A stretch of 64,000 nucleotides of DNA, from positions 4,507,644 to 4,571,643 of the forward strand of contig NZ_CP035490.1 in assembly GCF_004135205.1 (NCBI RefSeq), given 5' to 3'. Shown here piece after piece: positions 1 through 64,000 of the stretch (its first letter is position 1; each line of letters opens with the position of its first letter). The translations under genes and the position numbers were made by a program. This DNA comes from Hahella sp. KA22 (GTDB lineage: Bacteria > Pseudomonadota > Gammaproteobacteria > Pseudomonadales > Oleiphilaceae). The notes below the pieces were generated by a model that made no database searches, had not been told where the DNA came from, and worked only from the letters and a program-made list of their open reading frames with translations.

Positions 1-3000
1 GCTTCCCTGGCGCCGGCGCAGATGCGTCTGTGGTTCCTCAGCAAGATCGACGGCGGCAGCAGCGCCTACAATCTGCACATGACCGTGCGCATTAATGGCG
101 AACTGCATGCGGATCGTTTGCAGGAGGCGTTCGCCTGCGCCTCCGCGCGCCATAAGATTCTGCGCACCACCTTCCATGAAGACGAGGCTCTGGGGGCGGA
201 TGGCGCGCCCTATCAACGCATTCACCCGGAGCTGTCCTGTGAATTTCTCCAGGTCAGCGTGGAGTCCCATCCAACGGATCGACGGGAAGCGGAGGCGGAA
301 CGGCTGGCCGTGGAAGCGGCGCAGACGCCCTTCGACCTGAGTCGCGGCCCCTTGGTGCGGGTGCTGCTGGTGCGGCTGGCGCCGCGTCGCCATGTCATGT
401 TGCTGGCGATGCATCACATCATCTCCGACGGCTGGTCCATTGGCGTTCTGTTTAACGAAGTGAAGGCGTTCTATCAGGCCATCAACCCGGAAACCTTCGC
501 CCTGGACGCCGCGGCGACGCTCAGTCTGCCGCCCCTGTCCTTGCAATACGCCGACTACGCCGCCGAGCAGATTTTGCGTCTGGAGCGGCCGGAGGCGCAG
601 CGGCAACTGGAATACTGGCGCACGCAACTGGCGGACGCGCCGCCCCTGCTGGAATTGCCTCATGACCGTCCGCGCCCGGCGCAGGCGGATTTCGCCGGCG
701 ACACCTTGCCCTTTCATATCGACAGCGGCCTCACTGCGGCGTTGCGCCGCTTCGCCGACGCCGCCGGCGCCAGCCTGTTCATGGTGAGCTGCGCCGCCTT
801 CGCGGCCCTGATGAAGGTGTACAGCCGCCAGCGCGACATCGTCATCGGCGCGCCGGTGGCGAACCGCACCCGGCCCGAGCTGGAGCCGCTGATCGGCTTC
901 TTCGTGAACACTCTGGCGCTACGCATTCGCAGCAAGGAAAACTTTACTTTCAATGAGTTATTGAAGGAAGTTAAAACCGTTTCTCTTGACGCTTATGAGC
1001 ATCAGGACCCGCCTTTCAACAAAGTGGTGGAGTCGCTGGAGCTGGACCGCGCCCTCAATCACAACCCGTTGTTCCAGGTGATGTTCGTGTTGCAGAACGC
1101 GCCCACGGTGACGCGGGAAACGCCGGAACTGGAAATCACCCCGTTCCCGATTCGCCAGCAGCGCGCCGCCTTCGACCTGCTGTTCTCCCTGACCGAGTCC
1201 CAGGGACGGATGCACGGCGAGGCGGTCTACAATCGCACCCTGTTCGACCGCGCCAGCATCGAGCGCATGCTGGAGGTGTATCTGGGCCTGCTGGAGCTAT
1301 GCGTCAACCGCCCGGATGAACCGGTGTTAAGCCTGCCTCTTGCGGCCCCGGCGGAAATTCCCGCCCAGCCGGCCCAGGGGGCGACGCCTCTGCCCGCCCT
1401 GATTCAGGATCAATGCGAGCGCACTCCGGACCTGGAAGCCCTGAGCTGGAGTCCCCAGGCCGGCGCGCTGACGGAATGGTCCCGGCTCAACTCCCATGTC
1501 AGCTACGGAGAGTTCGCCCGTCTCGCCAATCAGGCGGCGGACTGGCTGCGGGAACAAGGCGTGACGGGCGGCGATGTGATCGCGCTCTGGCTGCCCCGCA
1601 GTCCCGAGCTGTTCGTGCTCAAATATGCGGCGCTGAAAATGGGCGTCGCTTACACGCCCATCGATCCCGAGTTTCCTCTGCCCCGGGTGCGGCAAATGCT
1701 GGACAGCGCCGCTCCGCGTCTGCTGGTGACAGTGAACGCGCAGCATGGTTGCGAGGACGCGCCCTGCGCCATCGCGCCGCTGCCGCAACTGTGGACGCAA
1801 CTGTCCCGTCGCCGCGCGGAACCGCCGCCGCTGCCGGACCCGGACTGCATCGCCTACATTCTGTACACCTCCGGCAGCACCGGCGTGCCTAAAGGGGTCG
1901 CCATGCCCCAGCGCGCACTGAGCAATCTGGTGGTCTGGCATCGTCAACATCCCCGTTTGAGCGCTCCCGCGCGCACGTTGCAGTTCGCCGCCGTTGGCTT
2001 CGACGTCTGCTTTCAGGAATTCGCCGCCACTCTGGCCTGCGGCGGCTCGCTGGTGCTGTGTCCGCCCCGCTTGCGGCAGGACCCGCGCGCCTTGATGGCG
2101 TTTATCCGGGAACAAAGGGTAGAGCGCCTGTTTTTACCTTTCGTCGCCTTGCAGCAACTGGCGGAGACCCTGACCGAGGACGAGCCCGGCGACAACGCCA
2201 TCGTCAGCGACAATCTGCGCGATGTGGTCACCGCCGGCGAACAGTTGCAGATCTCCGCGCCAGTGCGTCGTTTCTTCCGGCAGCGCCCGCACTGTCGCCT
2301 GCATAACCACTACGGCCCCACCGAGGCCCACGTGGTGAGCGCCCTGCAACTGGATGATCAGCCTGACCGCTGGCCTGTCCTGCCCGGCATCGGCGCCCCT
2401 CTGTGCGGCGTGCAACTGCATATTTTCAATCAACTGGGACAACCTGCGCCCCCCGGCGCGCCCGGCGAGCTTTATATTGGCGGCGTATGCCTCGCCCAGG
2501 GCTATGTCGGTCGTGACGACCTGACCGCTGAACGTTTTATCACCACCACCCTCATGAGTTCCCACGGCGAGATCAGTCAGCGCCTGTACCGCACCGGCGA
2601 TCTGGCGCGCCGCACCGCACAGGGCGATTTCCTGTATCTGGGGCGCATTGATGAACAGGTGAAAATCCGCGGCTTCCGGGTGGAGCCCGGGGAAGTGGAG
2701 GCGGTGCTGAACAGCCATGAAGACGTCAAGGCCGCTGCGGTGATCGCCCGGGACGACGGCGCCGGCATGCGCCTGCTGGCCTATGTGGAGCCCCGCCAGG
2801 TCGCCGGGTTCGACGTGGCCGACCTGCGCGCCTGGTTACGCAAACGTCTGCCCGATTACATGGCGCCCGCCCGCATCCTGACTGTGGAAAAAATGCCGGT
2901 CACCGTCAGCGGCAAGATCAACCGCCGCGCCCTGCCCGCGCCGGACGCGTTGAGCGACGTACCGGAACTGCTGGCGGAGCCGCGCAGCGCCCTGGAGCGG

Positions 3001-4635
3001 AGCCTGCATGATATGTGGAGCGAATTGCTGGCGCTGCCGCATATCGATATTCGCGCCAATTTCTTTGAGCTGGGGGGGCACAGCCTGCTGGTCACCCGCC
3101 TGTTGAACCGCATTCGCGCACGCCTGGGCGTGGACGCCACAGTCAGAGACGTCTTCGAAAATCCCAGTATCGCCGAGCTGGCGGAAAGACTGGCGACGCT
3201 GGCTCCCACTGCTACGGATGATGGCGAGCGCTTATGCGCGCAGACCCGTCCCGCCGCGCCGCCGCTTTCCTTCGCCCAGGAGCGCTTGTGGTTTCTGCAT
3301 CAACTGGAAGGCGCCGCGGCGGGATATAACATGCCTCTCGCCATGGAACTGAAAGGCCCCCTGGACGCTCCGGCGCTGCATGACAGTTTCCGCGACATCA
3401 TCGCCCGTCATGAGGTGTTGCGCACCCGTTTTCATATGGCGGGTGACGCGCCGGTGCAGGAGGTCCACAGCGACACTGCGCCGGACTGGCGCTTCTTCGA
3501 TTTGTCCACGCTGCCGGAGCCGGAGCGCGCCGAACAGGTCCGCGAACTGGCGCGCCTGGAAGCCAACTATGCATTCGATCTGAAGAGTGATCGCCTGTTG
3601 CGCATTCGTCTGGTGAAGCTGGAAGAGCAACGCCATGTGCTGCTGGCGACCATGCATCACATTATCTTCGACGGCTGGTCCAACGGCGTGTTCGTGCGGG
3701 AATTGCAGGCCTTCTATCACAGCCGGCGCACCGGTTCCGCCGCCGGCTTGCCGCCCATGCAGCTGCAATATGCGGACTTCGCCTGCTGGCAGCGCCGCCT
3801 GCTCACGCCGCAACGGGTGCAGCAGCATCTGGACTACTGGCGTCAGGAGCTGCAGGACGCGCCAGAGGCCATCCGCCTGCCCCGTCGTCCCCACAGCGAG
3901 GCGGCGGGTCTGTGCGCCCTGGCGGTGCAGGATCTGCCGGCGTCTACGGTGACTGCGTTGCAGGAATTCAATCGCCAGCAAGGCAGCTCGCTCTATATGA
4001 CCATGCTCGCCGCCTTCGCCGCCCTGTTGCAGCGTCTCAGCGGGCAGTCGGACATTGTGGTGGGAACCACGGTCGCCAACCGCAATCGCCAGGAACTGGA
4101 GAGTCTGATCGGCTTCTTCGTCAACTCGCTGCCGATCCGGCTGCGTCTGGACGCCAGCGCCAGCTTCCTGGAACTGTTGACTCAGGCGCGCGATAAAACC
4201 CTGCAGGCCCAGGCGCATCAGGAACTGCCTTTCGACCTGCTGGTGCGTTCGCTGCAATCCCCCAGAGTGGCGGGCCGCCAGCCTATCTTCCAGGTGGTGT
4301 TCGACTTCCAGAACGGCGATGCGCCGGCGTCCGCCGCGCCGCCCAAAGGAGGCTTTCTGGACGATCTGGAAGTGTCCTATCTGCCGGGACAGCGGGGCTC
4401 CGCCAAATACGATCTGGTGTTGTCCGTCAACGCCCAGGCGGAGCAAGTGCGTATTGTCTTCGAATATGACCGGGAGCGTTTTACGGCGGAGGAAATCGCC
4501 GCGCTGCAGGAGCACTACCAGCATCTGCTGGACGCCGCCGCGCAACGACCCGGAGACAGTCTGCTGTCCCTGGCCGGCGCGGATGGCAAGCCCGCCACCG
4601 GCGAAGCGGACGCGGCGGAGGAGTTTGATTTTTAA
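1..4635 (+). CDS. Nonribosomal peptide synthetase, C-A-T-C (5' end outside window)
   Basis: The frame is open from base 1 and begins inside the first condensation motif (PAQMRLWFL), so the start lies upstream. Residues are counted from base 1. The first C domain (about 1-440) has the catalytic HHIISDG at 138-144. The A domain (about 455-970) has YTSGSTG at 622. The carrier domain has phosphopantetheinyl Ser 1028 in GGHSLL. A second C domain (about 1075-1510) has HHIIFDG at 1219-1225. There is no A domain after the last C and no thioesterase, so the chain must pass to another protein, most simply the A-T-TE enzyme at 6536. Aligning the A pocket by eye with GrsA gives D-V-Q-F-V-A-H-V-V-K, close to the published proline code. 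Proline is therefore the predicted substrate, by inference. Confidence 0.95.
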   Translation, partial: ASLAPAQMRLWFLSKIDGGSSAYNLHMTVRINGELHADRLQEAFACASARHKILRTTFHEDEALGADGAPYQRIHPELSCEFLQVSVESHPTDRREAEAERLAVEAAQTPFDLSRGPLVRVLLVRLAPRRHVMLLAMHHIISDGWSIGVLFNEVKAFYQAINPETFALDAAATLSLPPLSLQYADYAAEQILRLERPEAQRQLEYWRTQLADAPPLLELPHDRPRPAQADFAGDTLPFHIDSGLTAALRRFADAAGASLFMVSCAAFAALMKVYSRQRDIVIGAPVANRTRPELEPLIGFFVNTLALRIRSKENFTFNELLKEVKTVSLDAYEHQDPPFNKVVESLELDRALNHNPLFQVMFVLQNAPTVTRETPELEITPFPIRQQRAAFDLLFSLTESQGRMHGEAVYNRTLFDRASIERMLEVYLGLLELCVNRPDEPVLSLPLAAPAEIPAQPAQGATPLPALIQDQCERTPDLEALSWSPQAGALTEWSRLNSHVSYGEFARLANQAADWLREQGVTGGDVIALWLPRSPELFVLKYAALKMGVAYTPIDPEFPLPRVRQMLDSAAPRLLVTVNAQHGCEDAPCAIAPLPQLWTQLSRRRAEPPPLPDPDCIAYILYTSGSTGVPKGVAMPQRALSNLVVWHRQHPRLSAPARTLQFAAVGFDVCFQEFAATLACGGSLVLCPPRLRQDPRALMAFIREQRVERLFLPFVALQQLAETLTEDEPGDNAIVSDNLRDVVTAGEQLQISAPVRRFFRQRPHCRLHNHYGPTEAHVVSALQLDDQPDRWPVLPGIGAPLCGVQLHIFNQLGQPAPPGAPGELYIGGVCLAQGYVGRDDLTAERFITTTLMSSHGEISQRLYRTGDLARRTAQGDFLYLGRIDEQVKIRGFRVEPGEVEAVLNSHEDVKAAAVIARDDGAGMRLLAYVEPRQVAGFDVADLRAWLRKRLPDYMAPARILTVEKMPVTVSGKINRRALPAPDALSDVPELLAEPRSALERSLHDMWSELLALPHIDIRANFFELGGHSLLVTRLLNRIRARLGVDATVRDVFENPSIAELAERLATLAPTATDDGERLCAQTRPAAPPLSFAQERLWFLHQLEGAAAGYNMPLAMELKGPLDAPALHDSFRDIIARHEVLRTRFHMAGDAPVQEVHSDTAPDWRFFDLSTLPEPERAEQVRELARLEANYAFDLKSDRLLRIRLVKLEEQRHVLLATMHHIIFDGWSNGVFVRELQAFYHSRRTGSAAGLPPMQLQYADFACWQRRLLTPQRVQQHLDYWRQELQDAPEAIRLPRRPHSEAAGLCALAVQDLPASTVTALQEFNRQQGSSLYMTMLAAFAALLQRLSGQSDIVVGTTVANRNRQELESLIGFFVNSLPIRLRLDASASFLELLTQARDKTLQAQAHQELPFDLLVRSLQSPRVAGRQPIFQVVFDFQNGDAPASAAPPKGGFLDDLEVSYLPGQRGSAKYDLVLSVNAQAEQVRIVFEYDRERFTAEEIAALQEHYQHLLDAAAQRPGDSLLSLAGADGKPATGEADAAEEFDF

Positions 4636-4773
4636 ATTTATGCAGGATTTCTAAGCGACCTGAACAGGTCTCTGCGGCTGAGTACAGATGTCCAGCGCGA
4701 GCCAATAACAATAAAGACCCGCCGCCGGCAAACAGCGGTGACGCGGCGGGCTAACAAGGAAGGAAAAGCGGAT

Positions 4774-6465
4774 ATGATCGATTGCCTGATTGTCGGAACC
4801 AATATGCCGCCCACTCCCGAACACGTGGAGATGGTGCGTTCCGTCGATAATCACGGCGGCGCCTGGCGCGACCTGCGGCTGGCCTTTGTGGAGCATCAGG
4901 GGCAGCCGTATACGGCGCTGGATTTGATTAACCATATCTATGACGAAGCCGGCCAGTCCCATCGACAGTTCAACAACCTCGACTTTCTCTGGCCGGCGGT
5001 GACCTATCTGGCGTCATTCCTGCGCCGGCGCGGCTTCACCGTGGACTGGGTCAACCTGTTTCAACAGGAAAAAGACGAGATGCGCCGCATACTGCGCAGC
5101 GGTCAGGTGCGCACGGTAGCGGTCACCACCACGCTGTATGTGTCGCCGCAGCCCATGATCGAAGTGATCAAGTTCGTCCGCGAGCACAGCGACGCCCATA
5201 TCATCGTCGGCGGGCCCTATATCTCCGGTCAGGCGGAGGTGCGCAACGCAGACGAGCTGGCCAGTCTGTTTGAATACCTGGGGGCGGATACCTACGTGAT
5301 CAGCTCCGAGGGCGAACAGGCGCTGGCGCATATCATCAGCGCGCTGCAAAAAGGAGAGCCCCTGGACGGCGTCGCCAATCTGGCCATCCGCGATCCCAAA
5401 AGCCTGCTGCGGCCGTTTTCCCGTACCCTGGTGGAGACGGAGTACAACCCTCTGGAGGAAAACCCCGTCGACTATGGCCTGTTTCCGCCGGATCAGCTGT
5501 CCCAGTTTATTTCTCTGCGCACCGCCAAATCCTGTCCCTACAGCTGCGCGTTCTGCGGCTTTCCGCAACGGGCGGGCGCTTACAAAACCCTGGCGCCGGA
5601 CTTGGTGGAGCAGGAGCTGGACCGTATCGCCGCGCTGGGTAATGTGGACACCCTCACCTTTCTCGACGACACCTTCAACGTGCCGAAAAAGCGCTTCAAG
5701 GAAATCCTGCGCCTGATGATCCGCAAGCAGTACGGCTTCCGCTGGAATTCGTTTTACCGCAGCGATCAGGGGGATTATGAAACCATCCAGTTGATGCGCG
5801 AGGCGGGCTGCGAAGGGGTCTTTCTGGGCATTGAATCCGGCAGCGACACCATGCTCAAAAACATGAATAAAACCGCGCGCCGGCGTAATTTCGCCGAGGC
5901 GATTCCGCAATTGCAGGCTGCCGGTATTTCCGCCCACGCCAGCTTGATTGTCGGCTTCCCCGGCGAAACCGAAGACACTATTCGGGAAACGCAATCCCTG
6001 ATCGAGCAAAGCAAGCCGGACTTCTACCGCGCCCAGTTGTGGTACTGCGATCCGCTGACGCCCATCTGGAAAAACCGCCAGGAGTACGACCTGGAAGGCA
6101 ACGGTTTCTCCTGGCGCCACCGCACCATGAACAGTGAAACCGCCTGCGACTGGGTGGAGCGTTTGTTCTTCGATATTCGCAATTCCACCTGGTTGCCCCA
6201 GCACGGATTCGAACAATGGTCTACTTTCTATCTGCAGCGTCGCGGTTATACCCGCAAGCAGGTGATCGACTATGTGGCCTTGTTCAATTCCACCATCAAG
6301 GCGCAGATGGCCGATCCCACGTTGAAGACGATTCCCGCGCCGATACTGCAGCGCATGCGCACTCTATTGTTGGAAAAAACCACGGATGACGCTTTTATGG
6401 CGAATATCCATCATAGAAGTAACGAGACAGTCAGCCAGGACGCGCTGGAGAGCTTTGCTTTCTAG
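4774..6465 (+). CDS. B12-binding radical SAM enzyme, PhpK-like methyltransferase family
   Basis: A 563-residue protein. The ATG at 4774 is chosen because a strong AAGGAAGGA ribosome site (4756-4764) precedes it; a GTG at 4738 is possible but has none. The N-terminal half looks like a cobalamin-binding Rossmann domain (VGGPYISG), without an obvious DxHxxG. The radical SAM cluster motif is CPYSCAFC, with Cys 254, 258 and 261, followed by a TIM-barrel region with GIESGS and VGFPGET. The opening MIDCLIVG and the FLWPAVTYL region recall the PhpK family of P- or C-methyltransferases often found beside NRPS genes; that assignment is from memory. Its place between two NRPS genes suggests it methylates a carrier-bound residue or the finished peptide. 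The acceptor is unknown. Confidence 0.88.
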   Translation: MIDCLIVGTNMPPTPEHVEMVRSVDNHGGAWRDLRLAFVEHQGQPYTALDLINHIYDEAGQSHRQFNNLDFLWPAVTYLASFLRRRGFTVDWVNLFQQEKDEMRRILRSGQVRTVAVTTTLYVSPQPMIEVIKFVREHSDAHIIVGGPYISGQAEVRNADELASLFEYLGADTYVISSEGEQALAHIISALQKGEPLDGVANLAIRDPKSLLRPFSRTLVETEYNPLEENPVDYGLFPPDQLSQFISLRTAKSCPYSCAFCGFPQRAGAYKTLAPDLVEQELDRIAALGNVDTLTFLDDTFNVPKKRFKEILRLMIRKQYGFRWNSFYRSDQGDYETIQLMREAGCEGVFLGIESGSDTMLKNMNKTARRRNFAEAIPQLQAAGISAHASLIVGFPGETEDTIRETQSLIEQSKPDFYRAQLWYCDPLTPIWKNRQEYDLEGNGFSWRHRTMNSETACDWVERLFFDIRNSTWLPQHGFEQWSTFYLQRRGYTRKQVIDYVALFNSTIKAQMADPTLKTIPAPILQRMRTLLLEKTTDDAFMANIHHRSNETVSQDALESFAF

Positions 6466-6535
6466 TGCGGTTGCGCGGTCGGCGACCATAACAATAAGAC
6501 TCTCATGAACGGAACAAGGAAAATAAGGAAAGACC

Positions 6536-9500
6536 ATGGCGCAACAAGAAAGCGGTTTTCTGCTTGACGCAAACTCACTCGCGGCAAGGGACTACTGGCG
6601 CAAATCCCTGACCAAGGCCATCAGTCCCAGCAACCTGCCTCGCGATTACGACCTCCCCCATAAAGGTCCCAAGTCTTATCAGATATACGGTCTGGCGCTG
6701 GACAGCCATCTTTACGACCTCATCATGAAGGTCAGCAAAGGCGGGCACTTTCTTATTTACACGATCGTCACCGCCGGCGTGCAGTTGTGCCTGCAGCGTT
6801 ACAATCAGGCCTTTTCTTCCGATGGCGACTTCGGCGGCGTCGAGACGCTGGTCACCGGTTCGCCGGCGCGACGGGAGGAAAACGGCGCCGGGCATGACTT
6901 TGTTAACGCTCTGCCCATCATCAACAACATTGATCCCGAGGCGTCGTTCAAGACCCTGTTGCTGCAAACCCGCTCGCAGCTGCTGGACGCTTATCAGCAT
7001 CAGCATTATCAGTGGCGGGAAATGGCGGAAGATTTTGGTCTGTCCTGGCGTCACCACTGCCCGCTGTTCGACGTGGCGGCCCATTACGACGCCCTGCACG
7101 GCGAGCTGCCCGCCAACCTGAACAACGACGTCACCGTGAATCTGCTGCAGCGGGCCGGCACGCTCAGTTTCTCTATCGCCTACAACGAGTCGCGCTTTCA
7201 TCTGCATCGCATCGAACTGTTCGCCGAGCACCTGCAGCAAGTGTTGACCATGGCGTTGGAGCAGCCGGACCTACCGGTGAAACAACTGGACATGCTCACC
7301 ACCCGCGACTGGAGTCTGCTGGCCAGTTTCAACCTCACCGAGCAGGCGACGCCCGCCAACGCCAATGTGCTGACCCAGTTCCGCGAAGTGGTGTCCCGCT
7401 ACGGTGGGCATATCGCGCTGCAGACGCCCGGCGTGCAGTTGTGCTACCGCATGCTGGACGAACAATCCAATCAACTGGCGCGGGAGCTGCAAATCTCCGG
7501 TCTGGAAAAAGGCGGCCTGGTAGGCGTCTGCTGCCGCCCCGGCTGCGATATGGTGATCGCGCTGCTGGCGGCGCTGAAGGCCGGCGGCGCCTTTCTGCCG
7601 CTGGACCCGGATTATCCGGCGGAGCGCCTGCGCTATATGGCGGAAGACTCCGGCTGTCGCCTGTTCCTGGTGGAAAGTCCGGAGGTGGATGCGCCCTTCA
7701 TTGAGGTGCTGGAAGATCGCGGCGGCTCCGTCATTTATCTCGACGATATCACCTCCTGGCGCCAGCAGTCGCCGCGGCCTCTGGATTACGCGCCCGCCCC
7801 TGACGCCGCCGCTTACATGATCTATACCTCCGGCTCCACCGGCGCGCCCAAAGGCGCTTTGCTGCATCACAGCGGCTTGATCAACATGCTGGAAGCGCAT
7901 ATCAAGGCGTTCAGATTACGCAGCGACAGCCGGGTATTGCAGGTGGCGTCATTCAGTTTCGACGCCGCAGTGTCGGAAATCTTCACCGCTCTGTGCGCCG
8001 GCGCCCGTCTGGTGCTGGCGCCCCGCGACCGCATCATGCCTGGACCGGATCTGGCTCAGGCGCTACAGGAGTTTGAAGTCACCCACATTACTCTGACGCC
8101 GTCGTCTCTGGCGCTGCTGCCGGAGGACGCTGCTCCCGGCCTGCAAACCCTGGTGGTGGCGGGGGAACCCTGTCCGGCGGATCTGGTTCCGAAATGGAGC
8201 AAGGGCCGCCTGATGATCAACGCTTACGGTCCCACGGAGGCGACGGTCTGCGCCACTCTCGGCGAAGTGGTGTACAGCGGTCTGCCGCCGGATGTGGGCC
8301 AGCCGATTCAGAATATGCAGTGCCATGTGGTCGACGCGCTGGACCGTCCCTGCCCGGTAGGCGTGCCTGGCGAGCTGCTGATCTCCGGCGTTGGCCTGGC
8401 CCTGGGCTACCATAACCGTCCAGAACTGAACGACGCCCGTTTCGTGGAGCTGGCGCTGCCCGGGTTATCCGCGCCAAGGCGCTATTACCGCAGCGGCGAC
8501 CGCGCGCGCTGGCGTCCGGACGGCGCATTGGATTTGCTCGGCAGAACGGATCGTCAGTTCAAGGTGCGCGGTTTCCGTATCGAAGCCGGCGAGCTGGAAA
8601 CCCAACTGCTGAGCCGGGAGGATATTCAACAAGCCGCCGTCGTCGCCCAGGGCGAAGAGGCGGAGCGCCGTCTGCTGGCCTATGTGGTGCTGGCGCGCAC
8701 GGCGAAAAAAGGCGAGTTGCAGACGGAAGCCATTCTGGCCTATCTGCGCGAGCGCCTGCCCCCTTACATGCTGCCTGATCTGCTGGTTCCGCTGGATGCG
8801 CTGCCGCTGACGCCTTCCGGCAAGACGGATTACGCCGCCCTGGAAGGCATGCATGCCGCCGCATCGCAAAATGAATTTGTCGCGCCGCGCGATGACGTGG
8901 AGTTGGGCGTGGCGCGCATCTGGGAACGTTTGCTGGAGCGCAGCCCGGTGGGCGTGACGGACAACTTTTTCGCCCTGGGCGGATTCTCTCTGTTGGCGGT
9001 GCGCTTGATGAGCGCGATTCAGCAGGAGTTTCATGTCGCCCTGCCCCTGACCACTCTGTTTCAGCATCCGACCGTGGAGAAACTGGCGGAGCAGGTGCGC
9101 AGCGCCCGCAAAGCCCACCCTGAAGACTGGTCGCCGCTGGTGACGCTGACCGCCCGCGGCGAACATCCGCCGCTGTTCTGCGTGCACCCTACCGGCGCCA
9201 CGGTGCTGTGTTATTACCATCTGGCCGCCAGTTTGGGAGAAAAACGTCCCTTTATTGGAGTGCAGGCCCGAGGCATCGAGCCGGAGCAGCTCCCCTTCGA
9301 CAATATCCCGGACATGGCGGCGTATTACGCCGACGCGTTGTGCGAGCGTCAGCCCACCGGACCGTTTTATCTGGCGGGATGGTCCTTCGGCGGCGTGGCG
9401 GTATTCGAGGTCGCCCGCGTATTGCAGGCGCGGGGTCGTGAGGTCGCCTTCCTGGGTCTGCTGGACTCTTACTCGCCGGACGTGTTCGATGGCGGATTCG

Positions 9501-9982
9501 AAGCCCACGACGATGCGGAAATCATCAGCTCGCTGCTGGGCGGCATTGCGGATGTGGACCCGGACACCCTGCGCGGCCTGTCCACGGAAGAACAATTGCA
9601 GGCGGCCATTCAAGCCACCCGGGAGGCCCAGGCGCTGCCCCAGGGATTCAGCCTGGAGCAGGCGCGTCGCATTCTGCAGGTGAGCAAGTTGAACTACCAT
9701 GCAGTGGAGTCCTATCAGCCGCAGCCGTACAACGGCAAGATTACGCTATTCCGCCCTCTCGGGGAGGAGCATCTGGCGAAATCCGTATGCCCGGACGATC
9801 CCGGTCTGGGCTGGTCCAAGTGGGCGCAACGGGGCGTGGAGGTGGAGTACGTTCCTGGTCGGCACCAGACCATGGTGCAACCGCCCAATGTTGAAACGTT
9901 GGCCACTCGTTTGCTGGCGCATCTCCAGCAGGCGGAGTCCTTTACTCCCATGACGACGGAACGGAAGGAGCAGACAGCATGA
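6536..9982 (+). CDS. Nonribosomal peptide synthetase, half-C-A-T-TE (terminal module)
   Basis: A 1148-residue terminal module with ribosome site AAGGAAAG. The first 260 residues resemble only the C-terminal half of a condensation domain, and no HHxxxDG is present. The A domain has YTSGSTG at 430 and its A10 lysine in PSGKTDY. The carrier Ser is 818 in GGFSLL, where Phe replaces the usual His. A type I thioesterase follows, with nucleophile Ser 950 in GWSFGG and a late GRHQTM that could supply the catalytic His. The pocket read by eye is D-A-S-T-V-A-A-V-C-K, which matches a published tyrosine code. The intact final C domain of the protein at 1-4635 probably makes the peptide bond, and this TE releases the product by hydrolysis or cyclisation. 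Confidence 0.94.
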   Translation: MAQQESGFLLDANSLAARDYWRKSLTKAISPSNLPRDYDLPHKGPKSYQIYGLALDSHLYDLIMKVSKGGHFLIYTIVTAGVQLCLQRYNQAFSSDGDFGGVETLVTGSPARREENGAGHDFVNALPIINNIDPEASFKTLLLQTRSQLLDAYQHQHYQWREMAEDFGLSWRHHCPLFDVAAHYDALHGELPANLNNDVTVNLLQRAGTLSFSIAYNESRFHLHRIELFAEHLQQVLTMALEQPDLPVKQLDMLTTRDWSLLASFNLTEQATPANANVLTQFREVVSRYGGHIALQTPGVQLCYRMLDEQSNQLARELQISGLEKGGLVGVCCRPGCDMVIALLAALKAGGAFLPLDPDYPAERLRYMAEDSGCRLFLVESPEVDAPFIEVLEDRGGSVIYLDDITSWRQQSPRPLDYAPAPDAAAYMIYTSGSTGAPKGALLHHSGLINMLEAHIKAFRLRSDSRVLQVASFSFDAAVSEIFTALCAGARLVLAPRDRIMPGPDLAQALQEFEVTHITLTPSSLALLPEDAAPGLQTLVVAGEPCPADLVPKWSKGRLMINAYGPTEATVCATLGEVVYSGLPPDVGQPIQNMQCHVVDALDRPCPVGVPGELLISGVGLALGYHNRPELNDARFVELALPGLSAPRRYYRSGDRARWRPDGALDLLGRTDRQFKVRGFRIEAGELETQLLSREDIQQAAVVAQGEEAERRLLAYVVLARTAKKGELQTEAILAYLRERLPPYMLPDLLVPLDALPLTPSGKTDYAALEGMHAAASQNEFVAPRDDVELGVARIWERLLERSPVGVTDNFFALGGFSLLAVRLMSAIQQEFHVALPLTTLFQHPTVEKLAEQVRSARKAHPEDWSPLVTLTARGEHPPLFCVHPTGATVLCYYHLAASLGEKRPFIGVQARGIEPEQLPFDNIPDMAAYYADALCERQPTGPFYLAGWSFGGVAVFEVARVLQARGREVAFLGLLDSYSPDVFDGGFEAHDDAEIISSLLGGIADVDPDTLRGLSTEEQLQAAIQATREAQALPQGFSLEQARRILQVSKLNYHAVESYQPQPYNGKITLFRPLGEEHLAKSVCPDDPGLGWSKWAQRGVEVEYVPGRHQTMVQPPNVETLATRLLAHLQQAESFTPMTTERKEQTA

Positions 9983-10896
9983 CCACAACCTCACCCATCA
10001 CTCATCGCATTCCCACCGCCCGGAGTAAAGCGCCAGATCGCCTCCTCGCCTTCACCGGCTATCTGGTGCAGGCGCAGGAGGGCGACACGCTCGACAGCGT
10101 GAGCGCCGACGACTTTCATTTCGCCATGGAGCAAAAAGGCGTGGCGCTGTTTCGCGGCTTTGAGGCGACGCCGGAGCGTTTTGGCGACTTTGCGGAGAAA
10201 TTCAGTTCGCGCCTGATACTCGACCCCACCCGGCAATCCTACGACCGTCGCGTACAGCGCGTACTGTCGGGAACGCTGGGCATCGAGCTGCACAGCGAAC
10301 ATAGCAACAGCCCGTTTACCCCGGACTACATCTGGTTTTACTGCCGCCGCGCCGCCGGCGATCGCGGCCAGACCACCTATTGCGACGGCCTGGAGATATG
10401 GCGCGCCCTGAGTGAAACCAGCCGCACCTTCATCGAGAACGTGCGCTTTATCTATCACCGCCTGTTCCCGGAAATGTTCTGGAAGGTATTCGTGGCCTTC
10501 ATGATCGACGAAGACATACCGGTGGAGGAGATCAACCGCGATCATCTGGAAAAATTATTCAACGGCCTTGAAGGAGTGCGAATAGAGCTTAACGCAGACA
10601 ACCAGCTCGACTTCAGCTACACCACCTACGTCTACAACCAACTGCCCGGCGGCCACCGCGCCCTGGCCAACAGCCTAACCGGCCCTTACCCAGGCCAGAC
10701 CATCACCATGGACGACGGCTCCCCCATCCCCCACTGGCTGATGGGAGAACTCAAATCCCTCTACGACCTCCACACCCGCGACATCCCCTGGCGCGACGGC
10801 GACATCGCCGTCCTCAACAACAAACGCATGATGCACGGCCGCCGCCCATCAGATGACATGGGAAGAGAGTTGTTTTCTGCGTTGAGTTATGGGTGA
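9979..10896 (+). CDS. TauD/TfdA-type Fe(II)/2-oxoglutarate dioxygenase
   Basis: A 305-residue protein whose ATG overlaps the NRPS stop as ATGA, so it is translationally coupled to the peptide synthetase. The predicted iron ligands are His 105 and Glu 107 (HSE, a carboxylate variant of HxD) and a distal His 286 (MMHGRRP, also near the expected 2-oxoglutarate-binding Arg). The N-terminal part carries the family pattern GVALFRGF. Enzymes of this kind in NRPS loci usually hydroxylate an amino-acid side chain, either carrier-bound or free. A hydroxyproline or beta-hydroxytyrosine would fit the predicted modules, but that is inference. It is the last clear gene of the operon. Confidence 0.9.
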   Translation: MTTTSPITHRIPTARSKAPDRLLAFTGYLVQAQEGDTLDSVSADDFHFAMEQKGVALFRGFEATPERFGDFAEKFSSRLILDPTRQSYDRRVQRVLSGTLGIELHSEHSNSPFTPDYIWFYCRRAAGDRGQTTYCDGLEIWRALSETSRTFIENVRFIYHRLFPEMFWKVFVAFMIDEDIPVEEINRDHLEKLFNGLEGVRIELNADNQLDFSYTTYVYNQLPGGHRALANSLTGPYPGQTITMDDGSPIPHWLMGELKSLYDLHTRDIPWRDGDIAVLNNKRMMHGRRPSDDMGRELFSALSYG

Positions 10897-10956
10897 CGGG
10901 GGGAATTAGAAATCCGCATCATCACCGGCGCTTGGGGATAATGCTATTCAACGGCG

Positions 10957-11115
10957 ATGATGGCTTACGCAAGATACTGGGGAGAGGTGGACGCCAAACG
11001 AGGCGGATACAGAAGACAGAGCTTGGCCAAGGCCGCCGCGCAAATGGGCATAACCGTGAATGGAGCCCACCGAGCCGTGGCGGCCTGCTTCACCACTGTG
11101 GAGGTAATTATCTAA
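10957..11115 (+). CDS. Small ORF with helix-turn-helix-like segment
   Basis: A 52-codon reading frame with two possible ATGs (10957 and 10960). No good ribosome site is seen. The segment SLAKAAAQMGITVNGAHRAV (residues 22-41) has the spacing and residues of a helix-turn-helix, and the codon use looks coding. It does not resemble any protein I recognise. It could be a remnant of a regulator or mobile-element gene at the boundary between the NRPS operon and the AT-rich island, or chance. Low confidence. Confidence 0.3.
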   Translation: MMAYARYWGEVDAKRGGYRRQSLAKAAAQMGITVNGAHRAVAACFTTVEVII

Positions 11116-11175
11116 ACTCCTTATCGCTGATCTCATGATGGCGGATCTGTCGCCTACCATTGGCTAGCCCCCTTC

Positions 11176-11206
11176 GCCAGCCAGTGGTGAGAATCCACTG
11201 ACTGGC
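11176..11206. terminator. Hairpin downstream of the NRPS operon
   Basis: Twelve-base arms (11176-11187 and 11195-11206) pair with one mismatch around a 7-base loop and are followed by CCCTTTCCC. The U-tract is weak. It is the only clear stem between the NRPS operon and the next gene, so it is a candidate terminator. Confidence 0.4.
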
Positions 11207-11341
11207 CCTTTCCCGTCGTTCCGCTCAGTAAAATTGACCAGAAAAATTTATGCGATTAGGCTGATTCAGCGTTTGCCTGGACTTGGCTACCATACAGTCG
11301 ATTTTACCTTTCTGAGATACCTTAAATAAGGAGATTTACCC

Positions 11342-12079
11342 TTGAACGCCCCCGCAAAGAGACCTAAGCCTTCAATCAGTCAGGACAGCCTCACTAATTT
11401 CGGCTTTAAACGTGCTTTTGGTAATGCCGCATCCGGCTATATCTTGATGTTTGATGGCGTTGGCAATGAGTCGGGCCGCAGAATCTATATTCCTGGCGGT
11501 TCATTGGGAATGCACTTCGCTAAGCTGGTGAAGATGCAGGGAGAGCACACCGAACAACTGATTCTATCCAGGCTTTCGCGTTTAAGATCCTGCGCAGGCG
11601 GCTTTCAGTCCTATTCAAACAAACGTGATGCATTTGAGCATGTAGACATCGTTGAAAACCTTAGAATCAGCTACATAATTCGGCAAGACACGGTTGGCGG
11701 ATTAGGACCAGGCATTTATATCACTGATATCGAGTTTGTGAACCACGCCAAAGGGCATACGCCCGGCTTGTATCATGTAAATATGGTAGAAGGTAAATGG
11801 ATAGTTTCAGATGTTCCTGAGGATAAGATTGAAACTGAACATGTCGCCGTAAATGGAATGTCCAGGAGCATAAATGAAGCGGCGGAAATTGTTCCGAATA
11901 TTATTGCTGGCGGATATTCATCAGATGCTGAAAGTATTAGGGATAAGGGCTACACACTTGCATATAACCCCCGACCGCTCTACACACGGGGGACTGAATG
12001 GACCACACCAGAGGAAAAGACAAGCTCGGCAGACTTTATGCGCAACTCGTTGCCAAAAGCCTTTACAGCGCTCAGGTAG
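11342..12079 (+). CDS. Uncharacterised protein, 5' part of a probably frameshifted effector-like gene
   Basis: The reading frame starts at TTG, supported by TAAGGAG at 11327-11333. It gives 245 residues. No family is recognised. Motifs such as GHTPGLYHV and GPGIYIT look like a conserved globular domain, and there is no signal peptide. The last 25 or so codons lose coding character, while another frame starting at 11998 takes over with a well-behaved protein. The natural product is probably one protein of about 465 residues spanning 11342-12738. One lost base near 12016-12024 (an A-rich stretch) would explain the split. The GC content is clearly lower than in the NRPS operon, which suggests acquisition. 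Confidence 0.6.
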   Translation: MNAPAKRPKPSISQDSLTNFGFKRAFGNAASGYILMFDGVGNESGRRIYIPGGSLGMHFAKLVKMQGEHTEQLILSRLSRLRSCAGGFQSYSNKRDAFEHVDIVENLRISYIIRQDTVGGLGPGIYITDIEFVNHAKGHTPGLYHVNMVEGKWIVSDVPEDKIETEHVAVNGMSRSINEAAEIVPNIIAGGYSSDAESIRDKGYTLAYNPRPLYTRGTEWTTPEEKTSSADFMRNSLPKAFTALR

Positions 12080-12738
12080 CAGGCAAAGACGTAAAGTGGA
12101 CTATCCACGGTGACGGTGCTGAATTATTTCTTAACGCACTGAACAAGCTTCCCCGTCACTTTAAGTTAGACATGCACACTCTATATTTTGGCGCTCCTTC
12201 AAAGGCTATTCTGGGAATTCTTGATCACATTCAGATAAAAGAAATAAAGTTGGCGAAAGAGTTTATCAAAAACCAGTCGGATGATTTCCGAGACACGTAT
12301 GCGAGGACCCAACTGTTATTCCAAGTGGCCCAGCGTGTTAAGGGCTTGGGGCCAGAGTACAAGCTTTACTCTTATAAATTGAAGGGGGACGCACGTAAAT
12401 CCAGAAATACGGCCATTACCCAGGGGTTGATAGCCTCAAGCGCCGGCCTGTCTATGGGAGGAATCATCGCAGCAATTTCAGCAGATATGTCCGCTGTTTC
12501 CGCAATAACTACAGCAGTCGGTGGCTTGTCAGGCTTAGGTAGCACTATCTTTCTTCTATATAAGAACGCTGAATTAATTAGAAACTTATTCGCAACCCAT
12601 ACAATGAACCCCGAAATCAACCCACATATGAATCCACATATGAGTAGTGGCGACTTTAACACCATGGTTGAGGCTAAATATGAAGGTTTAGGGAAATCCT
12701 TTATTGGTGTAATGAAGGAACTTGGGAGACGAGTTTAA
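11998..12738 (+). CDS. Uncharacterised protein with membrane segments, 3' part of effector-like gene
   Basis: 246 codons in the -1 frame relative to the upstream part and overlapping it by 82 bases. Early residues read KDVKWTIHGDGAELF and HTLYFGAPSKA. A glycine-rich hydrophobic stretch follows (about residues 137-185, LSMGGIIAAI then AVGGLSGLGSTIFLLY), which could form one or two membrane helices. The tail carries NPEINPHMNPHM, a short repeat. The stop overlaps the next start as TAATG, so the downstream gene is coupled. A soluble N-terminus, a pore-like hydrophobic tail and a coupled partner gene suggest a toxin or secreted effector, by inference only. The ATG at 11998 may not be used if the frameshift is a recent mutation. 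Confidence 0.6.
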   Translation: MDHTRGKDKLGRLYAQLVAKSLYSAQVAGKDVKWTIHGDGAELFLNALNKLPRHFKLDMHTLYFGAPSKAILGILDHIQIKEIKLAKEFIKNQSDDFRDTYARTQLLFQVAQRVKGLGPEYKLYSYKLKGDARKSRNTAITQGLIASSAGLSMGGIIAAISADMSAVSAITTAVGGLSGLGSTIFLLYKNAELIRNLFATHTMNPEINPHMNPHMSSGDFNTMVEAKYEGLGKSFIGVMKELGRRV

Positions 12739-13466
12739 TGCGTTGGCTAAAGCGGCTTCAAGCAACTAAAATGAACCCGTTAGGGCCTGAAATAATCTCT
12801 GCGCCTAAAGTTAGCTTTAGTCTTTCAGGGCATGTTATAACTATACCATGCCCTCCTCATGAAATGATTGCGCCTCTTGAAAAGGCCACTGAAAAGTTAA
12901 ACATATATAATGATACCCTTTTCACTCCGTGGAAAAGTAAGGCAGGCATGTCTCTTCGCCTTCTATACACTGGCTGGCTGTATAAATATAAGCCTTTTGG
13001 GGAAGGAGAGTTAGGCTATCTCGCTCTTAGCATAAGGCTTCATAGAAGAGACCCTCACTTTAGATCTGTTGACTCTTTACTTGCCTCTGAAGATATGGAG
13101 AAGTGGCTTCTTACATACAGCACAAATCTATGGGGAAGCCTAAACAGAGACCTCAAAGAAAACTCCGGCAATAAAGCTAGACCTATAATCCCAGAAAAGG
13201 ATTTTTGGCGTTTCCCTAAAACAGGTAGCGATATTAAAAGGCATTCCATAAATAATATAAATTGGTTTTCTTATGTTGTGGACAAGCCCCAAAAGGCAAA
13301 GGAACGCCTTTGGCATACGCCAATAACTGACGATCATGAGTTAGCCTTTGACTTTGAAGCTGAACCATTGGGTCGAGATTACTATTCTGAAGAGCACGAC
13401 TTGGATGGCGCGATAGAACGCACTGTAAAAGAGTTTATAGACAACGTTCACATAACATTCGGTTAG
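12738..13466 (+). CDS. Immunity-like partner protein, copy 1 (unrecognised family)
   Basis: A 242-residue soluble protein that starts inside the previous stop (TAATG). It is clearly paralogous to the proteins at 13947-14735 and 63336-64000. Shared features are an N-terminal MRWLKR, a CPPHE motif, IYNDT, a GMSL segment before GW and KPFGEG, LRRRHPHF-like, a WG near mid-protein, EKDFWRFP, and PITDDHEL near the C-terminus. No family name is recognised. Fixed coupling to the membrane-segment protein, and duplication of the pair, are typical of immunity proteins in toxin systems; a chaperone role is also possible. Confidence 0.65.
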   Translation: MRWLKRLQATKMNPLGPEIISAPKVSFSLSGHVITIPCPPHEMIAPLEKATEKLNIYNDTLFTPWKSKAGMSLRLLYTGWLYKYKPFGEGELGYLALSIRLHRRDPHFRSVDSLLASEDMEKWLLTYSTNLWGSLNRDLKENSGNKARPIIPEKDFWRFPKTGSDIKRHSINNINWFSYVVDKPQKAKERLWHTPITDDHELAFDFEAEPLGRDYYSEEHDLDGAIERTVKEFIDNVHITFG

Positions 13467-13475
13467 CTCCCCCTT

Positions 13476-13947
13476 ATTTTGGCGCTCCTTCAAAGGCTAT
13501 ATTGGGAGTTCTTGATCACATTAAAAAAAAGAGCTTAACTTGAGAGGAGATGCACGCAAATCCCGAAACACGGCACTTACCCAAGGAGGGATAGCTTTGG
13601 CTACCGGCTTATCCATGGGAGGAATTATTGCAGCTATTACAGCAGATATTCCTGTTTATGCAGCAATTGCCGCAGGAGTCGGCGGTGCTAGCGGTATATG
13701 TAACACTATATTTCGTATATATAAAAATGCCGAGTTAATTAGAAATCTATTTGCAACCCATACAATGAACCCTGAAATCAACCCGCATATGAATCCGCAT
13801 ATGAGCAGCAGCGATTTCAACAGTATGATTGAGGCTAAATACGACGGGCAGAGCAACGTGGATTTTAATACGCAAGTGATTAAACAGTCGGGAGGATATA
13901 AAGAATCCTTCATGGCGTTAATGCGTGAGATGAGGCCGAAATGGTAA
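13476..13947 (+). pseudogene. Internally deleted second copy of the effector-like gene
   Basis: This stretch repeats pieces of the upstream gene. Bases 13476-13523 match the segment coding YFGAPSKAILG at 12184-12231. The copy then jumps to the segment coding GDARKSRNT, so about 140 bases are missing and the two parts are in different frames. From 13540 a frame of 135 codons is open. It carries the glycine-rich hydrophobic segment and NPEINPHMNPHM, and ends KW-stop with TAATG coupling to the next gene. The only in-frame start is a TTG without a ribosome site. It is best read as a decayed orphan toxin tail that keeps its partner gene, as orphan modules do in polymorphic toxin loci. Confidence 0.6.
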
Positions 13948-14735
13948 TGCGTTGGATTAAGCGCTTTCGTGCATCCATAGCAAACCCGCTACGGCCTGAT
14001 TTCAAATCAGCCCCCACCATTCATTTTGACTTATCCGGAACGATATTAGAGTTTAAATGTCCGCCTAATGAAAAAACGACAAGCGTTCTTAGAACGCCTT
14101 CAAAGGTGGATATTTATAAAGATAGTGAATTTGAAGTTTGGAGCGACAAGAAGGGAATGTCTATCATTTTACTTCGCAGGGGGTGGAAGTATTGGGATAA
14201 GCCCTTCGGCGAGGGAGCAATAGGCAGCTTAACCTTATATATAAAGTTGCGAAGACGTCATCCGCAAAACCGTGATATTGACAGCCTATTTCTACCATCA
14301 GATATGAAAAAATGGCTGCTGGATCACAGCAAGGTAATGTGGGGAGAGGCTAATACTTATTTGTGGGCGCACAGGGAAGACTATGCAGTTCCCATAGATC
14401 CTAAAGTGCACTTTTGGGCGTACCCCACGTCTGATGAAGATGTAAAGATAGTAAATATCAATCAGCTTGCCTGGTATCAGATAGTTGCAAGCCTTCCTCA
14501 GCGCCCTGATGAAATCGAATACCATCTCCCTATATCTGATGATCACGAAATTGTTTTAATGTTTAAAGCCAGCGCATTAAACAGAGAATATAATGATCCT
14601 TCTCATAATATTGCTGAGATCGCCAGGGAGTCGATTGACGAGTTCATGTCGTTTGTATACGTTAGGCTCTCTCCTGAGTATCAAAAGCGGTTTGAAGAAG
14701 CAAAGCAGCTAGTAAAAGCCAATCCTTCGGAATAA
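13947..14735 (+). CDS. Immunity-like partner protein, copy 2 (unrecognised family)
   Basis: 262 residues. The ATG at 13947 is chosen over 13941 because it restores the MRW N-terminus and the same TAATG overlap seen in copy 1. It shares with copy 1 the CPPNE motif, IYKDSEF, KKGMS, KPFGEG, LRRRHP, the tryptophans in mid-protein, FWAYP and PISDDHE. It is longer at the C-terminus by about 20 charged residues. It is low in GC and followed by a good terminator. Its function is unknown; the context suggests a partner of the degraded effector tail just upstream. Confidence 0.65.
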   Translation: MRWIKRFRASIANPLRPDFKSAPTIHFDLSGTILEFKCPPNEKTTSVLRTPSKVDIYKDSEFEVWSDKKGMSIILLRRGWKYWDKPFGEGAIGSLTLYIKLRRRHPQNRDIDSLFLPSDMKKWLLDHSKVMWGEANTYLWAHREDYAVPIDPKVHFWAYPTSDEDVKIVNINQLAWYQIVASLPQRPDEIEYHLPISDDHEIVLMFKASALNREYNDPSHNIAEIARESIDEFMSFVYVRLSPEYQKRFEEAKQLVKANPSE

Positions 14736-14740
14736 TCCCC

Positions 14741-14777
14741 AAGCCCTGGGCTCCAATTGCCCGGGGCTAAGTTTTTC
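14741..14777 (+). terminator. Rho-independent terminator
   Basis: AGCCCTGGGC pairs with GCCCGGGGCT (one G-U pair) around a short loop and is followed by GTTTTTC. It lies directly after the last partner gene of the island. Confidence 0.8.
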
Positions 14778-14829
14778 TCATGAAATCAGCGAAATAACCT
14801 CCTAATCAGCAATGAGCCTACTCAAAGGC

Positions 14830-15039
14830 TCATTCAACAATAACTGCGAAACAATTACAGGCGCAGCTGAACATAACGATCTTTGGCTTCTGAGGCGTCT
14901 TGCCTTTTCTGCGGGCTTGCGAGTTGGCGATATCTATTGCGCGTCGAATCTCGGAAATATTGTCCCGAGACAAACGTCGGCCGCGACCATGAACAGGACA
15001 ACGTTCTCTTTCACCACTACTGTCTTTTTTGCCGGACAT
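14830..15039 (-). CDS. Small hypothetical protein
   Basis: 69 codons beginning MSGKKDSSGERERC. It is basic and hydrophilic for 50 residues, with a Cys-rich hydrophobic end (FSCACNCFAV). There is no strong ribosome site. It lies 36 bases downstream of the small gene at 15076-15306 on the same strand, which is the main reason to list it. Function unknown. Confidence 0.4.
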   Translation of the reverse strand: MSGKKDSSGERERCPVHGRGRRLSRDNISEIRRAIDIANSQARRKGKTPQKPKIVMFSCACNCFAVIVE

Positions 15040-15075
15040 TTATCTACCGTTTTTCAGAAACCTTTTAGCGCGAGT

Positions 15076-15306
15076 TCAATAACCATACTTTTCCCGCTGA
15101 ATTTTCTTCGCGTGTTTCTCATTGCCGCGTTTGTAGTTTCCGGTGAGTCTGGCCATCAGTTGTTGCATGTCTCCGAATGAGGCGCTGTCCGCCTCTTCGG
15201 CGAATTGGCGGGCTTTGTCGCCACGCAGCGTCGTGGCTTTCCTGCCGTGATGATAGATAGTGACTTCGTTGTCTTTGACAATATAAGTAAAGTTGAGGTC
15301 TTCCAT
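15076..15306 (-). CDS. Conserved small hypothetical protein
   Basis: 76 residues with a fair ribosome site (AGAGAAGA). The pattern VTIYHHGRKATTLRG followed by QQLMARLTGNYKRGNE is like a short, widespread proteobacterial protein of unknown function that I recognise by its TLRG...LMARxTGNYKRGNE layout. It is probably cytoplasmic and basic at the C-terminus. The neighbours give no hint of a role. Confidence 0.7.
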   Translation of the reverse strand: MEDLNFTYIVKDNEVTIYHHGRKATTLRGDKARQFAEEADSASFGDMQQLMARLTGNYKRGNEKHAKKIQREKYGY

Positions 15307-15345
15307 TGTTATTCTTCTCTGTGTTGCGAGGAACCGGGCGGCAAT

Positions 15346-15945
15346 CTAGCTGCGCACTTTCACCAGCTTCACCAGTCTGGCGCTGAAAAGCTTGCCCCAG
15401 ACTTTTTTGTATAGCAAAGCGGGGATCACGAGGATCAGGTGAATGATGATAGAGAGCAGTGCGTACAGGACAAAGGGGATCATCTTCAACACAATCCAGC
15501 CGTCGCTGCAGCGGCAGTTAACAAACTCATTTCGCAGTTGCGCGATGTCGTTCAGCTCGCCGTTATCAATGCGACGGCGCACTTTGGGACAGTAGAGATT
15601 GCGGCTTTTACAGCCTAGCAGATACGCCTTGAACACCCGTCGCGGGCTGACCGCCAAGGCGGTGGAAATGGCGATCAGATTCATGAACATCAGAATGGGA
15701 TGCAGCATGCTGCCCGTCCCCAACTCCCAGGCGCTGACCTCGCCTTCGCCGACCTGCGAAGCGCCATAACCGGTAATCACATGATGCAGATCGTGGTATT
15801 TAATATACTTGCGGCGCGTCTCGACATTCGGCAAAGGAACCAGCAGACAGCCTACGAAAACTTCAACGAAAGCCGGCCGTTTACCGGTTTCAAGTTCAAA
15901 ACCGCTTTCTTTGTAGAAGGCGTTCAAGGCTTGTTCGATATTCAT
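15346..15945 (-). CDS. Coq4-like protein with C-terminal membrane segments
   Basis: 199 residues from the ATG at 15945; an in-frame ATG at 15963 adds six residues, and neither has a clear ribosome site. The motif HDLHH (51-55) followed eleven residues later by Glu 67 is exactly the HDxxHx11E metal site of the Coq4 ubiquinone-biosynthesis family. Coq4 in yeast organises the CoQ complex and has been linked to C1 decarboxylation. The rest is unusual: a hydrophobic segment after the motif and a C-terminal membrane helix (LLSIIIHLILVIPALLY) ending in a basic tail. It is probably membrane-attached. The neighbours are unrelated, so its role in quinone synthesis is only inferred. Confidence 0.7.
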   Translation of the reverse strand: MNIEQALNAFYKESGFELETGKRPAFVEVFVGCLLVPLPNVETRRKYIKYHDLHHVITGYGASQVGEGEVSAWELGTGSMLHPILMFMNLIAISTALAVSPRRVFKAYLLGCKSRNLYCPKVRRRIDNGELNDIAQLRNEFVNCRCSDGWIVLKMIPFVLYALLSIIIHLILVIPALLYKKVWGKLFSARLVKLVKVRS

Positions 15946-16114
15946 AAGACCCACGGACAGCATTTACTGCAAAACAGGTGTTGAACGACGCGCTCACTCA
16001 CTCCCAACTTGCCGATAAAGAGGAAAAACATCCTAGCTTGGGAAGATGCGCAAACTCAGTTCAGCAGTATAGCTGGAGCTATGGGGAAATAACGACGAAT
16101 TTTAGTGAACGCGC

Positions 16115-16645
16115 TTATCTCCAACGCCGCAAAAATTCTGCTTTTGTCAGCTCATAATATTTGCAGGCCACGCCTTCAAATTCGCTGTCGCGGACATACT
16201 GAAAGCCGAGTTTCTCTATCACCTTGATGGAAGCCTGGTTATCGATATGGGCGATGGCCGTCAGCATATCCAGCTCGGGGTCTTCGAAGGCGTATTGAGC
16301 GAGTCTGATCGCCGCTTCGGTCGCATAGCCTTTGCCCCAGGCTTTGCGCACCAGACGCCAGCCCATTTCCAGCTCGGGGCCCACTGCGTCCATGGGGATA
16401 TAGGAAACCCAGCCCAGCAGTTCATCCGGGTTATCTTTCGCAAAGATGGACCAATAGCCGCGGCGTTCGCCGAAGTCGCCATTGATGCGCGAGAGAAGGA
16501 AATTGACGTGCGCTTCAGAGCCGTCATAGACGCCAGGGATATAACGAGTGACTTCCGGGTCCTTATCCATGGCGATACAGGCCTCCACATCCTGCAGGCC
16601 TCGGGGTCTGAGAATCAGCCTTTCCGTTTCAAATATCTGCGCCAT
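16115..16645 (-). CDS. GNAT-family N-acetyltransferase (RimJ/RimL-like)
   Basis: 176 residues with a good ribosome site (AAGGAG). It begins IFETERLILRP, the usual opening of RimJ/RimL-type acetyltransferases. It has the acetyl-CoA loop RKAWGKGYATEA and the C-terminal IDNQASIKVIEKLGF. The length is normal for the family. Members acetylate protein N-termini or small amines; the substrate here cannot be told. It stands alone on the minus strand. Confidence 0.9.
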   Translation of the reverse strand: MAQIFETERLILRPRGLQDVEACIAMDKDPEVTRYIPGVYDGSEAHVNFLLSRINGDFGERRGYWSIFAKDNPDELLGWVSYIPMDAVGPELEMGWRLVRKAWGKGYATEAAIRLAQYAFEDPELDMLTAIAHIDNQASIKVIEKLGFQYVRDSEFEGVACKYYELTKAEFLRRWR

Positions 16646-16806
16646 GAACCTTTACTCCTTGCACTCTTCGACTAACTATAGACGTCAGCTTAATAATACC
16701 GACTTTTGCGCTTTACTCTATTGAATTAAGGGGATATTTCGGACGTTTTAGCGCTGGCCGCCACATCAATCGGCGATATGCGCGGCCTGGTTCCAGTGCT
16801 TACGAC

Positions 16807-17412
16807 TTAACGGTCATTAAGTCCTTTGCCGTTCATAATCTGCGGCATGTGTTTGGCCACCCGTGAGGCTCTGGTTTTGGATTGTTTGGGTGCAGAGAAA
16901 TGCAGGAGGTAGCCTCGCCGCCGTCCTGGCGTCAGGGCATTGAAAGCGTCTTTAAAGGCGGGGATTTCATCCAGCTTTTCCTGCAGTTCTTCGGGAATGG
17001 CGTAGTCTTCGGTGGTCTTGAAATCTACTTTAAGGCCGGCGTTTTCCACTTCCACCGCCTCTTGAATATACGCTTTGATGACGGCTTCCATCGCAGCGAT
17101 ATCCTGGGCTTTGGTAAAAGGAATCCTGCGCGCGCTTTGAGTGTTTTCGCCCGGCTTTTCCAGCACGGACCCGGGGTCTTTCAGTAAAGCGCCTTTGGGG
17201 AACAACAGAGCGCAGAAATCCTTGAATCCCTGCAGAATGACAATGTTGTTTTGCTGGGAGGTATAACAGGGTTTCCCCCATTTCAGCTCTTCCACCAGCT
17301 CACAGTCGAGGGCCATTCGCCGCAGCAATGCCAACTCCTCACTCCAGCGCCCGGCTCTATCCAGAAAGCTATCTACCTTGGGATTACTACTTTGCTTAAC
17401 GTTAAGACTCAT
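16807..17412 (-). CDS. YdeI/OmpD-associated family protein (DUF1801 plus C-terminal OmdA-type domain)
   Basis: 201 residues, ribosome site AAGGAG. The N-terminal half matches the DUF1801 pattern (LKWGKPCYTS, VILQGFKDFCALLFPKGALL). The C-terminal part matches the bacteriocin-protection or OmdA-type domain (IPEELQEKLDE, FNALTPGRRRGYLLHFSAPKQSKTRASR). It is cytoplasmic and soluble. The family is often stress-induced, but its biochemical role is not established. Confidence 0.88.
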   Translation of the reverse strand: MSLNVKQSSNPKVDSFLDRAGRWSEELALLRRMALDCELVEELKWGKPCYTSQQNNIVILQGFKDFCALLFPKGALLKDPGSVLEKPGENTQSARRIPFTKAQDIAAMEAVIKAYIQEAVEVENAGLKVDFKTTEDYAIPEELQEKLDEIPAFKDAFNALTPGRRRGYLLHFSAPKQSKTRASRVAKHMPQIMNGKGLNDR

Positions 17413-17524
17413 GGGAACTCCTTGTTATATTTGAGGGAGATACCGTCACGCTGACCGCGCCTCACAAGGGAGATTCTGTTACTTCCTTCGCGTCAACGCG
17501 CTACCGGTCACATCGACCGCACAA

Positions 17525-18169
17525 TTACTTTTCGTAGACTAATACATCCGCCGCTCCGGTATAACCCCTTTCGCGCCCCCAAATTTCCACCTTGGCGGCA
17601 AAGCGGTTGAGAACTCGCTTCGCATCTTCCAGCGCGTCACAGAGAGACTGTCGGGAAACTCTGTAACTCAGGGGCGCGGGCATTTCGAAGGGCTCCCTAT
17701 CCTCAATACATTGAATCTCCACCTCGACAGAATCCGACATCGCCTGGGGACAGGGATGCCCTTCCAGACAAAAAGGCTCCGCAAACGCCTCGGGCCTTTT
17801 AAGCACCTCCCAAGAGGCCACATCGGCAAGCATGCCACAGCACTGAGGAATCAATATTGGCGTGGAGCCTTCCATCAAAACCAATCCGCCGAACAGCCCA
17901 CAGGACTCTTGTAACGGAGTATCTCCGAGGTGCAGATCAATCGCCAAAGCGACATCCGCCTGCGTCAGATCGGCAACGGGATACCTCCGCGAACCAAGGG
18001 GAAACGAGCGCATATCGCTAAAGCCCATACGCCGATTAAGCCGCCTCAGATAAGCATCCCAAGCTTCCGGTTCCGCCTGCCAGGAACCATTCGGCGCCGC
18101 CCCCTCCGCCTCTTTGGCTTCCGCTGGATACAGAATTTCGATAACGGGAATGAGGGCGATTTTATTCAT
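17525..18169 (-). CDS. Hypothetical protein
   Basis: 214 residues, acidic, with no signal peptide or membrane segment. It contains the cluster PILIPQCCGMLADVASWE and several further Cys residues. The LFGGLVLMEGSTPILIPQCCG stretch is like SMI1-type or cell-division-inhibitor-like hypothetical proteins, but I do not recognise the family with confidence. Codon use fits the surrounding genome. It is not linked to its neighbours. Confidence 0.65.
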   Translation of the reverse strand: MNKIALIPVIEILYPAEAKEAEGAAPNGSWQAEPEAWDAYLRRLNRRMGFSDMRSFPLGSRRYPVADLTQADVALAIDLHLGDTPLQESCGLFGGLVLMEGSTPILIPQCCGMLADVASWEVLKRPEAFAEPFCLEGHPCPQAMSDSVEVEIQCIEDREPFEMPAPLSYRVSRQSLCDALEDAKRVLNRFAAKVEIWGRERGYTGAADVLVYEK

Positions 18170-18329
18170 GATATGTGTCGATAAAGATGATTATTGTGTT
18201 CCGTGCGGAGCTTGTCTTGTCTTACGCGATTTGCTAATCAGATACGCCGCCAACAAGCAGTTTCCATTGTAAAGCCATATCAACCTCATTCAGTGAGGCG
18301 CGGCCCCATCTTGCTACTCAGTTAACCCT

Positions 18330-18617
18330 TTAAAACGACACGTTTAAGACTGATCCGCTGTCCCGCTTTGATTGAAGGTTCTCATCACCTGGGCTGAGGA
18401 CGCAGAACAGAAACGGCAGAAAAGAGGTCACCCCCCGTATGGCGTTGGCGTCATTCCAACTGTTTCTGGTTTCCATCCAGTCGTCAGACAAACTGGTGGG
18501 AACCGAGGATTCGGTGTAGTAATTCAAAGGCAGATTAACCTGTTTGGTGAATATGATGACGCCTCCGATATAGGTCACCGCCAAATAAAGAAATCGACAA
18601 TTAACTGACGACATCAA
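18330..18617 (-). pseudogene. Truncated, frameshifted copy of the DUF1772 gene at 19663-20190
   Basis: Residues from TYIGGVIIFTKQVNL to SFLPFLFC are nearly identical to the C-terminal third of the intact membrane protein 1.3 kb away. The N-terminal two-thirds are missing. After LPFLFC an extra base shifts the frame, and the true end of the parent (coding the equivalent of EGS-like codons) is still readable at DNA level out to about 18340. The break on the 5' side lies within about 25 bases of the REP-flanked repeat at 18640, which suggests that recombination or insertion of that repeat removed the rest. Confidence 0.8.
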
Positions 18618-18639
18618 AAGCGCGGATATGAAGATGGAG

Positions 18640-18873
18640 TTACGAAGTCACTTTGCCTGACCTTTATTTCTACTCCGTTCGCCCTGAGCCTGTCGAAGGG
18701 CTTTCCAGTGCTTTTGAAAAAGAGCATAGCTTCCCCATCAATACTATCCAAATCTCGTTTCCAGTACTTATGATTTTGACGGTTACAACCTCACCTTCGG
18801 GTGTTGAATAAGGACTAATATCTTTGAGTCAACTCTCTGGGAAGCCCTTCGACAGGCTCAGGGCGAACGGTGG
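18640..18873. repeat. REP-flanked repeat element, copy 1
   Basis: Two 29-base inverted arms (18675-18703 and 18842-18870) carry CGTTCGCCCTGAGCCTGTCG and its complement, a REP-like palindrome. The left flank TACGAAGTCACTT and parts of the centre are shared with copy 2 at 21120-21300. No coding region is seen in it. This repeat and its flanks fill the otherwise gene-free stretch 18618-19013. Confidence 0.8.
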
Positions 18874-19013
18874 ACTAAGACAGGGCACAGTTGATAGTTG
18901 GCCATAGAAATCTTCCATGATTCTCATGTGCTTGAATAGCGGCTTCGTATCCGCAGAATGCCTTCTATCGGGAAAGAAGTTGTCGCCTAAGCTCGAAAGA
19001 CTAAATGTACTGC

Positions 19014-19535
19014 TTAGAGTGAAAGCACTTTACCCATGATCCTGACTTCTTTAACCGACTCCGCCGGTATATCGAAGTGGAAGCGCTGCTTTCTGCCCGC
19101 TTTGCTGGGAATGGTCACGTCCATGGGGTTATCGCCCGCTCTGGCCAGATTGGTGGCGTAACCATCGGCGTCAATGGCGATAATGTTTTCGGAGTCTTTC
19201 AGGTTGATAATGCGTACGGGGTTGTCATTGGCGTTCTTGAAACCGAGTTCGATGTAGGAACCATTGTCCCCTTCTTTGTTGACGGAGAGCAGTTCAACGC
19301 TCAGGTTTTTCTCCAGATCGGCGCCGTTATCAACGATGATCGCCCCATCCTGGCTTTGGCCTGTTTTTCTGCCCTCATCGACACCTTCATCCGCCCCTTC
19401 CATTAAATCCTTGCCAAACTTGACGATGCCGGACACAACGGATTTTGTTGCGTCCGTGACTGTATTTTCTTTCGTTTCTTCCGCGTGTGAAAACGAGCTC
19501 AGCGCCAGTAAAGAGATAACCAGTAACTTTTTCAT
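19014..19535 (-). CDS. Secreted hypothetical protein
   Basis: 173 residues with a clear Sec signal peptide (MKKLLVISLLALSSFSHA, cleavage after SHA). The mature part starts with an acidic, low-complexity segment (GADEGVDEGRKTG) and ends in a beta-rich domain (SYIELGFKNANDNPVRIINL, FHFDIPAESVKEVRIMG) like a small immunoglobulin-type fold. It is probably periplasmic. The family is not recognised and no operon partner is seen. Confidence 0.75.
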   Translation of the reverse strand: MKKLLVISLLALSSFSHAEETKENTVTDATKSVVSGIVKFGKDLMEGADEGVDEGRKTGQSQDGAIIVDNGADLEKNLSVELLSVNKEGDNGSYIELGFKNANDNPVRIINLKDSENIIAIDADGYATNLARAGDNPMDVTIPSKAGRKQRFHFDIPAESVKEVRIMGKVLSL

Positions 19536-19662
19536 TCTTCTTCCAAGATTAGTAATAGCTCTAAAAAATCATCATTCTATGTAACATTAAGTAAATTACC
19601 AGACCCAAGCGCATGCATCCATAAGCGTGACGGTTCAAGCAGTCCCCTTAAGCTGATCGATA

Positions 19663-20190
19663 TTACGAGGTCTTCGCCGCTGCGCCTTGCTGGAAGGTTC
19701 TCATCACCAACGCGCAGATGCAGAACAGGAACGGCAGAAATGAGGTCGCCACCCGTATGGCGTTGGCGTCATTCCAGCTGTTTCGGGTCTCCATCCAGTC
19801 GGCAGGCAAGCTGGTGGGATTCCAGGATTCAGTGTAGTAATTCAAAGGCAGATTGACTTGCTTGGTGAATATGATAACGCCCCCGATATAGGTCGCCGCC
19901 GCCAGCATAATAAGCCAGAACGACAGAGTTTTACGTTGTCTCAGATTCGCCGCTAATGCAATGATTGAAAACAGGCCGCCACCAAAAAAGAAAGCGAAAA
20001 ACATTGGGTGCCGGACATTCTGATTAAACAGAGACTGCACCCGCGCATAAGTCTCGCCATCCACCTGCATCATCGCCAGATTCACATTAAAGGTATAAGT
20101 CCAGAAGAACCCGGCCATCACGCCAAACACCAGCGTAGCCAAGCCCAGGGTTCCGTTTTCAAGGAGGGTGAAGGGATGTTTGTTTTGCAT
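19663..20190 (-). CDS. DUF1772 family membrane protein
   Basis: 175 residues with about four hydrophobic segments (LATLVFGVMAGFFWTYTF, FFAFFFGGGLFSIIALAA, FWLIMLAAATYIGGVIIF, ATSFLPFLFCICALV). The layout, with KQVNLPLNYYTE and the late RNSWNDANAIRVATS, fits DUF1772, a family that includes anthrone oxygenase-like proteins. Inner membrane location is expected. A damaged partial copy lies at 18330-18617. Confidence 0.8.
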   Translation of the reverse strand: MQNKHPFTLLENGTLGLATLVFGVMAGFFWTYTFNVNLAMMQVDGETYARVQSLFNQNVRHPMFFAFFFGGGLFSIIALAANLRQRKTLSFWLIMLAAATYIGGVIIFTKQVNLPLNYYTESWNPTSLPADWMETRNSWNDANAIRVATSFLPFLFCICALVMRTFQQGAAAKTS

Positions 20191-20473
20191 ATTAAGCGCT
20201 CCCTCAATCTTTCGTTCAGTATGGAGAAACTCTCTTCATTGCTCGCCAACAGAATTGGCTCACAAAAGTCGCTGTCGAATTGTAGACGGCTAATGTGACG
20301 ACCCTGAGTTGGAAGATAACCTTCTAATTTTATTTAGGAATCGGAAACCTATATTCAATGACAGCCTGTGCAATATTTCATGAATGATGTACAGAGTAAA
20401 GACGTTCACTTTGGCTTATACGGACATGGCGGAAGATGCTTTAGACCGCACGCAAGAGATCAAGGCCGGATAG

Positions 20474-20869
20474 TCAACGTCTTGAAATGGTTACGTAATG
20501 CTCGTCTGTGTTTCCCTGCTCGCCATTCCAGCTCACACAAAGACTAAAGTTCTTTTTTACCGCATAGAGATACCATCGGTTCGAACAATCACATCTATTG
20601 ATATACGAAATATATTCCTTAAGACTGCTCTCAAATAACTGAGATCGCTTGCCAAACTCAGAGTAGATATAGCACTCATCGAATAACGTATCGTCAAATT
20701 CGTTGACTTCAATCCAGTCAGTCTGATTCTTCAAGTTGAGCCAGACTGGACCATGAGTGCTCGGCTTTTTTCTTTCAAACTTAACCCTGAATATATCAGT
20801 AAATTCTTGATAGAAATTCCTGCACTTTTCATCGGAAAGCGGCTCTCCGAATGTAAATGGTATATCCAT
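20474..20869 (-). CDS. Hypothetical protein
   Basis: 131 residues, rich in aromatic and acidic residues, AT-richer than the genome average. There is no signal peptide or membrane segment. Motifs such as FDDTLFDECYIYSEFGK and RWYLYAVKKNFSLCV look like an immunity-type or SMI1-like fold but cannot be assigned. The stop falls about 285 bases from the DUF1772 gene. Function unknown. Confidence 0.6.
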   Translation of the reverse strand: MDIPFTFGEPLSDEKCRNFYQEFTDIFRVKFERKKPSTHGPVWLNLKNQTDWIEVNEFDDTLFDECYIYSEFGKRSQLFESSLKEYISYINRCDCSNRWYLYAVKKNFSLCVSWNGEQGNTDEHYVTISRR

Positions 20870-20942
20870 GTTTTCTCAATCTCGATGACTAGCAACAAAT
20901 CCGGCCTAATCAGAGACTAGGCGGCGTCCGTCGCAGTTTCGG

Positions 20943-21119
20943 CTAAAGCGTTATTAGCGAATCCACAGCACAAGACTCAAATTTCGAACGCCAATAGCGG
21001 GTGTTTTGGTCCCAGCTGGCGCGGATGATATTAGAATCGTCCAAATGTTGCATCCATGACCAGTACAGATGCTCTTTCACTTCATACATGAAACGAATGA
21101 CGGGCGCAAAACGATAGCG
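20943..21119 (-). pseudogene. 3' fragment of a gene cut by the REP-flanked repeat
   Basis: A 58-codon open stretch reads FAPVIRFMYEVKEHLYWSW, then a Trp-rich continuation, and ends SLITL-stop. It looks strongly coding. The frame stops at a TAA exactly at the junction with repeat copy 2 (21120). An ATG at 21089 could start a 48-residue protein, but there is no ribosome site. It is most simply the surviving end of a gene whose 5' part was replaced by the repeat. Confidence 0.5.
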
Positions 21120-21300
21120 TTACGAAGTCACTTCACTTGACCTTTATTTCTACTCCGTTCGCCCTGAGCCTGTCGAAGGGCTTTCCAGTGCTTTTAAAAG
21201 GAGCATAGCGTCCCCATCAACACTATCAGTTGAATTAGGACTTGTGTCTTTGCGTTAACTCTCTGGGAGGCCCTTCGACAGGCTCAGGGCGAACGGTGGA
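21120..21300. repeat. REP-flanked repeat element, copy 2
   Basis: It shares the left flank TACGAAGTCACTT, the segment TGACCTTTATTTCTACTCCG and the inverted REP-like arms (21155-21183 and 21269-21296) with copy 1 at 18640-18873. The centre is about 50 bases shorter. It abuts the truncated gene at 20943-21119. Confidence 0.8.
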
Positions 21301-21309
21301 TAGGGTCAA

Positions 21310-21383
21310 GGTCTGAGGTCTGAGGTCTGAGGTCTGAGGTCTGAGGTCTGAGGTCTGAGGTCTGAGGTCTGAGGTCTGAGGTC
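21310..21383. repeat. Tandem heptamer GGTCTGA, ten copies
   Basis: Ten perfect head-to-tail copies of GGTCTGA (21310-21379) followed by a partial GGTC. It lies 100 bases upstream of the TetR-operon start. Perfect short repeats of this kind are prone to slippage and may vary between strains. Confidence 0.95.
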
Positions 21384-21444
21384 AGGTTATGCAACCGCGC
21401 AATCTCCTCTTTACGCCACTGGGTTTTCGCAATATTATCCATAC

Positions 21445-21460
21445 CATACCTTACGGTATG
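21445..21460. promoter_or_regulatory. Probable TetR operator
   Basis: CATACC-TTAC-GGTATG is a perfect 6-4-6 dyad 23 bases upstream of the start at 21484, next to its ribosome site (AGGAGG) and downstream of a TATTAT that could be a -10 box. Position and symmetry fit autoregulation by the TetR protein at 22014. Confidence 0.6.
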
Positions 21461-21483
21461 TTTTAAAAATTCAGGAGGACGTC

Positions 21484-22011
21484 ATGTCAGGTTTTAAGCT
21501 TTTTCGCGTTTCCGCTGTACCGATTCCTACCGATGACTATCTCGACCAACGCGCCGCTCGTCCCTATTTTCGCGACGCGCTTGCCGCGCCTGTCTCCAAT
21601 AAGTCGTTGACGCCCGGACAGTTGCAGAACGCTATATTCACGGTGATGCCTTTATGGGTGCAGGCGTTGATGGCGTTGCGTAATAGAATTGTCGGCGTGT
21701 TGGGGTTTGAGGTTGGGCGGACATTTACGGATGATCGCAGCGTCTTCCCTCCTCGCGACCTCCAGGTTGACGACGCCGTGGCGTTCATGCACGTTATCCA
21801 TGCTGACGCCAGCGAAGTCGTCAGCTTTACGGAAGACAAGCATATGCAGTTTTATCTGTCCGTTTCCAAACAAGCCGATCAGGTGGTGGTGTCCACGATG
21901 GTGAACTTGAAAACGCTGACGGGGCGCCTATATATGGCGGCGATCAAACCCTTTCACTGGCTGATCGCCCGGGTAGTCATCCATAACGCTGTCAAAGACG
22001 GACGCATCTAA
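21484..22011 (+). CDS. DUF2867 domain protein
   Basis: 175 residues with a strong ribosome site (AGGAGG). The pattern DYLDQRAARPYFRDAL near the start and MVNLKTLTGRLYMAAIKPFHWLIARVVI near the end fits DUF2867, a family often located beside TetR regulators or SDR-type enzymes. The C-terminal amphipathic segment may touch the membrane. It is separated from the regulator by two bases, so it is probably the target that the regulator controls. Its biochemical role is not known. Confidence 0.8.
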   Translation: MSGFKLFRVSAVPIPTDDYLDQRAARPYFRDALAAPVSNKSLTPGQLQNAIFTVMPLWVQALMALRNRIVGVLGFEVGRTFTDDRSVFPPRDLQVDDAVAFMHVIHADASEVVSFTEDKHMQFYLSVSKQADQVVVSTMVNLKTLTGRLYMAAIKPFHWLIARVVIHNAVKDGRI

Positions 22012-22013
22012 TC

Positions 22014-22607
22014 ATGGCCAACAAGAAAGTCAGAGCCCCCCTTCCCGCAAAATCCAAGCAGTTGTCGAAAACGGACTGGTTGGAGTTTGCGCTTAAACAA
22101 CTGGTGAACAAAGGCCCTGACAGCCTGAAGATCATGCCGTTGTGTGAAGCGTTGAAGGTCACCAAGGGCTCTTTCTATCACCACTTCGAGAATCGCCAGG
22201 ACTTCAACGACGCCTTGATGAGTCACTGGTACGAGCGCATGACCATGGAGTTCATCAAGCAAGCGGACGCCGCTGGCGCGCCCCTGGAACGCCTGAGGAA
22301 GCTCGATCAGGTCATCGCCGCTCACAATATCGAAGCGGAAATGCATATCCGCGCCTGGGCGTTGAAAGACGTCCAGATCGCTGAACACTTGGAGAAGATC
22401 GACAGCCAGCGCCAGCAATATTTAAAACAGTGCTATGCGGATCTGGGCGCCGAAGACAATCTCGCCATAGAACTCGCTCAAATCGCCTACGGACTGTTCC
22501 TCGGACTGCAACAAATTCGTCCCAAGCCCGATATTGAAACCGCATTACGCCTGGCGGCGATGGTTAGCGGGAAGTTTGTCTCCTCTATCGGATCGCAGGA
22601 AGGTTAA
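22014..22607 (+). CDS. TetR family transcriptional regulator
   Basis: 197 residues with an N-terminal TetR helix-turn-helix (residues about 20-65; ALKVTKGSFYHHFENRQDF) and a helical ligand-binding C-terminal domain. It follows the DUF2867 gene by two bases and probably represses the operon through the CATACC dyad at 21445-21460. The inducer is unknown. Length and domain layout are normal. Confidence 0.93.
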   Translation: MANKKVRAPLPAKSKQLSKTDWLEFALKQLVNKGPDSLKIMPLCEALKVTKGSFYHHFENRQDFNDALMSHWYERMTMEFIKQADAAGAPLERLRKLDQVIAAHNIEAEMHIRAWALKDVQIAEHLEKIDSQRQQYLKQCYADLGAEDNLAIELAQIAYGLFLGLQQIRPKPDIETALRLAAMVSGKFVSSIGSQEG

Positions 22608-22613
22608 GCATCC

Positions 22614-23018
22614 ATGGCGGACAAAAACCTTGAAACCCGACTGCGTGAGATTGATTGGCGACAATACTCGGGTCCCGACCTCTATGCGCCGGACAAACTG
22701 ATTGCGTCAATGCTTGCTCTCATCAATTTGCATGACCAAAACGCCTCAAATGCAGTCGGCGACGCCATACTGAACACCCTCGGGAATAATCATCGGGGTG
22801 TTTATTATCCTGCTGCGCTTGCCGCGCTGGATCTTCTAATCAACATGGCGGAAGCCGCAGATCAACCTGCCAGAATGCGCTGCGCACGCTCCATTTTGAA
22901 TGACCTGTACTATTTCGAGCCGGAGCTGGGGTATTACGACGGCTGTTCCGATGAGGAACTGAAACGCTTCGTATGCACCAAACTACAGCCCTACTCCGAC
23001 GCAAAGTTTTCTCTCTGA
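22614..23018 (+). CDS. Hypothetical protein
   Basis: 134 residues, largely helical by composition, six bases after the TetR gene and probably in the same operon. It contains GVYYPAALAALDLLINMAEAA and a Cys-Asp segment DGCSDEELKRF. It resembles helical-repeat (HEAT-like) hypothetical proteins, but no family can be named. Cytoplasmic. Confidence 0.7.
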   Translation: MADKNLETRLREIDWRQYSGPDLYAPDKLIASMLALINLHDQNASNAVGDAILNTLGNNHRGVYYPAALAALDLLINMAEAADQPARMRCARSILNDLYYFEPELGYYDGCSDEELKRFVCTKLQPYSDAKFSL

Positions 23019-23024
23019 TCATTC

Positions 23025-23798
23025 TTACCCCCGCCGCACATACTGATAGGGCGTCTGCCCGGTGTGTTGGCGGAAGAAGCTGATGAAGGCGCTGTCGCTG
23101 GAGAATTCCAGGGCGTAGGCGACGTCGTTGACGCTTAGCCCTTCCGACAGTTTTTCGATGGCTTTGAGCAGTCGCCACTGCTGGCGCCAGGACTGATAGG
23201 ACATCCCAGTCTCTTTGTTGAAAAGACGGGTGATGGTTTTACTACTGGCGCCGACTCGGTTCGCAAGCTGGTTCAAGGGGTCCGGCAGTGCATCCGGGTG
23301 ATTCAGGCTCGTCAGCCAGCCGGACAGGCGTTTATCCCGCGGCAGTGGCAGTTGCAACGCTTCCGTTTTCGCTTGGGCGAGTTCTTCGCAAAACAGCGCG
23401 CGCGTATTGCGCTGTTTCTCTTCGGGGATATCCCAGGGCCAGAAAGCCATTCGTTCTATCAACTCCCGCATGAGTCCGCTGACGCAAAAAATACTGATAC
23501 GCCCGGGCAATGGCCCATTGCGGGATAAGTCAAAATACAGCGAGCGATATGCGACCACGTTAGTCATTCTGACGCAATGCGGGGTGTTGGCGGGAATCCA
23601 GGCGGCGCGGGTCGGCGGCAGCACGCAGTGCATGTTATCCAGCGTGATGTTCATGCAGCCTTTAGGCGCATACAGCAGCTGCGCTTTTTGATGGTGATGC
23701 ATGCCCGAATCATGGCTGCCCACCTCCGCCGCCACGCCAATGACTGCGTTATGCAGCTGGTCTGCGTCGAACTGGGCTTCTCCGTCTATTAGCGCCAT
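23025..23798 (-). CDS. AraC family regulator with cupin sensor domain
   Basis: 257 residues. The N-terminal part is cupin-like (HDSGMHHHQKAQLLYAPKG). The C-terminal part holds two helix-turn-helices (LANRVGASSKTITRLFNKETGMS and VNDVAYALEFSSDSAFISFFRQHTG) with the usual TPYQYVR end. It is transcribed away from the MFS gene at 23894, with a 95-base shared intergenic region, so it most likely regulates that exporter. The arrangement is like E. coli NimR and NimT, but identity is not claimed. Confidence 0.9.
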   Translation of the reverse strand: MALIDGEAQFDADQLHNAVIGVAAEVGSHDSGMHHHQKAQLLYAPKGCMNITLDNMHCVLPPTRAAWIPANTPHCVRMTNVVAYRSLYFDLSRNGPLPGRISIFCVSGLMRELIERMAFWPWDIPEEKQRNTRALFCEELAQAKTEALQLPLPRDKRLSGWLTSLNHPDALPDPLNQLANRVGASSKTITRLFNKETGMSYQSWRQQWRLLKAIEKLSEGLSVNDVAYALEFSSDSAFISFFRQHTGQTPYQYVRRG

Positions 23799-23893
23799 CT
23801 GTCTCTATCTTGTGGTTTTGTGATCCGGTTATGTTATTTGACCACAACTTCCGTCCCTAAAATAGCCGTCTTTATGTGCTCATTGGAGGAAGT

Positions 23894-25051
23894 ATGACAT
23901 CGCACAAACCGGCGACAGGACTGCTGTTCATCTTGTTGATGTTCCCACAGATTGCGGAAACCATTTATAGCCCGGCATTGACGGATATCGCCCATCACTT
24001 CGCCACGCCTGAACGCGCCGCGGCGCAGACGCTTTCCGTTTACTTTATCGCCTTCGCCCTGGGCGTGGGATTCTGGGGCGGCATGGCTGACCGCATCGGT
24101 CGTCGCCCCGCCATGCTTTGCGGACTGGGCCTGTACAGCCTCAGCGCTGCGGCGGCGTTGATCGTGGATCAGTTCGAAACGCTGTTATTCGTGCGGGCAT
24201 TGAGCGCCTTTGGCGCGGCGGTTGGATCGGTGGTGACGCAGACCATGTTGCGCGATGCCTATAGCGGAACCGACCTGGCGAAGATGTTCGCCGTCATGGG
24301 ACTGGGTATGGCGATCAGCCCTGTACTGGGCTTTTTCGCTGGGGGACTATTAACCGCGCTCGGCGGCTATCTGAGCGTATTCACCGGCTTATTCGTCATG
24401 TCAGCTGCGCTGTTTGGCCTTAGCGCCAAGCAGTTGCCGGAAACCCGCCCGTCTACATTGAACCCAGTGGCCTTCAAAACCCTGGCGTCACAGCTGGTGC
24501 GGGATGGGTACGTGTTGCGCCATATGGCTCTGGTGGCCCTGTTCAACCTCATGCTGTTTTCGTACTACTCCCTAGCTCCGTTTATATTCGAGTCATTGGG
24601 ATATAGCTCTGTCGAATTCGGCTACAGCGGCGTCATCCTGGCCATCGGTTCGCTGGCGGGCAGTCTTCTGAACCAAGCGGGATTAAAGCGCGGGATGTCC
24701 CCGCAGCATCTGATCCACGCCGGCATAGGCATGGCGACGCTGGGCGGCCTGGGCGTGCTGCTGACTCAAACAACCCTTTGGTTCCTGGCGCCGATGTCGT
24801 TGACCCTGTTGAGCTACAGCATCGCTATCCCCAACATCCTCAGTCAGGCATTGGTGCGTTATCGGGCGAACGCCGGCGCGGCGGGGGCGCTGTTTGGGTT
24901 GGCCTATTATCTGTTACTGGGTATCGGTTTAGTCGCATCGGGATGGTTGCAGAACCTTGGCGCCACGCTACTGAGCGCCGCCACAGGATGCCTGCTGCTA
25001 TGCGCATGGGCGGCGACGCCCCAAACCGATCTGGCGGAAAACAGCGCCTGA
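23894..25051 (+). CDS. MFS drug-resistance transporter (Bcr/CflA-like)
   Basis: 385 residues from the ATG at 23894, which follows TTGGAGGAAGT closely; an upstream ATG at 23876 would destroy that spacing. About twelve membrane helices are visible. The MFS signature GGMADRIGRRPAML lies between helices 2 and 3. The layout resembles the Bcr/CflA exporters. Divergence from the AraC gene suggests substrate-induced efflux; the substrate is not known. Confidence 0.88.
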   Translation: MTSHKPATGLLFILLMFPQIAETIYSPALTDIAHHFATPERAAAQTLSVYFIAFALGVGFWGGMADRIGRRPAMLCGLGLYSLSAAAALIVDQFETLLFVRALSAFGAAVGSVVTQTMLRDAYSGTDLAKMFAVMGLGMAISPVLGFFAGGLLTALGGYLSVFTGLFVMSAALFGLSAKQLPETRPSTLNPVAFKTLASQLVRDGYVLRHMALVALFNLMLFSYYSLAPFIFESLGYSSVEFGYSGVILAIGSLAGSLLNQAGLKRGMSPQHLIHAGIGMATLGGLGVLLTQTTLWFLAPMSLTLLSYSIAIPNILSQALVRYRANAGAAGALFGLAYYLLLGIGLVASGWLQNLGATLLSAATGCLLLCAWAATPQTDLAENSA

Positions 25052-25103
25052 GGTTTAAAAACCGCCATGACCGGCCAACACAAGGAGAGTACGCGAAAGT
25101 CGA

Positions 25104-25132
25104 GACTATTCCTGGGATTACCAGGAGTAGTC
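25104..25132 (-). terminator. Hairpin at the 3' end of the small gene 25118-25360
   Basis: Twelve-base arms (25104-25115 and 25121-25132) pair with one G-U around a 5-base loop that contains the stop codon. There is no U-tract, so it may terminate weakly or protect mRNA ends. Confidence 0.4.
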
Positions 25133-25360
25133 ATACTGGAGCAATTCGCCGGTATCCGGGTCGACGTATCGGAGGAAGCTGATATTGCGATCCGCCATTC
25201 TCTCGCTCTTCAAACCGAGTCCTTCAGCGCTGGTTTTGAACTCTTCGACCAAGTACGCTTGCTCGCCCCGCGTGACATTCCAGACGCTGTTCCCCTCTCT
25301 GATTTCATTGTCGAGCAATTGGTTCAGCTTGGCTGATCTGAATCTGAAAGAGCCGTGCAT
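25118..25360 (-). CDS. Hypothetical protein
   Basis: 80 residues with ribosome site AGAGG. Basic N-terminus (MHGSFRFRSAKLNQLLD) and a Tyr/Trp-rich end (LRYVDPDTGELLQYDYSW). It looks coding and has its own hairpin at the 3' end. The family is not recognised. It lies downstream of the binding-protein gene on the same strand, 45 bases away. Confidence 0.6.
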   Translation of the reverse strand: MHGSFRFRSAKLNQLLDNEIREGNSVWNVTRGEQAYLVEEFKTSAEGLGLKSERMADRNISFLRYVDPDTGELLQYDYSW

Positions 25361-25405
25361 TCTGTTACCTCTTTATGCTTTTGGGGTGGACGTGTCGGGC
25401 TTGGA

Positions 25406-26173
25406 TTATTGAATATCCGGCGGCACCGTCAGATCGTACTTGGCGACAATGGCGTCAAACTCGCCGCTCTCCTTCAGTCTTAGCAGTTCCTTGTCAAAAC
25501 GATCGCGCAAAGCCGTCAAATCACGCGCTTTGGAAAAGGCGATAAAACTGGGCAGGCGCTCTACTTCCAACGGCAGTCGGGAGATATGCTTGGTGAAGCC
25601 GGTCTTTTTCAGCTCCCAATCCGCGACGTAAATATTGCTGATCAGGATATCAATCCGTCCCAGCATCAGTTTCTTGAAATTCTGTTCAATATCTTCGACC
25701 CGTTGCACTCGCAGTTGATTGCGCATCTGATCAAACACCGCGCCATAGCTGATGGTGGAGACCACGCCGAATTGCTTGTCCTGCAGCGCGAGCAAGTCGC
25801 CATTGAAATTAATGGGGGAGTCTTTCCTGGCGTACAACGCAATAACCTGGGGAATCAGCACTACGTTGGAGTAATCCAGAAACTGCTCACGCTCCGGGGT
25901 TTTGTAGGCGGTGAATATGGCGTCCGCATCCCCTTTGCGCACTCGATCCAGCGAGCGGCTCCAGGGATGCACGTCTATGCTGACCTGCAAACCTAACGCC
26001 GCCATAACACGATGCACCACTTCTACGGCGACGCCAGTAGGTTCGCCATCCTCTCCGGTAAATTCCAGCGGAGGAAACTCCAACGTCACAAAACGATACG
26101 CCCTCTCTTCAGCCCAGGCGCTTTGATAAGCGATTCCCCAGGCAAACAGAAACAATAGTATCGTTTTAAACAT
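25406..26173 (-). CDS. Periplasmic solute-binding protein, SBP family 3 (amino-acid-binding type)
   Basis: 255 residues with a Sec signal peptide (LLFLFAWGIAYQSAWA). The mature part shows the family-3 pattern: TLEFPPLEF, GVAVEVVHRVMAALG, VHPWSRSLDRVRKGDADAIF and a late EFDAIVAKYDL. No permease or ATPase gene is nearby, so it is an orphan receptor that may serve a distant ABC transporter or act in signalling, as many Hahella and Pseudomonas orphan SBPs seem to. Confidence 0.88.
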   Translation of the reverse strand: MFKTILLFLFAWGIAYQSAWAEERAYRFVTLEFPPLEFTGEDGEPTGVAVEVVHRVMAALGLQVSIDVHPWSRSLDRVRKGDADAIFTAYKTPEREQFLDYSNVVLIPQVIALYARKDSPINFNGDLLALQDKQFGVVSTISYGAVFDQMRNQLRVQRVEDIEQNFKKLMLGRIDILISNIYVADWELKKTGFTKHISRLPLEVERLPSFIAFSKARDLTALRDRFDKELLRLKESGEFDAIVAKYDLTVPPDIQ

Positions 26174-26332
26174 GCAGCCGACATTCTCTAGAGTTTTATT
26201 CGTTGATTAAGAGTAGCTTAGGGCGATAGCGCACTCAACCGATGGCGGACCGTAACGCGCCGGAACATGGCCCGCAGCAAACAATCCACATAAGATTACT
26301 TGATCTTTTGCCGATCGAAACACCAATAGCGA

Positions 26333-26761
26333 TTAAGAGCCCATCAGTAACTGGATATAACTTACCCCATCCTTCGTCCCAACTACTTCAAAGTCTTCCA
26401 GATAGACATGGTGGTAGTCGCCAGTGGTGTGAATCATCTGATTCGCTGACTTGGCCAGATCCAGCCAAGTTGGGTTTTGCAAAGGTTCGCTCTGGTAGCC
26501 CGCTCCCTCCCCCCAGAACGCGTCATGAGGCTGCACGACTATCACTTGTCCCTCTACGGCGATTTCGTGCAGATTATTAACAGGCATGCCTTTGGCGTCT
26601 TCGCCATAGGCGCTGTAGATCACCACGCACTCCTGCTCGATGTTAGCGCAGACCTGATTGACGATGGCGTCCATTTTCGCCGCCCATTCATCACCCTGAG
26701 CATCTGCGCGGGCGATATCGCCCCATAACAACAACGCCAGGCAGACTATCCCTATCTTCAT
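26333..26761 (-). CDS. Secreted hypothetical protein
   Basis: 142 residues with a signal peptide (IVCLALLLWGDIARADA). The mature part has two close Cys (VNQVCANIEQECV) that may form a disulfide, and ends in YHHVYLEDFEVVGTKDGV. Periplasmic. The family is not recognised. The gene downstream of nothing obvious; 158 bases separate it from the SBP gene. Confidence 0.65.
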   Translation of the reverse strand: MKIGIVCLALLLWGDIARADAQGDEWAAKMDAIVNQVCANIEQECVVIYSAYGEDAKGMPVNNLHEIAVEGQVIVVQPHDAFWGEGAGYQSEPLQNPTWLDLAKSANQMIHTTGDYHHVYLEDFEVVGTKDGVSYIQLLMGS

Positions 26762-26780
26762 GTGTTACGCGCCTCTATAT

Positions 26781-27047
26781 TTAGGTAGTAATTCGGAAGT
26801 CGGGGCCGTTTTGGCTTGGGCTCCAACCTTGATCCAATGCAGCTTTGATGAGCTTCGCCACGTACGCCGGGGTGATGCTAAAGTCGTGCAGATCAGAGCC
26901 ATAGAGAATTTGCTCATACAGCAACTGGCAAGGCGCTTCCGCCAGCTCGACATATACGTCCAGCCAGCCGTCATTACCGCTGCTTCTCCAGCGGTAATTT
27001 GTGTTATCTACGGTAATTATCCGGCTTTTCTTTTTCGGCATCGCCAT
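26781..27047 (-). CDS. Conserved small hypothetical protein
   Basis: 88 residues. The pattern NTNYRWRSSGNDGWLDVYVE, then ITPAYVAKLIKAALDQGWSP and GPDF, is like a recurrent short bacterial protein of unknown function that I recognise by shape only. The start may be the first or the third codon (both Met). It ends 19 bases before the secreted protein gene 26333-26761 and may be co-transcribed with it. Confidence 0.65.
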   Translation of the reverse strand: MAMPKKKSRIITVDNTNYRWRSSGNDGWLDVYVELAEAPCQLLYEQILYGSDLHDFSITPAYVAKLIKAALDQGWSPSQNGPDFRITT

Positions 27048-27320
27048 GATATCGCCCTGTCAACTCGCCCCAGTTCCCCACTTCGCGCTATTAAACAACA
27101 GATTGATAAAGGCCCCAACAGATTTCAGTATGCTGAGCTCCGCCTGAGGCCGTATAGCCCCCTCTTTTACGCATCCAATGATGAAAGTCGACCGTCACGC
27201 AGGCGGTTCAGCTTCATTTCGTTCAGGTCCTTTGCCCATCCTCTGCTATATAATTAATCGAGAAGTCGTTTACTCTTGGTCAACCCAAACTTTGTTGTGA
27301 ATCCGCAAACACGGAAACCC

Positions 27321-28385
27321 ATGCGTTATTTGCTACCCGTTATCGCCTTGCTGCTGACGACCTGCTGCGTTCAGGCGGAGAGTCATGCCGCCAACGCCTC
27401 CTCTTTGAAGTGGAACGGCCCAACCACAGGCCCCGCAGCGCAGCGGAACAAAAATATTGTATTCGTGTCTCAAGATTCCAATAACGGCGGTATTTCCAGT
27501 CTGTATCGGCACTTTCAGCTGGCGGCGCAACAGCTCGGCTGGAAGTTGGAACACATTGACAGCAAGAACAATTTGCATAGCGCCAAGTCCGCCGTATTGC
27601 AGGCTGGTCACGCCAATGTGGACGCCATTGTGCTGGGCGGGGTTTCTCTCTCCAGCCTTCGGGATGAGGCCCGCATCGTCAAGCGCAAAGGCATCATTCT
27701 GCTGGGCTGGCATGCGGCGGCTGAACCAGGGCCGACGGATGAGCTGTTCAACAACATCGCCACCCCGTCTTTCGCTGTCGCGCAAATGGCGGCGCAATAC
27801 GTGGTGCAGCATAGCGAGGGCAAAGTGGGGGTGGTGATTTTCAATGACGCGCGCTTTGAGGTGGCCAACGCCAAAACGGAAAGCATGCGCAAAATCATCT
27901 CACAATGCGATCGCTGCCGTGTGTTGTCCATTGAGAACATCAGCCTCGGCCAGACCGTGACGGAAATTCCCAAAGCCGTGGACCGACTGGTGACGGAGTT
28001 CGGCGACGCCTGGACTCACAGCCTGGCGATCAACGACCTATATTTCGACTCCATCAGCTTCCCGCTGCGTAAACACAACCGCACCGACATTCGCAATATT
28101 TCCGCCGGAGACGGCTCCTTTCAAGCGTTGAACCGCATTCGTAGCGGCCTGTCCACCCAGGTGGCGACGGTGGCGGAGCCCGCCGGCGTGCAGGGCTGGC
28201 AACTGGCGGACGAACTGAACCGAGCCTTCGCTGGCGCGCCTCCCAGCGGCTATGTGACTGAGCCGCTGCTGATCACCTATGAGAGCGTGCATAAAACCGA
28301 TATCTACAACCTCGGCGGCGATATTCCCTACCGGGAGTGGTACGAAATAATCTGGTTCGGCGCGCCGCTGCCGCCCGCACAGTAG
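27321..28385 (+). CDS. Periplasmic sugar-type substrate-binding protein (RbsB-like)
   Basis: 354 residues from the ATG at 27321, which begins a clear signal peptide (MRYLLPVIALLLTTCCVQA); the frame is open further upstream but without a start that makes sense. The fold pattern fits the Peripla_BP_4 family: NIVFVSQDSNNGG, VDAIVLGGVSL, GKVGVVIFND, then a C-terminal lobe. No ABC transporter genes are adjacent. The next gene encodes a PhyH-type oxygenase 47 bases away, on the same strand. Confidence 0.85.
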   Translation: MRYLLPVIALLLTTCCVQAESHAANASSLKWNGPTTGPAAQRNKNIVFVSQDSNNGGISSLYRHFQLAAQQLGWKLEHIDSKNNLHSAKSAVLQAGHANVDAIVLGGVSLSSLRDEARIVKRKGIILLGWHAAAEPGPTDELFNNIATPSFAVAQMAAQYVVQHSEGKVGVVIFNDARFEVANAKTESMRKIISQCDRCRVLSIENISLGQTVTEIPKAVDRLVTEFGDAWTHSLAINDLYFDSISFPLRKHNRTDIRNISAGDGSFQALNRIRSGLSTQVATVAEPAGVQGWQLADELNRAFAGAPPSGYVTEPLLITYESVHKTDIYNLGGDIPYREWYEIIWFGAPLPPAQ

Positions 28386-28432
28386 AGAGTTGTCAGCCTT
28401 GCGTAACTGTTCACTGACAGGGAGACGCCGCA

Positions 28433-29332
28433 ATGAAAGACGCACTCGCACAATTTGACTGCGACGGCTATGTTCATATCCCCGCGTTCCTGAATTCCGA
28501 TTTGATCCACCGTTATAACGCGAGACTTGCGCAAGTGATGCAGGACTGCGCACGGGCTCCCGTACAACATGTGGCGTTCAGCGGCGCTCAGGCGCTGTTT
28601 CGCGTGAATGAGCTTCTACGCTATTTCGGCGCGCACACGCTGTACATTCTGGGGATGCCAGCGTTACAGCGCCTGACGCAGTCCCTGTGCGGAGGCGAAG
28701 CCATCTGCACGTATGAGTCGCTGTTGGTGCGCTCAGCCGCCAACGCCAGCCTGGTTGATTGGCATCGGGATATGAATCATCAGCAGGATGGGCGGATCTT
28801 TACCTTGGGAATTTATCTCGACGCCGCGCTGACGGAAGAGGACGCTTTGCAGGTTTTGCCGGGACATCATCTATCCGGCTCCTCCATTTCCGCATTAACG
28901 TCCATGCTAGCCGGCAAAATGATAACGCCGCTAAGGCTCCCCACCCTGCCGGGAGACCTGTTGCTCCATGACGTCAGGTTGCCCCACGCATCTCCACCGG
29001 TGGTCAGCAATCGCGTGCGCAAGACCCTGTACTTTGAGTTCCGCCCTCTGCGACTGTTGCAAAGCGCTAATCCGCAATGGCTGACGCAGCGTCGACGTCT
29101 GAATGACATCGCCCAGAGCGTGCATACGCGCCTTCATGATAAGGATGAATCAGAGTGGTCGTTAACTCAGCAGGAAACAGACTGGCTGGAGGTCTTATAT
29201 CAACAAAGGCAACGGCTGGAGGGGGCGGAATATGCGTCTAATTCAGGATCGCAGGCCAGCCTTAAAAAGCCACCAGTGAAGACAGGAAGAATACAATCAC
29301 GCCCAGAATCAGCAACTCCACCAGACCGATAA
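28433..29332 (+). CDS. Phytanoyl-CoA dioxygenase (PhyH) family protein
   Basis: 299 residues, with the ribosome site AGGGAGA. The predicted iron site is His 111 and Asp 113 (WHRDMNH) plus distal His 185 (RLPHASPP), with an Arg-rich segment after it that would bind 2-oxoglutarate. The N-terminal FDCDGYVHIPAFL is typical of the family. The last 50 residues are polar and probably disordered. The gene end overlaps the convergent gene at 29262 by 71 bases. The substrate is unknown. Confidence 0.85.
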   Translation: MKDALAQFDCDGYVHIPAFLNSDLIHRYNARLAQVMQDCARAPVQHVAFSGAQALFRVNELLRYFGAHTLYILGMPALQRLTQSLCGGEAICTYESLLVRSAANASLVDWHRDMNHQQDGRIFTLGIYLDAALTEEDALQVLPGHHLSGSSISALTSMLAGKMITPLRLPTLPGDLLLHDVRLPHASPPVVSNRVRKTLYFEFRPLRLLQSANPQWLTQRRRLNDIAQSVHTRLHDKDESEWSLTQQETDWLEVLYQQRQRLEGAEYASNSGSQASLKKPPVKTGRIQSRPESATPPDR

Positions 29333-29612
29333 TAACGCCATAGAGTATGCGCAGCGAACCTGGCAGCTTGCTGACAAACTTTCTGTCGTACATCCAATGG
29401 CTCGCTTCAATGGCTCCCAGCAGCGGCAACCCCATCAATACGGCGCCAATCCAGAATGTCATCGAGGGGTATTCGACAGGCCCTTTCACCAACCAGAGAC
29501 CCAGTCCAGTCAGGAAACTCAAAACGAGGCACACCACGAGCGTAAATATGCTGACGCCCCTTTTTCCATAAAAGTTAGCGTTCTTAAGACTCCAAGAGTC
29601 CTCTTTGTTCAT
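29262..29612 (-). CDS. Small membrane protein, unrecognised
   Basis: 116 residues from the ATG at 29612. Four hydrophobic helices are visible (VSIFTLVVCLVLSFLTGLGL, FWIGAVLMGLPLLGAI, ILYGVIIGLVELLILGVIVF and the end). Inner membrane. Its 3' end overlaps the 3' end of the PhyH-like gene on the other strand by 71 bases, so the two transcripts can form an antisense pair. Function unknown. Confidence 0.65.
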   Translation of the reverse strand: MNKEDSWSLKNANFYGKRGVSIFTLVVCLVLSFLTGLGLWLVKGPVEYPSMTFWIGAVLMGLPLLGAIEASHWMYDRKFVSKLPGSLRILYGVIIGLVELLILGVIVFFLSSLVAF

Positions 29613-29872
29613 TTTTCTAATTTTCCATAATGCGGATTCGATATAGCAGGCCATATCATAGGAGCTAACGTCCTTGTTGAGAACCTAAAGATAACAAATT
29701 ATCTTATTTTTCATTTAAATTTCATAAAAATCAGCTGGTTGCATCCTCCCTTTAATCTAAGCCGCGTTCGCTCTTGGTCGTAAGTATATATGTGGACTTA
29801 AACGTTTTAGATCGTTTGCGTATATTGCCCGCCCTTCTTAAATACAACTATTACTTGTGTGCTTTTAATACA

Positions 29873-31393
29873 ATGATTCAATTAAAAAAAACACTGGCTA
29901 TCGCTATAGGCGCCTGTTTATCACAGTTTACTTGGGCGGCGCCCACTCACAGTGTGGACGTTATGGTGGTTTACAGCGCTCAGGCGCAAGATCACTACGT
30001 CGGCAACAGCGAAGAAATTCAGCAAAAGATCGCCGATTATGTGGCGTTCACCAATCAGGCATTTGTTAACAGCAAGGTAGATATCCAGCTGAATCTGGTC
30101 CACAGCGAGGTGATCTCGGACGTAGCCCTCAGCGTAGACAACCAGGGCATCAGCGAATCTTTGACGTCGTTACAGCAAAACCGTTACGTCAGAGAACTGC
30201 GCGGCCGCTACAAGGCCGATCTGGTGATGATGCTGTACGATCAAAATGACCTGAATTCAGCCACTTGCGGCATTACTGCGCCTGGCGTATTTTTGGCCAA
30301 TAAGGGCGTCTTCTCCATCAACAATATCGACAGTGCTTATGGGCTGGTTGACGTGAACCCAAGTTGCGCTCTTGACCTCTCAGGAGAAAATGTCACCCCT
30401 TATCATTTTGCGCACGAATTGGGCCACCTGTTTGGATTGGGGCACGGCTTGCCGACAGAGCAAAATGAGTTCGTTCAAAGTCAACCTATGCTGGACGAGT
30501 TATTCAAAATGCTGGATGGCGAAGGTTTCTATAGCAGCCGACCAGCGTTGCCATTCACCACGATTTCCACACTTGAGGAAGCCGTCGAAGCGCAGGTATA
30601 TCCTCTACAACATGCTTTCGCTTTCGGTTATGGCGGCCCGACCACTCGCGAAGTTTCCACCATCATGGCCTACCCTCACGAACACGGCTACGCCTCCTGG
30701 GCTCCCTATTTCTCCACGCCAGACGTAAAGGTCTGCAAGAATGGCGGCGCGACTTGCCAGGAATCCGAAAAAGTGGCGATCGGCGGTGATCTCGGCAACG
30801 GCCTGCAAGCCAACAACGCCCTCGCGTTAAATCTGGCGGCGGAACAGGTCGCCAATTTCTGTCGCAACAACCAGCAGCTCGCCAACGCCAAGGGAACTCC
30901 AATGCAGTTCGCCTTGGGCGCGCCGACTGCGCGCTGGCACTTGGACAACCTTGACATCAGCTTCTCTGACAGTACGCCGGGGGCGGTCTATCCCTGGATT
31001 GAGGGCGAGGACGAGCTCTCGGTCGTCGAGGTGGATATCAACGGCGAACTAACCAATGTGCTGCAAGTGGAGAACGCCGCCAACCTTCCTACGGCAGGCG
31101 TTAACCTGACCTGCGACCTGAGGCCTGGCGACGTTTACCAACTGAAGGCGAAGGTCAAAGGCCTGGAAGACGGCGCTGCAACCCTTTGGCTCTACTACGA
31201 GACCCTGAGCGGCGCGAAAGAATGGTTTGAAGTGAGCCGGAAATCCGTCACCACCAGCGACTGGACCGAACTGGAAGCCGCGGTGCAAATGCCGGACGAC
31301 CTGACTCACGTACAAGCCGTGATTTACGGCGTAGATCAAGCCAAGGGGTTTATGCTGGAATCACTGGAAGTGTCTGAGGATCGGGCTCTGTAA
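29873..31393 (+). CDS. Secreted zinc metalloprotease (reprolysin-like) with C-terminal binding domain
   Basis: 506 residues from the ATG at 29873; the upstream extension lacks a signal peptide pattern. The signal peptide is TLAIAIGACLSQFTWAA. The catalytic zinc motif is HELGHLFGLGH (His 181, Glu 182, His 185, His 191), and MAYPHEH later supplies the Met-turn. The N-terminal domain follows the reprolysin or M12B layout (VDVMVVYSAQAQ). Residues about 340-506 look like a beta-sandwich of the CBM4/9 type. Secretion is probably through the type II system. It is transcribed alone and followed by a strong terminator. Confidence 0.88.
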   Translation: MIQLKKTLAIAIGACLSQFTWAAPTHSVDVMVVYSAQAQDHYVGNSEEIQQKIADYVAFTNQAFVNSKVDIQLNLVHSEVISDVALSVDNQGISESLTSLQQNRYVRELRGRYKADLVMMLYDQNDLNSATCGITAPGVFLANKGVFSINNIDSAYGLVDVNPSCALDLSGENVTPYHFAHELGHLFGLGHGLPTEQNEFVQSQPMLDELFKMLDGEGFYSSRPALPFTTISTLEEAVEAQVYPLQHAFAFGYGGPTTREVSTIMAYPHEHGYASWAPYFSTPDVKVCKNGGATCQESEKVAIGGDLGNGLQANNALALNLAAEQVANFCRNNQQLANAKGTPMQFALGAPTARWHLDNLDISFSDSTPGAVYPWIEGEDELSVVEVDINGELTNVLQVENAANLPTAGVNLTCDLRPGDVYQLKAKVKGLEDGAATLWLYYETLSGAKEWFEVSRKSVTTSDWTELEAAVQMPDDLTHVQAVIYGVDQAKGFMLESLEVSEDRAL

Positions 31394-31400
31394 TGTCTTA

Positions 31401-31427
31401 CGCCCATCAGAGCTTTTCTGGTGGGCG
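31401..31427 (+). terminator. Terminator after the metalloprotease
   Basis: CGCCCATCAGA pairs with TCTGGTGGGCG (one mismatch) around a 5-base loop, and TTCTCT follows. Confidence 0.7.
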
Positions 31428-31440
31428 TTCTCTGGCTCTC

Positions 31441-31467
31441 TCCTACTCTCCTACTCTCCTACTCTCC
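31441..31467. repeat. Tandem octamer TCCTACTC, three copies
   Basis: Three perfect copies (31441-31464) plus TCC, set in a pyrimidine-rich tract directly after the terminator. A slippage-prone sequence of no obvious function. Confidence 0.85.
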
Positions 31468-31591
31468 CATTCTGTTCTTCATTCTTCACTGCCTCTGTTT
31501 TCCTTATCGCTATAAATCCCCCGCCCTTTTATAGGGAAATCTATGAAGAACGTTAGCGAGGCGACATGGGAGGCTCACGTGACTCAGGGAG

Positions 31592-34500
31592 TCAGGGAGA
31601 CAGCGTTGTGGATGTTTCCTGTTCTATCTGTCGCAGCATGTCCAGGCAATGGGCGTGGGCGGCGTCAAAGTCCAGTTGGTTGATATCCTCCTCCAATACC
31701 GCGAAACTCGCCGGCAATAACTGTCGGTAGGATGAGTTCAGATCCGCGAACAGCTTCAATGCATTCATATTGGACATTCTGACCAGCTGCGCCAGTTCTT
31801 TCAGTCCGGCTTTCAGGCCCGCCTGGGAAGCCGTGGCGGAGTTATTCCCCCTGTCGGCGGGTGGAGCCAGTATTGAGATGATTTGCGTCAGCAGGTCTCG
31901 GGTACGTTCAAATTCGCGTTGGATAATAGACGCCGCGTTCCGCTCAGGCGTCCACCCATTACCTGATCGCACCCCCTGTTCCAGCGCCCCCGACGCATCC
32001 GCCAGGATGGGCGCGCCGACGGCGCCGGCCAGACCTTTTACGGTGTGCAATATGTCCGCCGCCCGCCGACTTTCGCCTCGCGCCAACAAGTCTGGCAGGT
32101 CTTTCAGCATAGCGCTGACGTCCCGACTGAACCCTCGCGCCGCATTGCAATACGCGCCGGTATCCTGACCGAATCGGCGCAGCGCATCCCGCAACGTCAA
32201 CCCTTGCGCCTCCGCCAGCGTTAACGCCGGCTGTATGTGCGGCGCGGCGCTCTCCGACGGCTGCCGCAAGCCTGACGCAGGGGGAATAGACGGCGTGTGT
32301 TCCGTGCGGTCCGGGGTATTCGTATGTTTCAGGATCACCGCCACAAGCTCGCTCAGATCGAAAGGTTTCCCGACATGATCGTTCATGCCGGCGGCCAGAC
32401 AGTTTTCCCTGTCCGAGGGCAGCGCATTGGCGGTCATCGCCACGATGGGCAAATCCTTAAACGCGGAATAGTCGCGAATTTCATGGGTTGCGGCATAGCC
32501 GTCCATGTCCGGCATCTGAATATCCATCAGCACCAGATCGTATGGCGGCGACGCTTTTTTCACCGCTGTTACGCCAGCCAGGCCGCCGCTGGCGATATCC
32601 ACCTGAGCGCCGCAACTGCCCAACAGCTCCCGGGCTACCTGTTGATTAGTCAGATTATCCTCAACCACCAAGAGGCGCAGCCCGGTCAGCTGAGTACAGG
32701 GCTGCGCGGCATGGCGATTGATCTGTTGCAGGCGCCGATGGCCGGCGCGGGCGTCAGCTACTGCTTCCGACAACATGGAGGCGGTAATGGGTTTCACCAA
32801 AAAACCATCCAGCATGCTCGCCTCGTCCTCACGGGGATAAGATAAAATTTCTTTCCCCTGAGACGTCACCATGATAATAATCGGCGCCTTCGCGCCCGTC
32901 AGGATATGACGAAGGCGCCGGATGGTTTCCCAACCGTCTAATCCGGGCATACGCCAATCCATAAGCACTACGTCATAGTCGGTTCCCGCAGCCATGGCGA
33001 GGGCGTCTTCGCCGGAGGCCGCCGCTTCCGCACGCCAGGCGAGATGATTGACGATGCTGCAGTTAATGGCCCGCGCGCACTCATTGTCATCCACGACCAG
33101 CACACGTAGTGGCTCAATCACCATGGGGTCCGACTTATTCGCCGTTTCCTCGGAGCGCGCCAGACACACGGTGAAATAGAATTCACTGCCTTTGCCGGGA
33201 GCGCTTTCCAACTGCAGTTCGCCGCCCATCATGCGAATGAGCCGCTGACAAATCGCCAAACCAAGTCCTGAACCGCCGTAGCGCCTGGAGGTCGAGGCTT
33301 CCGCCTGGGAAAAGCCGTCGAAAATATGTTTTTGTTGCGCCTCGGAGATGCCAATGCCGGTGTCGCGTACACTGAAATAAAGCCACAGATGCGATGCTTC
33401 CGATCGGTGCAGGCGAACACTCATCACCACCTCACCGGATTCCGTAAACTTGAGGGCGTTGCCCGCCAGATTGATAAGGATTTGTTTAAGACGCAGAGAA
33501 TCACCCACCACCTGTTGCGGCAGCGCGGGATCGATATCGAACAGCACCTCCACATTTTTCTTGCCCAGACTGGCGGACAGCAGCACGCCCACTTCCTGCA
33601 CCAGTTTTTCCAGATAAAACGAATGCAGGTCCAACTCCAGCTTGCCCGCCTCCACCTTGGAGAAGTCCAGTATGTCGTTGAGAATGCCCAGCAACGTGCG
33701 GGCGGCGGACTCGGTTTTGTGAATGTAGTCGGACTGCCGCGTGGTCAGGTCGGTTTGTTGCACCAGTTGCAACATGCCCAGAATGGCGTTCATGGGAGTG
33801 CGGATTTCATGGCTCATATTGGCGACAAAATCCGACTTGGCGCGACTGGCGGATTCCGCCGCCTCTTTGGCCTGGCGCAGTTGTTCGGTACGTTCGGCGA
33901 CCTTCCGCTCCAAATTGACATTGAGCAGTTGCACCTGGGTTTCAATGGCTTTTTGCTCGGTGATGTCACGAATCGTGGTGGCGGCGCCGACGATCTTGTT
34001 ATTGGCGCCTTTGATCGGGAAAACCGTCACGGACACGTCAAAATGGCTCCCGTCGGCGCGGCTGCGAATGGTATGAAAGTTAGGCACCACTTCGCCCTGA
34101 GTCACGCGCTCCATAATGTCTTTTTCTTCTTCACGGCAATTGGGCGGCACAATCAGACTCATCAGCGTTTTACCGATCGCCTCCGCCGCGGGGTATCCCA
34201 GCATGGATTCCGCGCCCTGGTTCCAGTTCGTAATTTCACCTTCCAGAGTGACGCCGATAATGGCGTCGTTGGAGCTTTCCACAATGGCCGCCATGCGCGA
34301 GCGCTCCAGACCGATATGCACCTTGCGTTGCAGGTTGACCAAAAAGATATAGAACAGCCCGGTCATCAACACAGAGATCAACGCCAGGGTGAGCGCCACC
34401 TGAATTGGCGACAGCAAATGCAGACTCTCGACGAAAGCCGGCAGCGCTTTAATGTGCATGCGCCAGGTGCGCTGATAGAGAGATAGATTAATGCTGGTCT

Positions 34501-35320
34501 CAAGTCCTTCCGCGGCAGGCTGATCAAAACCGGCGGAAGCGTAGAAAACGTCCTCCGCGCCGGATTCGGACACATCCTGCAGGGAGAAAGCGAAGTCGTC
34601 GCCATGGAAGTTCATATCCTGCAACACTTCATCCGTCACCAGCGGCGTGTAGGCCCAGCCGAATGTTTCCCCCTCTCTTTCCTCCGCGCTGGCGGGATGC
34701 AGGCCGGTCCGGTAGATGGGTATCAACAACAGGAAACTACGTAACTTCTTTCCCGTCGCCTGCACCAGAGTGATTGGCCCTGACAACGTGGCTTTGCCGC
34801 TGTGCATCGCCATAAGCGCGGCTTCCCGCCGGGTGGATTCAGAGCCGATGTCCAACCCCACCGCCTGCTGATTGTATTGCTCCGGCTCCACAAAGCGTAT
34901 GATGAAACGCTCTTCATCATTCACCGAAATCTTCTTCACCGCGAAATCGCCGCCGCGCTCACGCTGCGCCATCTCCACAAAGGCCGCTTCCTGCTCCGGG
35001 CCGACCCGTTGAATCAGGCCATAGCCTCGGGAGCCGGGAAACTCTCGCTCTTGCTCACGAGAATGAGAATATTCAAGAAATTTGCGATAGCTTATGTTTT
35101 CGCGGCCGCCAGCGATAATGGCCCCGCGCGCGCCGCGCAGACCATATTCATATATCTGCATCCGCGACTGCACCTGACTGGCGACGCGATTAGCCAGAAT
35201 ATCCAGCCGCGCCCTGGACTCATGCTGATTCATTTTGGCCCGGCGCACACCTTCTTCCAAAGCCAGTATGACGCCCATTGCAAGCAGCCCCCAAAGAAAC
35301 CATTTCACACGTCCAAGCAT
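31592..35320 (-). CDS. Hybrid histidine kinase: CHASE-PAS-HisKA-HATPase-REC-REC-Hpt
   Basis: 1242 residues with ribosome site GAGAGG. A membrane helix at about 7-24 and another near 310-330 bracket a periplasmic CHASE domain (RGYGLIQRV, FVEPEQYNQQAVGLDIGSE). A PAS domain (about 340-460) is followed by HisKA with His 504 in MSHEIRTPMN. The ATPase boxes are NLAGNALKFT, DTGIGI and GSGLGLAI. Two receiver domains have their Asp in LMDWRMPG and LMDIQMPDMDG. The C-terminal Hpt has His 1092 in HTVKGLAG. It can therefore run a full His-Asp-His-Asp relay. It is the last gene of a four-gene signalling operon and a paralogue of the kinase at 36980. Confidence 0.95.
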   Translation of the reverse strand: MLGRVKWFLWGLLAMGVILALEEGVRRAKMNQHESRARLDILANRVASQVQSRMQIYEYGLRGARGAIIAGGRENISYRKFLEYSHSREQEREFPGSRGYGLIQRVGPEQEAAFVEMAQRERGGDFAVKKISVNDEERFIIRFVEPEQYNQQAVGLDIGSESTRREAALMAMHSGKATLSGPITLVQATGKKLRSFLLLIPIYRTGLHPASAEEREGETFGWAYTPLVTDEVLQDMNFHGDDFAFSLQDVSESGAEDVFYASAGFDQPAAEGLETSINLSLYQRTWRMHIKALPAFVESLHLLSPIQVALTLALISVLMTGLFYIFLVNLQRKVHIGLERSRMAAIVESSNDAIIGVTLEGEITNWNQGAESMLGYPAAEAIGKTLMSLIVPPNCREEEKDIMERVTQGEVVPNFHTIRSRADGSHFDVSVTVFPIKGANNKIVGAATTIRDITEQKAIETQVQLLNVNLERKVAERTEQLRQAKEAAESASRAKSDFVANMSHEIRTPMNAILGMLQLVQQTDLTTRQSDYIHKTESAARTLLGILNDILDFSKVEAGKLELDLHSFYLEKLVQEVGVLLSASLGKKNVEVLFDIDPALPQQVVGDSLRLKQILINLAGNALKFTESGEVVMSVRLHRSEASHLWLYFSVRDTGIGISEAQQKHIFDGFSQAEASTSRRYGGSGLGLAICQRLIRMMGGELQLESAPGKGSEFYFTVCLARSEETANKSDPMVIEPLRVLVVDDNECARAINCSIVNHLAWRAEAAASGEDALAMAAGTDYDVVLMDWRMPGLDGWETIRRLRHILTGAKAPIIIMVTSQGKEILSYPREDEASMLDGFLVKPITASMLSEAVADARAGHRRLQQINRHAAQPCTQLTGLRLLVVEDNLTNQQVARELLGSCGAQVDIASGGLAGVTAVKKASPPYDLVLMDIQMPDMDGYAATHEIRDYSAFKDLPIVAMTANALPSDRENCLAAGMNDHVGKPFDLSELVAVILKHTNTPDRTEHTPSIPPASGLRQPSESAAPHIQPALTLAEAQGLTLRDALRRFGQDTGAYCNAARGFSRDVSAMLKDLPDLLARGESRRAADILHTVKGLAGAVGAPILADASGALEQGVRSGNGWTPERNAASIIQREFERTRDLLTQIISILAPPADRGNNSATASQAGLKAGLKELAQLVRMSNMNALKLFADLNSSYRQLLPASFAVLEEDINQLDFDAAHAHCLDMLRQIEQETSTTLSP

Positions 35321-35367
35321 ATCCTCTCCATGGGCGCTATCAGGCCAGACTTGCTGTGTTTTCCATC

Positions 35368-35982
35368 TCAGGCATGGCCATTCTCCTGCATCAGTTCGTC
35401 GAGTTCCTCCAGAACTTCATCAAACTGGAGATTGGCCACTTTTTCGCGGATGGATTCAAACTGAGCGGCGGCGCACAGGGTCTGCAAAGAGGAGCGAATA
35501 CGGTCGAAGTAGTCCAGCGCTTCCATATTGCGACTTTCCAGCAGCTCGCGCCAACGCTGCAGCATTTCCAGATCCAGCTCGACATTAGCCAGGCAGCCTG
35601 ATGACGGCGGAAACTGTTGCGACCACGCCGTCAATTCTTTCAGCATGGCGTCCATCCGACGCTCCAGGGCGTTCAACAAGCGGCTTTTATCTGTATTCGA
35701 GTCAGCCCGTATGCTTTCTTCCAGCTCGCCGGCGCTGTCCGCCACCTTCTCCGCGCCCAGTGTGCCCATAGAGCCCCGCAGCGTGTGCGCCAGGCGCAAC
35801 GCCTCCGTCATGCTCTCGTCTGCAATGGCCTTGCGAATATTCACCACCGGTTGCTTGCCGCGGCCTAACACCTGGCACACCAGTTCACGCACGTGATTCC
35901 CCAGTGCACCTTCCTGTTGGCCCGCCAGCAGTAGCTTGGAGTAATCCAGCGTACTTTGTTTCGGCTTTATCTCATCCTTCAC
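35368..35982 (-). CDS. Hpt-domain phosphotransfer protein
   Basis: 204 residues. The Hpt site is His 66 in LAHTLRGSMGTLGA. Both N- and C-terminal parts are helical and charged, and the C-terminus resembles the short helical ends of the neighbouring kinases (QFESIREKVANLQFDEVLEEL). It lies 51 bases after the REC-GGDEF gene and 47 before the kinase gene. It could shuttle phosphate between the two kinases and the response regulator, or act as a sink. Confidence 0.88.
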   Translation of the reverse strand: MKDEIKPKQSTLDYSKLLLAGQQEGALGNHVRELVCQVLGRGKQPVVNIRKAIADESMTEALRLAHTLRGSMGTLGAEKVADSAGELEESIRADSNTDKSRLLNALERRMDAMLKELTAWSQQFPPSSGCLANVELDLEMLQRWRELLESRNMEALDYFDRIRSSLQTLCAAAQFESIREKVANLQFDEVLEELDELMQENGHA

Positions 35983-36033
35983 TTTCGCGCCTCACCTTGC
36001 CATTTCGTCCCTTATATTATTTCGTACCCCCGC

Positions 36034-36978
36034 CTAGACCATCCGTTGTTCCTCTGCGCCCTCTTCAGCACAGTGAACGCGCCCTCTTCCCGCCTGTTTC
36101 GCCGCATATAACTGTTGATCCGCCTCTTTGATCAAATCCACAACTTCGGTATGCCGGATCGGATAAATCTCCGCTACGCCAATGCTGACGGTCACCACAT
36201 CGGCAATTTCCGAAGCCTGGTGTTCGATGCCCAGCGCTCGAATGGAAGCCTCTAGCTCACGCCCCAACTGACAAGCGCCGGCGGCTTTGGTTTCCGGTAA
36301 TATGCAGGCGAACTCCTCGCCACCGTATCGGGCCGGAAGGTCGTCGGGGCGCTGCAGGACCTGTTTCATGCAACCCGCCACCAACTTCAGGCATTCATCC
36401 CCGGCGATATGACCATAGCGGTCATTGAACTTTTTAAAATAGTCCACATCCAGCATCAGCAGGCTCAATGGGTGGCCGTTGCGTTTACAGCGACGCCACT
36501 CTCGCTCCAGGCGTTCATCAAAAAAGCGCCGGTTGGCGACGCCGGTCAGTCCATCCAGCAACACCAGTTGTCGCAAAAGATCCGCTTGAAACTTAAGCGT
36601 CAGGTGGGCGCGCACCCGGTTGCGCACGGTGGAGGGGTTGATCGGTTTAGTGATGAAGTCAACGCCGCCGGCGTCCCAACAGGCGTCCTGCTCCTCCGGC
36701 GTGTTATGAGCGGTGACGAAAATGATAGGGATGTCCTTGGTTTCCGCGGAGAGCTTCAATTGGCGGCACACCTCCAGCCCATCGGTGTCCGGCATAATGA
36801 CGTCCAGCAGGATCAGGTCGGGAATGTCTTTCCTGCAGAACTCCAGGGCCTGCGTGCCATTGGTGGCCATAAACACGTCATGTTCGCCGGCGAATAATCG
36901 ATAGATCGCTTGAATATTGATGGGCTGGTCATCCACCACCAGAATACGCGCCCGTTTCTTCTCAATCTGCATTGGCAT
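36034..36978 (-). CDS. Response regulator with diguanylate cyclase domain (REC-GGDEF)
   Basis: 314 residues. The receiver domain has Asp 59 in LLDVIMP. The cyclase domain has the active-site motif GGEEF at 219-223. An inhibitory-site motif RPDD (210-213) lies exactly five residues before it, so product feedback by c-di-GMP is expected. The start is one base after the stop of the kinase at 36980, so the two are coupled. It probably turns the kinase signal into c-di-GMP and controls motility, biofilm or secretion. Confidence 0.95.
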   Translation of the reverse strand: MPMQIEKKRARILVVDDQPINIQAIYRLFAGEHDVFMATNGTQALEFCRKDIPDLILLDVIMPDTDGLEVCRQLKLSAETKDIPIIFVTAHNTPEEQDACWDAGGVDFITKPINPSTVRNRVRAHLTLKFQADLLRQLVLLDGLTGVANRRFFDERLEREWRRCKRNGHPLSLLMLDVDYFKKFNDRYGHIAGDECLKLVAGCMKQVLQRPDDLPARYGGEEFACILPETKAAGACQLGRELEASIRALGIEHQASEIADVVTVSIGVAEIYPIRHTEVVDLIKEADQQLYAAKQAGRGRVHCAEEGAEEQRMV

Positions 36979-36979
36979 G

Positions 36980-39900
36980 TCAGTTTCCGATATAGTCCGA
37001 CGACTCCAGCTGTTTCAACATGTCATTACACAACGTCAGCGCCGTGCTGAAATCGAGCTGGTTGATACTCTCCTCCAGCTCGTCAACGGCTTCCGGCAAA
37101 TCCGTCGCATATTTCTTCTTGAGGTTTTCAAAAAAAGAAATCGCCTCCATGTTGGAGGCGCGCACCAGCGCCGCCAGTTCTTTGAACTCACTCCGCAGGT
37201 CACGCTCCTGGGGCTGATCGACTTTCGGCGGAGCCGTCGCCGCCTGCTTGGGCGCCAGCAGGCCGTCAATCTCCACCACTATTTGCGGAGTCCTCTCCAA
37301 CTCGCGCCGCAACGCCGCCAACAGATTTTCATCCAGTTCGTGATGACGCAGAGCCGACTCCACATCCTGGATAATATTCATGTGCCCCCCCGAACCGATG
37401 GAGCCAGCCAGACCTTTCAGGGTATGCAGGACATTCGCCGCATGCTCGGACTCGCCCTCTGACGTGAAGTAAGCGTCCCATGCATCCAGTAAGGTCAGCA
37501 CTTCCGTCTTATAACCAGACAAAGCCGTTCGGTAGGTGCTCAGGCTGCCGCCAAAACGAGCCAGAGCGGAAGCGACGTCAATCTGCAGGCTATTGGCGAA
37601 TTGCAATTCTTCTTCTGTAAACAAAGACGTCGTCGTATGCAGCGACGCGACTTTTTGCAACCGGCTTTCCAGTCCGCTCTGCTTGAGGATCACTTCCACC
37701 AATTGCCCCAGTTCAAAGGGCTTGCTGATGTGATCGTTCATGCCCACGGACAAACAGGCATTCCTATCCGAAGACATAGCGTTGGCGGTCATGGCGACAA
37801 TGGGTAAATCCGCCAGCCCCAAGCGATTGCGTATTTCTCTTGTGGCGCAATAACCATCCATCACCGGCATCTGAATATCCATCAACACCAGGTCATAGCC
37901 CGGTTGCGTCCGCTTGACCATCTCCAGGCACTCCGCCCCATTGCAGGCGATTTCCACCTGCGCGCCTTCGCTGTTCAAAAGCTCTTGGGCGACCTGCTGA
38001 TTGGTCGGATTATCCTCCACCACCAACAGTTTCAGCCCTTTCAGCATCTGACCGGAGCTGCGCCAATGGTAAGAAGTTGAAGAGCCTTTTCGTCCCGCAG
38101 CGCGTGCGTCCGCCACTGAATCCAGTAATACGGAGGCCGTTATGGGTTTGACGATAAAGCTGTCGAGCATGGCCTCGTCGCCGCTCTGGCTGTGGCGCTC
38201 CAGTATTTCCCGTCCCTGGGCGGACATCATCACCAGGATAGGCCGGACATCGCCGAAGTCCATGGAGCGGACTTTACGGCAGACCTCCAGACCAGTTTCT
38301 TCCGGCATCAAATAGTCGACGAATATCACGTCGTAGGGGCGCGCGCTGTCGCGACTGGCTTCCAGATAGGCGACCGCTTCCGCTCCCGACGCCGCCAGAT
38401 CCGTGCGCCAGCCAAACCCTTGCGCCATACCGGCGACGATTTCTCTGGCGGTGTCGTTATCATCCACCACCAACACATTGAGCTTGTGCAAGTTTGGAAT
38501 GGTGCGCCGAAGTTCCTGGGTTTCTCCCACCTCGCCCATTTTGACAGTGAACTTGAAAGTACTGCCGACGCCCGGCGTGCTCTCCACACTCATCTGACCT
38601 TTCATCAGATTCACCAGTCTGCGACAGATAGCCAGCCCCAGCCCGGTGCCGCCAAAACGACGTGACGTGGAAGCTTCCGCCTGAGAAAAGCCGTCAAAGA
38701 TGTTTTGCAGATTCTCAGGCGAAATACCGATACCGGTGTCCCGCACGCTGAAGAAAATCTCCAACTCACGGTCTTTGCGCTGTAACAATTTGGCGGACAG
38801 TACGATCTCACCGGAATCCGTGAATTTGACTGCGTTGCCGACCAAGTTGATGAGGATCTGCTTCAGCCTAAGACCGTCCCCCAGCATGTCGTAGGGTATG
38901 TCAGGGTCGATATCGAACAGCAGCTCGACCGGTTTACCCCCCAGATTGGCGGACATAATGACGCCCACTTCGCGAAACACCTGATCGATATTGAAGGGAT
39001 GCATATCCAGACTAAGCTTGCCCGCCTCCACTTTGGAGAAGTCGAGTATATCGTTGAGGATGCTCAGCAAGGTACGGGCGGCGGCGTCAAGTTTATCCGC
39101 ATAGTCATGTTGACGGTTGGTCAACACCGTGCGTTGCAGCAGTTGCAACATACCCAGAATCGCATTCATCGGCGTGCGGATTTCATGGCTCATATTGGCG
39201 ACGAATTCAGACTTCGCCATGCTCGCCGCCTCGGCCACATCTTTAGCCTTTTTAAGTTCTCCCGTGCGTTCCCTGACCTGCAGCTCAAGATTCGAGTTCA
39301 GCTCAATCACCTGTTTTTCAATCGTTTTTTGCGCCGTGATATCACGGATAGTGGTGGCGGCCCCCGTTACCGCGCCGTTGGCGCCGCGCACTGGCGATAC
39401 GGTAATGGACACATCAAACTCGCTGCCATCGCGTCGTTTACGGGTGGTGTCGAAATGACTCACCGGATCACCCCGACGCAAACGCTGCAGGATGTATTCT
39501 TCCTCCGACAGACGCGCCTCTGGCATAATCAGCGACGCCATGGTGCGTCCCACCGCCTCCTCCGCTGTATAGCCAAACATTTCTTCCGCCGCGCGGTTCC
39601 AGCTCGTTACAACCCCTTCCAGCGACTTACTGATAATGGCGTCGGTGGAGCCATCGACAATCGCCGCAAGCCGCGCCTGCTCCTGACTGATCTGCATGCG
39701 GCGGCGCAGGTTCAACATAAACAGATAAAGCACCACGCCTAAAATCGCCACCACTATCAACACCGCTCCAATCGCCACTCTGCCGGTTTGCGACGCATGC
39801 GCGCTCAGGAACTCATCGCTGACTGACTTCACCAGCGTCAGGTGTCGGGACGGGTTATTTTTGTCCAGAGGAACATTAACCATGACAGCATGAATCAGAC

Positions 39901-40771
39901 CTTTCGGTCCCTTGAAGACTTTCATGTGCTCATAGGCGCCATATTCGTCCGAGGTAGTGAAATAGTCAGTCCAGCGGTGACGTTTGCCGATATCAAATCC
40001 AAAGACTTTTCTGCGGTCAGGATGCACCAGAAAGTCGCCATCGCTGTTGAGCAAATAAGTGGTGTATTCCGGCGAAAGATCGGTGACCAGTTCCGTAAAG
40101 ATTTCAGCGAACTCTACGTTGATCACCACCATGCCGAATAATTCGTCTTGCACATAGATAGGCACAGAAACCCGAATCACTGGCCGGTGCGGCGTCTCCA
40201 GTTGGTTATCCTGCTCCCGATTCAGGGTGATGTCGGAAACATGGGTCTCTCCTGCGCTCAGTTTGAGCGTTTCCTGGAAATAGTCTCGCTCCTCTTTGCT
40301 TTGCAATTCCGGCTCCGACACAGCGACCACGCCTTCCGGCGTGCGATCCACACGCACCAACTCCCGTCCCCTATCCGCCACGCCGATATAGCGTACTTGT
40401 GCAAACCGGGGATTTTCTTTCATAAATTCGGAAAAAATGATCTGCAAACGCCTTTTCCAAACATCCAGGGAGTTCCCTTCTTGGGGATCGAGGCCATTAT
40501 TATTAATAGCGCGGATGATGCCTTGAACAGGAGGCGTGTTGGACAGGAAACGCACGTCGCGACGATAAAGGTCCAGCCAGCTCTGTATGGCTTCCGATCT
40601 CAGCTCCACCTGCTCCGCCAGCCTGAGGTCGTAGTTGTGATGTTCCTGGTCGAGTTGGTAGAAATACGCCAGATAATAGAAAGGAATCGCCAGCGTACAG
40701 AAAGCAAGCGTAACCGCCAGCAAGGTTCGCATGCTTAACAGTGATGAATCCGAAAGTCTGGCGGACGCCAT
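36980..40771 (-). CDS. Hybrid histidine kinase: dCACHE-PAS-HisKA-HATPase-REC-REC-Hpt
   Basis: 1263 residues from the ATG at 40771, which has the ribosome site GGGAGGGG; a longer frame to 40906 lacks one. A first membrane helix (LLAVTLAFCTLAIPFYYLAY), a double-Cache sensor (VRYIGVADRGRELVRVDRT, GDFLVHPDRR) and a second helix (VAIGAVLIVVAILGVVLYLF) are followed by PAS and HisKA with His 529. The ATPase boxes are NLVGNAVKFT, DTGIGI and GTGLGLAI. Two receivers follow (FVDYLMPE and LMDIQMPVMDG), then a C-terminal Hpt with HTLKGLAG. It is the first gene of the signalling operon. Cache domains usually bind small metabolites, so a diffusible ligand is likely. Confidence 0.95.
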   Translation of the reverse strand: MASARLSDSSLLSMRTLLAVTLAFCTLAIPFYYLAYFYQLDQEHHNYDLRLAEQVELRSEAIQSWLDLYRRDVRFLSNTPPVQGIIRAINNNGLDPQEGNSLDVWKRRLQIIFSEFMKENPRFAQVRYIGVADRGRELVRVDRTPEGVVAVSEPELQSKEERDYFQETLKLSAGETHVSDITLNREQDNQLETPHRPVIRVSVPIYVQDELFGMVVINVEFAEIFTELVTDLSPEYTTYLLNSDGDFLVHPDRRKVFGFDIGKRHRWTDYFTTSDEYGAYEHMKVFKGPKGLIHAVMVNVPLDKNNPSRHLTLVKSVSDEFLSAHASQTGRVAIGAVLIVVAILGVVLYLFMLNLRRRMQISQEQARLAAIVDGSTDAIISKSLEGVVTSWNRAAEEMFGYTAEEAVGRTMASLIMPEARLSEEEYILQRLRRGDPVSHFDTTRKRRDGSEFDVSITVSPVRGANGAVTGAATTIRDITAQKTIEKQVIELNSNLELQVRERTGELKKAKDVAEAASMAKSEFVANMSHEIRTPMNAILGMLQLLQRTVLTNRQHDYADKLDAAARTLLSILNDILDFSKVEAGKLSLDMHPFNIDQVFREVGVIMSANLGGKPVELLFDIDPDIPYDMLGDGLRLKQILINLVGNAVKFTDSGEIVLSAKLLQRKDRELEIFFSVRDTGIGISPENLQNIFDGFSQAEASTSRRFGGTGLGLAICRRLVNLMKGQMSVESTPGVGSTFKFTVKMGEVGETQELRRTIPNLHKLNVLVVDDNDTAREIVAGMAQGFGWRTDLAASGAEAVAYLEASRDSARPYDVIFVDYLMPEETGLEVCRKVRSMDFGDVRPILVMMSAQGREILERHSQSGDEAMLDSFIVKPITASVLLDSVADARAAGRKGSSTSYHWRSSGQMLKGLKLLVVEDNPTNQQVAQELLNSEGAQVEIACNGAECLEMVKRTQPGYDLVLMDIQMPVMDGYCATREIRNRLGLADLPIVAMTANAMSSDRNACLSVGMNDHISKPFELGQLVEVILKQSGLESRLQKVASLHTTTSLFTEEELQFANSLQIDVASALARFGGSLSTYRTALSGYKTEVLTLLDAWDAYFTSEGESEHAANVLHTLKGLAGSIGSGGHMNIIQDVESALRHHELDENLLAALRRELERTPQIVVEIDGLLAPKQAATAPPKVDQPQERDLRSEFKELAALVRASNMEAISFFENLKKKYATDLPEAVDELEESINQLDFSTALTLCNDMLKQLESSDYIGN

Positions 40772-41027
40772 GAAAGCCCCTCCCTTAAAACCAGACATTG
40801 TCTGGCAATCCCTACGAACACAGGCAGATACCCAAATGTTCGCTTTGATCGCATCTCCCCCTTTACAGCTTAGACTGTATTGAGAGACATGCGAGGAATG
40901 GCGCAACTGACAGCCTGTTCAGGGAATACCGGGGAAAAGACAGGCTGCCGGATGGCGTCACTGGGCAAGCGACGAGAAAAAGAAGAAAAAGGGAAGAAAG
41001 GCAAATCAGCGCGAGGCGCCACGCAGA

Positions 41028-42218
41028 TCAGTGACGCCTTAAACCACTTCCCATTTGAAACGCCGTGCCCACTCCCAGGAATAAAAACAGCATATCCAGA
41101 AGACCGAAATCTTCTCGCATCAGCTGAAAAGTGGAGTACTCCTGGAACTCCTGACTGAATGTCGCTTGCACCCACTGCTCAAACGAAGGGTTCTCCAGGG
41201 CCACTTTGCGCAATTCCGGTTCGAACTCCCGTTTGAAATCGTCAATTTCAAATTGCACCACTTCGCTGGGCTCGCTGGCCTCGGTGTAGCCGTACTCAAC
41301 CATGAAATTGCGTAGCGAGTCGTCATCGGTCACATCGGTTTGATAGCTGTGCGCGGCCTGAATAACCGAGTCATAGACCGGGCGAAAGTCCTGCATGTTT
41401 ATTTCCCCCGAATCCGCCAGAATTTCAAACCAGTTTTCCTGAATACTCTGGATAACCATGTACTTACCGCCCATGATGGCGAGAAAGGCCAGAGCGCCAC
41501 AAGCGATTCCAGTGGATATGCCTCGTCCTCCCATGGCCAGTGCGGCGAAGCCGACGGCCCCGCCGATCCCCCAGGCGATCAGACTGAACTCGTACCCCGT
41601 GGACATAGCGATCACTTTCCACAACACAGCGCCGATTAACGCAGCGCCTGCAGCGGCGCCGATGGCTTTGAGGTTGAGCGCTTCCACATCGTCAGTCGCG
41701 TAGGTGACTTCGTCTTCTTTGCCGGGTTTGGCGCTGGAGTTGCGAATATTGCCGCCGGGTCGCGTTGCCGGTGTTGGCGCCGCGTCGGAAGATTCCTGCA
41801 CAGGGGCGACTTTGTGCATGTATACGCCACAGCCGGCGCATTGCTCCGCTTTAGGTTGCTCCAGGTTACATTTCGGGCAAGTAACACGATCGTCAGAGGG
41901 CTTGGCGACCGCTTCTTCTTTCGCCCGGAGTTCTTCCTCCGTCGGCTCCAGAGACAGTGTATGCGCTTTCAACGTGGGCTCCGGTTTCACCTCCTGCACC
42001 GTCGCCGCCATACCGATGCTATCCAACTTGCGTACGTAAGCACGGGCCGTTTCCAGGTCCAGACCCTTCTTTAAAACGAGTTTCTTACTAAGCAGCGCCT
42101 GGGCTTTTTCTGGAGTGGTCTTGAATAACTTCGCACAACTGTTCGCCACTTGCTGAGCGTCAAAGCCCGCATTAATTTCCCCGCTGCTTACAACGTTATA
42201 AGTTGGGGCCCGCCCCAT
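41028..42218 (-). CDS. Zinc-ribbon membrane protein
   Basis: 396 residues with ribosome site GAGGAG. The N-terminal domain (YNVVSSGEINAGFD to about 80) is a recurrent module of bacterial proteins that contain lysine-rich DLETARAYVRKL. A zinc ribbon follows (CPKCNLEQ ... CAGCG, about residues 115-133). Then come about four membrane helices (GAAAGAALIGAVLW, LIAWGIGGAVGFAALAMG, GIACGALAFLAIMGG and one near the C-terminus). The end is soluble and acidic. The pattern occurs in many Gammaproteobacteria, but no function is established. Confidence 0.75.
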   Translation of the reverse strand: MGRAPTYNVVSSGEINAGFDAQQVANSCAKLFKTTPEKAQALLSKKLVLKKGLDLETARAYVRKLDSIGMAATVQEVKPEPTLKAHTLSLEPTEEELRAKEEAVAKPSDDRVTCPKCNLEQPKAEQCAGCGVYMHKVAPVQESSDAAPTPATRPGGNIRNSSAKPGKEDEVTYATDDVEALNLKAIGAAAGAALIGAVLWKVIAMSTGYEFSLIAWGIGGAVGFAALAMGGRGISTGIACGALAFLAIMGGKYMVIQSIQENWFEILADSGEINMQDFRPVYDSVIQAAHSYQTDVTDDDSLRNFMVEYGYTEASEPSEVVQFEIDDFKREFEPELRKVALENPSFEQWVQATFSQEFQEYSTFQLMREDFGLLDMLFLFLGVGTAFQMGSGLRRH

Positions 42219-42322
42219 AAGCTACTCCTCGACATTAACGACTGTTAATGAAGGATAGCCTGATAATTACTGAACTCCAAGTTATTAGATTAATTGAAGT
42301 TTCCCTGCGTAAAGCGAGAAAC

Positions 42323-42943
42323 TCAATGTCCTCCGGCGTGTTCCTCCACCAATGGCGTCACACTGGGCTTGAGGTTGGATTCTATATCGGATTGATAACA
42401 GCGATGCTTGGGGTCCCACCTCAGGCATAAGCCCATAGCGGATTTACGCATTTGCTGGGCCTGATAGTCATTGATCACGAAATAAAGGCTGCTGAGTTTT
42501 TGTAATCGCAGGGAGCCAGCGGGTTTGGCGAGTATCACCATCTCGTAGGGCCCTGACTTGAACTCGAATTCGGGTCCTTCCGTTTCGGTCAGGAAGTGAT
42601 GCTCAAGAACAACGCCTTCCTTAGGCGCCAGCAGGCCGCCGCTTTCCCGCAGGCATTGCTTGTTAAGGTAGGCCCAGATGCTGAAGTTGGCTTCTTCTTC
42701 GCCCCGGCGCAGCCACAGGGTCAGGTAGTCGATCACTACCCCGCGTTTGGATGCGCTGAATAAAGCCGTCCGCAAACGCACTTCGCTGATGCGTTTACCT
42801 TGGGACGTGGTGTCCTGATCAAGCAGGATATAGCTGGGCTGGGCTAGCTTCACATCTCCGCGATAGGTTCGGAAAGCCCAAAGAGCGATGGAAAATCCAA
42901 TCAACGCCGCGCCGAGCGCAGCGAATATTTCCGGTGACGGCAC
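42323..42943 (-). CDS. Membrane-anchored hypothetical protein
   Basis: 206 residues starting at GTG, chosen because GGAAGGAGGG lies just upstream. One N-terminal membrane helix (IFAALGAALIGFSIALWAF) is followed by a mostly beta-rich cytoplasmic or periplasmic domain (VVIDYLTLWLRRGEEEANFSIW, PYEMVILAKPAGSLRL). Family unknown. It is transcribed in the same direction as the zinc-ribbon gene, 104 bases upstream of it. Confidence 0.7.
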   Translation of the reverse strand: MPSPEIFAALGAALIGFSIALWAFRTYRGDVKLAQPSYILLDQDTTSQGKRISEVRLRTALFSASKRGVVIDYLTLWLRRGEEEANFSIWAYLNKQCLRESGGLLAPKEGVVLEHHFLTETEGPEFEFKSGPYEMVILAKPAGSLRLQKLSSLYFVINDYQAQQMRKSAMGLCLRWDPKHRCYQSDIESNLKPSVTPLVEEHAGGH

Positions 42944-43113
42944 GATTCCCTCCTTCCTTTACGTCCATGCAGGCAGCGAAGCTGCCTTGATTCAGTTATA
43001 GCTCAACTGGCGTATTTTTGCACAATGGCGCCCGTCAGTTTCGCGGACTGGTTCCGAAAGGGCGAATACGTAGACAGGAAGGGATGAGTCCTCAACGAAC
43101 GAGCGGCATGGCG

Positions 43114-43145
43114 AAAAAAGGGTGAAAGCCTGTCCCACCCTTTTT
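43114..43145 (-). terminator. Rho-independent terminator of the gene 43172-43546
   Basis: On the minus strand, AAAAAGGGTG pairs with CACCCTTTTT and runs into a T-tract (TTTTTT). It lies just after the stop of the small secreted protein gene. Confidence 0.8.
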
Positions 43146-43171
43146 CCAATCCGATTTAGACTGCGTCGCCG

Positions 43172-43546
43172 TTAACGGCAGGTGATAGTTCTATACAAGG
43201 GATAGCACTGATTTTTACTGCCAGTGCTCTTAGATACCCACTGCTGCTGGTACCAGTCGAAAGTGATGTAGGAACTCTCGTCCTCGCCACAGAGGATAGA
43301 GCCGCCAACCGAGTTGTTGTAGCCTTCTTCTTTACAGAACTGGGTTCCGTTGGTGGCGTCGATAAAGATGTAATCAGTGCGGCCGTACTGATTCATGCGC
43401 TGCGGATAATAGAAACTTCTCTCCGCCGCCGCCATTTGCGCCACATCCACCTGGGCGACGCGATCATTCGCGCTGGCGATCTGATTCAAAGAAAGAGTGG
43501 AAACCATGCAGGAAGCGGCCAAAGCCAATACTTTTGTTTTTAACAT
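43172..43546 (-). CDS. Small secreted hypothetical protein
   Basis: 124 residues with a signal peptide (VLALAASCMVSTLSLNQIASA). Four Cys in the mature part (TQFCKEEGY, SILCGEDE, NQCYPLYRTITC) suggest two disulfides. It is rich in Tyr, Asn and Gln. Periplasmic or extracellular. No family is recognised, and it stands alone with its own terminator. Confidence 0.75.
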   Translation of the reverse strand: MLKTKVLALAASCMVSTLSLNQIASANDRVAQVDVAQMAAAERSFYYPQRMNQYGRTDYIFIDATNGTQFCKEEGYNNSVGGSILCGEDESSYITFDWYQQQWVSKSTGSKNQCYPLYRTITCR

Positions 43547-43700
43547 TGCAGAAATCCTTTCATAGCATAACGTAGTGTTTAAACTCCCGAGAGGGAGCCG
43601 CCTAGTGTGCGGCGGCTACGTTACAATCCGTTGAAAGGATGTAAGTCTTTGCGTGTACCGGTCCAATAGCCGAAGGGTATTTCGTCAGCAATTCCTTTCT

Positions 43701-44393
43701 TCAATTAAATTGATGAGCGATCGACCCAAGGTAGTATCCAACAGCAATTGCAGGGGGTGAGCATACTAAGAGAACTATCGCCATATTTCCTATCGCCTTC
43801 CATGCGCTATAACCCTGCACCTGCGCGAGCGCTTTGGTAAACGCTACGTAACCCCATATACCAATAACTCCGTGCGCCACTGAAAATGCTGCACGTACGT
43901 TAAGATCCACCAAGTTATAGTCCCTGGCTTCGGCCCCAAGGAACATTTCTCTCCCATAAAGCATCATTTCGAGCATTATAAGCAGCGATCCCCATAGAGC
44001 CGGTATACAACTCCAGGCTATCGCCGCACGGATTTCATCCTGAGAGCCGCGCCCGCCAAACCATTTACCAACCCATTGAATAAATGGAGCGCCGATATAT
44101 AGCCAAATCACACCTAAAACGCAGCCCACTACTATGCATACGCCAAGTAGAGACATTAGTCCCATATATTCGCCCATATGGTACATGCTGGCGCCTCTTA
44201 TCCTCGCTAATACCGAGGCCATGCAGGTAAGCCCTATCACAAGGTGAACCGGGTCATCGTCAATAATTTGCTGGATAGTCGCCCTAGGCTGCAGCCACAT
44301 GGAAAACCAAGGATTTAAATATTGTTTTGAGGGACTTCGGTTTTCCTCAACGAGGGGCGTGCCAGGAGAGGAATAAGGATTTACATCTTTCAT
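43701..44393 (-). CDS. Yip1-family membrane protein
   Basis: 230 residues from the ATG at 44393; a TTG 21 bases upstream is possible. After a short polar head, NPWFSMWLQPRATIQQII marks the Yip1 domain, followed by five hydrophobic helices (VIGLTCMASVLA, MSLLGVCIVVGCVLGVIW, AWSCIPALWGSLLIML, GVIGIWGYVAF, IVLLVCSPPAIAVGYYLG). The bacterial members are inner-membrane proteins of unknown role. Confidence 0.8.
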   Translation of the reverse strand: MKDVNPYSSPGTPLVEENRSPSKQYLNPWFSMWLQPRATIQQIIDDDPVHLVIGLTCMASVLARIRGASMYHMGEYMGLMSLLGVCIVVGCVLGVIWLYIGAPFIQWVGKWFGGRGSQDEIRAAIAWSCIPALWGSLLIMLEMMLYGREMFLGAEARDYNLVDLNVRAAFSVAHGVIGIWGYVAFTKALAQVQGYSAWKAIGNMAIVLLVCSPPAIAVGYYLGSIAHQFN

Positions 44394-44580
44394 TATTTGG
44401 AGCTTTCTGAACAAAATACAAGCAGGCGCAGATAATACACCTTCAAATCAATTTTTCTGTAAAAATCCCTAAAATATCCCGTTATTTTTTGTAAGATCCG
44501 CGACTTTTATCTTTCGCATCGTTAAAATCGCCGCGCTGGGTGACTTCCAGGCTGTATTTTCCCCTTCTGACGGATTCACG

Positions 44581-45195
44581 ATGACTAATAGTTCCCTTAC
44601 CCTACAATCGCACTCACTTCCTGAAGATCTGTTTGCGCTGATCAGCGGCACGGCATTTGTGGCGTTCGGCGTATTTCTGTTCAACGGAGCCGGCTTGCTG
44701 ACAGGCGGTACGGCGGGGTTGGCGTTGTTGTTGACGCATGTGCTGCATATCAGCTTCGGTAAGATTTTCTTCCTGCTTAACCTGCCCTTCTATTGGCTGG
44801 CGTTCAAACAGATGGGCTGGCGTTTCTGCCTCAATACGTTTATTTCCGTCGCCATTGTTTCGCTGGTTGTGGATCACACCGGAGATGTCGTCTCTATTGA
44901 ATCGATAGAGCCCTGGTTCGCAGCGGTTTTCGGCGGCTTTCTGATCGGCATGGGCATGCTGATATTGTTCCGCCACAAATCCAGCCTGGGCGGCGTCGGC
45001 ATCCTCGCGCTCTACCTGCAAAAACGCAATATCATGCGCGCCGGAAAGTTTCAGATGATGGTGGACTGCATTATCGTTCTGGCGTCCTGCTTCATCGTCA
45101 CCCCTATGGTTCTGATTTACTCAGTGCTTGGCGCCGTGGCGCTGAACCTGCTACTGACAGTCAACCATAAACCCGGCCGCTATCAGGTAGGCTAA
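44581..45195 (+). CDS. YitT family membrane protein
   Basis: 204 residues with about six membrane helices. The glycine-rich LLTGGTAGLALLLTH after helix 1 and the second GMGMLILFRHKSSLGGVGILALYLQ are the YitT-family pattern. Related proteins are thought to be transporters, but substrates are unclear. It is a lone gene on the + strand with a GC-rich hairpin after it. Confidence 0.9.
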   Translation: MTNSSLTLQSHSLPEDLFALISGTAFVAFGVFLFNGAGLLTGGTAGLALLLTHVLHISFGKIFFLLNLPFYWLAFKQMGWRFCLNTFISVAIVSLVVDHTGDVVSIESIEPWFAAVFGGFLIGMGMLILFRHKSSLGGVGILALYLQKRNIMRAGKFQMMVDCIIVLASCFIVTPMVLIYSVLGAVALNLLLTVNHKPGRYQVG

Positions 45196-45205
45196 TTCAG
45201 TTTCG

Positions 45206-45231
45206 GCGGCGTCTCCAGAAACAGACGCCGC
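45206..45231. terminator. Hairpin between convergent genes
   Basis: GCGGCGTCT (45206-45214) and AGACGCCGC (45223-45231) pair perfectly over nine bases. There is no U-tract, but it lies between two convergent stops (45195 and 45237), where it could serve both. Confidence 0.55.
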
Positions 45232-45236
45232 GCCTC

Positions 45237-45602
45237 TCATAACTTCTCACGCACAAAACAAAATCCATGTTGAGTGGTCCAGGCGTTTACCCGCCGCCTC
45301 AACCTATGCCTGGTTTTTTGCCTGAACTGCCTGCTTTGAGACGCAGCGAATAACAACTCCGCCTCCGCGAGCGTCAGTTCGATATCCCACAACCAGTCCG
45401 ATGCATCATCTGCCCAGTTGCTCATATGATGCTGATAGCACTCGCCATACTCTTTCTCAAGAATAGGCAACAACATTAAGCCCGACTTCCCCTTCCCAAT
45501 CTCTAACGGACCGTCATGCCTGATATACCACTTCCCTTCCAAAAAGGAGACATAAGCTTTCCAACCTGCCGCATTGGTGAAGAGAGGGCCAATCCATTGC
45601 AT
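45237..45602 (-). CDS. Hypothetical protein
   Basis: 121 residues, Trp-rich, soluble. The pattern WKAYVSFLEGKWYIRHDGPLEIG and YGECYQHHM looks like a small conserved fold; the C-terminus is strongly basic (RQKTRHRLRRRVNAW). No family is recognised. The start lies 64 bases from the + strand gene at 45667, so the two are divergent. Confidence 0.6.
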   Translation of the reverse strand: MQWIGPLFTNAAGWKAYVSFLEGKWYIRHDGPLEIGKGKSGLMLLPILEKEYGECYQHHMSNWADDASDWLWDIELTLAEAELLFAASQSRQFRQKTRHRLRRRVNAWTTQHGFCFVREKL

Positions 45603-45666
45603 TTCTTGTGCGCCTTTTCATGATTCAGTTACTATTCCTCGCGCTAAACACGCAAGCTCAAAAAGA

Positions 45667-46098
45667 ATGGTTATTGTAGTGCCAGTTATATTCAACCTAA
45701 AAGACCAGCCCCTGACATGGGCTAACGACGTCAACACAGAACTCGCCCGTTACGCACCTGACTACATAGAAAAGTATGGAAAGGTCGGCTCCCAAATGTG
45801 GTGGAGCGCATACTCCAATAACGAGATTCCCAAGACTTCGATCACTGGAATTATTACTTTCATTGGGTTACGCAAAGACGACTGTGAGGAGTTATGGGAC
45901 ATTGTGGAGATTTCCTCTCCAGACAGGCAAGTTGAATATGAACGTATCGCCTATTGGTTAAACGAAGCAGTCACCTTAAACGCTGAAGTGAGAATGGAGC
46001 AATTTTCCATATATATTCCGCATAAATATGGACCGATGACATCTACATTTGATTGTGCTGTCGAAGTTAATGATAGAGGGATTGATCAACGCATATAG
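45667..46098 (+). CDS. Hypothetical protein
   Basis: 143 residues from the ATG at 45667, preceded by AAAAAGA; the longer frame from 45574 crosses the divergent gene. Beta-rich and soluble, with VIVVPVIFNLKDQPLTWANDV near the start and GLRKDDCEELWDIVEISSP in the middle. No family is recognised. Divergent from the gene at 45237. Confidence 0.6.
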   Translation: MVIVVPVIFNLKDQPLTWANDVNTELARYAPDYIEKYGKVGSQMWWSAYSNNEIPKTSITGIITFIGLRKDDCEELWDIVEISSPDRQVEYERIAYWLNEAVTLNAEVRMEQFSIYIPHKYGPMTSTFDCAVEVNDRGIDQRI

Positions 46099-46114
46099 CG
46101 GTTCTATCGGGCCT

Positions 46115-46129
46115 GGCTATTTTATAGCC
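46115..46129. terminator. Short hairpin between convergent genes
   Basis: GGCTAT-TTT-ATAGCC lies between the convergent stops at 46098 and 46168. It is short and without a U-tract, so only a weak candidate. Confidence 0.35.
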
Positions 46130-46167
46130 ACATAGTGCGATTTGCCTTTGCGTGATCAATACAGTCT

Positions 46168-46833
46168 CTACATTTTAACCAACGTATACGCCCGGCTCAT
46201 CACATCGCCATTTAAAATAGCGACCAACCCAGTTGCATCACTATTGTCGTAGCCCGCCAGCATAATACTTTTACCGAGCTTAGTTTGAAGTTTCGCCTTA
46301 CTTATAACAGTTCCGTCCAAGGTCACGTAACTATAGCCGCCAACGTTATCGTTTACCTTCTTCCCTGACTTTGCATAGGCCTCATCCGTAACGGTGATTG
46401 ATACTGCAATATCGTCTCCGCGGGGTGAAACCGCCGTTGATTCAACTATATCCGTATTGGTATACCAGATGTCTTCAGGGGCCTCCCCTCGCATCACAAA
46501 ATTGCCTGGATGTTGACTGACGAATTCGACAAGTCTGGCGTTAGCAGCGCCTCTAGTTAGCACGATGAACGCCTTCCCGTCATTTTGCATAAAGTCAGCG
46601 CGGGAAAATAAGCCAGGACCAAGGCGGCTGACTCTTCTTGTGAGGATTTCCATATCCTCAGGGCCATTGCCATCACCTTGATAGCCTTTTACTTCGTATA
46701 CCACTTTAGGCGCAAAGAAATATCTAAACTCTTCACTATTCTTTATCGGAAAATAAGCCAATACAGCGGATATCAGCAACAGGCTCAGCTTGATAATTTT
46801 TACAAATAAAGGCGTGGACGTTTTTGCAGGCAT
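46168..46833 (-). CDS. Membrane-anchored protein with SecD P1-like domain, paralogue 1
   Basis: 221 residues from the ATG at 46833, which has GGAG at the right distance. One N-terminal membrane helix (FVKIIKLSLLLISAVLAYF) is followed by a periplasmic domain with the layout of the SecD/SecF P1 head: EDMEILTRRV, AVSITVTDEAYA, YVTLDGTVISKAKLQTKLG, a final DVMSRAYTLV. It is paralogous to the protein at 47113. None of the SecD membrane part is present, so it is not a translocase subunit. Confidence 0.7.
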   Translation of the reverse strand: MPAKTSTPLFVKIIKLSLLLISAVLAYFPIKNSEEFRYFFAPKVVYEVKGYQGDGNGPEDMEILTRRVSRLGPGLFSRADFMQNDGKAFIVLTRGAANARLVEFVSQHPGNFVMRGEAPEDIWYTNTDIVESTAVSPRGDDIAVSITVTDEAYAKSGKKVNDNVGGYSYVTLDGTVISKAKLQTKLGKSIMLAGYDNSDATGLVAILNGDVMSRAYTLVKM

Positions 46834-47112
46834 CGTCACTCCAAGCATTTCCGTATCGAAATATGCGGTGAATTATTCAATAGAGAGTTCGATTACCGAA
46901 TGAAATTAACGTAGTTTTTACGGTGTGACTACCCGGTGAAAACCCTAGCTTGGAGCCTCAATACAGCGTTAGTTGCGCATTGATTATCGGTGGATGAAAC
47001 CAGCAGAAAGGGGTGAAGAGGAAGGGATGGACAGGAATTATCAGGGCCGGGCTTTATGCGAGGCGATAGGGAGAATAGACCAACCCTGCAGTCTATTCTC
47101 AGTCAAAGCTGC

Positions 47113-47781
47113 TTACAGTTTTACCAACACATACCCACTGCTCATGCGGCCACTGTCAAGCATAACGGCCAGGGCTTGGGCTTCCGTATCGCTGGCGCTG
47201 GTCAGGAGGAATTTTTTACCCAGTTCCGTTTGCACCATGGCTTTATGAAGTATTTCATCATCCAGCATGGTGTAGGCGTAGCGTCCGATACTTTGATTAA
47301 TCCTTGGTGAGGCTTTTCCGTAGGATTCATCCGAGAACACAACTTCAACGGCAAGTCTGTCGCCTGCGAGAACAGCAGCCGACTCCACGACGTCTTTATC
47401 GCTATACCAGATATCATCCGGCTCAGTTCCCCTGAATACGAGTTCGCCGGGATGCCGGCTTAGAAATGCGACCAGTTCGGCGTCAGGGGCGCCCCGCGAA
47501 AATTCAATCACGCCCTTGCCTTGCACGTCCTTGAACTGGACTGATGACAGTTTACTCGGGAGCACGGCGTTCAGACGTTTCAACAGAATATCCATGTCCT
47601 CTTTAGAACGTTTGTCCGCCTGGTAATCCTGCACTTGGTAGGCGACTTTTTCAGCCCTCAGATACTCCAGTTCCTTGCAGCCCGCGAGGATGAATAAAGT
47701 AAGCAATACAGCCATCGCCTGGCATGGTTTATACGTCTTTGTCAGAACGGTTTTGGAGCTATTCAAATAAGTTCCCTGCAA
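47113..47781 (-). CDS. Lipoprotein with SecD P1-like domain, paralogue 2
   Basis: 222 residues. The lipobox is LAGC after a hydrophobic stretch (AVLLTLFILAGC), so it should be a lipoprotein; the start may be the first ATG or the Met at 47715. The periplasmic domain shares EDMDILLKRL, FSRGAPDAELVAFLSRHPG, EPDDIWYSDKDVVESAAV, AYTMLDDEIL and the end DSGRMSSGYVLVKL with the gene at 46168. The closing part is like the SecD P1 head. The pair arose by duplication and differs in how it is anchored. Confidence 0.75.
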   Translation of the reverse strand: MQGTYLNSSKTVLTKTYKPCQAMAVLLTLFILAGCKELEYLRAEKVAYQVQDYQADKRSKEDMDILLKRLNAVLPSKLSSVQFKDVQGKGVIEFSRGAPDAELVAFLSRHPGELVFRGTEPDDIWYSDKDVVESAAVLAGDRLAVEVVFSDESYGKASPRINQSIGRYAYTMLDDEILHKAMVQTELGKKFLLTSASDTEAQALAVMLDSGRMSSGYVLVKL

Positions 47782-47831
47782 ATATATGGGTAAATCTTTC
47801 TCTCTGAGTTACTACCAACTGAAATCGGCAG

Positions 47832-48272
47832 TTAGCGCTCAATGTACTGTTTCAGAACGCGCTCGCCACTGTCGATCTGCTTGAATAGCACCGAGACGGC
47901 GGCATTTCCACCGATGCAGCCTTCCATCGTTTCAATGTTTGCATTATCGGAAAGATACTGTTCGGCCTTTTGTTGATAATATCCCGGAACCAATTCACGC
48001 AAGGCGATCATCGCGTACAGCTGCGCGGGCTTGGAGCCCTCCAACTGTAGCTTGATAAGCTGCTCTTGAGCATCCACTTGGCTTAGCAAACAACGATAGG
48101 CTTCGACATGATCAGGAACGGTCCCGGCAAAACCGGTATGGGAGTCGGTAAAGCATTCCGTATTTTTTAGAGTTTCATAGTCCTTTTCTGAGCACTGCCA
48201 TTCCGCCAGGGATTGGCCGGAAAGCAAACAAAACAGTATTGATGCAGTAATTCTTGAACAATGCGTATTCAT
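47832..48272 (-). CDS. Secreted hypothetical protein
   Basis: 146 residues with a signal peptide (ITASILFCLLSGQSLA). The mature protein is helical with four or more Cys (EWQCSEKDY, NTECFTDS, EAYRCLLS, EGCIGG). Periplasmic. It ends 50 bases before the lipoprotein gene at 47781 and may be co-transcribed with it. No family is recognised. Confidence 0.7.
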   Translation of the reverse strand: MNTHCSRITASILFCLLSGQSLAEWQCSEKDYETLKNTECFTDSHTGFAGTVPDHVEAYRCLLSQVDAQEQLIKLQLEGSKPAQLYAMIALRELVPGYYQQKAEQYLSDNANIETMEGCIGGNAAVSVLFKQIDSGERVLKQYIER

Positions 48273-48680
48273 GGGTGAAATTGTCGAAAATCCTTTAAAA
48301 AAACAGCGCCTGAGCCAGCGCGCGGCTATTTAACCACAGAGCCCGCCCTGCGGGGAATATCAGACTTTCAGAGCCCGAACATTTTCCAACATTCAGAGAC
48401 TTAGCCAAATTGGGTGCGACAAACTGCCGCATTGCCCCCGCTAGCCCCTCCGCATATAAAAATAAGCGGTGTTGGACCTTACAAAAAACATTAGAAATTA
48501 ACGGCATGGATCGCGCTTTAGCTGTTGTTCGTCACGCATCGATGTCGGCGACTGCTTTGAGAGTTTTGTTTTCTCTCCGCCTTCCCTCTGTCGATTACGG
48601 TCCTCGTAATCTGATCCGGCTGCATCCGGTGATATAACCGAACTAATAACTAGAAATCGCATCAATCGATAGAAGGACAT
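48273..48680. other. Intergenic region upstream of the thiocarboxylate operon
   Basis: 408 bases between divergent genes. It should hold the promoter of the operon starting at 48681 and that of 48272. I see short open frames without coding character, no clear Fur box and no riboswitch. A good ribosome site (AGAAGGAC) lies just before 48681. Confidence 0.5.
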
Positions 48681-49859
48681 ATGTCGATGAAGCTTCCCCC
48701 CCTCGTAGAACCCGCTGCGGAGTTGTCCGCGGAGGAAATCGCCCGCTATAGCCGTCATCTGCTGCTGCCGGATGTCGGACTGGATGGGCAGAAACGCTTG
48801 AAGAACGCCAAAGTGCTGGCGGTAGGCGCCGGAGGGTTAGGCTCTCCGGTTTTGCTGTATCTCGCCGCCGCAGGCATTGGAACCCTGGGTGTTGTGGAAT
48901 TTGATGTGGTTGACGAATCCAATCTGCAACGTCAGATCATCCACGGCGTTTCCGACCTCGGACGCCCCAAGGGCGAAAGCGCCAGAGACGCTATTCGCGA
49001 AATAAACCCTCATGTTGCAGTGCGCCTGCATAGCGAACGACTGGATGCGGACAACGCGCTGTCGACTTTCGCTGAATACGACCTGATAGTCGATGGAACC
49101 GACAATTTCGCCACCCGCTATCTGGTCAACGACGCCTGCGTACTTACCGGCAAGCCTTATGTCTGGGGCTCCATTTACCGCTTTGAAGGTCAGGCCTCGG
49201 TGTTTTGGGAAAATGCTCCCGGCGACGCCGGCCTGAATTACCGCGACCTCTACCCCGAGCCGCCTCCGCCCCATCTGGCGCCGTCCTGTTCCGAAGGCGG
49301 CGTGCTGGGCATTCTGTGCGCATCCATTGGCGCCATCATGGCCACAGAAGCGGTCAAGCTGATCACCGGGCTGGGCGAGTCGCTACTGGGTCGACTGGCG
49401 GTGTATGACGCTCTGGAGATGAACTACCGCTTCATCAAGCTGCGCCGCGACCCGCAACGCACCCCGATTACCGAACTGGCGGACTATGCGTTTTCCTGCG
49501 GCCTGACCACAACCACGCAGGACAGCGCTCCCTCAGTTCCCAGTATTGACGCGCATGAACTCAAACAATGGCGTGACGACGCCAAAGTCTTCCAGTTGAT
49601 CGACGTACGGGAAACAACAGAGTGGGACATCGTGCGCATTGCCGGCGCCCGCCATATCCCGCAAAGCCGCATTCTCGAAGAGGAGGTTCTGGTCACGCTG
49701 AACAAGAGTTCGCCCATCGTGCTGCACTGCAAATCCGGCGTACGTTCGCAACGGGCGTTGCAGTCTCTGCGCGAACAAGGTTTTGACAATGTCCACCACC
49801 TCGACGGCGGCATTCTCGCCTGGATTCGAGATGTCGACCCTTCATTGCCCAGCTACTGA
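48681..49859 (+). CDS. MoeZ-type adenylyltransferase/sulfurtransferase (E1-like plus rhodanese)
   Basis: 392 residues. The E1-like domain has the nucleotide loop GAGGLGSP (49-56) and the region NYRDLYPEPPPP followed by SCSEGGVLG, which lacks the CxxC zinc ligands of E. coli MoeB and looks like the mycobacterial MoeZ type. A C-terminal rhodanese domain has active Cys 350 in HCKSGVRS. The enzyme adenylates the C-terminal glycine of a sulfur-carrier protein and then passes sulfur to it. It is the first gene of the operon and corresponds to QbsC in thioquinolobactin synthesis. The gene style suggests possible transfer from actinobacteria. Confidence 0.92.
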   Translation: MSMKLPPLVEPAAELSAEEIARYSRHLLLPDVGLDGQKRLKNAKVLAVGAGGLGSPVLLYLAAAGIGTLGVVEFDVVDESNLQRQIIHGVSDLGRPKGESARDAIREINPHVAVRLHSERLDADNALSTFAEYDLIVDGTDNFATRYLVNDACVLTGKPYVWGSIYRFEGQASVFWENAPGDAGLNYRDLYPEPPPPHLAPSCSEGGVLGILCASIGAIMATEAVKLITGLGESLLGRLAVYDALEMNYRFIKLRRDPQRTPITELADYAFSCGLTTTTQDSAPSVPSIDAHELKQWRDDAKVFQLIDVRETTEWDIVRIAGARHIPQSRILEEEVLVTLNKSSPIVLHCKSGVRSQRALQSLREQGFDNVHHLDGGILAWIRDVDPSLPSY

Positions 49860-49877
49860 TCAGGGAGGAAACCAGAC

Positions 49878-50396
49878 ATGCTGACAATTCTTTCCGAACT
49901 CGTAGACGCCATGATCCAACAGGCGCAGACAGATCACCCTATGGAAACCTGCGGCGTTATCGCCGGCCGGGAGCGCGCGGAGCGTCCCATGCGCCTCATT
50001 CCCATGCGCAATGTAGCGGCGTCAGAGGATATGTTCATGTTCGACGCCCGCGAGCAACTGCAGGTCTGGCGGGAAATGGACGCCAACGGCGAAGAGCCGG
50101 TAGTCATCTATCACTCACATACCCACTCGCGCGCCTATCCCAGCAAAGACGACATACTTTGCGCCGCGGAACCGCACGCCCATTACGTCATTATCCCCAC
50201 CGACCCCGCGTACGGGGGCGGCATTCGCAGCTTCCGCATCGTCAACGGTGCCGTGGTGGAAGAAACCATTCGCGTCGTCGAACAATACGCCGGCGAAAAA
50301 TCTTTACCCCTTGCTGAAAACAGGAGTTCCCATGTCCATCACCATCCATATTCCAACCGTTCTGCGTCCGCTGACCAACGATCAGAAGCGCATTGA
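49878..50396 (+). CDS. JAMM-type zinc peptidase (QbsD/Mec-like)
   Basis: 172 residues with ribosome site GGAGG. The JAMM motif is complete: Glu 23 (METCG), His 79-Ser-His 81, then after seven residues Ser 89 and Asp 92 (HSHTHSRAYPSKDD). Proteins of this family remove extra residues after the GlyGly of a sulfur carrier, so it is expected to process the protein encoded at 50332. The last 22 codons overlap that gene and are His/Ser-rich, unlike a normal end of the family. The original stop may have been lost. Confidence 0.92.
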   Translation: MLTILSELVDAMIQQAQTDHPMETCGVIAGRERAERPMRLIPMRNVAASEDMFMFDAREQLQVWREMDANGEEPVVIYHSHTHSRAYPSKDDILCAAEPHAHYVIIPTDPAYGGGIRSFRIVNGAVVEETIRVVEQYAGEKSLPLAENRSSHVHHHPYSNRSASADQRSEAH

Positions 50397-50622
50397 CGGT
50401 GATGGCGCGAATGTGCGGGAAGTGATCGAAAACATGGAGATACAGTACCCGGGCGTCAAAGAGCGACTGATGGCGGACGGCAAGGTGCATCGTTTTCTCA
50501 ATATCTACGTGAACGATGACGACATTCGCTTCGCCGATAACCTGGATACATCCGTGCAAACTGGCGACGCCATCACCATCCTGCCAGCAGTGGCCGGCGG
50601 GTGCGGCGACAGGCTGGGATAA
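50332..50622 (+). CDS. MoaD/ThiS-like sulfur-carrier protein with capped C-terminus
   Basis: 96 residues from the ATG at 50332, which has ACAGGAG upstream; the frame is open earlier but without a start of that quality. It is ubiquitin-like, with the ITILPAVAGG pattern. The GlyGly is at 89-90 but six more residues follow (CGDRLG), so it must be trimmed before it can be adenylated. That matches QbsE, which ends in GlyGly plus two residues and is trimmed by QbsD. The start lies within the JAMM gene (65-base overlap). The thiocarboxylate form should be the sulfur donor of the pathway. Confidence 0.9.
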   Translation: MSITIHIPTVLRPLTNDQKRIDGDGANVREVIENMEIQYPGVKERLMADGKVHRFLNIYVNDDDIRFADNLDTSVQTGDAITILPAVAGGCGDRLG

Positions 50623-50627
50623 CCGCC

Positions 50628-52544
50628 ATGACCCTGTTACTGGAAGACTGCTACCTCAGTGGAACGTTACGCAACCCGACGCCGGCCCTGGCGCCGCTGT
50701 ATGCGTCGTTGCGATATCAAGCCAATGCCCTCGGCGTCGCCTGGGAGAATGTCGATACGGAATCCGGCGCCGCATTCGCGTTGCACGTGACGGATCACGT
50801 CGCGGTCGATTGCGTATTGGAAGGCTGGTCGGACGCCGTGGAGCGTCCCATATCAGAAACTTTAGCCCAGGCGGCGACAGGGTTAATGTCCGTACACGGG
50901 CGTTCCAGCGGCGGCGCGCAGCCCTTGGGAGTGGATTATGTCTCCACCCTCACCGCCGTGCTTTCCCTGCAAGGCGTAATGGCCGCCGCGATCGGTCGTC
51001 TCCGCGGCGCGCCGATGCGCACAACCCATACCAGCCTGACCTCAAGCGCCTTGCTCAGCGTCGCGCAATATCTGGCCGGAGCCACCGCTCCAGAAATGCC
51101 GGAGCGCTTATTGCCCGGCGCAGCCAATGTGCAGGAACGTCCGCCCTTCACCTCCGCCGACGGCGTGGTGTTTGAACTGGAAACCCTGGACGCGGCGCCC
51201 TGGCGTGATTTCTGGTCCCAGGTGGGCGTCGACGCCGCCAGCGCCGGCAAAGGCTGGAGCGGATTCTTGCTGCGCTACGCCAAAGCCATCTCCCCGGTTC
51301 CCGCCGTACTCTGCGAGGCGCTCGCCGCGCTGCCGTTTGCGCAGATAGAAAACCTCGCCCGACAAACCGGCGTCGCCATTTGCAGAGTGCGCACACTCCA
51401 GGACCGCGTGCAGGACGGGGACGCAATGGACATGTGGCGCGATGGGCCCTGGCGCTTCCAGTGTGATGGCGACCTATCCCAGGCCGCGCCGCTGAAGCCT
51501 TGTAATTCATCCTCGCACTTGCCTCTGGCGGGCTTAACCGTCGTCGAATCCTGTCGCCGCATTCAGGGGCCATTGGCGGGGCGCTTGCTCTCTCTGCTCG
51601 GCGCCGAAGTGATTCGCATCGAACCGCCCGGCGGCGACCCTTTGCGTGGCATGCCGCCCATGGCGGAAGAGGTTTCCGCCCGTTTTGACGCCCTGAATCG
51701 AGGCAAGAACGTACGAGAAATCGACATCAAATCCGCCGTCGGCAAAGCAGAGGTCATGGCGTTGATCCGGCAGGCGGATGTCTTCCTGCATAACTGGGCC
51801 CCCGGCAAAGCCGCGGAGATGGGACTGGATTACGATGATATGAGACTAGTGAATCCTGACCTCGTTTACGCCTATGCGGGAGGCTGGGGAGAGAACGCGG
51901 AGCATGACCTGCCCGGCACTGATTTCATGGCCCAGGCTTACTCCGGCGTCGCCGCAAAAATCGCCGCGGCGTCGGGGCTGCCGGGGGGCGCATTGTTTAC
52001 TGTTTTGGACGTATTGGGCGGCGCCGTCGCCGCTCAAGGCGTCACTGCCGCGCTGCTGGCTCGCGGATTGGGTCGCGCTCGCTCGGTCAGAGTAGATACC
52101 TCCCTGCTGGGCGCCGCCACCTTGTTATGCGCAGACGAGCTTGGCGCCCTGTTGCAGCAGCCGGGGTATCAAAGTCATGTCCTGGACGGGGGGCAGAGCT
52201 CTCCTGTATGGGCTTCATTGAATGGCGTCTACGCCACCGCACAGGGGTTGCTTGCTCTGGACTGTCTGGATGAGCGCGCCTTTTCCAGGCTCACCCGCGC
52301 CATTGTCGATGCTGCGTCTGAATATCAGACAGGCGGCTCACACGACAACCTGAATCAAGAGCATCTGCAGCGTGTTCTTCTTCATCGCAAAGCGCAAGAG
52401 TGGGCGGCGTTGTTTGAAATGGGCGGCGTTCCCGCCGCTGTAGTGGTCGAAGACCTGACGGACCTCAGCCGCGACCCGCGTTTGGCGCCCACTCTCAACA
52501 AGGACATCTATGTTCGAGTGAATTCACCATGGAGGTTTCAATGA
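50628..52544 (+). CDS. Two-domain CaiB/BaiF-type (class III) CoA-transferase-like protein
   Basis: 638 residues from the ATG at 50628. The C-terminal half is a recognisable class III CoA-transferase: LAGLTVVESCRRIQGPLAGR, LLGAEVIRIEPPGGDPLRG, LNRGKNV and the catalytic Asp in GTDFMAQAYSG. The N-terminal 300 residues resemble a degenerate version of the same fold (LGVDYVSTLTAVLSLQGVMAAAIG) without the key motifs. Double-length members exist in the family. Its substrate here is open; it could move CoA to or from the acid that becomes a thiocarboxylate. ATGA overlap with the next gene. Confidence 0.85.
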   Translation: MTLLLEDCYLSGTLRNPTPALAPLYASLRYQANALGVAWENVDTESGAAFALHVTDHVAVDCVLEGWSDAVERPISETLAQAATGLMSVHGRSSGGAQPLGVDYVSTLTAVLSLQGVMAAAIGRLRGAPMRTTHTSLTSSALLSVAQYLAGATAPEMPERLLPGAANVQERPPFTSADGVVFELETLDAAPWRDFWSQVGVDAASAGKGWSGFLLRYAKAISPVPAVLCEALAALPFAQIENLARQTGVAICRVRTLQDRVQDGDAMDMWRDGPWRFQCDGDLSQAAPLKPCNSSSHLPLAGLTVVESCRRIQGPLAGRLLSLLGAEVIRIEPPGGDPLRGMPPMAEEVSARFDALNRGKNVREIDIKSAVGKAEVMALIRQADVFLHNWAPGKAAEMGLDYDDMRLVNPDLVYAYAGGWGENAEHDLPGTDFMAQAYSGVAAKIAAASGLPGGALFTVLDVLGGAVAAQGVTAALLARGLGRARSVRVDTSLLGAATLLCADELGALLQQPGYQSHVLDGGQSSPVWASLNGVYATAQGLLALDCLDERAFSRLTRAIVDAASEYQTGGSHDNLNQEHLQRVLLHRKAQEWAALFEMGGVPAAVVVEDLTDLSRDPRLAPTLNKDIYVRVNSPWRFQ

Positions 52545-54190
52545 ACCACTCAGGCATCATCGATCTGGTTCCAGCGGCGCTGCGTAAGCATTGGGCGACG
52601 CAGGGCCTGTATCCAAACCGCACCGTATTCCAAATGTTTCAGATGTATGCGGAACAGTCGCCGACCAAGACAGCAGTGCTCTCGCCGGATTCCGAGATCA
52701 CCTATGGCGAGCTGCTGGATAAGGCCTTGCGGTTGGCGACGGCTTTTCAGGAGATGGGCATCGTCGCCGGCGATGTGATCGCCTATCAACTGCCCAACAG
52801 TTGGCGCTGTTGCGCGGTAGATCTGGCCGCTGCGGCGATAGGAGCGGTAGTCGCCCCCTTTCCACCGGGGCGGGGCCGTCTGGATATCCAGTCCCTGCTG
52901 AAGCGCTGTGACGCTCGCGCCATCATTGCGACGCCGGAATACGGCGGTGTGGACATGTGCGAGCTGATCGAGTCATTGCGCTCCACCACCTTGTCCTTAC
53001 GCTGGCTGATTGCGGACTGCGATCAGGCGCCAGGGGGCTGGATCAGCCTGGAACAGTGTTTTCAGGCGAAACCGATAGCGCTGCAGCGCCTGCCTCATGT
53101 CGACCCGGACTCGCCAGTGCGCCTGCTGGTGTCTTCCGGCACCGAATCCGAACCCAAGCTGGTGGCATATTCCCACAATGCGCTGTTAGGCGGTCGCGGC
53201 CGTTTTCTGCAGCGTCTGCATCCTGACGGAGCCAGTTTTCGCGGCATGTATCTGGTGCCGCTAGGTTCGTCTTTCGGCTCCACCGCCACCTTTGGCGTGC
53301 TGTCCTGGCTGGGCGGTTCCCTTGCGGTGTTGCCCCGTTTCGATGCGGAGGAAGCTATCCGCGCGATTGAAACGCTACGCCCCACCCACATTCTCGGCGT
53401 CCCCACCATGATTCAGCGCATGGCCGCCGAGCCCCTGCTGGCGGACATCGACAAGTCCAGTCTGGTCGCCATTGTCAGCGGCGGCTCTGTGATTGATCCC
53501 GCCAGCATCCAACGCTGCGTGGACGCCTTCGGTTGCGGCTTTATCAGCCTGTATGGCTCCGCGGATGGCGTGAACTGTCACAACACGCTTGATGAAGCGC
53601 TGGATGTGGTGTTCCGCAGCGTCGGTCGCCCCAACCCGGACGTTTGCGAGATTCGCATCGTCGACGACGCCGGCAAGGAAGTCCGCCCCGGCGAAATCGG
53701 CGAAATTCTCGCCCGCGGCCCGATCAGCCCCATGCAATACGTCAATGCCCCGGAGCTGGACGCCCGATATCGTGACCCTGAAGGCTGGGTGTATACCGGC
53801 GATCTGGGCTTGCTGGATCAGGACGGCTATTTGCGCCTCTCCGGCCGCAAGAAAGACGTGATCGTGCGCGGCGGCGCCAACATCAGCACGGTGCAGATCG
53901 AGAATCTGGCCACCTGTTTTCCAGACGTGATCAGCGCCGCCTGCGTGCCGGTTCCTGATCCTGATCTGGGACAGCGCGTGTGCCTGTGTCTAAGCATGCG
54001 CAGCGGAGCCGATCGCCCTTCCCTTGCCGAAGTCACCAGCTTTCTACGGGATCAGGGATTGGAAGTGAACAAGCTGCCAGAGTATCTGCGTTTCATACGC
54101 CACTTTCCGCTCACTCCGGCGGGCAAGGTCGACAAGAAGCGGCTCACCGCTGAAGTCGCTTTTCTGGAACGCAGCGCTTGCGCAGTTTAG
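52541..54190 (+). CDS. AMP-forming acyl/aryl-acid ligase
   Basis: 549 residues. The ATG at 52541 overlaps the previous stop (ATGA) and follows GGAGGTTTCA. It is an ANL-family enzyme: ATP loop LLVSSGTESEPK (a variant of the usual TSGTTG), YGSADG, GWVYTGDLG, GRKKDVIVRGG and the A10 lysine in PAGKVDKKRL. The loop variation suggests a specialised substrate. In the PDTC and thioquinolobactin pathways such a ligase activates a carboxylate as acyl-adenylate for attack by the sulfur-carrier thiocarboxylate. That role fits here. Confidence 0.9.
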   Translation: MNHSGIIDLVPAALRKHWATQGLYPNRTVFQMFQMYAEQSPTKTAVLSPDSEITYGELLDKALRLATAFQEMGIVAGDVIAYQLPNSWRCCAVDLAAAAIGAVVAPFPPGRGRLDIQSLLKRCDARAIIATPEYGGVDMCELIESLRSTTLSLRWLIADCDQAPGGWISLEQCFQAKPIALQRLPHVDPDSPVRLLVSSGTESEPKLVAYSHNALLGGRGRFLQRLHPDGASFRGMYLVPLGSSFGSTATFGVLSWLGGSLAVLPRFDAEEAIRAIETLRPTHILGVPTMIQRMAAEPLLADIDKSSLVAIVSGGSVIDPASIQRCVDAFGCGFISLYGSADGVNCHNTLDEALDVVFRSVGRPNPDVCEIRIVDDAGKEVRPGEIGEILARGPISPMQYVNAPELDARYRDPEGWVYTGDLGLLDQDGYLRLSGRKKDVIVRGGANISTVQIENLATCFPDVISAACVPVPDPDLGQRVCLCLSMRSGADRPSLAEVTSFLRDQGLEVNKLPEYLRFIRHFPLTPAGKVDKKRLTAEVAFLERSACAV

Positions 54191-54198
54191 CCACAGGA

Positions 54199-55446
54199 AT
54201 GGCCGCACACATGATCATGCACGACAACGCTCCCACCACCAGTACGTCACATAGCGCGCTGACGCAACGCATCCGCGCCTTCGTCAATGAGCGGGTGATT
54301 CCCAATGAAGCCAGACTCGCCAAAGACGATGACGCTGCGCTGGCGCTGCAATCCGCGTTGACCGCGGAGGCCCGCGCCCAAGGTCTGTGGGGGCTGTATT
54401 ATCCCGCCGCACTGGGAGGCGAAGTCGCCACGTTAAGCGAGTATCTGCCCATCGCGGAACAGGAAGGACGTTCTGAGTTCGGGCCGGAGATCTTCGGAGG
54501 GCGCGCCGCATTGGATGCGCGCATGCTCGCAATGCATGGAAGCGACGCCATCGCCTCTCGCTTCCTGCAACCGTTAGCGGCGGGCGACGCGGTGTCCGCC
54601 TATGGCATGTCGGAACCGGACAGCATCGGCTCCATTCCCGCCACCATTAACTTACAGGCGCAGCGCGAGGGAGACGGCTGGCGCCTTGACGGCCGCAAAT
54701 GGTTTATTTCCCGCGCCCGTCGTGCGGACTTTATCACCGTAGTGGCGCGCACCCAGGCGGACGCGCCGCCGCAACAGGCTTTATCCATGCTGGTCATGCC
54801 CACGGACGCGCCCGGCTTCAGCATCCTGCGCGATCTGGACATCCTGGGCCGCCGCAACGGCCAGCACGAGCTGCTGTTCGACAATGTCTGGATTCCTCAA
54901 GACCATCTGTTGGGTGAACTGCACGGGGGCATGGCGTTGATGAAACAGCGGCTATGCCTGGGCCGCTCCATTAACGCCGCCCATTGGATCGGGTTGGCGC
55001 AACGCTGCCTGGACCTGCTCGGCGAACGCGTCAACAGCGAACGCGGTCGCCTGGCCCGGTTGCCGGACAAGCAGCTTATTCGACGCTTGGCGTTTCTCAC
55101 TCACCAAGGCATCGTCAGCGCACGCGGGCAACTGCAATTAGCCGCCGCCAAACTGGACGCGGGCCTGGACGGCGACATGGAGGTCAACATGGCGAAGATC
55201 GCCGCGTCCCACGCGCTCAATCAGGCGGCGGACAGCGCTATTCAGGTGTTCGGCGCAGAAGGCCTGTGCGATGCGACGCCACTCTCCAACATTTTTCGCT
55301 ACGCCCGCGCCACCCGTATTCTGGACGGCGCCGACGAAGTGCTGATCAATACTGTGGGGCGGCGGATTCTGGAGGGCTATGGCGCCGATGCAGAGCAACC
55401 CGCGCCACAGGACGCCCTGGCTGAGCGGGAGACAATGCCGTCATGA
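54199..55446 (+). CDS. Acyl-CoA dehydrogenase family flavoprotein
   Basis: 415 residues from the ATG at 54199; ATGs at 54211 and 54217 are alternatives. The family motifs are YGMSEPDSIGS (FAD binding), DGRKWFISRA, RRNGQHELLFDNVWIP, and a C-terminal VFGAEGLCD...RILDGADEV. The length is normal. In a metallophore pathway it could oxidise a ring precursor (as dihydrodipicolinate to dipicolinate) or a side chain. ATGA overlap with the MFS gene shows tight coupling. Confidence 0.9.
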   Translation: MAAHMIMHDNAPTTSTSHSALTQRIRAFVNERVIPNEARLAKDDDAALALQSALTAEARAQGLWGLYYPAALGGEVATLSEYLPIAEQEGRSEFGPEIFGGRAALDARMLAMHGSDAIASRFLQPLAAGDAVSAYGMSEPDSIGSIPATINLQAQREGDGWRLDGRKWFISRARRADFITVVARTQADAPPQQALSMLVMPTDAPGFSILRDLDILGRRNGQHELLFDNVWIPQDHLLGELHGGMALMKQRLCLGRSINAAHWIGLAQRCLDLLGERVNSERGRLARLPDKQLIRRLAFLTHQGIVSARGQLQLAAAKLDAGLDGDMEVNMAKIAASHALNQAADSAIQVFGAEGLCDATPLSNIFRYARATRILDGADEVLINTVGRRILEGYGADAEQPAPQDALAERETMPS

Positions 55447-56639
55447 ACGCCATCGCGCCGCCGCTACGCCAATCGACTTTACACAGCTTGAGCCTGCATG
55501 CCGTATTGCTGTTATCCATGACACTGCCGATGCTGATCCTGTATACCATCGGCGCGCTGGGCCCGCTGCTGATCGCCGACCTGGGCATTGAGGCCGGCTG
55601 GCTCGGGTACGTCACCATGAGCGCTTTCGGCGTGGCGGCGATGCTGTCTCTGGCGGCCGGTCCGCTGGTGGAGCGCCTGGGCGCGCGGCGCGGTTTGCTC
55701 CTGTTGTTTGTGAGCGTGGCGCTGGCCTATGCTCTGATGATCACCCTGCCCGGCTTTGCAGGCATTATCGCCGCCGTGGCGGTATGTGGCGTCGCCCAGG
55801 CGTTGTCGAATCCCGTCACCAATTTATTGATCGCTCAACAAATCGCTCCGCCGCGCAAAGCGTTCGCCGTTGGGCTGAAGCAATCCGGAGTGCAGCTTGG
55901 CGCTCTGATTGCCGGCGGATTGCTGCCGCTGATCGCTGTTCCGTTCGGGTGGCGCGCCGCCATGGCGACGATCATCCCGGTAGCGCTGTTATTGGCGTTC
56001 ACCGCTCCCGCTCTGGCGCCGCCAGCGCCGCCTGCCGAATCGCGTCGCTCCTGGCTGCCTGCGCGTCCGGGAGCGCTGCTGCTCAATCTGATGGCGGTGC
56101 AAGGGTGCGCTGGTGTGACCCTGTCCGCTTTTGTGACCTTTCTACCGATCTTCGCCACTCAACAGGGCGTCAGTCAGCATGACGCAGGCATGATGGTGGC
56201 CGTCTTTGGCGTGATGGGCCTCACGTCGCGTCTCACGCTGACGCCTCTGTCAACCAAACTCAAGGATGAATCCTGGATGCTGCTGGGATTAATGGCCCTC
56301 ACCGCGTTGGCGCTGTGGATTACCCAACAGGCCTCGTCAGAAAGCCACTGGCCGTTATGGGTTGGCGTGCTGATAGTGGGACTCACCGCCGTGGCCACCA
56401 ATGCGGTGGCGATGGGCATGCTGCTTAGAGACCGCGTTTTCGGCGCGCCGGCGACGGCGTCCGGCCTCCTGTCCGCCGCGTTCTTCGGCGGTTTCGCGGC
56501 GGGCGCGCCCTTGTTTGGCGCGGTCTCCGGTTCATCATTCGGCTTCAACGGCGCCTGGAGCGTTCTGTCCCTGGTCGCTCTGGCCGGTTCCGCCGCTGCG
56601 TTGGGATTAGCCCTGTTGCGACGCAGGAGCGCCCCATGA
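55443..56639 (+). CDS. MFS transporter of the thiocarboxylate operon
   Basis: 398 residues, about twelve membrane helices, coupled by ATGA to both neighbours. Motifs include VERLGARRGLLLLFV after helix 2 and LSNPVTNLLIAQQIAPPRKAFAVGLKQSGVQ, typical of the MFS. In the PDTC system an MFS protein (PdtE) helps bring the metal complex across the inner membrane, so this one may act in uptake or in export of the free ligand. The direction cannot be told from sequence. Confidence 0.88.
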   Translation: MNAIAPPLRQSTLHSLSLHAVLLLSMTLPMLILYTIGALGPLLIADLGIEAGWLGYVTMSAFGVAAMLSLAAGPLVERLGARRGLLLLFVSVALAYALMITLPGFAGIIAAVAVCGVAQALSNPVTNLLIAQQIAPPRKAFAVGLKQSGVQLGALIAGGLLPLIAVPFGWRAAMATIIPVALLLAFTAPALAPPAPPAESRRSWLPARPGALLLNLMAVQGCAGVTLSAFVTFLPIFATQQGVSQHDAGMMVAVFGVMGLTSRLTLTPLSTKLKDESWMLLGLMALTALALWITQQASSESHWPLWVGVLIVGLTAVATNAVAMGMLLRDRVFGAPATASGLLSAAFFGGFAAGAPLFGAVSGSSFGFNGAWSVLSLVALAGSAAALGLALLRRRSAP

Positions 56640-57805
56640 GCGAGTTGCAATCTCCCCGCTGGGACGCAGCGGCGCTCTCCCAACAGGAAATCACCAAAGC
56701 CATTGGTTTGCTGATGCGACGCCTGGACGTCATAGACGCACAATGCGGCGCTGGATTCCCCCTGTTCAGCCCTGATGGCGCACGCTGGAAAGTGTCTTCC
56801 GGCGGCTCCTGGATGGGCGGCTTTTGGGCCGGTTGCTGGGGGCTGCGGGCGCTTGTTTCAAAATCCGCCGACGACCGCGACAAAGCACTGGCTTTATGCT
56901 CCGCGCTCTCAGACAAACTGCAGGCGGACACGCTCAATCGCAGCATGATTTTCTGGTACGGACCTGCTCTCTGTGGACGCTGGTTTCATGACCCGGAAGC
57001 GCAACGCCTCGCTTCCCAAGCCGCCGCCGCTGTTGTGTCCAGCTTTGACTCAGAGCTTGGTTACATACCATTGGGTTGCGACATGGGCGGCGGCGCGGAC
57101 GGCCGCCAACGCCTGTCCGTGGACGCTTTGGCGGCGACGATTCAGCTACTGCAAGTGAACGACGACGAAGCCCTGGACAAAGTCGCCCGCGCCCATACCG
57201 ACGCCCTGATCGCCGCCTGTTTCACCGCCAGCGGCGCCTGCAGCGCGGAAGCGCAATCCACTCAGCAACAAGAGCCACAACAATCTATTTTGCAAGCGCT
57301 GGACCGTCCCGGCGGCTGGTCCCGTGGGCAAGCCTGGGCGATGTTGGGACTGAGCCATGCCGCCATTCGCTGGGGCTCGCCCTATCTCGATTACGCCAGA
57401 GCCGCCTGCGTGTACTGGCGGCGCTCCCGCCGCACGCCGTTTCCCGCCGACAGGCCGGAGCGTAGTGACAGCCTTTCCGACCCTTCCGCCGCGTTAATCG
57501 CTGCGGTGGCGATATTGACGCTCTCCGAGCGGCTGGAGGATGGCGACCGCTGGCGGACTTATGCAGCGCAACAGATCGCCGCCCTGGTGCGCAGCTCCTA
57601 CTTTGTCCGTCGCGATAGCGGGATCGCGCCTCTCGCAGGCGCATTCAAGGGGGCCTGTTACCGCACCAGCCCCGCCGGATGCGAACTGGTGGAGTCGCCC
57701 TGGAGCAGTTTTTTCCTGCTGGAAGCATTGTGCATGCTCGCCGGCCTTATTGATGGAAAAGAACAAGGGACTCAGTCTCACTCGATGAATCAAGCAGATG
57801 ACTAG
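56636..57805 (+). CDS. GH88/unsaturated glucuronyl hydrolase-like protein
   Basis: 389 residues with an (alpha/alpha)6-barrel pattern of family GH88: SWMGGFWAGCWGL, DRPGGWSRGQAWAMLGLSHA, SDPSAALIAAVAIL and a late CYRTSPAGCELVESPWSSFFLLEAL. The HDxGF segment that holds the first catalytic Asp in unsaturated glucuronyl hydrolases is not seen, although SVDALAATIQLL may keep the second. There is no signal peptide. ATGA coupling to the transporter places it firmly in the metallophore operon, where such a protein is unexpected. Confidence 0.75.
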   Translation: MSELQSPRWDAAALSQQEITKAIGLLMRRLDVIDAQCGAGFPLFSPDGARWKVSSGGSWMGGFWAGCWGLRALVSKSADDRDKALALCSALSDKLQADTLNRSMIFWYGPALCGRWFHDPEAQRLASQAAAAVVSSFDSELGYIPLGCDMGGGADGRQRLSVDALAATIQLLQVNDDEALDKVARAHTDALIAACFTASGACSAEAQSTQQQEPQQSILQALDRPGGWSRGQAWAMLGLSHAAIRWGSPYLDYARAACVYWRRSRRTPFPADRPERSDSLSDPSAALIAAVAILTLSERLEDGDRWRTYAAQQIAALVRSSYFVRRDSGIAPLAGAFKGACYRTSPAGCELVESPWSSFFLLEALCMLAGLIDGKEQGTQSHSMNQADD

Positions 57806-57827
57806 CCACGTTCTTTTTATCTGCAAC

Positions 57828-57856
57828 GACAGGACCGCCCGATGTCCGGTTCTGTC
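57828..57856 (+). terminator. Hairpin between the biosynthetic and uptake genes
   Basis: GACAGGACCG (57828-57837) pairs with CGGTTCTGTC (57847-57856), with one G-U, and is followed by TTCTC. It may partly end the operon before the copper-uptake genes. Confidence 0.45.
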
Positions 57857-57943
57857 TTCTCGCGGCTTATCACCGCGCAGGCGCCTCCGCGCGCCCGATT
57901 ATTAACATGTTTAAAACACCGCCAAACTCTTCTGAGGAATAAC

Positions 57944-58438
57944 ATGAAAAATTGTCATAACAACAGGATGTCTTCACCGCCCATCTCTTTCCGTAGCCTG
58001 CTCGCCGCTCTGACGCTGAGTTCGGCGCTGGTCGCGCCCGCCTTCGCCAACGACAGTCTGACGCAAGAGCAGCAGCAAGTGGTCAAACTTATCTCCGAGA
58101 CCTATGACCAGCCTCACCACAAGGTGGAGACAGCGCCCGTCATCGTGGTTGACGACTACGCCATCGCCGACTGGATTCAGGGCGAACGTGGCGGACGCGC
58201 TCTGCTGCGCCGGGACGGCGATAAGTGGATGGTGCTGGCCTGCGGCGGCGATGAGTTCAAGAAAGCGGATCTGCTGCACAAAGCCGGCATCCCTCAGGAC
58301 ACCGCCTCCCAGCTCATTTCGGAACTGACTGAAGCGGAACAGTCCATCGCTCCCCAAAAGCTGGCGCAGTTCGGGCTGTTTGGCACGCCCAATGATCCGG
58401 GTATGTCCGCGCATCATCAAAACCATCCACAAAACTGA
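57944..58438 (+). CDS. Copper-uptake-system-associated periplasmic protein
   Basis: 164 residues from the ATG at 57944, with GAGGAA before it. The signal peptide is LLAALTLSSALVAPAFA. The mature part reads VVDDYAIADWIQGERGGRALLRRDG and then VLACGGDEFKKADLLHKAGI, with a single Cys, a layout I recognise from small proteins annotated as associated with copper-uptake systems. The end is His-rich (SAHHQNHPQN), which may bind metal. It directly precedes the TonB receptor (39 bases) and links the whole cluster to copper. Confidence 0.75.
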   Translation: MKNCHNNRMSSPPISFRSLLAALTLSSALVAPAFANDSLTQEQQQVVKLISETYDQPHHKVETAPVIVVDDYAIADWIQGERGGRALLRRDGDKWMVLACGGDEFKKADLLHKAGIPQDTASQLISELTEAEQSIAPQKLAQFGLFGTPNDPGMSAHHQNHPQN

Positions 58439-58477
58439 TCCGTTCAAGTCCAATAAGCAGTCAAGCAAGTCAGTACT

Positions 58478-60391
58478 ATGAAATTTTCCCCCAAGAAACT
58501 AGCCGTGACGGTCGCGTTGACCGCCGCTGGCGGCGCGCATGCGCAAACCACCGTTCTGGAACCGATGATAGTGACCGCCAAGCCGGTCATTGAAGAAGTG
58601 GAAGTGGATATGTTCTCCAGCACGTCCGCCGTTGTCACCGCAGAGCAGATTCGTGATCAAAACGCAGTGGACCTTACCGCTGCGCTACGCCGCACGCCGG
58701 GCGTACAGATTTCCCGCTATAACCCGGTCGGCGCTTTCGGCGGCGATCAGGGCGGCGCGGTGTTCATCCGCGGCATGGGCGTCACCCGTCCAGGCAGCGA
58801 GATAAAGACCTACATCGACGGCCTGCCGCTGTACATGGGGTTATGGGGACACCCACTTTTAGACCTGTTGCCCGTCAACGCCATGCAGTCCATGACCGTG
58901 TATAAAAGCCCGCAACCGCAGATCAACGGCAATAACTTCGCCTCCATCGATCTGCATACCAAGCGAGCGACAGAGGAAGGCGTTCACGGCGCCATGCGCT
59001 TCTCCGCGGGCAAATACCACACCCGAGTACAGCAAGCAGAATTGGCCGGCAGTAACGGGGATTTGGACTTTATTCTGGCGCAAGGCTACGCCACTTCCGA
59101 CGGCCACCGCAAAAACGCAGACGGCGAATTGAAGAATCTTTTCGGTCGGGTTGGCGCGCAACTGAATGAGCACTGGGCGGCCTCTTTCAGCGGTCTTTAC
59201 GTGGACAATGAAAGCACTGATCCAGGCAAAGAAGGAGACCCCGAGCCGGATGTGGCGCCGGAGTACAACACCCAGGCCTTCATGCTGGCGACCACACTCT
59301 CCCACGAACATGGCGACTGGTCCGGCGAGTTCAGCCTGCATCACAGCTCCGGCGAAGGTAACTGGTATCACCAGGGCGGCGGTGATGGCGATACGCTGTC
59401 GGATTTCACCATGAGCGGCTTGCGCTGGCGCGAACAATTCTCGCCCTGGATGGATGGAACCCTGGTTGCAGGCCTGGACTATGACCGCGTCTCCGGTGAA
59501 GCGCATTTCAATCGCGACGACCCCACCCGACGCGCGCACCTGGATGCGCCGACGTTCAAACTGTGGTCGCCCTACGTTGGACTGAGTCATCTGTTCATGC
59601 TCAACGATGAATGGATGCTGTCACCGTCCATCGGCGTGCGTTATTACGATCACAATGAATTTGACGCCCAGACCGCGCCTTACGCCGGTCTGTCGCTGAT
59701 GTCGGACTCATTGACGCTGTTCGTCAATGCTTCCCAGGGAGTCAATTATCCGGGCCTGGAAGCGCCAACGCTGGCGACGGCGATACCGCCTCTGGCCGAT
59801 AGCTGGAAACAACTGGAAGCGGAAGAGCTGGATCATTTGGAAGCCGGCGCCAAGTTCGCGTTGACGACCACCACCCAGATCGACCTCAGCGTCTTCAAAG
59901 ACAAGGTGAAAAACCGCTACGTCTTCGCTTTTCCTCCACAGGTCTCCAGCCCACAGTTCATTAACTTCGGCGACTACAGTATGCGCGGCGTCGAATTATC
60001 GATCAGCCAGACGTTGCCGGCGGGATGGTCCCTGTTTGGCGGGCTGACGTTGCTCGATCCGGATATCGACAACCTTCCCTACACTCCAGAACGGGCGGTT
60101 ACCGCAGGTCTGAACGGCCAGGTTGGCCCCTTCCGCCTCGCAATGGACGCGCAGCATCAATCCGAGGTCTGGGCGCTGACGCGCAAGCGGGCGTCAGGGG
60201 ACGTTAATGGAGAGAAAGTCAGCGGCTTCACCGTGGCCAATATGCGCGTCTCCTATCCTCTGTCCCCATTGGGTCAGGACGGCGAAGTCTTTGTCGCCGT
60301 GGAGAATCTATTCGACCGTGAATACGCCTATCGCCCAGGCTATCCCATGCCGGGCCGCTGGGCGCAGATAGGGTTGTCCGCGAGCTTTTAG
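58478..60391 (+). CDS. TonB-dependent outer-membrane receptor
   Basis: 637 residues. A signal peptide (LAVTVALTAAGGAHA) is followed by a TonB-box-like PMIVTA. The plug domain shows VTAEQIRDQNAVDLTAALRR and GAVFIRGMGV. A 22-strand barrel follows, closing with Phe (GLSASF). It is smaller than many siderophore receptors. By position it should import the metal complex made by the upstream operon, as PdtK does for PDTC; a copper-loaded ligand is suggested by the gene just before it. Confidence 0.92.
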   Translation: MKFSPKKLAVTVALTAAGGAHAQTTVLEPMIVTAKPVIEEVEVDMFSSTSAVVTAEQIRDQNAVDLTAALRRTPGVQISRYNPVGAFGGDQGGAVFIRGMGVTRPGSEIKTYIDGLPLYMGLWGHPLLDLLPVNAMQSMTVYKSPQPQINGNNFASIDLHTKRATEEGVHGAMRFSAGKYHTRVQQAELAGSNGDLDFILAQGYATSDGHRKNADGELKNLFGRVGAQLNEHWAASFSGLYVDNESTDPGKEGDPEPDVAPEYNTQAFMLATTLSHEHGDWSGEFSLHHSSGEGNWYHQGGGDGDTLSDFTMSGLRWREQFSPWMDGTLVAGLDYDRVSGEAHFNRDDPTRRAHLDAPTFKLWSPYVGLSHLFMLNDEWMLSPSIGVRYYDHNEFDAQTAPYAGLSLMSDSLTLFVNASQGVNYPGLEAPTLATAIPPLADSWKQLEAEELDHLEAGAKFALTTTTQIDLSVFKDKVKNRYVFAFPPQVSSPQFINFGDYSMRGVELSISQTLPAGWSLFGGLTLLDPDIDNLPYTPERAVTAGLNGQVGPFRLAMDAQHQSEVWALTRKRASGDVNGEKVSGFTVANMRVSYPLSPLGQDGEVFVAVENLFDREYAYRPGYPMPGRWAQIGLSASF

Positions 60392-60402
60392 TGTGGGAAA
60401 CA

Positions 60403-60418
60403 GGGACAGGGATGTCCC
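60403..60418 (+). terminator. Short hairpin after the TonB receptor
   Basis: GGGACA-GGGA-TGTCCC, perfect 6-base arms, 12 bases after the stop. There is no U-tract. It may end the operon or be part of a short dispersed repeat. Confidence 0.4.
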
Positions 60419-60453
60419 GTAAGGTGAATTATTACAAAGACCGAAATGCGCGT

Positions 60454-60927
60454 TTATTCTTGCGCCGCCTGCGCGCAGGCGGCTTCCGACTTGGCGAAAA
60501 CCATATACTGGTATCTCAACCCGGAATAGGAAGCGTCCTCGCAATCGCCATACCCCTGGTTTTTCAGGTACGCCGACAAGGGAAAGTAAATCAGCACCGG
60601 CAGCAGAAAGATCGCCACCACCCCTCCAAACAGGACAGGCTGCAGTATTTTAAAAATGCGGTTTTCGGTGGTTTTTCGTAAGGGCCTTTTCAGCCTCGCC
60701 AGCAGCTCCAACAATCCCATTACACACAAAGAAAGCAGGCTCAAGCCAATCCCCAACATGCCGTATAACGCCGGCTCAAGATACAAACTGGGCGGGAGCG
60801 CCGTCACCTGACTAATCGTTGACGCCACCGCAAAGCCAAACCACACCAAAGCGCCCAAAGAAAGCGATGTGAGTACAATCAAAATAGCGACTTGCTTTGC
60901 AACAGGCGGAAGGTCTTTTTGAGACAA
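60454..60927 (-). CDS. Small membrane protein, unrecognised
   Basis: 157 residues with three to four hydrophobic helices (VAILIVLTSLSLGALVWFGFA, LYGMLGIGLSLLSLCVMGLLE, ILQPVLFGGVVAIFLLPVLI) and a short soluble end with two Cys (YGDCEDAS, SEAACAQ). It resembles small DUF1240-type enterobacterial membrane proteins, but that is uncertain. Convergent with the TonB gene. Confidence 0.65.
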   Translation of the reverse strand: MSQKDLPPVAKQVAILIVLTSLSLGALVWFGFAVASTISQVTALPPSLYLEPALYGMLGIGLSLLSLCVMGLLELLARLKRPLRKTTENRIFKILQPVLFGGVVAIFLLPVLIYFPLSAYLKNQGYGDCEDASYSGLRYQYMVFAKSEAACAQAAQE

Positions 60928-61164
60928 AACAGAGTTCCTTGTGAGTTTCGGATTGATGTGAGCGTGCAGGTTACCAAGTGGGTATCTAATCAGACTGTGG
61001 GGTAAAAAACGATGTTGCTACTTTTGGTTTACTCAACCTTTGTGACCTTAACACTCTTGTACTCGGGTGAAAAACGAACGCCTGTTCGCTTTGAGTTCAA
61101 TGCCCGGAACGGGCCGCGTGCTACAGTTTGCTAAACAGCTGTCGCCCCCCTTAACAAATAACTA

Positions 61165-61590
61165 TTAGGCGTCCCAGGCGTTATCTTCGTAGTAAGACTT
61201 GATAGAAGATAGCGCCATTTCCCTCAGTGGTTCTCCAGTATCGTACTCGCGCGCGAAGAATAAGAACTCACGTGAAGGCGATTCAAACTGGAGAATAGCG
61301 CAACCTAAATCCATGAAGTAGAGCGATCCGCCCTGGGCTTGCCCATAATCAGCGCTCAGGTTAGCCAGATGAAGTGCGGCCGAGAACTTATCCATTTTCT
61401 GAACATCTTCGCCAATGATAATTAGGTGTTCAGCATCGGCTGGATAGATCGAAAATGCGCTAAGTTTGCCGTCTTGATAATCGCAATCTCCAATGCCACA
61501 AACCTCTGCCTGCAGAGATTCTACCTCCGACTTTGACATACCAAATTTTAGTGGTCCCAAGCCAACGAAGGGCTCAAAAATGAGATCCAT
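61165..61590 (-). CDS. Hypothetical, immunity-like protein
   Basis: 141 residues, acidic, soluble. The opening FEPFVGLGPLKFGMSKSEVE is a pattern often found in immunity-like proteins next to toxin genes. The rest (HLIIIGEDVQKMDKFS, SLYFMDLGCAILQFES) looks like a small alpha/beta fold. AT-richer than the metallophore cluster. No toxin gene is adjacent within the window. Role inferred only from style. Confidence 0.6.
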   Translation of the reverse strand: MDLIFEPFVGLGPLKFGMSKSEVESLQAEVCGIGDCDYQDGKLSAFSIYPADAEHLIIIGEDVQKMDKFSAALHLANLSADYGQAQGGSLYFMDLGCAILQFESPSREFLFFAREYDTGEPLREMALSSIKSYYEDNAWDA

Positions 61591-61874
61591 ATTGCAGTTC
61601 CTCTCTGGTGATGAACATTACTAAGTTCAGAGTGGATTAAAAAGTGAGGGGGCAGATCAGAGATAAATTTCTTTCATATTGGTGAAATTTAATACTTGGA
61701 CAGTCTGCGTCGCCGGGCGTCAGGTTGATATTTTTGTCATGTGCAGAACTTATGCGCTCCGCCTGAGAATGATTCAAACTCAAATCTACCGTCAGTCTTT
61801 ACTGAAACATGACGGAGCGTAGGTTGCTCCACTGCATGCAATTGTTTTACGTGCGATACACTTCAACCCCGACG

Positions 61875-62291
61875 CTAAGCGCCTATATACGCCGATAAGT
61901 AGTCATTCTCTTTGCTCGTAGATGCAATATGGACTATTACCGTTTTTTCCAAATCTAAAACAGGATGATGAGCGAGCCTTTTCGAGTAAGAGAAAACCGC
62001 TTCAAGGGGCTCATTATCATGCCACGTAGTCATCACACACTTCTCTTTTGGAATATCACCGTAGCTGAATGCTTCAAGATTAGCGTGATCAACTGAATCA
62101 TCCCAACTACTTGCCTCGTTACCCCATGCCATCATGTAAAGGCAGCCAGCTTTGACCAAGCTTCTGCTAAGATCATGTTGCCACTCGGGAGAAACCGGTT
62201 CCTCTACCACAACGATGGCGCGAAATGGTACAGAAGACAGTACCGGTAGATTCCCTGCATTTGGCTTTATGTTCAAATATTCAGTTTTCAT
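61875..62291 (-). CDS. DUF7684-type hypothetical protein
   Basis: 138 residues from the ATG at 62291; a TTG 12 bases earlier is possible. The pattern FRAIVVVEEPVSPEWQHDLSR, CLYMMAWGNEASSWDDSVDHANLE and VMTTWHDNEPLEAVF is recognisable as a family listed as DUF7684, from memory. Cytoplasmic. The family occurs in accessory regions, and its role is unknown. Neighbouring genes are orphan or immunity-like. Confidence 0.65.
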   Translation of the reverse strand: MKTEYLNIKPNAGNLPVLSSVPFRAIVVVEEPVSPEWQHDLSRSLVKAGCLYMMAWGNEASSWDDSVDHANLEAFSYGDIPKEKCVMTTWHDNEPLEAVFSYSKRLAHHPVLDLEKTVIVHIASTSKENDYLSAYIGA

Positions 62292-62376
62292 GAAAACGTT
62301 CAATAATCAAATATGCGCATAACGCTATGCATTGGGACGACTGAAGCGTAGCGTAAGCCATCCCAGTCACGATAGT

Positions 62377-62402
62377 GGCGACATTAGCGCCTTGTCAGGT
62401 GA
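62377..62402. repeat. 26-bp repeat, copy A
   Basis: The element contains GCGCCTTGTCAGGTGA and matches the copy at 62974-62999 at 24 of 26 bases. The stop codon of the gene 62395-62910 lies inside it, and next to it lies an imperfect 10-bp stem (62337-62369 region). Confidence 0.65.
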
Positions 62403-62910
62403 GACTTGGCACATTACTTTTAATCACTTCATTTGGTATTGCAAGACGGAAATCAATCCGCACCAGCTCTCCAGCAGATGGATTTTTAAGAACCGGCGCT
62501 TCATCAAGGGACTGACTTTGGGGAAACACGACCAGAGATAAGTATGGGTTCTCCCTGATTGTGGAATACATAAGCATCTGAATCGCCCCCATATCAGTCC
62601 TTTTCCAGTGATTAGGGCCTTCTAGAATCTTGCCCACAGAATGATAGACCACCCTTATGCTAGACCCATTTTCGTTATCGCTAAATTTGTATACGTCAGT
62701 AGGATGGTCTAGCTCCACTCCAACCCTTTTAAGTTGCCCCTGCAACTCTTCAGGAAGAACAACCTTCCAGCAATGCTTCCAGTTAAAGCACCACTCACAA
62801 TCACAGCCGTAAGCTGGCACACCCTTTTGATTCTGAATTTCATGGGTTGCCTCTAAGTGGGTAGCCAATTTCCATTCGGAAATTGGAACTGTGGGGCGTC
62901 GTCTTTTCAT
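62395..62910 (-). CDS. Hypothetical protein with Cys cluster
   Basis: 171 residues. Basic start (MKRRRPTVPISEWKL) and a cluster CDCEWCFNWKHCW (residues about 36-48) that could bind zinc. The remainder is beta-rich and soluble (SIRVVYHSVGKILEG, NPYLSLVVFPQS). No family is recognised. The stop lies within the 26-bp repeat. AT-rich, like its neighbours, which suggests acquired DNA. Confidence 0.6.
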   Translation of the reverse strand: MKRRRPTVPISEWKLATHLEATHEIQNQKGVPAYGCDCEWCFNWKHCWKVVLPEELQGQLKRVGVELDHPTDVYKFSDNENGSSIRVVYHSVGKILEGPNHWKRTDMGAIQMLMYSTIRENPYLSLVVFPQSQSLDEAPVLKNPSAGELVRIDFRLAIPNEVIKSNVPSLT

Positions 62911-62973
62911 AATCGGCTACCGCTAGCTTTCGGGTAGCCAGTGCAACGTGACAGTTGTCTCAGACGCGAAAGC

Positions 62974-62999
62974 GGCGACAACAGCGCCTTGTCAGGTGA
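62974..62999. repeat. 26-bp repeat, copy B
   Basis: Two mismatches to copy A (62377-62402). It sits eight bases downstream of the decayed frame ending at 63008, so both copies follow the 3' end of a minus-strand frame. A perfect 6-base inverted pair (GTTGTC/GACAAC) spans it and its flank. Confidence 0.65.
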
Positions 63000-63007
63000 T
63001 ACTACTG

Positions 63008-63130
63008 CTAGTTTCGTGTAGAGCCCCATAAATCTTCAAACTCACTTTGCGTAATCTGTTTTGCATCAAGATGTTCTTTGCCGCATTTTAGGTTTTCATC
63101 GGTTAATTCTGGCGGATCTGTGAAGTCAGA
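63008..63130 (-). pseudogene. Decayed 3' gene fragment
   Basis: 41 codons reading SDFTDPPELTDENLKCGKEH and on to EDLWGSTRN-stop. The composition looks like protein, but the same frame is closed by TAG just upstream (63131), which separates it from another short coding-like piece (LEAAALHEEKDE). There is no start. Probably the remains of a gene. Confidence 0.35.
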
Positions 63131-63335
63131 CTATTCATCCTTCTCTTCGTGTAGCGCTGCAGCCTCAAGATCGCCATCTATTCAACTATTACGATTAATT
63201 ACTCCATCAACCATTTATAGAAGAAAGCTACTTGTTTGCCTGATTAATCGTACCTTGGATGCGTATTCAGTGCTGGAAAGATTAAATTTGAAGGCGTATA
63301 CAACTGTATTACGTAAATGTTAAACCTAAAACATG

Positions 63336-64000
63336 TTAACTTTTGTTTTTCAGAGATATCATATCGTCAAGCCGCTTCTTATACTCTTGGGAAAGTTCAA
63401 CAAAAACATTAGACATAAACTCATTTATGGCTTCGTCTACTGCCTTAGGGATATTGTTGTCTTGTTTGTAGTACTCACAACTAATCGCGCTCGGCTCAAA
63501 TATAATCGCAAGATCATGGTCATCTGAAATTGGGGCGTGCCATTCTACTTCGACTGCTTTTTCAGGCAGTTTTGCTAGAATCACATACCAGTTACAACCG
63601 TTGATATTTACGATATCAATCTCATTCTCTGTTTGAGGATAACGCCAGAAGTCGCGTTCCGGGTCTACCGGCCTGACCTTTTTATTTCTGCGCGCCCTAG
63701 TATCTCTATTGAGGCTTCCCCACATATCCTCACAATACTGTAACAGCCACTGCGACATAGCGCTTTGAATGAAAAAGCTGTCAACTTTCTGAAAGTGTGG
63801 GTGTCGTCGACGTAGTTTAATGCTTGTAACGGTCAGGCCAATTGCACCTTTTCCGAAAGGTCTGTCCCAAAATTTCCATCCCGTTGTCAATAGCTCAAGA
63901 GACATTCCTTTCTTGCTGCTCCAGACTTTAAATAGATCATCCTTATATATATCAATATGCTCAGGAGCCACCTTCAAAGCAGAAGATATTTCATGTGGGG
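63336..64000 (-). CDS. Immunity-like partner protein, copy 3 (5' end outside window)
   Basis: The frame runs off the window end. The first visible codons read PHEISSALKVAPEHIDIYKDD, which aligns with CPPHE and IYNDT of copy 1 and with CPPNE and IYKDS of copy 2, so about 40 N-terminal residues lie outside. Shared blocks are KKGMSLELL, RPFGKGAIG, LRRRHPHF, MWGSLNRD, ERDFWRYP, a Trp in NWYVIL and PISDDHDL. In mid-protein it is nearer copy 1 (WGSLNRD) and in other blocks nearer copy 2. A toxin-like gene would be expected just upstream, beyond 64000. Confidence 0.7.
   Translation of the reverse strand, partial: PHEISSALKVAPEHIDIYKDDLFKVWSSKKGMSLELLTTGWKFWDRPFGKGAIGLTVTSIKLRRRHPHFQKVDSFFIQSAMSQWLLQYCEDMWGSLNRDTRARRNKKVRPVDPERDFWRYPQTENEIDIVNINGCNWYVILAKLPEKAVEVEWHAPISDDHDLAIIFEPSAISCEYYKQDNNIPKAVDEAINEFMSNVFVELSQEYKKRLDDMISLKNKS

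Follow-up and report, generated by a model that had tools for sequence, protein, structure and literature searches.

Clusters for thioacid biosynthesis are defined by the PdtF-J set (PMC1779556, PMC6006322), and the chemistry of the thioacid cassette is described in PMC6006322. Few thiocarboxylate natural products are known. PMC6006322 counts two before thioplatensimycin, and photoxenobactin E is a name also met beside them. Both PDTC (pyridine-2,6-bis-thiocarboxylate) and thioquinolobactin are classed as siderophores; for PDTC, carriage of iron and zinc has been described (PMC7374359). The core genes were reported in 2006 in H. chejuensis, N. europaea, and R. solanacearum (PMC1779556, Table 1, row 4a), and the H. 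chejuensis core was filed there as PDTC-like siderophore biosynthesis.

The window, a 64,000-nucleotide stretch of the Hahella sp. KA22 genome, contains ten plus-strand genes at 48681..60391 with short gaps or overlaps between them. Pfam and NCBIfam searches assigned the run to ThiF plus rhodanese, Prok-JAB, ThiS, CoA_transf_3, AMP-binding, acyl-CoA dehydrogenase, MFS_1, NF033672, and TonB plug families. The operon-like run proposed in the initial annotation was confirmed, with all genes in place. A genome search for the same set, including the GH88-like gene, recovered the identical ten genes in identical order in three further Hahella genomes, and the thioacid core was found widely beyond Hahella. 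The features are listed below.

48408..48680, + strand: leader and promoter region, near-identical in four Hahella genomes except for short indels and one HN01 insert
48415..48431, + strand: 17-bp dyad TGCGACA-AAC-TGCCGCA, RegA/PrrA/RoxR-like, just upstream of the putative promoter (pattern search)
48432..48460, + strand: putative promoter, TTGCCC at 48432-48437, 17-nt spacer, TATAAA at 48455-48460 (by eye)
48681..49859, + strand: MoeZ-like E1 adenylyltransferase with rhodanese domain, PdtF type (PF00899, PF00581)
49878..50396, + strand: JAMM/JAB peptidase, PdtG type (PF14464, E = 2.2e-29)
50332..50622, + strand: MoaD/ThiS-like sulfur carrier with capped C-terminus, PdtH type (PF02597; start by eye)
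50628..52544, + strand: two-domain type III CoA-transferase, PdtI/QbsK/PtmU4 type (PF02515 on the second half)
52529..54190, + strand: AMP-dependent acid ligase, PdtJ/PtmA3 type (PF00501, PF13193)
54178..55446, + strand: acyl-CoA dehydrogenase family protein (PF00441, PF02770, PF02771)
55443..56639, + strand: MFS transporter, probable exporter (PF07690)
56636..57805, + strand: GH88-like protein (phmmer and profile search)
57944..58438, + strand: NF033672 copper uptake system-associated protein, probably periplasmic (NF033672)
58478..60391, + strand: TonB-dependent receptor of a subfamily common to NF033672-bearing copper loci (PF07715)

The E1-rhodanese, JAB, MoaD-like, CaiB, and AMP-ligase genes that define PdtF-J/thioacid biosynthesis are all present. 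The E1-rhodanese scored 645.9 bits on NF005902, slightly below the cut-off of 647. The MoaD C-terminus reads GG-CGDRLG, and the carrier is therefore capped, as the initial annotation had stated. The first half of the CoA-transferase was placed by alignment, since PF02515 covers the second half; this two-domain type is described in PMC6006322. By eye, better starts than those of the ORF list were placed at 50332 for MoaD, near 50628 instead of 50601 for the CoA-transferase, and at 57944 for the NF033672 protein, whose ATG follows GAGGAATAAC and whose Sec-type signal ends in AFA.

In our main reading, to which we assign a probability of about 0.58, the operon makes, exports, and retakes a small thiocarboxylate chelator, likely PDTC or near kin, mainly for copper. 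The ligase and the CoA-transferase would activate an acid. The E1-rhodanese would load sulfur on the MoaD carrier, whose GG would be exposed when the JAMM peptidase removes the cap, and the sulfur would pass from carrier to acid. The acyl-CoA dehydrogenase would oxidize the scaffold during activation, and the GH88-like protein may also act on it, perhaps by dehydration. The scaffold may be drawn from lysine biosynthesis, with dihydrodipicolinate as its source, and this would account for the missing scaffold gene. Export of the ligand would fall to the MFS transporter and import of its metal complex to the TonB receptor, with the NF033672 protein as periplasmic acceptor of the copper. The operon has no recognizable inner-membrane importer. 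In Hahella, a RegB/RegA-like redox system would switch the operon by sensing the respiratory failure that follows when heme-copper oxidases are short of copper, and both regulator binding at the dyad and the direction of regulation are predictions. In Burkholderiales and Pseudomonas relatives, the copper-sensing CruR leader would be the switch. Judged from sequence, the product is probably a copper- or redox-regulated thiocarboxylate chalkophore, PDTC or its kin.

The counts rest on the best 80 of 304 relatives. Gene presence was scored by tblastn because, where GC content was high, the ORF caller fused some genes and overlooked others. We grouped loci by the presence of NF033672 (10 loci), of f9, f10, or f19 (29 pdt-like loci), and of f13 or f15 (24 ammonia-oxidizer-type, or N-type, loci); 17 of the 80 fell in no group. 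In this sample, the MFS gene was present in 70/80 loci, the GH88-like gene in 60/80, and NF033672 in 10/80. The core was already listed in 2006, and therefore the kind of system is not new; with the GH88-like gene also general, the earlier claim of a new system could not be upheld. The comparison suggests that the new part is a copper-type branch of PdtF-J-like clusters.

The GH88-like gene gave no Pfam match. Its product matched the unsaturated glucuronyl hydrolase 2ahf by phmmer (E = 1.3e-11) and was detected by a 24-sequence profile (E = 2.8e-32). Asp88 and Asp149 of UGL form what we take to be the catalytic pair. The equivalent of Asp149 is kept in the window protein (D163) and in 24/24 sequences of the set, and that of Asp88 is replaced (N101) and occurs in 0/24, leaving none of the 24 with both Asp. 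The gene was missing from 9 of the 16 thioacid genomes searched, and a required scaffold role is therefore doubtful there.

The NF033672 protein scored 125.6 bits against a curated cut-off of 50. The small protein thus belongs to the copper-associated family, on which the copper link of the initial annotation had been made to depend, and the CruR leaders and PCuAC/MbnP neighbors described below add weight to it. Its alignment shows one nearly invariant Cys and a His-rich C-terminal tail, and its structure model has a mean pLDDT of 83.5. The family is rare. In the class draw, only the genome of the window carried it among 369, and in the phylum draw it occurred in 9/398 genomes (that of the window included, one below the cut-off). 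Among 46 genomes with thioacid clusters, 11 carried NF033672, and in 8 of these it lay inside the thioacid locus. All ten NF033672-bearing loci have a capped MoaD, compared with 0/29 pdt-like loci, and none of the ten has f9 or f10. The nearest receptor found outside thioacid clusters is 62% identical, and its neighbors are NF033672, two PCuAC genes, a MauG-type gene, and MbnP. A second such receptor, 47% identical, lies with DUF2946 and PCuAC. The window's receptor subfamily also occurs in 11/24 N-type loci.

Sites of the RegA/PrrA/RoxR type were sought as an inverted GCGRC-N5-GYCGC element upstream of the cluster and also before regBA. The published consensus sites of the RegA family are degenerate (PMC5506826), and the spacer of the window dyad mismatches the RTT of the RegR site given there. 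In the own genome, the dyad precedes both the cluster and a RegB/RegA-like pair, lying 58 bases before the RegB-like gene; the best matches to RegB (146 bits) and RegA (161 bits) are below the NCBIfam cut-offs of 350 and 250, and assignment of the pair is tentative. Near-exact operator sites numbered 56 in 100 loci against 1.5 expected, a count in which some sites appear twice, as L029/L042, L033/L108, and L036/L103, among others, are the same DNA. The dyad precedes 22/22 ammonia-oxidizer-type clusters and 0/2 methanotroph clusters. A genome search with the exact pattern and a backward control covered 21 genomes, picked partly for having sites. The dyad precedes cydAB and a receptor-NF033672 pair in one genome (G935) and many TonB genes in N. 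europaea. One dyad site lies 60 bases upstream of the likely start of a malate synthase gene. The putative promoter was missed by a consensus scan, whose rule requires the second hexamer to end in T. The leader at 48408..48680 came near the cut-off of no Rfam family, and its RNA fold was ordinary (z = 0.58).

In 7/10 NF033672-bearing loci, and in L083, which is split over contigs, the unit for biosynthesis or for the receptor begins with a CruR/DUF2946 leader. These leaders carry CXXC and RAPP, RGPP, or RASP. Within the DNA fetched, CruR was found in 0/29 pdt-like and 0/24 N-type loci (0/53; Fisher p = 2e-7). The CruR profile was built from proteins that it then found, so its positives hold by construction and its negatives are the test; the independent search used PF11162 in 40 genomes. 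A DUF2946 gene lies about 3.5 kb beyond locus L088, and locus L112 has NF033672 with neither CruR nor operator. PF11162 gave no match in five Hahella genomes, including that of the window, and the evidence for copper in Hahella therefore consists of NF033672, the subfamily of the receptor, and the operator.

An ordinary PDTC-type siderophore for iron and zinc, with the NF033672 protein shielding the periplasm from copper dragged in by the ligand, would agree with the PdtF-J core, its 2006 filing (PMC1779556), and the association of PDTC with transport of iron and zinc in Pseudomonas (PMC7374359). Control of the RegA type is not confined to copper either: RegA drives iron uptake in Methylomonas (PMC13274454), and the dyad stands before many TonB genes in N. 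europaea. However, within the DNA fetched, the 29 pdt-like loci have no NF033672 and no CruR, and they use another receptor subfamily where one was seen. CruR is copper-specific in Bordetella and switches genes off when copper is plentiful, whereas a protection gene needs the reverse (PMC9426467). Outside thioacid clusters, NF033672 pairs with a TonB receptor in six loci, which also argues against shielding. We consider the siderophore explanation unlikely. A thiocarboxylate exported to detoxify outside copper or to harm rivals is less likely still: PDTC inhibits other bacteria (PMC7374359) and the operon has an MFS transporter, but a TonB receptor is present in Hahella and in 9/10 NF033672-bearing loci (in the tenth the contig ends), and copper-repressed leaders ill fit detoxification (PMC9426467).

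If copper acquisition is correct, the copper-controlled branch would be a chalkophore chemistry of ordinary proteobacteria that needs neither ribosomal peptides nor NRPS, and the biosynthesis operons headed by CruR open the copper claim to direct test. A literature search over titles and abstract openings of the best-ranked papers, a weak probe, returned nothing joining thiocarboxylate clusters with copper uptake. We raise tentatively, and with some doubt, a class of small thiocarboxylate chalkophores with one core and two kinds of copper wiring: CruR leaders in Burkholderiales and Pseudomonas, and RegA/RoxR-like operators in Hahella and ammonia oxidizers. One review lists no chalkophore synthesis in ammonia oxidizers, with "-" for N. 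europaea (PMC9693385, Table 1). If true, the class would supply a candidate ligand and the missing copper-acquisition route for organisms with a copper-dependent ammonia monooxygenase.

Compared with the pdt clusters of Pseudomonas, the window has the PdtF-J core in the shared order. Most pdt-like loci also have the dehydrogenase, MFS, and GH88-like genes (GH88 in 28/29). The F113 order pdtCKPELMFGHIJON would fit locus L068 if K, P, E, L, and M are the receptor, methyltransferase, MFS, f10, and f9. With the pdt-like loci as yardstick, the window genes include no AraC regulator, methyltransferase, second MFS (f19), f9, f10, or f17-type receptor; the window instead has NF033672, the capped MoaD, another receptor subfamily, and the RegA-like operator. 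The PDTC-like transport genes claimed earlier are thus a partial likeness, with the receptor subfamily differing and the second MFS missing. The proposal of a thiocarboxylate metallophore is well supported by family membership and gene-for-gene likeness to these clusters. It is quite possible, though short of probable, that the product is a thiocarboxylate other than PDTC, built on some other acid drawn from primary metabolism, which is compatible with a copper role. The missing f9, f10, and methyltransferase, the different receptor, and the divergent GH88-like protein (at most 49% identity outside Hahella) point this way, but the ligase shares 74% identity with its counterpart in the P. indica pdt-like cluster, the E1 is at best 69% identical to pdt-like clusters, and the three shared genes favor PDTC or near kin.

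The CruR-TonB operons (bp2923-bfrG of Bordetella; PMC9426467) and the PCuAC/MbnP loci (L151, L152) share with the window a TonB receptor with copper-linked partners, and relatives of the window cluster bear the same type of CruR leader. In contrast, these copper loci have no thioacid biosynthesis genes nearby, and Hahella lacks CruR. The thioquinolobactin (qbs) system has the same E1, JAMM, MoaD, ligase, and CoA-transferase logic (PMC6006322, PMC1779556), whereas quinolobactin is built on a xanthurenic acid skeleton (PMC1779556), for which the ten genes, by family, include none. A marine Streptomyces makes PDTC (PMC7374359), a strain other than those of the three Streptomycetaceae loci compared. 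Two of these share with the window only CaiB, ligase, dehydrogenase, GH88, and MFS genes, and the third (L117) only CaiB and ligase. In the thioplatensimycin cassette (PtmA3/PtmU4), the acid ligase likewise adjoins a two-domain type III CoA-transferase; the ptm system relies on genome-encoded sulfur carriers (PMC6006322), whereas the window has sulfur-carrier genes of its own.

The initial annotation described ten genes in one operon-like run, and we confirmed all ten as real and co-directional. They lie in the window with the following features:

46168-46848 and 47113-47781, minus strand: tandem paralogue pair with weak SecDF_P1_head similarity
48415..48431: inverted repeat (dyad) resembling RegA/PrrA/RoxR sites
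48681-60391, plus strand: the ten genes, from the E1-rhodanese (E1) to the TonB receptor

Adjacent genes overlap or stand a few bases apart from the CoA-transferase through the GH88-like gene, and gaps of 138 and 39 bases precede the receptor's neighbor, NF033672 (copper uptake system-associated protein family), and the receptor, respectively. Thiocarboxylate synthesis by this cluster is very likely. A metal-uptake function is likely because a transporter and a receptor are present. Copper is favoured as the main metal by the NF033672 family, its neighbors and regulation in relatives, and is putative in Hahella.

The G+C content of the operon is 61%, and that of the flanks is 50% and 45%. In the ligase tree, the window clusters with Ralstonia, Rugamonas, Parachitinimonas, and Comamonadaceae (fork support 81-91), and Hahella ganghwensis, which carries a cluster like pdt (the PDTC cluster of Pseudomonas), falls in a different clade. 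Among seven Hahella-genus genomes (G000-G006), four contain the window-type cluster, one (G006, H. ganghwensis) the pdt-like cluster, and two neither. The cluster was likely gained by transfer in Hahella.

The CoA-transferase alignment was used to scan named genomes for relatives. Of 304 relatives, the best 80 were retained, and the gene counts refer to this set. In tblastn searches, the retained relatives contained the ligase (80), dehydrogenase (74), E1, JAMM, MoaD, and MFS (70 each), the GH88-like gene (60), gene family f9 (25), and NF033672 (10). Three locus types were distinguished.

Locus types among the best 80 of 304 relatives
P type (f9/f10/f19 present), 29 loci: Pseudomonas, Stutzerimonas, Alcaligenes, Thauera, Vibrio, others; methyltransferase f14 in 27, MFS f19 in 23, f9 in 25, f10 in 24
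N type (f13/f15 present), 24 loci: Nitrosomonas, Nitrosospira, Nitrosovibrio, an unclassified MAG of their clade, a Methylococcales MAG, Methylosinus; porin-like f13, amidohydrolase f15, hydrolase f16
Cu type, 10 loci: NF033672 present

The f9 protein combines an N-terminal domain with a class-III aminotransferase, and f10 proteins are about 820-885 aa without a Pfam match. Paired f10 and f9 genes, a hallmark of pdt-like clusters, were seen at L033:2316-4970 and 4970-7504. NF033672 occurred with f9 or f10 at none of the loci among these 80. MoaD extends beyond its GG in 10/10 Cu, 7/24 N, and 0/29 P loci. At locus L049, a single open frame spans MoaD (after GG) and the CoA-transferase, which is either a fusion or a frame artefact.

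In actinobacteria, the ligase, CoA-transferase, dehydrogenase, GH88-like, and MFS genes are clustered at L106 and L110 (Streptomycetaceae) and at L119 and L121 (Micromonospora), and tblastn found no sulfur-carrier genes at these four loci, which are candidates for PDTC-like synthesis. L117 and L120 showed only the CoA-transferase and ligase by tblastn. Even in actinobacteria the GH88-like gene stays with those for the ligase, CoA-transferase, and dehydrogenase, a linkage suggesting that the GH88-like protein acts on the scaffold. Its alignment to unsaturated glucuronyl hydrolase covers most of its length. However, an ordinary glycosidase role is unlikely because one of the two acidic residues of that enzyme is missing in 24/24 GH88-like sequences. 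The gene was absent genome-wide from 9 of 16 thioacid bearers, picked for loci that were incomplete or lacked it; the protein therefore appears helpful but not essential, which fits a reaction able to run unaided.

NF033672 is a rare family, found in 1/369 genomes of the class draw (Hahella sp. KA22 itself) and 9/398 of the phylum draw (KA22 included; 8 above cut-off). It occurred in 11/46 searched genomes with thioacid clusters, inside the thioacid locus in 8 of the 11. In the L083 genome it lies on a separate contig, adjoining a receptor of the window's kind (L160), and for L088 and L089 it is unlinked to the thioacid locus. In ten further NF033672 neighborhoods (L151-L160), a TonB receptor adjoins or is near in six (L151, L152, L156, L158, L159, L160); at L153 and L155, the other two of the eight neighborhoods scanned, no receptor was among the scanned neighbors. 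L151 (genome G995) carries a receptor (62% to the window's), NF033672, a second receptor, PCuAC, MbnP, a MauG-type gene, and another PCuAC. L152 (G1001) carries a receptor (47%), NF033672, two DUF2946 genes, and PCuAC. Despite the receptor and NF033672 in these copper loci, both genomes lack the two-domain CoA-transferase and may use a foreign ligand or chalkophore.

DUF2946 (PF11162) is described as the CruR leader: its CXXC is the copper sensor, and the ribosome is stalled by its C-terminal RAPP; the downstream TonB operon is off with copper and responds little to Fe or Zn (PMC9426467). A PF11162 gene is the nearest gene 5' of E1 in Ralstonia, Rugamonas, Paracidovorax, and Parachitinimonas, and of the receptor in the receptor-NF033672-E1 loci of Acidovorax and Rubrivivax. 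In P. morbosilactucae and P. wayambapalatensis, the receptor and AraC-E1 units are each headed by such a gene. Because these genes stand at its head, the biosynthesis unit itself is under a predicted copper switch in relatives. The next gene follows after about 170-430 bases, where measured. Each of the 11 CruR proteins read has a CXXC together with RAPP, RGPP or RASP as end motif. The two motifs are separated by 45 residues in seven proteins and by 42-44 in the other four; the reported spacing is 45, kept to within one or two (PMC9426467). In fetched DNA, CruR was found in 7/10 Cu, 1/17 other (L083), 0/29 P, and 0/24 N loci. At L087, also of the Cu type, the CruR profile gave no more than a weak match at the locus edge, and an exact dyad lies in the region separating the receptor unit from the AraC-E1 unit. 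The ten Cu loci thus comprise seven with CruR, two with the dyad (L042, L087), and one with neither (L112). No PF11162 gene was found in five Hahella genomes.

The approximately 270 bases 5' of E1 are almost invariant across four Hahella genomes; of these, only HN01 (L029/L042) has an extra >140 bases after the conserved leader and before E1 begins. The leader dyad, TGCGACA-N3-TGCCGCA, lies directly upstream of a promoter-like TTGCCC-17-TATAAA. Dyads matching 13 or 14 of 14 numbered 56 across 100 sequences versus 1.5 in resampled sequence, and exact sites counted genome-wide numbered 79 in 21 genomes versus 4 with the backward pattern. Dyads scoring at least 12 within 600 bases 5' of either E1 or the receptor gene were found in 22/24 N loci (not reached in two methanotroph loci), 0/29 P loci, and Cu loci L042 and L043. 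KA22 has four exact sites. One is upstream of the cluster, and the others (L185-L187) precede a second TonB receptor gene (63 bases), malate synthase G (60 bases from the likely ATG), and a kinase (58 bases 5' of the ATG). The kinase best matches the RegB/PrrB family and the regulator after it RegA/PrrA, both scoring under curated cut-offs. In G935, sites precede cydAB and a receptor-NF033672 pair, and at L092 two near-exact dyads precede a PCuAC gene. In N. europaea (G815, L188-L193; 9/10 exact sites fetched), exact or near-exact dyads lie 5' of TonB receptors, TonB-ExbB, BNR-repeat genes, ECF sigma factors, and an MbnH-like gene (117 bits, under cut-off). This set looks like a TonB-uptake regulon sharing one operator.

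We propose that copper-starved respiration would switch the operon on. RegA-type control is not copper-specific, since RegA is reported to raise iron uptake in Methylomonas (PMC13274454). For ammonia oxidisers, a copper role is putative, its sole basis being the shared operator and, in 11/24 N loci (Nitrosospira, Nitrosovibrio), the receptor subfamily shared with the window; NF033672 occurred in 0/10 searched ammonia-oxidiser genomes.

The Hahella dyad agrees with the RegR site GNGRCRTTNNGNCGC in half-sites and length, but not in RTT; RegA-family sites are called degenerate (PMC5506826). In 2006, the PdtF-J set (E1-rhodanese, JAMM, MoaD, CoA-transferase, and ligase) was assigned to siderophore biosynthesis in Hahella chejuensis, Nitrosomonas europaea, Nitrosospira multiformis, and Ralstonia solanacearum (PMC1779556). 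The ligase/CoA-transferase pair was reported as necessary for the thiocarboxylic acid of thioplatensimycin (PMC6006322). In P. kilonensis F113, pdtCKPELMFGHIJON corresponds to PSF113_2605-2618 (PMC3570484), and PDTC derivatives, but not PDTC itself, were reported as detected (PMC7415375). P-type locus L068 matches the F113 list in gene number and in the F-J block; the assignment of the remaining pdt letters to L068 genes is our inference.
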